From a virus: 21,668 nucleotides of DNA. The DNA lies in IMG/VR virus record IMGVR_UViG_3300030333_007061, positions 1 to 21,668 of that record, one strand, 5' to 3'. The notes beneath the pieces are model-generated. The model was not told where the DNA came from. It made no database searches and was given only the letters and a program-made list of their open reading frames with translations. Both the position numbers and the translations under genes were made by a program. Below are positions 1-21,668 of this stretch, one piece after another (position 1 is the first letter of the stretch; every line of letters begins with the position of its first letter).

Positions 1-13
1 TCAAACGTTTGAC
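1..13. promoter_or_regulatory. Palindromic site, copy 1 (TCAAACGTTTGA)
   Basis: Perfect dyad TCAAACGTTTGA at 1-12, six bases before the ATG of the kinase gene at 19. The C at 13 would pair with a G just outside the window if the site matches copy 4, which carries GTCAAACGTTTGAC. It belongs to a four-member family of intergenic palindromes on this strand. It is probably the binding site of a symmetric DNA-binding protein or an RNA element; which of these cannot be told from sequence. Confidence 0.6.
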
Positions 14-18
14 GAGTA

Positions 19-546
19 ATGAAAAATATATGTTACATCCTGCGCGGTTTACCGGGCACAGGTAAGTCGCGCCTCGCAAGGCTGATTAGCGCAGCCAATA
101 ATCCCGAATACTGTCTCGACAGGTTCTTTGTCCGAACCTTCTCTACTGATGACCTGTTCATCAATGAGGAAGGAGTCTACGAGTTCGATGCAGACCTGCT
201 CAAGTGGCACCACCAAGAGAACCTGCGGCGGGCTATTGAGTTCTTCAACCTGCACCCACGACCGCACCAGACTCTGGAGGGTGAGTACTGGGTACAGATT
301 GCCATCATTGACAATACAAACGTCCAGCACTGGGAGTATGAACCCTACATTACAGCCGCTGAAGAAGCAGGGTGGGATGTGCAGATCATTACCCTCGATT
401 GGAATGAGCATGACATCCCCCTCTATGCCAAGCGCAACAAGCATGGTGTGCCTGAAGAGGCGATCCGGCGCATGGCAGACAGGTGGGAGTATCCCGCTGG
501 TGTTATGAAATTTGGGTCTGACGAATGGCGGGACACCTCTAAATAA
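19..546 (+). CDS. P-loop kinase, N4BP2/polynucleotide-kinase-like
   Basis: The 175-aa product starts with a beta strand and a textbook Walker A motif, GLPGTGKS (residues 10-17). FSTDDLF (41-47) and IIDNTN (96-101) follow, then the spaced pattern W-Y-Y-AAEEAGW (105-119). This order matches the AAA_33 / N4BP2-like branch of P-loop kinases, whose members phosphorylate nucleic-acid ends or small molecules. The substrate here is unknown. The length suits a single kinase domain with no phosphatase or ligase partner, unlike T4 polynucleotide kinase. The first ATG was chosen. It lies directly after palindrome copy 1 and has no convincing ribosome-binding site, only a weak GAG. It could serve in repair of nucleic acid during infection, but that is inference. 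The kinase fold is firm and the substrate is not. Confidence 0.85.
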   Translation: MKNICYILRGLPGTGKSRLARLISAANNPEYCLDRFFVRTFSTDDLFINEEGVYEFDADLLKWHHQENLRRAIEFFNLHPRPHQTLEGEYWVQIAIIDNTNVQHWEYEPYITAAEEAGWDVQIITLDWNEHDIPLYAKRNKHGVPEEAIRRMADRWEYPAGVMKFGSDEWRDTSK

Positions 547-565
547 GCAAAAATAAAACAATCTC

Positions 566-1216
566 ATGAAACAAAACAAAAGAAAACTGGACCTTGGTCA
601 CCTTGGTCCTAAGCGTTGGTTCCGCCGTAACAAGCGGAAGAAGCAAAGCATGGTAGCTCGCATGGCTCGCATGATGAATGACCTTGTAGACTCCGTTATG
701 CTCCGAAAGGGATTACCCAAACATGTAATAGAAATTACTGTGTGGGAAACCTGTCACCGTAGCTCTGAGTATAGTGATTGTTCTGATAGCCCATTCAGTC
801 ATTCGCATGAGTTCTCTCAACAGGACTACGCACTCGAAACCATGTGGGTGGAGTATGTAGAGAGATGCATAGATTGGGAAATCAACCCTGAAGAATGTAT
901 GTCAGAGTTTGAATTCAAGACTGAACTCGTATATCAGGGGGAAGTCGAGCACGGCGACCAACCAGACCTAGGTATCTTTAGTCTTGTGAAGAAGACCTAC
1001 TACGTAGATACCAAGACCCGCGCCCTGTATCGTTTTGACAATATACTAGGGCAATCCCACGTTAGCCATCGTCCGTGTGTCCATGATCCTAGTCATGCTG
1101 ACTTCAGAAAGAAGGGCAAAGACTTTGGTGGTCTTGATCGAGTTCCGTATCCAGTGCTCAACCGCATGAGAAGAGATGTCTTGGCAGATGTTACTAGGTA
1201 TATGGAAAATGCTTAG
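566..1216 (+). CDS. Hypothetical protein, basic N-terminus (216 aa)
   Basis: I do not recognise this protein. The first ~35 residues are rich in Lys and Arg (for example RRNKRKKQ near 20-27), suggesting nucleic-acid contact or a flexible basic tail. The middle is acidic and aromatic and contains scattered Cys and His (CHRSSEYSDC near 63-72, and a His-rich stretch near 78-82), but no clean zinc-finger spacing. It follows the kinase gene after a 19-base gap and is likely cotranscribed. The leader AAAACAATCTC before the ATG has no Shine-Dalgarno motif and resembles the A-rich leaders of genes at 3420 and 6077. No membrane segment or signal peptide is visible. The reading frame is well supported by length and gene order; the function is unknown. 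Confidence 0.75.
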   Translation: MKQNKRKLDLGHLGPKRWFRRNKRKKQSMVARMARMMNDLVDSVMLRKGLPKHVIEITVWETCHRSSEYSDCSDSPFSHSHEFSQQDYALETMWVEYVERCIDWEINPEECMSEFEFKTELVYQGEVEHGDQPDLGIFSLVKKTYYVDTKTRALYRFDNILGQSHVSHRPCVHDPSHADFRKKGKDFGGLDRVPYPVLNRMRRDVLADVTRYMENA

Positions 1217-1253
1217 AGGGCAGAACTGTATTCCAGAAGGGCTGGCCAGAGCA

Positions 1254-1267
1254 GTTAAACGTTTAAC
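1254..1267. promoter_or_regulatory. Palindromic site, copy 2 (GTTAAACGTTTAAC)
   Basis: A 14-bp perfect dyad GTTAAACGTTTAAC ends 11 bases before the ATG at 1279, in the 62-base gap after the 216-aa gene. It shares the AAACGTTT core with the other intergenic sites but carries T/A where copies 1 and 4 carry C/G at the symmetric positions, so symmetry is kept. No clear -35/-10 pair was seen next to it. Confidence 0.65.
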
Positions 1268-1278
1268 CAGACCAACAA

Positions 1279-1521
1279 ATGAAAACAATGATAAGTGAAC
1301 CACCGAAATATAAGGTAGGCGACGAAGTTTTCTGGACAGATCCCGATGAGGGGATCTGTTCTGGAAACGGAAAAGTAACCAAAGTTGGAGAAATCTATTC
1401 GGTTAAGAAAGATGACGGGGGTGAACTGGAGGCGTACGAACACGAACTAACCCTGCACCCTGAACCCTGTAACATGGATGAAGATGGCGTGGGGTGTAAG
1501 CCAAAGGACAACGACCGTTAA
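1279..1521 (+). CDS. Small SH3-like-fold candidate (80 aa)
   Basis: This is a short acidic protein. Its N-terminal half has the pattern YKVGDEVFWTDPD (11-23), then CSGNGKV and a run of alternating beta-like residues. That pattern, a Gly-Asp-x-Val turn followed by short strands, is typical of small SH3/Tudor-like barrels seen in many phage and bacterial proteins. No catalytic residues are evident. The C-terminus is a charged, Cys-containing tail. An alternative start is the ATG at 1288, three codons in, whose leader GAAAACA resembles those of other genes here. Palindrome copy 2 lies just upstream, so this gene may head its own regulated unit with the genes at 1528-2325. The fold is a guess from local pattern; the gene itself is likely. 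Confidence 0.65.
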   Translation: MKTMISEPPKYKVGDEVFWTDPDEGICSGNGKVTKVGEIYSVKKDDGGELEAYEHELTLHPEPCNMDEDGVGCKPKDNDR

Positions 1522-1527
1522 TGAATC

Positions 1528-1785
1528 ATGAGTAACCCAATAGACGTAAGAAAATGGATGCCAGCCATACGGCGTATGGCCAAGCAGAAGCTACCCCTCA
1601 TCCTAGCGCAGGAAGAACTACGCAGGGAACGGGAGGCAGCTAAAGAGCTAACCGATGAGATAAAACGTTTAGCCAAACAGGCACGGGAGTGTGAGCAAGG
1701 GGCTACCGGTATGTGGTTAATGCGCCATGCATCCTGTTTAGAGAAACTTGTAACTGAATATGAAAACAAAAATGAATCCCTTTAA
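1528..1785 (+). CDS. Small helical / coiled-coil protein (85 aa)
   Basis: The sequence is dominated by Arg, Lys, Glu, Ala and Leu, with heptad-like spacing from about residue 20 to 55 (AQEELRREREAAKELTDEIKR region). This predicts a long amphipathic helix or coiled coil. No catalytic motif or membrane segment is present, and I do not recognise the family. It starts six bases after the stop of the 80-aa gene, and its 3' end overlaps the next gene by 26 bases, so it is probably translated as part of the same mRNA. An AAACGTTT core occurs inside it at 1663-1670 but lacks extended symmetry, so it is not counted as a regulatory site. Confidence 0.65.
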   Translation: MSNPIDVRKWMPAIRRMAKQKLPLILAQEELRREREAAKELTDEIKRLAKQARECEQGATGMWLMRHASCLEKLVTEYENKNESL

Positions 1786-2080
1786 AGGGAAAGTAGCGAC
1801 AGCCGTTCTTGATCTATCAGACGGGAACGGGAAGCGGACTGGTGTGCAATACCACGACACTATTATTGTGGAGTTCACCGACCATGAGATAAAGCTGAAC
1901 GCCACAGACCCTGATGGGGAGCCGTGGCACACGCCTACAACCAAACTACGCATGAACCAAGTATCCCAACAATATGATCTTGGCTTCCATGTGTATCAGA
2001 AGTATGGGAGCTGGTGGGTTGAACCCAAGAACGGCGGGGCGAAGATGCCCTACATGGACAACATGACCATTAGGAGATAA
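1760..2080 (+). CDS. Hypothetical protein (106 aa)
   Basis: I do not recognise this protein with certainty. It looks beta-rich, with alternating hydrophobic residues in VATAVLDLSD and TIIVEF, then a conserved-looking block from residue ~58 (TTKLRMNQ, then GFHVYQKYGSWWVEP). That block reads like a compact small-protein core. The chosen ATG overlaps the previous gene by 26 bases; an equally good start is the ATG at 1772, four codons later, which follows the A-rich leader GAAAACAAAA and gives a 102-aa protein. The last codons carry the Shine-Dalgarno site of the next gene (AGGAG at 2072-2076), which supports translational coupling. Confidence 0.65.
   Translation: MKTKMNPFKGKVATAVLDLSDGNGKRTGVQYHDTIIVEFTDHEIKLNATDPDGEPWHTPTTKLRMNQVSQQYDLGFHVYQKYGSWWVEPKNGGAKMPYMDNMTIRR
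2072..2076 (+). promoter_or_regulatory. Shine-Dalgarno site AGGAG for the gene at 2086
   Basis: AGGAG lies nine bases before the ATG at 2086, inside the last codons of the upstream gene. It is notable because it is one of very few convincing Shine-Dalgarno sites in the + strand block; the other good one is AAGGA before 6077. Confidence 0.65.
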
Positions 2081-2085
2081 CTACC

Positions 2086-2325
2086 ATGAACCTAGAACAG
2101 CTAAAGGAACTCATTCACGAGATCGGAGACGACACACTCTGCGAGATGACAGGCGAGACAGGTCTGGCACCAGAAGAGAAACAGAAAATAAATGAAGCCA
2201 TAGAAGGTTTGCGCGAAGTAGCGCAAGCGGCTTTGGAATTCATGCCGGAAGGTAACTCTATTATCGAGGTAGTAGAGGCGCGTAATGATCTTATAGATGC
2301 TTTTAATTTATCTTCTAATCAGTAG
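2086..2325 (+). CDS. Small acidic helical protein (79 aa)
   Basis: This is an acidic, Leu/Glu/Ala-rich sequence predicted to be nearly all helical, with no recognisable domain. The patterns LKELIHEIGDD and INEAIEGLREVAQAALEF suggest two amphipathic helices. It is the last gene before the promoter region. Its stop (TAG, 2323-2325) is only seven bases from the -35 element of the next promoter. The start is well supported by an AGGAG site nine bases upstream. The function is unknown; a small regulatory or anti-host protein is possible, but nothing in the sequence demonstrates it. Confidence 0.65.
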   Translation: MNLEQLKELIHEIGDDTLCEMTGETGLAPEEKQKINEAIEGLREVAQAALEFMPEGNSIIEVVEARNDLIDAFNLSSNQ

Positions 2326-2332
2326 AAAAGTA

Positions 2333-2361
2333 TTGACGATATATACTTTATATGGTATAAT
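2333..2361 (+). promoter_or_regulatory. Consensus sigma70-type promoter with extended -10
   Basis: The -35 box TTGACG (2333-2338) and -10 box TATAAT (2356-2361) are separated by exactly 17 bp. TGG directly before the -10 makes it an extended -10 promoter. Transcription should start near 2368 and run right into the gene at 2453 and the AAA+/VWA operon. It is the only full consensus match noticed on the + strand. Such strength fits recognition by an unmodified host polymerase, so probably early or middle expression, unless repressed. Confidence 0.85.
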
Positions 2362-2364
2362 ATA

Positions 2365-2396
2365 TGAACAGTTGGGAAAGGTATCTCAACTGTTCA
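2365..2396 (+). promoter_or_regulatory. Hairpin / dyad at the predicted transcript start
   Basis: TGAACAGTTG (2365-2374) pairs with CAACTGTTCA (2387-2396), a perfect 10-bp stem extended by a G-U and a G-C pair around an eight-base loop. The predicted start of transcription falls in the left arm. As RNA it would cap the 5' end and could protect the mRNA from decay. As DNA it offers two inverted 10-bp half-sites whose centres are 22 bp apart, about two helical turns, so a repressor operator is equally possible. It is not followed by a U-run, so it is not an intrinsic terminator. Confidence 0.7.
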
Positions 2397-2409
2397 TCAC
2401 ACACAAACC

Positions 2410-2429
2410 GCAGTTAAACGTTTAACTGC
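2410..2429. promoter_or_regulatory. Palindromic site, copy 3 (20-bp perfect dyad)
   Basis: GCAGTTAAACGTTTAACTGC is a perfect 20-bp palindrome, the longest of the family. It sits in the leader downstream of the strong promoter and 23 bases before the GTG at 2453. Being about 40 bp downstream of the predicted transcript start, it could act as a roadblock operator or as an RNA element in the leader. The base pairs outside the 14-bp core match copy 4 (CAG/CTG). Confidence 0.75.
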
Positions 2430-2452
2430 AAAAGTAGAAAGACACAGACAAA

Positions 2453-3358
2453 GTGCAAACAACAACACCACAAAGACAGGCCGTCCGCAAGACGGCAGAG
2501 CAGCAGAGGGAACAAAAGCAAGAGCCTAGTGGCCTCAGCATCGGAGCAACAATTAACATCTCCGCTTCATCCTTCGACAAAAGAAGGAAGAATAGAAAAG
2601 GGGAAAGGGAATATGCGGAGAAACATGGTACGGACATCGACGCAAACGAGATGACCACCAAGCTCATCCGCAAGGATTATCTCAAGCGGATCACCAGCCA
2701 TGTGGCTAAAACGAGGGAGGGTATCAAGCACTACACTTCCCCTTGGGATGATGGTGGGAATCGTCGGGTCGCCCCGCTTATGATCCCCAAGCTCCAGAAC
2801 TACGTTACCAAACGTAGGATGGAGTGGCAGGAGTTGGTAGATGAGTTTGTTGCCAAGTGGCCTGAGATCAGAAGCAATTCTGAACAGAGGCTCAATGGTG
2901 ACTTCGCCAAGTTTGCCCACCTCTATCCAGCAGTGGACGACCTCGATGGAGTTCGCCGGAACTTCAATCTTAACATTACCTTTGGCCCGTTGGGTGGAGC
3001 AGAGGATCTCCCGCTTGACTTGCGAGAGACATGGGAAGAGGAGGACCAACGCCGTCGTGCAGAGATCTCTCAGGATCTTCGTGACAGGTTCTACGACAAG
3101 CTCACTCATCTTTCCAAGCGGTGCGCCGTGGCGGGTGATGAAGGCACACGGTTTGCCAAGTCGAACTTGGGCCATGTTCTGGAGCTTTGCGACATCCTCC
3201 CGTCGATGATGATCGACAGTGACATGGAGCTGCAAGGGGCCATCGAGCGGGCCAAGCATATGCTGCAAGGCGTAGACTCTGATAGCATCAAGTCATCCAA
3301 GATTGTGGCTACTGACATCAGTCAGCAAGCCAAGGAGATTGCTAACTCTCTCATGTAA
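2453..3358 (+). CDS. Hypothetical partner protein of the AAA+/VWA operon (301 aa)
   Basis: The first gene after the strong promoter. It begins with GTG; no ATG occurs in frame until about residue 67, and the GTG is preceded by the A-rich leader AAAAGTAGAAAG rather than a Shine-Dalgarno site. The N-terminal ~55 residues are Gln/Lys/Arg-rich and probably disordered. A more structured region follows, with SPWDDGGNRRVAP (96-108) and then long charged helices to the C-terminus. No catalytic motif is evident. Proteins of about this size recur next to MoxR/CobS-like ATPases and VWA proteins in phages; from memory the DUF3150 family is one candidate, but this needs a profile search. It is probably an adaptor, substrate or structural partner of the ATPase encoded next. 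Confidence 0.8.
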   Translation: MQTTTPQRQAVRKTAEQQREQKQEPSGLSIGATINISASSFDKRRKNRKGEREYAEKHGTDIDANEMTTKLIRKDYLKRITSHVAKTREGIKHYTSPWDDGGNRRVAPLMIPKLQNYVTKRRMEWQELVDEFVAKWPEIRSNSEQRLNGDFAKFAHLYPAVDDLDGVRRNFNLNITFGPLGGAEDLPLDLRETWEEEDQRRRAEISQDLRDRFYDKLTHLSKRCAVAGDEGTRFAKSNLGHVLELCDILPSMMIDSDMELQGAIERAKHMLQGVDSDSIKSSKIVATDISQQAKEIANSLM

Positions 3359-3419
3359 CAAACAGTCGGGGGCCGCGCATCCGTTGATCACGCGGAACAA
3401 AAAGTAGAAACAAAACAAT

Positions 3420-4499
3420 ATGACACACGTTGAAATAACAACAGAAGACATCCCATCCGTATTGGACCGTGACCTCAAGACAGGCAACAAAAAGCCTCCT
3501 GTCTTTCTGGCGTGGTATGGATTGGGTAAATCAATGCAAGCCGCGTTGTGGGCCACTAAGATGATGGCCCACTACATCGACTATCGTGGGGCCTATAAAA
3601 CGTTTAACGACGTTCGTGGGTTCGGGATACCTAACCATGAGGAAGAGCGTATGAAGTTCTACCATGACGAAGACCTCGACTTCAAAGAGGGCGTAATGAA
3701 TGTCCTCCATCTGGAGGAGATTGGTCTTCTCAGTCCTCAGACCCAGAAGGTTATGATGCAGATGCTTCTGGAGAAACGGGTAGGTAAGTTCTTCTTCCCT
3801 GAAGATACCTTCGTCATGGGGTCATCCAACATGCTCGCCCACAAGACGGGGGTTGAGCCTTGGCTGGCCGCGTTGGCTGACAGGGTGGGGTTCTACCGCA
3901 TTCGTCCTGACTTTGATTCATATCAGAGATACCTCATGGATCATGGTAAGACTCCTTATCTCTTGGCGTTCCTGAACTCCAATCCTTCTGCTCCATATGA
4001 TTTCAAGATCAAGGAATGGGACAGAGAGTCCAACCTGCCTACCTTCCGGTCGTTCTCTCGACTGGATGAACTGACTGACAGTTACGATGACATTGCAGAA
4101 GCCGTGGCAGATCCTCTGTTCCGTGCCCATGCTACAGCTCGTGTCGGTCCTAAGTATGGACAAATGTACACGGAGTTCATCAAGCTCACCAGCAGAGTAG
4201 GTGATGTGGAGTCAATGATCGAGGATGCTGATCGTTGCAGTATCCCGCATGAGGTGGACATCAAATGGCTTATTGCCTGCCGGTCCATTGCCTTAGCGGA
4301 CAAAAATAATGTCGATAAGGTTCTTACTCTGGCGCACCGCCTGACAGATCCCAACATGAACAACCCCAGCAACCTCGACATGTTGGAATCCTTCGTTGGT
4401 AATTCCATCAGCCGGATCAAGAAAGACTTGCTTAAGACTCAGGCCCTCGTAGGGTGGCGAGTCAAGCATGCCGACGAACTCTCAGGAAAGGTCAACTAA
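3420..4499 (+). CDS. MoxR/CobS-like AAA+ ATPase
   Basis: The 359-aa product has the layout of a compact MoxR-family AAA+ ATPase. A Walker A-like loop WYGLGKS (32-38) is reduced from the usual GxxGxGK. A Walker B-like strand follows, VLHLEEIG (95-102), with Glu-Glu where Asp-Glu is normal. The sensor-1 Asn is in VMGSSN (132-137), and LADRVGFYRI (152-161) is the region that often carries the arginine finger. A helical C-terminal domain follows. MoxR ATPases work as hexamers that remodel or load partner proteins, typically with a VWA protein encoded beside them, as is the case here (gene at 4727). Related pairs are RavA-ViaA and CobS-CobT; marine phages often carry genes named cobS for such ATPases without proof of a cobalamin role. 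It starts 61 bases after the 301-aa gene with leader AAAAAGTAGAAACAAAACAAT. Confidence 0.82.
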   Translation: MTHVEITTEDIPSVLDRDLKTGNKKPPVFLAWYGLGKSMQAALWATKMMAHYIDYRGAYKTFNDVRGFGIPNHEEERMKFYHDEDLDFKEGVMNVLHLEEIGLLSPQTQKVMMQMLLEKRVGKFFFPEDTFVMGSSNMLAHKTGVEPWLAALADRVGFYRIRPDFDSYQRYLMDHGKTPYLLAFLNSNPSAPYDFKIKEWDRESNLPTFRSFSRLDELTDSYDDIAEAVADPLFRAHATARVGPKYGQMYTEFIKLTSRVGDVESMIEDADRCSIPHEVDIKWLIACRSIALADKNNVDKVLTLAHRLTDPNMNNPSNLDMLESFVGNSISRIKKDLLKTQALVGWRVKHADELSGKVN

Positions 4500-4815
4500 A
4501 CTGATCCACTGCATCCTGAACCACGAATCCTGCCCCACGATTATGTGGCCAGCTACCGATCCAGTTGTAACCGGATTCTACTTCTGGCTACGTGATATGG
4601 GTAGTAACCACATAGTCGGGGCGGATAGTGGACACATTAGAGTATCTAGGGAAGCGGACGAATTGCTCCGCGACCATAGAGTTACAGTCAAACGTTTGAC
4701 TGAAATACACAGAAAAGAAAAGAAACATGACAGTAGAAGAAAAACTCGCGAAAGCGAAGAACATCATCGCGAACCATCACGAAATCTTCATACCGGCTAT
4801 CGCCGCTTTGGATGA
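4468..4815 (+). CDS. Possible small ORF between the ATPase and VWA genes
   Basis: An open frame fills the 227-base gap between the ATPase stop and the VWA start, and overlaps both genes. From the first ATG it would give 115 aa; from the ATG at 4543, 90 aa. The gap portion reads like real protein (for example VVTGFYFWLRD and IRVSREADELLRD), while the tail overlapping the VWA gene is basic and low in complexity, as expected for an out-of-frame shadow. Palindrome copy 4 falls inside it, unlike the other copies, which are strictly intergenic. The stretch may therefore be a small gene or simply a leader region. No homology is recognised. Confidence 0.35.
   Translation: MPTNSQERSTKLIHCILNHESCPTIMWPATDPVVTGFYFWLRDMGSNHIVGADSGHIRVSREADELLRDHRVTVKRLTEIHRKEKKHDSRRKTRESEEHHREPSRNLHTGYRRFG
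4685..4702. promoter_or_regulatory. Palindromic site, copy 4 (18-bp perfect dyad)
   Basis: CAGTCAAACGTTTGACTG is a perfect 18-bp palindrome ending 24 bases before the ATG at 4727. Compared with copy 3 it differs by one C/G for T/A pair on each side of the core, so the symmetry is maintained by paired changes. The spacing to the start codon (24) is almost the same as for copy 3 (23). The right arm contains TTGACT, a -35-like hexamer, but no -10 box follows at the right distance. Confidence 0.72.
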
Positions 4816-6058
4816 AGAGATCGTTTACGATGACCCATCCCTGACCGCCTGCACGGACGGGGAGAAAATCAAATACGGTGCCCAATATGTTGGGACACTG
4901 AATGTCCAGCAAACCGTTGGATTGATTGTGCATGAGATACTGCACCCCTTGCTCGACCACATCACAAGATTGGTATCGCAGTTCGAAAGTGACCCCCGAC
5001 TCGCAAACATCGGGGCGGACTACGAGATCAATAACTACGTGACAATATACAATAAGGAAGCCGCCTTCCCTATTGTGTTGCCACCTGATGCTTATGTCGA
5101 TGTCGAGAAGTATGGCACACTGGCAGCGGAGGTTATCATCAGGAAGCTCTATGAGGATACCCCGCCGCCTCCCCCGCCTCCCCCGCCGCCGACTGACCCC
5201 GACGGCGATTGTGACAACCCCACTGATGGGGAAGGTGACAAGGAAGGCAAGGGCGACAAGGAAGGCAAGGACGACAAGGAAGGCAAGGGCGACAAGGAAG
5301 GCAAGGAAGGCAAGGAAGGCAAGGGCAACGGATCTGGCGGGGGCCAGCCCAGCCGACAGCCTTACTCTTCTGGTGAGTTCAAGCCCGCCAAGAATCCTAC
5401 CAAGGCTAGGGAACTAGCCAACAAGTGGAGGGAGATCCTGTCCAGCACCATCCAGATTGCGAAACTTCGCGGTAAGGGTGGCGGTAAGTTCATCGAGAAA
5501 CTTGAGGAACTATTGGAGCCTCCCCTTGATCTGGAGTCTCTGTTGGATAAATACACCAGTGAGTTCTGTATGTCGGACGAATCCATCCGCGCAGACAAGC
5601 GTCACCTAGCTTATCACGATATCTGCATCACAGGTATGGAGGATGAGCAACATGGGACATTGGTATTCGTCAAGGACACCAGTGGTAGTATCAACAGTGA
5701 TATCCTTAACTCCGTCGTGAGCATTGTGCAGGGGGCTTCTAGCAAGCTCCGTCCCCGCCGCATCATTGTGATGGATGTGGATGCAGAGGTGCAGCACGTT
5801 GAAGAGTTCGGGCCCAACGATGATATCCCCGCTGAAGCCAAGGGCAGAGGAGGCACAGACTTCCGACCTGCGTTTGATTTCATCGAGAACAATCTTGAGG
5901 AAGCACGAGTCATTATCTACTTCACTGATGGATATGGCGTGTTCCCCGACGAAGAACCAAGTATCCCGACCTTGTGGGTAACATATGGTCTGGAAGATGA
6001 TGGCTTCCCATTTGGTCAGGTAGTCAACATGAATGAACTGATGGACCAAGCAGTATAA
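4727..6058 (+). CDS. VWA-domain protein with N-terminal metallopeptidase-like domain
   Basis: The 443-aa product has two domains joined by a low-complexity linker. Near the N-terminus VGLIVHEILHPLLDH holds a zincin motif HExxH (69-73) plus a third His at 78, matching the putative metallopeptidase domain of the DUF2201 family. The linker has ten prolines (146-155) and GDKEGK-type repeats (170-200). The C-terminal part (~300-443) is a VWA-like domain with the metal-site residues DTSGS (317-321), Thr in GGTDF (377) and Asp in FTDG (401), so a MIDAS looks intact. VWA proteins of this kind act with MoxR ATPases, encoded just upstream. Peptidase activity is not proven for this family. The A-rich leader GAAAAGAAAAGAAAC precedes the ATG, and palindrome copy 4 lies upstream. 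Confidence 0.85.
   Translation: MTVEEKLAKAKNIIANHHEIFIPAIAALDEEIVYDDPSLTACTDGEKIKYGAQYVGTLNVQQTVGLIVHEILHPLLDHITRLVSQFESDPRLANIGADYEINNYVTIYNKEAAFPIVLPPDAYVDVEKYGTLAAEVIIRKLYEDTPPPPPPPPPPTDPDGDCDNPTDGEGDKEGKGDKEGKDDKEGKGDKEGKEGKEGKGNGSGGGQPSRQPYSSGEFKPAKNPTKARELANKWREILSSTIQIAKLRGKGGGKFIEKLEELLEPPLDLESLLDKYTSEFCMSDESIRADKRHLAYHDICITGMEDEQHGTLVFVKDTSGSINSDILNSVVSIVQGASSKLRPRRIIVMDVDAEVQHVEEFGPNDDIPAEAKGRGGTDFRPAFDFIENNLEEARVIIYFTDGYGVFPDEEPSIPTLWVTYGLEDDGFPFGQVVNMNELMDQAV
5237..5323 (+). repeat. In-frame tandem repeat encoding (G/D)DKEGK units
   Basis: Three full 18-bp units of the type GACAAGGAAGGCAAGGGC are followed by a 15-bp unit and two 9-bp units (GAAGGCAAG). All stay in frame within the VWA gene and encode a charged flexible linker. 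Different strains may differ in copy number through slippage. A polyproline stretch of C-rich codons precedes it at about 5161-5190. Confidence 0.85.
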
Positions 6059-6076
6059 AATAGAAAGGAAAACAAA

Positions 6077-7177
6077 ATGAAGATAGAAACATTCTTCCAA
6101 AAACTAACGGACGATCCATACGGTAGGTATGCCTGTTGTGCATTCCGCAGTATTGATGGTGTAATATTCGTGAGGCAGGAGGCGGGGCTAGCTGTCCGGG
6201 TTGAAGGCGACCCAGCCGACTTCCCTATCAAAGTGAGACTCGATGCAGACGGCCTCTACTATGCCCAAGAGCCCTTCTGGGCCTTGGGGGCGATTGTAGA
6301 AGAAGATGTGCTTATGACACATTACATATTCGACAATCATCGGACAGAACGTATGGGATATGTCCATCAGAGGGCCCGTCAGGGCTGGGGAGGTGACATG
6401 TGCTCGACCCGCCACCGCATCAAGGTTCGGGGAGGTTCGGGGGATACCCCCATACTAAAACCACACACTCGAAAGCTGAGAAACCGGTATGGCAAGATCA
6501 GGGATGTTCTAGTCTCTGCTTTGCAGCTTGGGCCTAGAAATCGAAACCATAAGGATGCAGACAAACTTATGCCTGTAGAGGAATGGTGGGATTGGGCGTG
6601 GGCTTGGGCTATAACTGATTGCGCCAAACGTGTGACAGATTCCAACAGCAAAATCGCATCCTTGCTCACATCTGCGTCGTTTGACAACCTCACCAACATC
6701 GAGGACAAGTTGCAGGCAGTTCGCGAGAAGGTAGCAGATTCGGACTTCGAGGCGGCCAAGGAGTTATTCACCCCTCTGAACGCACAGATCGACAAACTGA
6801 GTGACCTCACTCGTAGGGCCAGTAACCAGATTAGTTCGGCCCAAGAGGGATTGGACGTTAGTGCATTGCCCGATCAGTTCTACCGTCTACACGAGGACGC
6901 TTCCCAAAAAGAGAGGTACCTGTTTACAGATAAGTGGTACTGCCCTATGGAAGTCCACACAAAGGGGGGCCAGAGTTTGCTGGAAGCATTCGACAGTTTG
7001 TCTGAACTGTTCTACAAGATCGGTCTTTTGATACAGGCCCCTTACGGGGTGCAGGTATGTCCAGAGAATATCTCTCAGCTAGCGGTCTTGAACGAGTCTG
7101 TCAAAGAAGTCATACTGAGCTTACCAGATAATGGTGGCGAGGTTGAGACAAACGAACCAAAGCAACTACTGGCGTAA
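6077..7177 (+). CDS. Hypothetical protein of the AAA+/VWA operon (366 aa)
   Basis: I do not recognise this protein. The first ~130 residues look like a mixed alpha/beta domain with many aromatic and acidic residues. A Trp-rich segment EEWWDWAWAWA lies near 168-178, followed by long helices with heptad-like spacing (about 195-270) that suggest a coiled coil. There are no catalytic signatures, signal peptide or membrane helices. It starts 18 bases after the VWA gene and has one of the better ribosome-binding sites in the block, AAGGA seven bases before the ATG. Tight linkage suggests a role with the ATPase and VWA protein, for instance as adaptor or target, but this rests on position only. Confidence 0.75.
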   Translation: MKIETFFQKLTDDPYGRYACCAFRSIDGVIFVRQEAGLAVRVEGDPADFPIKVRLDADGLYYAQEPFWALGAIVEEDVLMTHYIFDNHRTERMGYVHQRARQGWGGDMCSTRHRIKVRGGSGDTPILKPHTRKLRNRYGKIRDVLVSALQLGPRNRNHKDADKLMPVEEWWDWAWAWAITDCAKRVTDSNSKIASLLTSASFDNLTNIEDKLQAVREKVADSDFEAAKELFTPLNAQIDKLSDLTRRASNQISSAQEGLDVSALPDQFYRLHEDASQKERYLFTDKWYCPMEVHTKGGQSLLEAFDSLSELFYKIGLLIQAPYGVQVCPENISQLAVLNESVKEVILSLPDNGGEVETNEPKQLLA

Positions 7178-7178
7178 C

Positions 7179-7430
7179 ATGAAGACTACTGCTGAAATAC
7201 AAATAGGAGATACTATTGTAGAAATCAAAAGCCGCCGTGAGGATAATGCTTCAGGCTGGTCAATCATAGTGTTCACGCCAACTGGGAGCTTGAGATGTGT
7301 GCGCCCACACATCTCGACAGTCCTTAACAGGTTCGTGGATGCTATTGTAGCATCAGTGGATAAGAGGTTTCTGGACCATGAATCAGTGGTGCAGGATACC
7401 AAAGACACTGTGTTGTCCATCATTGATTAA
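7179..7430 (+). CDS. Small hypothetical protein (83 aa)
   Basis: The ATG at 7179 lies one base after the stop of the 366-aa gene (TAA-C-ATG), which favours it over an ATG at 7131 that would overlap the upstream gene by 47 bases. The protein starts MKTTAEIQIGDTIVEIKSRR and appears beta-rich in its first half, with a helical second half (VLNRFVDAIVASVDKRF). No family is recognised. It is probably translated by coupling to the upstream gene. The next start codons (GTG 7431, ATG 7434) follow its stop at once. Confidence 0.65.
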   Translation: MKTTAEIQIGDTIVEIKSRREDNASGWSIIVFTPTGSLRCVRPHISTVLNRFVDAIVASVDKRFLDHESVVQDTKDTVLSIID

Positions 7431-7433
7431 GTG

Positions 7434-7688
7434 ATGAGGCACTACGTTCAAATAGTGAGCCCGCTGGGGCTCCCCATGCTAGTTGACGGTATGTTCGTTG
7501 AAAGTGAACTTATCGAGTGTCGGGCCCACGCCATCGTAGGGGGTGTGGTTCGAAACCAAATCAAGCTGGAAGAAGGGGAGCCCCTGTTTGAGGCGATGGT
7601 TTCTCTATTACAAACTGTCCACGACAAGAGTAGTGGGTTAGACCAAGGGCACAGCCCTGATCTGCATGACTATTACGGACAAAACTGA
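7434..7688 (+). CDS. Small hypothetical protein (84 aa)
   Basis: It starts either at GTG 7431, directly after the previous stop, or at ATG 7434; the ATG is preferred because it is the stronger codon and costs only one residue. The first half has the beta-like pattern HYVQIVSPLGLPMLVDGMFVE, and the C-terminus is acidic and His-containing. No domain is recognised. Its last 23 bases overlap the helix-turn-helix gene at 7666, so the two are probably translationally linked. Confidence 0.6.
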   Translation: MRHYVQIVSPLGLPMLVDGMFVESELIECRAHAIVGGVVRNQIKLEEGEPLFEAMVSLLQTVHDKSSGLDQGHSPDLHDYYGQN

Positions 7689-8022
7689 GGCGCTCCGCAA
7701 AGTCCTAATGCGCTACAGCCGCAGGAAGTGGAGCTGGATATGCGATTATGGCCCCCAAACAAAATGGTGTAAGTTGGGGCTTCTGATCGCTAAACGCGAA
7801 TTAGGAATGACATGGCGGGAAGCTGGGGCCTGTTTCGGTTTAAAACCGGGGCAGGCTTCCAGCGTCGCTCGTAAGTTTGAAGATAAGGTTTTTGAGGAAC
7901 CCGCTCTTTTCGATATGATGACTAATCTATCGTTTCGAGTACTTGAATCCTTGGACCAGACTTGCGGATCTCATCAAGGGCGATCTTCAGGCGCTGGCGG
8001 CCCACTGCCCCGTCGGGGGTGA
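7666..8022 (+). CDS. Helix-turn-helix protein, possible regulator (118 aa)
   Basis: Residues ~47-71 (from GMTWREAGACFGLKPGQ to the RKF at 69-71) have the spacing of a helix-turn-helix: a first helix starting with Thr-Trp-Arg-Glu-Ala, a Gly-Leu-Lys-Pro turn, and a recognition-like helix QASSVARKF. The N-terminus is basic with Trp and Cys residues. The final ~30 residues look unlike a folded protein and are encoded opposite the 3' end of the giant gene, overlapping it by 101 bases. As the only likely DNA-binding regulator in the window, it is a candidate for binding the palindromes upstream, but there is no direct evidence. An alternative is a small sigma- or resolvase-like factor. Confidence 0.6.
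   Translation: MTITDKTEALRKVLMRYSRRKWSWICDYGPQTKWCKLGLLIAKRELGMTWREAGACFGLKPGQASSVARKFEDKVFEEPALFDMMTNLSFRVLESLDQTCGSHQGRSSGAGGPLPRRG
7828..7856 (+). other. RNA hairpin inside the helix-turn-helix gene
   Basis: GCCTG (7828-7832) pairs with CAGGC (7852-7856), three U-G wobbles continue the stem, and CGGT pairs with ACCG around a five-base loop. The stem forms well only in + strand RNA, because on the other strand the wobbles become A-C mismatches. No T-run follows, so it is not a standard terminator. It lies ~95 bases before the 3' end of the opposing giant gene, and may be incidental to the coding sequence. Confidence 0.35.
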
Positions 8023-11000
8023 GTCGTATTACCTCTTCTATGAAGGGAGTTGGTAGCACATCTCTTTCTCTGCGCCCCCTGACAATATAGGATTGGCGTC
8101 TCTTGCCCATGCCCAGAGTTTTGTCTGACATTATATTACGAGCCTCTCGACGACTAAGGCCGAGTCCCTGCGCCCCTACATACGCTGAGTAGATTCGTTG
8201 GTCCACATCTCGCCTCGTTTGCATCCAGTCCCGAATAGACCGGCGTATTTGATTTTCAGTTAGCTGAGACGTTGATTTCAGAATGTTCCTCGACGAGGAA
8301 GCACGGTTGCGCTCATCGCGGGCCCTCTGCAAATAGCGCATGAAATGTGACTTGGGGTCATACTTGTAAGGTTTTACAGGGTTGATCTCCCCAATCAATA
8401 ACGCCTTCGCTGATTTAGAAGGGTCAGGTGACTCGCCGCCATACAACGCAGACCATGCCGCTTTAGTGAGATTAGTGGGGGTTCTGGGGGCATAGGCCTC
8501 TGAATACACATAACCTAGTTTTTTAAGCAGCCCCTCGACGCCCTCCCCCTTCTCCGCGATTGGTCCTTTAGTGTCAGCCCGCACATTTCTCGAAACGTCT
8601 ATAAGAGAACTCAAAAATATATTCTCATCAAAGAAGGTCTGCTTCAGACTGCCAAAGGCCTCTTCGAAGCCTCTCTCTGGGTCCCCTCTGTATACATGTT
8701 CTCCAAAGCGTAACAGTGGGTCTACGCCAATGGCGAAAGGATTAACAAAGGTTAAGTCCGCTGAATGTAGAAGTCCTCCTTTCTTATAGTAAAAGTAGGT
8801 GTTAAACCTTTTATATTCTGGAGCGGACCCTCGCAAAAGTTCATCCTCCTCTTCCCCTACGCCCATCAGATGTGCTAGGGCGGTCGGTAAACCAATGCTA
8901 ACGCCCCCGATTACAGTCGAGAAGCCTAAGAGGCGTCTTGTTCCCCTAGCTCTAATGACTTCGTTAGGGCTCTTCCTCTCTTCTTTTATGAGCTTGAAAG
9001 TATTCCCCGTGATTCGGAAGATATCAGTCTTGAACCGAAGGAAGGGTGTAACCACAGAAGCGTAACTGCTCTTACTTATTTTTTCAACCAAGTGGTAGGC
9101 GTCGGGATAGGACTGGGATGTGCGGCGTACTTTCTGAGCCGCCATATACTTGATGTCGTAATCAGAAAGATTGCGGTAACCTGCGGGGGCGTTCGCGTCT
9201 ATGGAATCGGTGTCATTATCTATGTCCCATTGCTTCGCCTTCAGAAGGTTGGCTTTTTCTAGCTCAAAGTAGCCAATCTTGTAAAACGCATCGACTGACT
9301 GTGACAAAGCCTGCGCCCTTTCTAGGATAGCTTCGGCCTTTTTGGCGGCGAAACGGCCTCCTAGTTTTTCCATTTTTTCGGCCAATTTATTCAAACCCTC
9401 TATCTCTCTGATTACAGAGGTAACAGTTTTAGGCTTTTTGAGAAGGTCTTTAATCAGGGAGGAATACAAATCTGTGCCAATAACATTCAAACTTGTTAAT
9501 TCAGCATAGTACTCATCGAAAGCTTTGGGGTCTGTAAGGGACCTCGCAATATGTTTGGTCTGCTTAAGTATTTTAAATATAGACACGGGACCAAACCCTT
9601 GGGCGGGAGCGAAGAATAACAAGTTTCCAAGAACATTCCTCATATAGAAAGTTAAGGACCCTAGGGTTTTAGCGGTCAGAGCCGCCCCCGTTAATAAACG
9701 GAAGCCTTCTCCTCCTAGAGCAAGAGCTTTCTTAGACTTAGACAGATTTGACTCTGCTATGTCTGGAGAAAACATTCTCTTCATATCCTTAAACATATCC
9801 TCATGGACGTAATAGTTATACGTCTGATCGTATGTGGACTCTAGTTCTGTCGTGGCTTGGACTTTGTCCCCATAAACAAAGGCCTCGCCCGTCCTCATGT
9901 TGACATAAGATTCTGGGTCTAACTGTGGGCGGTTGGACAATTGTTCATGGGTGAACACAAAGGCGGCATCGTCGCTATCACTTTGAGGTGAGCCAAGTTC
10001 AGCTATATTATTATAATAAGCCTGCCTAGCAGTCATCTCAGACACAATGCTATAGGTGCGGAAGATATTGTTGATGCCTTCCTCGGGGCCATAAACCCCT
10101 AAAAGTTTTTGCAACTCAGGGGGGACTTGTTTTCTCCGTTTCAAATTATTAAGTAGAGACCGGCCAAGACCTTTGGGTAATCTGTATTCCTCCCCCTTAT
10201 ACTGCTTCTCCTTGGCCTTCAAATAAGTGGCCATCATAGAATGAATGGGGTCCCTGCCAATATTGGCTTCCTGCTCTAACACTTGTTCAGCTTTTCTCAG
10301 AGCGGCCTCCCTAGTCAGGGGAAGCCCGTCGAGTTGGGACTTCTTCAGAATGTGCTTGGTTTGTGTTCTAAGCCACTGTCTCCTCATATATCCATAGGCA
10401 TCCGTGTAAGCTTCTGTGGTCCTGTCAGATAAAATTCTTTCTCTGAAGCCTTCCTCCTCAAATACTCTATACTGGCGGGTCAGGTAAATCCCCAGTTGGC
10501 TATCGACTTTGGCCATGACTTTACCCTCAAGCCCGAAGGTCTTCTTCATAACCAGACTAAACGCATCTACCAGTAGGCGTATCTGTAATATAGAGTCAGC
10601 AAGTTCGGGAGATACTTGCTTTATATTCTCTCTCGCGAGGTCAATTTTTTTCCGCATCTCCTCTTGAAGTCGGACATGCTCTTTTCTCATCGGCTCGACG
10701 ACTAGCTCTCTATACTTAGCCTTAATCTTTTCTCGTGTGAACTCACTAGCGTCAACGTCGCCCGCATCTACCTTGGCTCTTAGGTCTTTGCGCCATTCCC
10801 AATATGACTCTCGAAGGGCGGCTCTAAAGTCGGCGTCTACTTTTACAGATTCAACACTACCTGTTGCTTGAGATATTTGTTCATCTGTTATCTGCGGAAA
10901 CTTCTCACGTATCTTGAGGAAGTCGTTTAATTGTTTGTTGCCTAGTTTTTCAGTAGCGTTGAGAAATGCGCGCTCTTTCTTTTTTAACTCCGTGATTCTG

Positions 11001-14000
11001 GGGTCTGTATCCCCATGCTTCAGGGCCTTTAACCCTTCGTAACCTCTATACTTCCCTTTAGAAAAGACCCCCATAGGCAGCTCTAAGCTGTCGAACATAC
11101 CTTGGAATCGCGCAATAATATCTTCAGGGGTGGTATTCTCATCAATATCATTGAGGGACGCATCGAACCGACGGGTAAGGACTTCGAAGCCCGCGTCTGG
11201 GTTGCGGGGGTCAAACGGCATATGGTGGGCACGAGCAGACCCCCCGTTGGCTAAAAATCTAAGTTCGTAAGCCATTCGGTTAACCATAACCGCCAGCTCT
11301 GGGTTATCTTTTTTAAGGTTGTATCTCGCGGCCATCCTACGGAAAACCCCCGAAATGTATCGGAGAATTACGCGGAAGGTGCTGGGACTGGACTCATAAA
11401 ATGCGATGTCTTCTTGGGTAGTGAACCCGCGTGTAACTTTTTTCAGACGGGAGAGGAGCATTTCGCCCACCATCTGTCTTTTTATTTCAATGTCATTGTC
11501 AGCCACGCCTTGTTTTAGCCGTGCCCGTAATTCGGGGTTACGGGTGTAGGCGTCTATGAACTCATTGAACTCAACTTCATGGAGCGTTTCAATAAACTCA
11601 TCCAACTCTTTGAGAGGTATGGCTTTGAATTCAGCTATATGCCCTAACTCTTCTGCAATAATGGAATCTACAATACCTTTAAGGTGCAGCTCGTTCTCGA
11701 CTATTGCACTCTTAGCAAACAAAGCTCTCACTAGATTCTCCCGAACCACAAAAATGACAGGAACTCTCTCCCCGTCTTTCTCAACTACCACAGAAGCGAA
11801 GGCTTCGTCGGGGCGACCCGAAAAAATATCTGGGGCATCAGCGGCAGTATCTACCATCGAGACCGCGACTGACGGAGGTATACTCCCCAAAGCTTCTTCA
11901 ATCAAAGCTTGGAGTTCAGCCTCCTGTGCGGGAGTAAGTTCTTCATCTGATTCGAGGCCAGTTTCGGAAACGAACGGGCTAAACCGAGCACCAGCGGGGG
12001 AAGCCCGCATAAAGTCGGGTTTCAATACATTCCGGTAACGGGCCCGGGCCCTATCAATCCTATTATCCATGTCGCCGAAGGGCGTGGTCTGCCCTTCAGC
12101 GTTCCCAAGATTGACAAAGTCTATCAAATTATCGAAAGCATCGCGGAATGTGGCATCTGCTCTGACCCCAAACAAATCCAAAATAGCGTCGGCTATGCGG
12201 CGGAACAGGCTACGTTGTTTATCTTTAGGCTGTGTGCTTTTAAGTGTTCTCTGAAAAGTGGCTGACGAGAAGAACGTCGCCACAAACTCGTCGAGACTCC
12301 CCATAGCATGGTCAAACTCCAGATTTTCTGAGGCTTCGTTTCGGGACTGAGAGGAGATCTTGAACAAACCTTCTAGTCTCTTCTTAGCTCCGAGTTGTTT
12401 GGCAGTAAGCTCAGATTCTGGCTTGGCTAGGAGATCTACAGTGAAGGCATGTATATATTCGTGGAGAAGGACGGACTCTACCCCTTGACCATAAAACCCC
12501 GACAGGTTTATGCTGACCATCTGGGAACCATCTTCAAAGGTGGTGTGGTTCCCCGCAGACCCATCTGGCACATCATATATAGAGAACTTGACGCGAGAAA
12601 GAAGCTCTGGGTTTCGGAGCAAAAGTTCGGCTACCAACCGATGTTGCCTGTTACGACTGGACTTCGCGATCTTCTGCAAAGCGTCGATTACTGAAGAAGG
12701 GTCACCAGATTTTAAACCCAATCTTCTTACCGCACTTTGGTTTTTGCGGCGGTAGTACTTGAACTTCTTCCCAAGAAAAATTGAGGGGGCATGGTTTACA
12801 CCCAGCTTCGCGAGAACTTCTCTAGCGATGTCGTTAGTAAGTTCTGGCGGGAGGGGGCTGAACATAGGAACATACGATTTAAATATGTTTATGGCATTCC
12901 AGTTTTGCAAGACCTCTTCGGAGGCCACAGCCTGATTTAGGCGCGCTACAAAATCTGATGTTCCGTGGTTAACCCTAGCGACATTAAGGAGATGCTCAAA
13001 AACACGAGCGGGTTGGGTTTGTTCAAGAACATGGGGAGGGGCGGAATCGCCTTCAACGGCTACGACGACGCGCTTCAGCGCATCAGTAAAAAGGTTTTGT
13101 TCCCTAATAGTGTTGGGTCCGCTTGCTCTTAAGTAGTTCCTTACGTCTACCCGCACAGCCTCCACCGCATTCTCCATGTCAGCGGCATCGAGCATTGTGG
13201 CCTCCCGCCAAAGAGTCTGAACTTGTTCTCCAGTAAGTTTATCAACCCCAAACTCCTGAAACTGAGGGATTGGGAGATCCTCTTTGTCCAGATCCTGTTC
13301 AGCAGCTAGGTCTTGCTGATCAGCCTCAAATTCAGTTACAGTTTGTGAGGCTTCAAAAGAAATATTGGTGACATCTGGGAACATGAGTGCCCGCCGACTA
13401 ATAAGCCTCTGACGAGCCCTATTACCTGCATCGCGAATTATAGCGTAAAGATCAACTGTATCGCCCTTAAAGTATTTTATATTGTCTCGTGCTTCTTTAG
13501 CAAAATATTGACGAATAGTTATTTCTGCCCAGTTATCAGCAAGAGTTCTAGAAGTAGGGGTGGTTGTAATTATAGGCCTGTCTTTACTATCAGGAAACCC
13601 ATATTTCAGTAAGAAGGCCGCTTTGTTTTCGAGGCTGTTCGCGTCCCCTACTGGCACGGGTTTAGCAAACTTAGGAGGGGTATACGCCACTATCTCTTCG
13701 AGATACATATGCCCAGCTAAGGTTTCCGTTTCTATTTCAGGGTCTAGCTCAAGGACATCAAATAACTTCTCCCCTTTTGCAACTGTCCTCGTTCTAAGCG
13801 AGCGGGAACCATAACGGGGGGCTATTATCGCTTTATGGAGGATTGTGTAAACTTCAGCTAAAGCCATAGCTCTAGCTGTTGTATACTCCTCAGAGGTGAC
13901 TCCCGCCCCGTCGCGGTAGGCCCTTACATTTAGTATCCGGCTTATCATGGAGCCAAGAGGGCTGGTCGTACTGCCAGTAACTATGCCCGTATACTCTTTC

Positions 14001-17000
14001 GCAAACAAAGCGTTCAGGGGGGCGACGGGACCTCCCCCCTCTTTTATGTCTCGCTCTGCATCGAAAACTACCAATTGTTCTCCAACAGGTTCTCCTTTTT
14101 TATTTGTCGGACCCAATTGAGCATTAAGATAACTTGGGGCAGCGTCTAACTCAAAAGCCGCGTTTATCTTTAGGTGGCCCAACAAATATTTTGAAAGGTC
14201 AGACTGGAGGGTGTCTTTGTAAACTATAGACCTTTTAGTAAATTCAAACCCCGCTACGGGGGCCTCGACATCTACAGCAAAAAATCTTTTTGTGTTCGTA
14301 AGGTCATCGAACTTTTCAACAACAGCGATAGCTGGGTTGCCTATATACTCCCCATCTTTTATGTAAATATCAGGGACCCTTACCAGAACTTTCTCTTTTC
14401 TGAGTAATGAAGCGACACTCGTAGGGTGGTTATTAAACACTCCAAAAGCTGTGTCGTGATGCCACTTAATGTACCTTTTATCGTTTTTAGACTCCCCAGA
14501 TAAATTTTTAGCCTGACTCTCAGTTAAGCCAACTGTTTTAGCAGCTTCAACTGCTTTAGCAATCGTGGGTACAGGGTAGCGTCTTTTAATACGGTTGTTA
14601 ATCGTTAGGGTAAGGGCCTCTCTTGTCCACTTTCTAGTCTTCGGGCCAGCGTCGCCAAGTAATGTGGCGGTTTTGAATGTAGCGTCGGGGAACCCATGGG
14701 GGGTCTTTTTCGTTATATCCACTGGGATGCCCGACCGGACATGCAAGTGTATAAGTTCGCGTATCCTGTCGCGCAAAACTCTGTCTGAGAATGAGTCAGG
14801 GCTTTCGGCGTCTTCTTCGGTGATTTCCGCGTCAATGCTATCGGGGTCGTTATCAGCGGTGTCTTCGGGGGTGTTGAACTCTTCGCGATATATTCTTTGG
14901 GACTCTTTAAATATATCGTTTAGATGGGGCTCTAGCTCTTCTCTCGTGTAATCATTTTTAAATTCTGACAATAGCTGTTTCGTCCACGCGTCGAAGTTAG
15001 CTATTTTTCTGGCTATATATGCTGCTCCAATAACAGCTAAATCCGAAAGAATCGTTGGATCGAGGCCTAGATTAAAACGAGAGCCTTTTTCGCGCAGGTT
15101 TCTTCTGGCTTGTTCAGCCTTCTTTTCCATTCTTTGGGCGAAAGCTTCTGCCCTAGATATTTCTGAAGTCTCGTCTGTTTCTACATCAACGTCGGCCTCC
15201 TCACGGGCTTGGGCAATGTCTTCAGCAACAGCCTTCAAGGCTTCCACGGCGTCTTCAGAATCCAAACCTGCTGCATTTGCGTTGTCAGAAAACTCGTTCA
15301 GGTCATCCTCTGTTATTACAAGCTCTTCTTCTGCTTCAGCGGCGGCTACTCCCTCCTCTTGCAGCTCCTGCTCTTGTTTTACTTTAGGGGACAGTTCAAA
15401 AGTAAGGGCCTGAACAACGCCCTCATGGGCTTCGGTAACCCACTCGCTAAACGGCTTATCAGTGACGTTTTTTATTTTCGTGGCTTTGCCACCAAATATT
15501 AAACCGACAGGGTCTCCTTGGGGCCCTACTGTTTTGGATTTTTTAACGGTAACCCCTAAGGCCTTTAATTTTTTGTTAAGAGCCACTAAAGTAAGCTCCC
15601 CTTTAGGGGGGTTTTTGAGGAGCTTATCCTTTTGCTTTTGCAAAGCCTCTACAATCAAGCTGTGTTCTGCTTCTGAGACCTCTGTCCTAGAAGATGAAGC
15701 AGCGAAGGGGGTAGTGGCATATTTTACTTTATTCTCTAAAAGACGTTGATACAGGTCGGCTGGGAGTTCTGATTTAAGAGCCGCTAGTTGGTTGGTGTTC
15801 AGAGAGGGCATAGACCCCTCTGCCCCTGCTACTTCAGGTGGGGCTTCAGGTGCGGGGGCTTTTGGTTCTCGCGCCATCCTCCTCCCTCTCTTTGTCACAA
15901 ATCCAAATCGTTCGTAGAACTGTTTAAGTTTTTCTTTGGATGGCCCCCCCACGAACTCTTCCACATCAAGAGTAATTCGCGTGCCAGTCGCGTCTGCGAT
16001 TTCAGCAAGGCGGGTCATGATTGCGCTGCCCACTCCTTGTTGCCGCAAACCGCGAGCCACCTTGATCATATCAAGATATACAGTTTTCCCGCTAGTCGCT
16101 CTAATGTCTATCGATTCAGACCCCGATGCTGATGAAGAGCGCTGGCGTTCTCTCCCCGTGAGCAGTAAGTTCTCGGGCAATTGTTTAGTCTCTGCCTCAT
16201 AGATTTCCATGAAACCCTCCGACCCTGACTTCTGGGTTTTGGGAGTGGGGGCTTCAGGTGGGTCTTCGGTTGGAGTTTCAGGTGGGGCTTCATCGTCGCC
16301 CCTAGGAGTAGTGGGCCTTAGGAACCTTGCTGCGAACCTTCTGAAGTCATCCTCTATCTCAAGTGGATTTCGAACCCTAACCTGAGGGGCGGGTGTCGTC
16401 GGGTCACTTTCAGGGGGAGCAGGGGGTGTAACTACTGTCTCTGCGGCTGCCTCCTGATGTTCTTCGGGCGTGGCTTCTGCGGCTGCTTCCGCTACTTGTC
16501 TCGCTATGTCTTTTTTAATTAAATCCCAAGCTGCGTTGATCTCCTGCATTACTGTCGTCGCATCAGGGGAAGGATTGACATCAGGGTGATATAAGCGGAC
16601 TAAATTACGGAAAGCGGCTTGTATTTCAGCATAAGTAGCCCCCACAGGGACTCCTAGAGTAGCGTAAGCAGCAGTAAGTGGGTCCACCGCCTCTTCTGTG
16701 GGGGTGCCCCCAACACCTTCAGGTGGAGCTTCGGTTGGGGTTTCGGTTGGGGTTTCGGTCGGGGTTTCGGTCGGGGTTTCGGTCGGGGTTTCGGTCGGTT
16801 CTTCAGATGGTTCCTCGTCCGTATCACGCTTAGAGACTCTGTCGGGGTCGATACTCGCCCGTTGTCTCGCGTCCATGATGTCCTCAATAGCATCTGCTGT
16901 CGCAGGACTGTCTAGATCTCTTAATTTCTGGCCAGCTTCTTTGGCGCGTTGTTTGTTTATATCCTCCGCTATTCGTGTGGCTAGCGCCCTTTTAGCCGCC

Positions 17001-19414
17001 CTCTCATCAGTAACAGCTGATCCCCGCACTCCGCGGCCCAATGTGTCTCTAAAGAGGGGCATCCCCACACCAAAGGCTCCCCCATAAGCAGCGGCAATAA
17101 AAGCGCCAGTGACCCGATCTGTAAAGGGCATGTCTTCTCCAGTGTACCCCGTCTGGATGAAGCTATTGATAAACTCATCCAGTCCTTCTTCTAAGGCCTC
17201 GCCAACGAAATTTCTCCCGTGACGGAGCATCGCATCTGGAAAGACAAATTCTCTCCACGATTTTTTAATCCCATCTGCGGCTATTCTCGCTAGAGCCCTG
17301 TCATAAATCTCATTGGGTAATCGCCCTAGTCCTTTGAGCTTTTCATTTATTGCGACAGCTCGTTGAAGCTGTGTCCTTACTTGGCCAACACTAGCGCGAC
17401 CGATGATGAAGTCTTCCACGCCCCCCATCCCAAGGGCGCGGAAACCTAAAACAAGGCTCCCTGTAACAACAGACGCCATGAGCCCAGCCCCCAGAGCCTT
17501 CTGGTGCCTTTCTTCAGACGGCATATCATCAGGCAGAGCGCTGTAAACAGAAGCGTAAGTCATGCCCCCACTGCGGGTCGCAGCAGGCACAAACATGGCG
17601 GGGTAAAGCACGAGCCTCTTGGATACTACTTGATTGTACTTTTTGATGACATCCACCGCAGTGGCTTTCTCAAAAGCTTCTCTCGTAGCTTTATTAGCAA
17701 AACTTTTTTTCTTCTTGCCAAAAGATACAATGAGGTCTTTCGCCACAAGACGTTCGGCAGCTTGCTCTGCGGTTTCTACCGCGCCCCCAATCGTTTTTCT
17801 TTTCAAGGAGCCCGCAAGAATACCTGTAGCTATCCCTTTGGCGGTGAGTCTCGCTCCAGTCTTAAGGCCAAGATAACCCGCCCCACCTACACCAGTAGTC
17901 GCTGTTAAGGCCGCTGTAGCGGTTAGGTCAACGGCTACGGGGGCTACCATGGAGGAAAGAGTCGTAACCCAACCTACATTGTCCCCCATCATGTTTGCCA
18001 ACCGCGCCCGCGCTGCACGGTCCCTCTGATTTTTAATAAGTGTATCTTGGGCGAGTTTGTTTGGCTTGCCGTCAAAACTTGTAGCGGCTACCCCCAAAGC
18101 AGCCACTGTATCAGTAAAGGCGTCCGGCACAGACCTCAGAACCGACCCTACGAATTCATTCCTAAACTCACTGTATTCATTGTTCTCGAAAAACTCGTCG
18201 AAAATTTCAGACTCTTCTTTACCGTCGAGCAGGCCTTGGGCGACTGCTTGATTCCATTTAGAAGACAGATATGTTCTGTTTATGACTTCATTAAAGTCAT
18301 TGAACAGAGCGCCGTTAAGCCTGTTGCGGCGTCGTAGCCTTAGCTTTTCTTTTTGCGGACCAGAGTAATTTTTAATCGCTTCTTCAAACAAAGACTTCTT
18401 AGCAAGAAGGTCGCCGTGCATGACCATATCGCCATAGCCGTAAGTCCGCACATTGTTTGAAATATTGTCCTCATCAAATTTAATAACTCCCGACGACATT
18501 GCCATTTCCCCAACCATGTAATCCACAGCGGCGAGACGGTCCTTCAAAGGAATACGTGAAGTATCGGGCAACAAGTATTCAAGCTCTTCTACTATGTCCG
18601 AACGAAGTTCTTCGTTTAAGGACGCATTAACTCGCTCGCCAGTATCATCAAACCTCTGGGCATAACGTTGCATCGCACCAGTCAAGAATTCTACATCTTG
18701 GTCGCCCTCAAGCGCGGTGTTTATAGCAAGGAGGGTATCCTCGTAGTGGGCGCGTTTGTGTAGGGGCACCCCGCTATCCCCAAAAGGGCTCATCGCTTGT
18801 TGTACCCCTCGTATATCGCGAGCGTTAATAAACCCCGCGTCCACACTCTGCTTGTAAGCCTCGTAAGGAGTGAGGCCGTCGGCAGCGGGGCCGCTCTTCA
18901 AATAATACCCACCGTCGGGCCTAGCAACGCGGACAAATGGGGACCCCCCATCAGAGCGGATCTTATCTACAGCATCCTCATAATATTTATCGACCATGGC
19001 CGAAGATTCTTTAAAAAGAGCTTCTTCTCGGGCCAGATAGCTTTGATTAGCGCCCCCACGATTTTTTATTTCTAGAAAGGCGTTATAGGCCCTAATCGGA
19101 TCTCCATCCGCAGAGCGAGGGTCTATGACCTGTGCTTTGGCTACAGTCTGTGCTTTTTCTTCATAAGAAGGGGAGTAATCCCTACTAAAGGCCTCATTTA
19201 TCTGATCTGCTGTTAGGCCGCTGCCCCCCTCATCAACGGGGGTTGCCAGAGCTTGCCCCAAGTTCCGGTCAATTATCCCCGCTATTTCGTCATTATATTT
19301 CCCATCTTTGAAATAAGACTCTCGTATGTAATCCGCGTGGGCGATTCTGCGATCAACGGGGTCATCTAGGTCACTAGTGGGTGACCAATCATCGAATTTT
19401 ACAAGCTCAGACAC
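7922..19414 (-). CDS. Giant multidomain polyvalent-type phage protein (3830 aa)
   Basis: One uninterrupted frame of 3830 codons starts at GTG; an in-frame stop lies five codons upstream and the next Met is near residue 150, so GTG is the likely start. Modules in order: hydrophobic segments near 479-525, 640-660 and 770-787; a Glu-Pro-Thr repeat linker (~872-895); a J domain (~911-970) with HPD at 943-945; a Pro-rich linker; a GNAT-like domain (~1095-1185) with RQQGVG at 1124-1129; a segment around 1448-1500 with the LDP...AVIGAAYI pattern recurring in large phage proteins; a zincin domain with HEYIH at 2318-2322 and a possible third ligand Glu2376; a region with degenerate EELGH at 2588-2592; then helical C-terminal regions with hydrophobic patches near 3234-3276 and 3492-3517. 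This matches phage polyvalent proteins thought to be packaged and injected to act on the host. No phage RNA polymerase motifs were found. No clear Shine-Dalgarno site precedes it. Confidence 0.85.
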   Translation of the reverse strand: MSELVKFDDWSPTSDLDDPVDRRIAHADYIRESYFKDGKYNDEIAGIIDRNLGQALATPVDEGGSGLTADQINEAFSRDYSPSYEEKAQTVAKAQVIDPRSADGDPIRAYNAFLEIKNRGGANQSYLAREEALFKESSAMVDKYYEDAVDKIRSDGGSPFVRVARPDGGYYLKSGPAADGLTPYEAYKQSVDAGFINARDIRGVQQAMSPFGDSGVPLHKRAHYEDTLLAINTALEGDQDVEFLTGAMQRYAQRFDDTGERVNASLNEELRSDIVEELEYLLPDTSRIPLKDRLAAVDYMVGEMAMSSGVIKFDEDNISNNVRTYGYGDMVMHGDLLAKKSLFEEAIKNYSGPQKEKLRLRRRNRLNGALFNDFNEVINRTYLSSKWNQAVAQGLLDGKEESEIFDEFFENNEYSEFRNEFVGSVLRSVPDAFTDTVAALGVAATSFDGKPNKLAQDTLIKNQRDRAARARLANMMGDNVGWVTTLSSMVAPVAVDLTATAALTATTGVGGAGYLGLKTGARLTAKGIATGILAGSLKRKTIGGAVETAEQAAERLVAKDLIVSFGKKKKSFANKATREAFEKATAVDVIKKYNQVVSKRLVLYPAMFVPAATRSGGMTYASVYSALPDDMPSEERHQKALGAGLMASVVTGSLVLGFRALGMGGVEDFIIGRASVGQVRTQLQRAVAINEKLKGLGRLPNEIYDRALARIAADGIKKSWREFVFPDAMLRHGRNFVGEALEEGLDEFINSFIQTGYTGEDMPFTDRVTGAFIAAAYGGAFGVGMPLFRDTLGRGVRGSAVTDERAAKRALATRIAEDINKQRAKEAGQKLRDLDSPATADAIEDIMDARQRASIDPDRVSKRDTDEEPSEEPTETPTETPTETPTETPTETPTEAPPEGVGGTPTEEAVDPLTAAYATLGVPVGATYAEIQAAFRNLVRLYHPDVNPSPDATTVMQEINAAWDLIKKDIARQVAEAAAEATPEEHQEAAAETVVTPPAPPESDPTTPAPQVRVRNPLEIEDDFRRFAARFLRPTTPRGDDEAPPETPTEDPPEAPTPKTQKSGSEGFMEIYEAETKQLPENLLLTGRERQRSSSASGSESIDIRATSGKTVYLDMIKVARGLRQQGVGSAIMTRLAEIADATGTRITLDVEEFVGGPSKEKLKQFYERFGFVTKRGRRMAREPKAPAPEAPPEVAGAEGSMPSLNTNQLAALKSELPADLYQRLLENKVKYATTPFAASSSRTEVSEAEHSLIVEALQKQKDKLLKNPPKGELTLVALNKKLKALGVTVKKSKTVGPQGDPVGLIFGGKATKIKNVTDKPFSEWVTEAHEGVVQALTFELSPKVKQEQELQEEGVAAAEAEEELVITEDDLNEFSDNANAAGLDSEDAVEALKAVAEDIAQAREEADVDVETDETSEISRAEAFAQRMEKKAEQARRNLREKGSRFNLGLDPTILSDLAVIGAAYIARKIANFDAWTKQLLSEFKNDYTREELEPHLNDIFKESQRIYREEFNTPEDTADNDPDSIDAEITEEDAESPDSFSDRVLRDRIRELIHLHVRSGIPVDITKKTPHGFPDATFKTATLLGDAGPKTRKWTREALTLTINNRIKRRYPVPTIAKAVEAAKTVGLTESQAKNLSGESKNDKRYIKWHHDTAFGVFNNHPTSVASLLRKEKVLVRVPDIYIKDGEYIGNPAIAVVEKFDDLTNTKRFFAVDVEAPVAGFEFTKRSIVYKDTLQSDLSKYLLGHLKINAAFELDAAPSYLNAQLGPTNKKGEPVGEQLVVFDAERDIKEGGGPVAPLNALFAKEYTGIVTGSTTSPLGSMISRILNVRAYRDGAGVTSEEYTTARAMALAEVYTILHKAIIAPRYGSRSLRTRTVAKGEKLFDVLELDPEIETETLAGHMYLEEIVAYTPPKFAKPVPVGDANSLENKAAFLLKYGFPDSKDRPIITTTPTSRTLADNWAEITIRQYFAKEARDNIKYFKGDTVDLYAIIRDAGNRARQRLISRRALMFPDVTNISFEASQTVTEFEADQQDLAAEQDLDKEDLPIPQFQEFGVDKLTGEQVQTLWREATMLDAADMENAVEAVRVDVRNYLRASGPNTIREQNLFTDALKRVVVAVEGDSAPPHVLEQTQPARVFEHLLNVARVNHGTSDFVARLNQAVASEEVLQNWNAINIFKSYVPMFSPLPPELTNDIAREVLAKLGVNHAPSIFLGKKFKYYRRKNQSAVRRLGLKSGDPSSVIDALQKIAKSSRNRQHRLVAELLLRNPELLSRVKFSIYDVPDGSAGNHTTFEDGSQMVSINLSGFYGQGVESVLLHEYIHAFTVDLLAKPESELTAKQLGAKKRLEGLFKISSQSRNEASENLEFDHAMGSLDEFVATFFSSATFQRTLKSTQPKDKQRSLFRRIADAILDLFGVRADATFRDAFDNLIDFVNLGNAEGQTTPFGDMDNRIDRARARYRNVLKPDFMRASPAGARFSPFVSETGLESDEELTPAQEAELQALIEEALGSIPPSVAVSMVDTAADAPDIFSGRPDEAFASVVVEKDGERVPVIFVVRENLVRALFAKSAIVENELHLKGIVDSIIAEELGHIAEFKAIPLKELDEFIETLHEVEFNEFIDAYTRNPELRARLKQGVADNDIEIKRQMVGEMLLSRLKKVTRGFTTQEDIAFYESSPSTFRVILRYISGVFRRMAARYNLKKDNPELAVMVNRMAYELRFLANGGSARAHHMPFDPRNPDAGFEVLTRRFDASLNDIDENTTPEDIIARFQGMFDSLELPMGVFSKGKYRGYEGLKALKHGDTDPRITELKKKERAFLNATEKLGNKQLNDFLKIREKFPQITDEQISQATGSVESVKVDADFRAALRESYWEWRKDLRAKVDAGDVDASEFTREKIKAKYRELVVEPMRKEHVRLQEEMRKKIDLARENIKQVSPELADSILQIRLLVDAFSLVMKKTFGLEGKVMAKVDSQLGIYLTRQYRVFEEEGFRERILSDRTTEAYTDAYGYMRRQWLRTQTKHILKKSQLDGLPLTREAALRKAEQVLEQEANIGRDPIHSMMATYLKAKEKQYKGEEYRLPKGLGRSLLNNLKRRKQVPPELQKLLGVYGPEEGINNIFRTYSIVSEMTARQAYYNNIAELGSPQSDSDDAAFVFTHEQLSNRPQLDPESYVNMRTGEAFVYGDKVQATTELESTYDQTYNYYVHEDMFKDMKRMFSPDIAESNLSKSKKALALGGEGFRLLTGAALTAKTLGSLTFYMRNVLGNLLFFAPAQGFGPVSIFKILKQTKHIARSLTDPKAFDEYYAELTSLNVIGTDLYSSLIKDLLKKPKTVTSVIREIEGLNKLAEKMEKLGGRFAAKKAEAILERAQALSQSVDAFYKIGYFELEKANLLKAKQWDIDNDTDSIDANAPAGYRNLSDYDIKYMAAQKVRRTSQSYPDAYHLVEKISKSSYASVVTPFLRFKTDIFRITGNTFKLIKEERKSPNEVIRARGTRRLLGFSTVIGGVSIGLPTALAHLMGVGEEEDELLRGSAPEYKRFNTYFYYKKGGLLHSADLTFVNPFAIGVDPLLRFGEHVYRGDPERGFEEAFGSLKQTFFDENIFLSSLIDVSRNVRADTKGPIAEKGEGVEGLLKKLGYVYSEAYAPRTPTNLTKAAWSALYGGESPDPSKSAKALLIGEINPVKPYKYDPKSHFMRYLQRARDERNRASSSRNILKSTSQLTENQIRRSIRDWMQTRRDVDQRIYSAYVGAQGLGLSRREARNIMSDKTLGMGKRRQSYIVRGRRERDVLPTPFIEEVIRLTPDGAVGRQRLKIALDEIRKSGPRIQVLETID
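16731..16799 (-). repeat. 12-bp tandem repeat encoding Glu-Thr-Pro-Thr units
   Basis: About five and three-quarter copies of TCGGTYGGGGTT lie in the giant gene and encode repeated ETPT on the - strand, forming a stiff linker just before the J domain. The two copies at the 16731 end differ by one C-to-T change from the rest. Related Pro-Thr-rich stretches recur at about 16230-16300, between the J and GNAT domains. The near-identical units suggest recent expansion by slippage. Confidence 0.9.
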
Positions 19415-19444
19415 AGCTAAGTCAGGTTATATGTTTAATTGCAG

Positions 19445-20524
19445 TTAATCTCCACTGGGGGGTATGGCTATAGCCCCGCGAATGTCTCTCTCATCTCTGG
19501 TGTCTTCCAAATCAAGAAGAGGGTCGTCGAAGTCGCCCCCTACAGAGTCCGCCCTTGCGAAATCTACCGCGTCTTTTAAGTCCTCAAGAAGCTTAACATC
19601 GGATTTAGGGTCGGTGCGGGGGTAGGCCTTCCTTACTTCTTCTTGTGTTCTGTTTGTCCGTTTGGCCAGCCTGCGAATCAACCGATTTCGGTAAACAGAG
19701 TTAAATCTGATAGGGGGCTGGTTTTCGATAATAAACAGAGTCCTCTGCTCAGCTGTTTCTAAATTATCGTAAGCATCTCTTACTTCGTCAGGCGCTGTTT
19801 CAAGGTAATCTTGAAAAGAAGCATCATTTACTTTTGCTCCTTGCACTAAAGAAATATCTTCTTTTAAGACTTCCTCTTTTTCCGCACTTAGCTTCTCTCG
19901 CTGGGCAGCTTCTTGTGTTTCTTTTTGCAGTTCCCCCAAAACAGCAATGCCTTCATCAAAGGTCATCTCCCCACGCAGAAGTTTTCCACCGGCAACATTA
20001 GCCTTTGTGCTAGGAACCTGTAAAAGTCTATTAGCGAGTGTAGAAACACCTTCTTCTAGTTTTGGAGTCTTTGCTTCTTGTTCAGCGCGTGTTCTAGTCT
20101 GGTCTATAGCCGTGTTGTACACTTGCTGGAACGAGGGTACATTTAGTAAAGCCTGAGGATTCTGTCGCGCTATCTCTTGGATCTGTTCCCTTTGTTCAAG
20201 GGGCGAAGCTTCACTACTTAAAACAGCGTCAATCTGTTCGTACAAAGCAGGGTCATTAAAATCGCGTTGGAGTCTTTGTTGCTCTTGTCTACGTTCAAAC
20301 TCTAACTGAGCATTCTTATACGCTAAATCCTGTGTTTGCAGACGCATGATGTTGTTGTCTAAGTTCATCAAGCGGTCCTGCAAAGGAGCGATGTTCTGAG
20401 CGTAGTTAGCTTGAATCCGTCGAACCTCTGATGCGCGCATACCAGACTCAGGAAAAAAGTCCCCCATGCCGGAAGCGACCTTACTGGTCTGGATTACGTC
20501 GTCGCTGTTAAATTCAAGAGCCAT
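19445..20524 (-). CDS. Coiled-coil protein, possible internal virion protein (359 aa)
   Basis: The protein is rich in Gln, Glu, Arg and Leu. Strong helical, heptad-like stretches lie at about 40-90 (RRIQANYAQNIAPLQDRL onward) and 195-225 (QKETQEAAQREKLSAEKEE region), and the C-terminus is acidic. There are no catalytic residues, signal peptide or membrane helices. ATG start; it begins 20 bases after the stop of the preceding gene, and its stop is 30 bases before the giant gene, so the three form one transcription unit. Phage ejection proteins encoded ahead of a giant protein often have this helical, Gln-rich make-up (compare the T7 gp14-gp15-gp16 order). The structural role is inferred from position and composition only. 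Confidence 0.7.
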   Translation of the reverse strand: MALEFNSDDVIQTSKVASGMGDFFPESGMRASEVRRIQANYAQNIAPLQDRLMNLDNNIMRLQTQDLAYKNAQLEFERRQEQQRLQRDFNDPALYEQIDAVLSSEASPLEQREQIQEIARQNPQALLNVPSFQQVYNTAIDQTRTRAEQEAKTPKLEEGVSTLANRLLQVPSTKANVAGGKLLRGEMTFDEGIAVLGELQKETQEAAQREKLSAEKEEVLKEDISLVQGAKVNDASFQDYLETAPDEVRDAYDNLETAEQRTLFIIENQPPIRFNSVYRNRLIRRLAKRTNRTQEEVRKAYPRTDPKSDVKLLEDLKDAVDFARADSVGGDFDDPLLDLEDTRDERDIRGAIAIPPSGD

Positions 20525-20544
20525 GTCTATATAGAGGGATTTGT

Positions 20545-21668
20545 TTAAAGCCCAAACCTTCTGTTCATGGGAGACTGCCGGATATTAGAAGTCGGGGACC
20601 CTGCCTGTGGTATGTTAGACCCCATAGGTCTGGAAAGCCCTTGGGGAGCGCCTTGAACCCCTGTCCCCCTCTGGTTGAGGAGGTTCTGGTAATCTCTCAC
20701 GCGTTGCTGCGTAGCACCTATCAGGTTTATTTGTTGCCTGCGTTCTTCCTCTTCACGGGCGCGACGTTCGGGTGTAGAAATAGCACTACCTTCATTGAGG
20801 CGCTGGGCTTCTGCTTTCCCAAACATAGCGAACCCTTGGGCAGCCGCCCCTTTGCGGATTAACCTGCGGCCTGCGCGGTTCATGGCCCCTGATAAACGGC
20901 CCAACTCACGGGGAGTCTGGCGTAAGGGACTACTAGTCCCTAAAGGGGCTTCAGTGCCAGCGGCCTGCCTAATAGCTTGGGCATAGGTATCGGCGCTCAC
21001 AAAATCCTGCCTTCTAAGGCCTGCTCCAACTCCTTGCTTTAACAAAGCTCGTACATCGGTGAAGCGGTCTTTTTCTGGTTCTGGCTTTTCTTTTGTTTTT
21101 TGTAGGGTATCGAGAAGTTTTTCTCCACGGGCCACTACGCCTTTTTTAAACCTTTGGCCAAAATCTTTTACTGCCTCCCCAAGAACATTTTTTTTCTGGG
21201 GAGACGCGGCTGCATCTTTCGTTTTTTGTGTTAGCCCCCTAGAAACATTTTTTAACGCTGTAGATGTAGCAGAAGGTGTAACATCGGGTTTGCCCGTCAT
21301 TCTACGGTAAATCTCATCAGGGATTGCGTCCCCAATAATGCCAACCCCCTCCCCTGAAAAAGATTTGTCGGGGGCCTTTGAGATAGAACTCTGGTCTATA
21401 CCCCTTGAATAGGTAGCATATCTAGCGCGCGGGCCGATGTTCACGCCGGGGCCTAGGCCGTCAGAACTACCCTCTTCCTCTCTCCCCGCCCCATCGGTGT
21501 TCGTGGAGATCTGGGCTACGGATTTTGCTATCTGTGCAGGAGTCGCCCCCTCAAAAGACGGAGTTAGTTTATCTATGATTGCCTGTGTGCGTGGATTGTA
21601 AGGGCGTGTGACGACATCTACTCCAGTCGTTACCCCCTTAGCAACAGCGCTACCAATGGTCTTAGCAA
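20545..21668 (-). CDS. Partial Gln/Arg-rich phage protein, 5' end outside the window
   Basis: The frame is open from the stop at 20545 to the window edge at 21668, giving at least 373 codons. The GTG at 21444 is only an internal start-like codon: 74 further in-frame codons upstream carry no stop and read as ordinary protein (for example RPYNPRTQAIIDKL and GATPAQIAKSVAQI). The sequence is low in complexity and probably partly disordered, with many Gly, Ser, Arg and Gln residues. A helical segment STPERRAREEEERRQQ lies in the last quarter, and the C-terminus is rich in Asn, Pro, Gly and Arg. No enzyme motif is seen. It is the first visible gene of the run leading to the giant protein and may be an internal virion or tail component; this is inference. 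Confidence 0.75.
   Translation of the reverse strand, partial: AKTIGSAVAKGVTTGVDVVTRPYNPRTQAIIDKLTPSFEGATPAQIAKSVAQISTNTDGAGREEEGSSDGLGPGVNIGPRARYATYSRGIDQSSISKAPDKSFSGEGVGIIGDAIPDEIYRRMTGKPDVTPSATSTALKNVSRGLTQKTKDAAASPQKKNVLGEAVKDFGQRFKKGVVARGEKLLDTLQKTKEKPEPEKDRFTDVRALLKQGVGAGLRRQDFVSADTYAQAIRQAAGTEAPLGTSSPLRQTPRELGRLSGAMNRAGRRLIRKGAAAQGFAMFGKAEAQRLNEGSAISTPERRAREEEERRQQINLIGATQQRVRDYQNLLNQRGTGVQGAPQGLSRPMGSNIPQAGSPTSNIRQSPMNRRFGL

Follow-up and report, generated by a model that had tools for sequence, protein, structure and literature searches.

We found that five adjoining genes of a phage form a cassette in the order D-A-S-V-B (Table 1), consisting of genes for a predicted AAA+ ATPase (A), a VWA protein (VWA443, V), a DUF3150-like protein (A301, D), a small protein (S115, S) and a partner confined to one lineage (B366, B). 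As an explanation of the cassette as a whole, we lean towards a phage-encoded AAA+ remodelling machine, and we consider it probable that D and B are dedicated partners of such a machine. An earlier note on this DNA had interpreted four of the genes as a remodelling machine with two flanking proteins as substrates or adaptors; taken as a whole, this interpretation is partly supported by the data below.

Table 1. Positions of the cassette genes and their motifs in the window.
Feature	Position	Strand	Size and basis
A301 (D), DUF3150-like, third trio component	2453..3358	+	301 aa, GTG start; HMM, hhalign, AF2, BFVD
MoxR/NorQ/Midasin-type AAA+ ATPase (A)	3420..4499	+	359 aa; phrog_1297; PDB sequence relatives
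Walker A of ATPase, AWYGLGKS (A in place of the first G)	3510..3533	+	motif reading
S115, small ORF between ATPase and VWA genes	4468..4815	+	conserved across lineage loci
VWA443 (V), DUF2201, HExxH domain + VWA	4727..6058	+	443 aa; Pfam, phrog_1314
HExxH motif HEILH of VWA443	4931..4945	+	motif reading
MIDAS DTSGS of VWA443	5675..5689	+	motif reading
B366 (B), lineage-specific partner	6077..7177	+	366 aa; directly downstream of VWA; AF2
Conserved LL[AG] C-terminus of B366, on disordered linker	7166..7174	+	conservation, AF2 model

The window (the whole stretch of 21,668 nucleotides that was analysed) is part of a virus record of 27,836 bases. This record contains a terminase-like ORF. The homologue of this ORF in a sister contig was assigned to phrog_2 (terminase large subunit), and the same contig also has ORFs with matches to helicase, exonuclease and endolysin families; thus, the phage origin that had been proposed for the window holds. 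The four genes described previously (ORFs of 301, 359, 443 and 366 aa, all on the plus strand) are genuine and constitute a stable unit, and their order was found again in three sister contigs (two of these near-identical).

The ATPase matched phrog_1297 (5e-35), and an 8-sequence ATPase profile searched against PDB sequences found Midasin as the nearest relative (2e-14) and a CbbQ/NirQ/NorQ protein (6.2e-8). These matches bear out its earlier description as a MoxR-type ATPase, and by sequence we class it as a MoxR/NorQ/Midasin-type AAA+ protein. Its Walker A motif keeps GxGKS with the first G replaced by A, and its Walker B motif carries E instead of D; both changes are also seen in relatives, and because of them ATPase activity is not certain. 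In a VWA-anchored set of viral loci (the best 80 of 585), the ATPase was present in 73 of 80, and in six of the seven loci lacking it the contig begins no more than about 270 bases from the VWA frame. The Walker A Lys was conserved in 72 of these 73 ATPases, and the sensor-1 Asn and the putative Arg finger in all 73.

VWA443 matched phrog_1314 (2.6e-62) and the Pfam models DUF2201_N (5.9e-27) and DUF2201 (8.1e-20; the PF13203/PF09967 pair), both above the cut-off. It carries an HExxH motif (HEILH, residues 69-73) and an intact MIDAS (D317, S319, S321, T377, D401), as expected from the VWA protein with HExxH that had been read from the sequence before. In the same best 80 of 585 viral loci, the MIDAS was conserved in 80 of 80 VWA proteins and the three HExxH positions in 76 (H), 75 (E) and 78 (H). 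VWA443 is thus, judged from these models, a DUF2201 protein (PF13203 + PF09967) with an HExxH domain plus a VWA domain, its peptidase function being putative. Pfam found no fused effector domain on it.

Both flanking proteins had been called unassignable, which stands for the 366-aa protein, without a family match, and no longer for A301. A DUF3150 HMM, built with the window relatives left out, found A301 among 1052 ORFs with E=9.3e-26, the next unrelated ORF having E=0.24, and hhalign of A301 against DUF3150 gave 99.1% over 252 columns. In addition, the AF2 model of A301 (pLDDT 91.2) had eight viral matches in BFVD with E<=0.001 (down to 1.6e-13), and the match A0A6J7WV52, a 'DUF3150 domain-containing protein', reached 1.2e-12 with TM 0.74/0.76. 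By profile homology and shared fold, A301 belongs to the DUF3150-like superfamily. The Pfam model PF11348 (DUF3150) matched 2 of 17 records (one above the cut-off) and had no match in the window record; therefore we call A301 DUF3150-like and not a PF11348 member. Searches of A301 against PHROGs and Pfam, and by tblastn against phage records, gave nothing useful, and its model had no PDB match with E<=0.001. The VIA rows covered the helical part (residues 181-301) only, with a best Z of 9.3 that lies within the helical-bundle chance level; in these fold searches, the absence of a family from the listing excludes nothing. A similarity of A301 to an HxHSH lipoprotein (NCBIfam, 19.4 bits; cut-off 225) was judged to be chance.

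The trio of ATPase, DUF3150-like and VWA genes occurred in 57 of the VWA-anchored viral loci (best 80 of 585) and in 53 of 68 DUF3150-anchored bacterial loci; near-duplicate loci (e.g. L035/L036, L059-L061) are counted separately in these figures, and the bacterial loci, which were anchored on a Burkholderiales-based pattern, are therefore mostly close relatives. The trio was met repeatedly in phages and in bacterial plasmids or genomes, and it showed three gene orders (A-D-V, D-A-V and A-V-D), so that its linkage outlives rearrangement. Thus the trio, as judged from sequence, represents a widespread module of mobile elements, common to many viruses and plasmids. Twelve of the 68 bacterial loci lacked this ATPase and VWA protein; Pfam searches of four of these loci (L172, L178, L180, L182) revealed in each a different type of ATPase, AAA (PF00004). 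The ATPase/VWA pair itself has a scattered distribution that takes in N4-like and jumbo phages as well as many uncultivated ones. A DUF3150-like gene was not detected in 23 of the best 80 of 585 viral loci, 12 of which had ample flank, nor beside the pair in N4-like G7C, phiFa, RHph_TM3_14A and CRP-7. The 12 loci and these four phages would suit a pair that is functional alone, with the DUF3150-like protein, S and B as incidental neighbours that low recombination has left in place. We regard this as quite unlikely, given the recurrence of the trio in three gene orders across phages, plasmids and bacterial genomes and the constant company of B366 and the VWA protein.

B366 marks a single phage lineage. 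It was found in 15 of the best 80 of 585 viral loci, directly downstream of VWA, with the D-A-V order in 12 of the 15 and contig ends interrupting the remaining three. In scans anchored on B366 itself (14 loci, of which only L185 and L189 lie on contigs new to the survey), VWA was present in 14/14 and the ATPase in 13/14, the contig ending in the remaining one. Thus, the flanking genes do not occur mostly apart from the pair, and together with the DUF3150-anchored counts this agrees with the earlier assignment of both flanks to the ATPase/VWA unit. Searches of B366 against PHROGs and Pfam, and by tblastn against phage records, gave nothing useful; a single-protein scan found no relatives, a close-relative scan found sister contigs only, and its model had no BFVD match with E<=0.001. 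The VIA rows covered only the coiled-coil hairpin (residues 181-261; best Z 10.7). A profile of 16 B366 proteins did not match any of 23 records, a set without a positive control, and B366 showed no detectable kinship to the genes downstream of VWA in MinM2, CRP-7, phiFa and RHph_TM3_14A. B366 as a DUF3150 relative was ruled out (0.2% probability).

The ATPase/VWA-metallopeptidase pair in phages (PMC7824862) and the trio on plasmid pCAR1 are already known. The pair described in group 2.2 jumbo phages likewise consists of a MoxR AAA+ ATPase and a vWA protein with an N-terminal metallopeptidase domain; in the passage that describes it no third component is named, whereas here the DUF3150-like protein, S and B366 are fixed parts (PMC7824862). 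N4 gp24/gp25 of N4-like phages form a comparable ATPase and vWFA pair (PMC2784036), and homologues of the pair were found in G7C, which differs from the window in the missing DUF3150-like gene. On pCAR1, according to the gene table, AAA (MoxR-like), DUF3150 and VWA genes follow one another consecutively on a mobile element, and ORF100-103 are said to be conserved in R478, Rts1, SXT and R391 (PMC2642839). Unlike in the window, the order is A-D-V, the NorD-like VWA protein exceeds VWA443 in length (604 aa), and neither an S nor a B homologue is mentioned for pCAR1. The VMAP-MoxR-vWA ternary conflict systems (PMC7159879) share the order of third protein, MoxR and vWA, and for them, too, the pair has been suggested to restructure a complex with that protein; here, in contrast, the third protein is DUF3150-like and the VWA protein is free of a Pfam-detected effector fusion. 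No VMAP family was among the window Pfam matches at E<=1, in a Pfam copy that may hold no VMAP models. We found no earlier report of the five-gene cassette or of the DUF3150-like and B366 assignments, and no paper mentioning DUF3150, in a literature that mostly excludes subscription journals.

In the mechanism that we propose, the core trio would comprise the ATPase, a VWA co-chaperone with an HExxH domain and the DUF3150-like third component. By analogy with NorQD, the ATPase would form a ring and the VWA protein would plug it, its MIDAS gripping a partner. D and B would serve as adaptors that deliver or retain the substrate of remodelling, and an adaptor role of the flanking proteins is plausible. 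B366 would be tethered to the ring via its flexible C-terminal LL[AG] peptide, much as NorD is via its LVA end. The target would most likely be a DNA recombination or replication protein complex during infection, rather than the capsid.

The AF2 model of B366 (pLDDT 83.2) has a folded core with a coiled-coil hairpin, followed by a disordered linker and the conserved LL[AG] C-terminus. Within this low-confidence tail, which is limited to one phage lineage, the last residues alone are conserved after a variable linker, and LLG and LLV ends also occur. Burkholderiales DUF3150 proteins carry LVA/IAA ends and the pCAR1 VWA protein ends in LAA. LAA and LVA are ssrA-type ends. Together with the restriction of conservation to the last residues, this could mean that the ends of B366 and of the Burkholderiales proteins are not docking peptides but ssrA-like degradation signals read by host proteases. 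We hold this to be rather unlikely, as LLG and LLV do not fit it well and as the proteins bearing the tail are partners of a MoxR ATPase related to NorQ, which itself binds an LVA end (PMC13036017). In that source, L636/V637/A638 of PdNorD contact the post-sensor-1 loop of NorQ, and removal of the last two residues of PdNorD abolished co-purification. The window shares with NorQD and related MoxR-VWA complexes the ATPase and VWA partner types and a short hydrophobic C-terminus (PMC13036017, PMC9976466), but the conserved tail lies on B366, or on DUF3150 in Burkholderiales, instead of on the VWA protein, and V has an HExxH domain. The post-sensor-1 residues of the window ATPase, read by eye, are unlike the I/L pair of NorQ. 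By analogy, the B366 tail may be a ring-docking peptide, a possibility that we entertain seriously while rating it below even. The tail pattern makes 'adaptor' a prediction decidable by one truncation, and the trio linkage in phages and plasmids, with the five-gene cassette in one lineage, provides a defined protein set for co-expression.

Regarding the target, we classed 148 of 157 neighbours (nine long pieces of a large reverse-strand ORF were dropped) from 51 of the 57 trio loci, six near-duplicates being skipped. By raw frequency, the commonest named PHROGs were exonucleases, helicases, RecT/Bet annealing proteins and primases, and no head or tail family was among the 25 commonest of 104. 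Moreover, the trio of pCAR1 is followed, at a distance of about 10-16 kb, by genes for SSB, RecT and a lambda-type exonuclease. A virion assembly machine, in which structural proteins would be assembled or processed by the pair together with its partners, was proposed for the jumbo-phage pair, and an archaeal virus offers a precedent in tail assembly (PMC7824862). This would agree with the 3830-aa ORF that adjoins the cassette end convergently (a candidate substrate), with the long reverse-strand ORF downstream at other cassette loci and with the S-TIM5 ATPase lying near genes annotated as virion structural. The lack of head and tail families among the commonest neighbours and the presence of the trio on plasmids, which make no virions, nevertheless make it unlikely. 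The neighbouring genes move the likely role away from the assembly of capsids and towards recombination or replication, and a complex of this kind is a tentative candidate target, on which we remain doubtful. A cobalamin role, suggested by CobS/CobT naming, was considered and nothing on it was found in the literature.

The host complex that had been suggested as a target found no support: the neighbours point to DNA recombination or replication, the phage's or the host's. Of all the cassette proteins, B366 differs most between the sisters (57-59% identity against 84-97%), and the module lies in non-structural gene regions, as might be expected if the machine disarmed a host complex in takeover or counter-defence, with B366 as the target-specific adaptor. 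However, dN/dS of B366 was 0.13-0.24 at dS 1.5-2.4, which gives no sign of positive selection, and the neighbouring h85 and h99 are likewise strongly diverged, so that the divergence fits mosaic exchange. None of the four window proteins matched a defence family of PADLOC 2.0.0 at E<=0.01, and no host target was seen; we thus give a takeover function a low probability. A broader and very unlikely version of the remodelling machine would be a modular MoxR-VWA device of mobile elements, in which the docking peptide has passed from one partner to another (VWA protein for NorD and possibly for pCAR1, DUF3150 in Burkholderiales, B366 here). If true, it would work on the DNA of the element itself, where it would dismantle or reload complexes of recombination or replication, and phages and conjugative elements would share an undescribed ATP-driven recombination-remodelling device.

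The small gene S115, overlooked in the earlier note, overlaps the ATPase and VWA genes in another frame. Its relatives occur in 14 viral loci plus the window, all from the lineage that has B366 (the next ORF had E=0.16), and S was present in 14 of the 15 B366 loci from the best 80 of 585, the last one being interrupted by a contig end.

All four ORFs that the earlier note had described, a MoxR-type ATPase/VWA pair flanked by proteins of 301 and 366 aa, were present in the window exactly as claimed. The window is contained in a 27.8-kb phage fragment; its ATPase matched phrog_1297 and its VWA protein matched phrog_1314 together with Pfam DUF2201_N and DUF2201. The four genes are kept in the same order in three related viral contigs (sisters), two of which are near-identical to each other, with identities to the window of 87-97% (301-aa protein), about 86% (ATPase), 80-82% (VWA protein) and about 57% (366-aa protein, B366).

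Positions of the features in the window; D, A, S, V and B are the gene symbols used in the text
Feature	Position	Strand	Description
P-loop protein	19-546	+	175 aa; AAA_33 / polynucleotide-kinase-like (Pfam 2.4e-08; phrog_505 2.8e-07)
D	2453-3358	+	301 aa; DUF3150-like
A	3420-4499	+	359 aa; MoxR/NorQ/Midasin-type AAA+ ATPase
S	4468-4815	+	small ORF between A and V
V	4727-6058	+	DUF2201 protein with HExxH and VWA
B (B366)	6077-7177	+	366 aa
B366, h99, h85	6077-7688	+	synonymously more diverged from sisters than D, A, V and h118
3830-aa ORF	7922-19414	-	DnaJ domain (1.4e-12) and acetyltransferase-like matches; convergent with the cassette

Synechococcus phage MinM2 has a gene annotated as DUF3150 with the ATPase gene on one side and the VWA gene on the other. 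When the family of the 301-aa protein was compared by hhalign with 34 neighbour proteins (from four other-phage loci and G7C), the MinM2 DUF3150 protein reached 90.8% (E=1.2e-6) and the runner-up 1.7%. Used as a tblastn query, the MinM2 protein matched 42 plasmid records, and in seven of the eight regions inspected the genes for an ATPase, a DUF3150-type protein and a VWA-like protein lay near one another, directly adjacent in six; in the Simplicispira plasmid the closest gene for an ATP-binding protein was 3.6 kb upstream. In the eighth region, from Manganitrophus, the DUF3150-type gene adjoins genes for an AAA ATPase, DUF1257 and DUF2997 instead. An HMM was built from nine such DUF3150-type proteins, with the window and its sisters left out; searched against 1052 ORFs, it recovered the 301-aa protein at E=9.3e-26 (best unrelated ORF, E=0.24), and a profile comparison gave 99.1% over 252 columns. 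The AlphaFold2 model (pLDDT 91.2, pTM 0.82, 56 sequences) matched eight viral proteins at E<=0.001, one of them named DUF3150 domain-containing protein. Judged from profiles and model, the 301-aa protein is DUF3150-like. The Pfam model PF11348 itself did not match it; this model falls short of the window protein, which is why library scans miss it and why we use the name 'DUF3150-like'. The other flanking protein, B366, had no relative in the databases searched.

The trio of A, D and V is widespread. In an IMG/VR scan anchored on VWA, from which the best 80 of 585 loci were taken, it was complete in 57, in the orders A-D-V (31), D-A-V (20, one with an opposite-strand gene) and A-V-D (6). D was missing in 23 of these 80 loci, with little contig upstream of VWA in 11 and ample flank in 12; no DUF3150-like gene was found in the whole records of 11 of these 12, nor in G7C, phiFa, RHph_TM3_14A or CRP-7, while two positive records did match. 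Of the 68 loci, mostly Burkholderiales, from a bacterial genome scan anchored on DUF3150, 53 carried A-D-V, 12 only D, two D with V, and one A with D. Pfam was run on four of the 12 D-only loci and showed an AAA (PF00004) ATPase in every one; two of three neighbours tested at D-only loci matched DUF1257 slightly below the cut-off. In the bacterial loci L172, L178, L180, L182 and L033, a second branch of DUF3150 is found close to AAA (PF00004) ATPases and without VWA, in some cases together with DUF1257 or DUF2997 genes, so DUF3150 might serve as a partner of AAA+ proteins more generally. On plasmid pCAR1, AAA, DUF3150 and NorD-like VWA genes are consecutive. They lie in the region that the 2009 pCAR1 paper names ORF100-103 and describes as conserved in R478, Rts1, SXT and R391 (PMC2642839); from gene order, its ORF102 would be the DUF3150 gene. 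The ATPase/VWA pair in phages was already known, and the trio is readable from the pCAR1 annotation; we found no earlier report, in the literature searched, of the DUF3150-like assignment, the breadth of the phage trio, or the five-gene cassette and tail pattern described below.

An iterated B366 profile located this gene as the one directly following VWA, both in the window and in 15 of the best 80 (of 585) viral loci; members were well separated from other ORFs, the weakest scoring 1.8e-97 and the next ORF E=3. B366-anchored scans yielded 14 loci, only two of them on contigs new to the analysis; VWA was present in all 14, the ATPase in 13 and the DUF3150-like gene in 11, and where either was lacking the contig ends at that point. 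The order was D-A-V-B in each of the 12 B366 loci that span the entire region. S was kept in 14 of 15 B366 loci (the fifteenth ends inside VWA), had no relatives outside B366 loci among 21,954 ORFs, and after iteration its members (E<=1e-26) stood apart from the next ORF (0.16). Therefore the unit in this lineage is D-A-S-V-B. The original observation is confirmed and extended, and its interpretation, in which the flanking proteins would be substrates or adaptors of the pair, has partial support: the flanking genes do travel with the pair, B366 in the loci just described and D in the bacterial A-D-V loci.

In B366, pLDDT is <50 over the final 15 residues. The 11 non-redundant members come from one lineage and so do not count as independent evidence; Leu stands at the second-last position in all 11 and at the third-last in 10, and 10 end in Ala or Gly, while identity is at most 55% at every linker position from -5 to -30. 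This LL[AG] end resembles the LVA end of NorD in NorQD, where the PdNorD C-terminus (L636, V637, A638) binds the NorQ post-sensor-1 loop and removal of its last two residues abolishes co-purification (PMC13036017). By analogy, B366 may dock on its ATPase ring as NorD does; on a rival reading the tail is a degron rather than a docking peptide. Similar ends occur elsewhere, as 41 of 42 distinct Burkholderiales DUF3150 tails fit [LIFM][VALT]A, a pattern found in 84 of 3640 ORFs of >=150 aa when family members are counted in, and LAA is the end of the VWA protein of pCAR1. No such tail was found on the DUF3150-like protein of the window, or on A, D or V of most B366-lacking phages examined. The Burkholderiales DUF3150 proteins of L115-L164 have a variable linker followed by a conserved L.LVA, L.IAA or LQLLAA end.

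By sequence, the ATPase family profile was nearest to Midasin, and CbbQ/NirQ/NorQ also matched. Among the best 80 of 585 viral loci, the five MIDAS positions were kept in 80 of 80 VWA proteins and the three fixed residues of HExxH in 76, 75 and 78 (two misses are gaps); the ATPases kept the Walker A Lys in 72 of 73, and the sensor-1 Asn and putative Arg finger in 73 of 73. In the window ATPase the first Walker A glycine is A and the Walker B aspartate is E, changes also found in relatives; its activity is not certain. Between the window and its sisters, dS was 1.5-2.4 for B366 (dN/dS 0.13-0.24) and 0.24-0.94 for D, A and V, and it was also high in some pairs for the small genes right of B366 and the 3830-aa ORF. 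The high dS and low dN/dS of B366, together with its high-dS neighbours, fit mosaic exchange under purifying selection; positive selection on B366 does not fit these dN/dS values. The 3830-aa product is probably a large virion protein, and a long reverse-strand ORF lies downstream in other cassette loci too.

Virion assembly has been proposed for the jumbo-phage MoxR/vWA-metallopeptidase pair (PMC7824862). We compared 148 neighbour proteins from 51 trio loci (among the best 80 of 585) with PHROGs, a survey without a control set. The 25 commonest of 104 PHROGs include exonucleases (phrog_69, 9 members; phrog_298, 4; phrog_1218, 4), DNA helicases, RecT-/Bet-like annealing proteins, primases and endonuclease VII, and none is described as a head or tail family (nine of the 25 have no description). 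The annotated phages on the whole fit this picture: near the pair lie DNA polymerase (RHph_TM3_14A, CRP-7), primase (MinM2), recombination repair (phiFa), RNA polymerase and nucleotide (G7C) and deoxyribonuclease (Slicko01) genes; the exception is S-TIM5, where nearby genes are annotated as virion structural, and the GAP31 neighbourhood is uninformative. Together these neighbourhoods argue against virion assembly as the general role, without disproving it. Finally, phrog_1314 and many phage records label the VWA/DUF2201 protein 'HNH endonuclease', which looks like a misannotation and may stem from G7C, in which the ATPase and VWA genes are separated by gp24.1, an HNH homing endonuclease gene.
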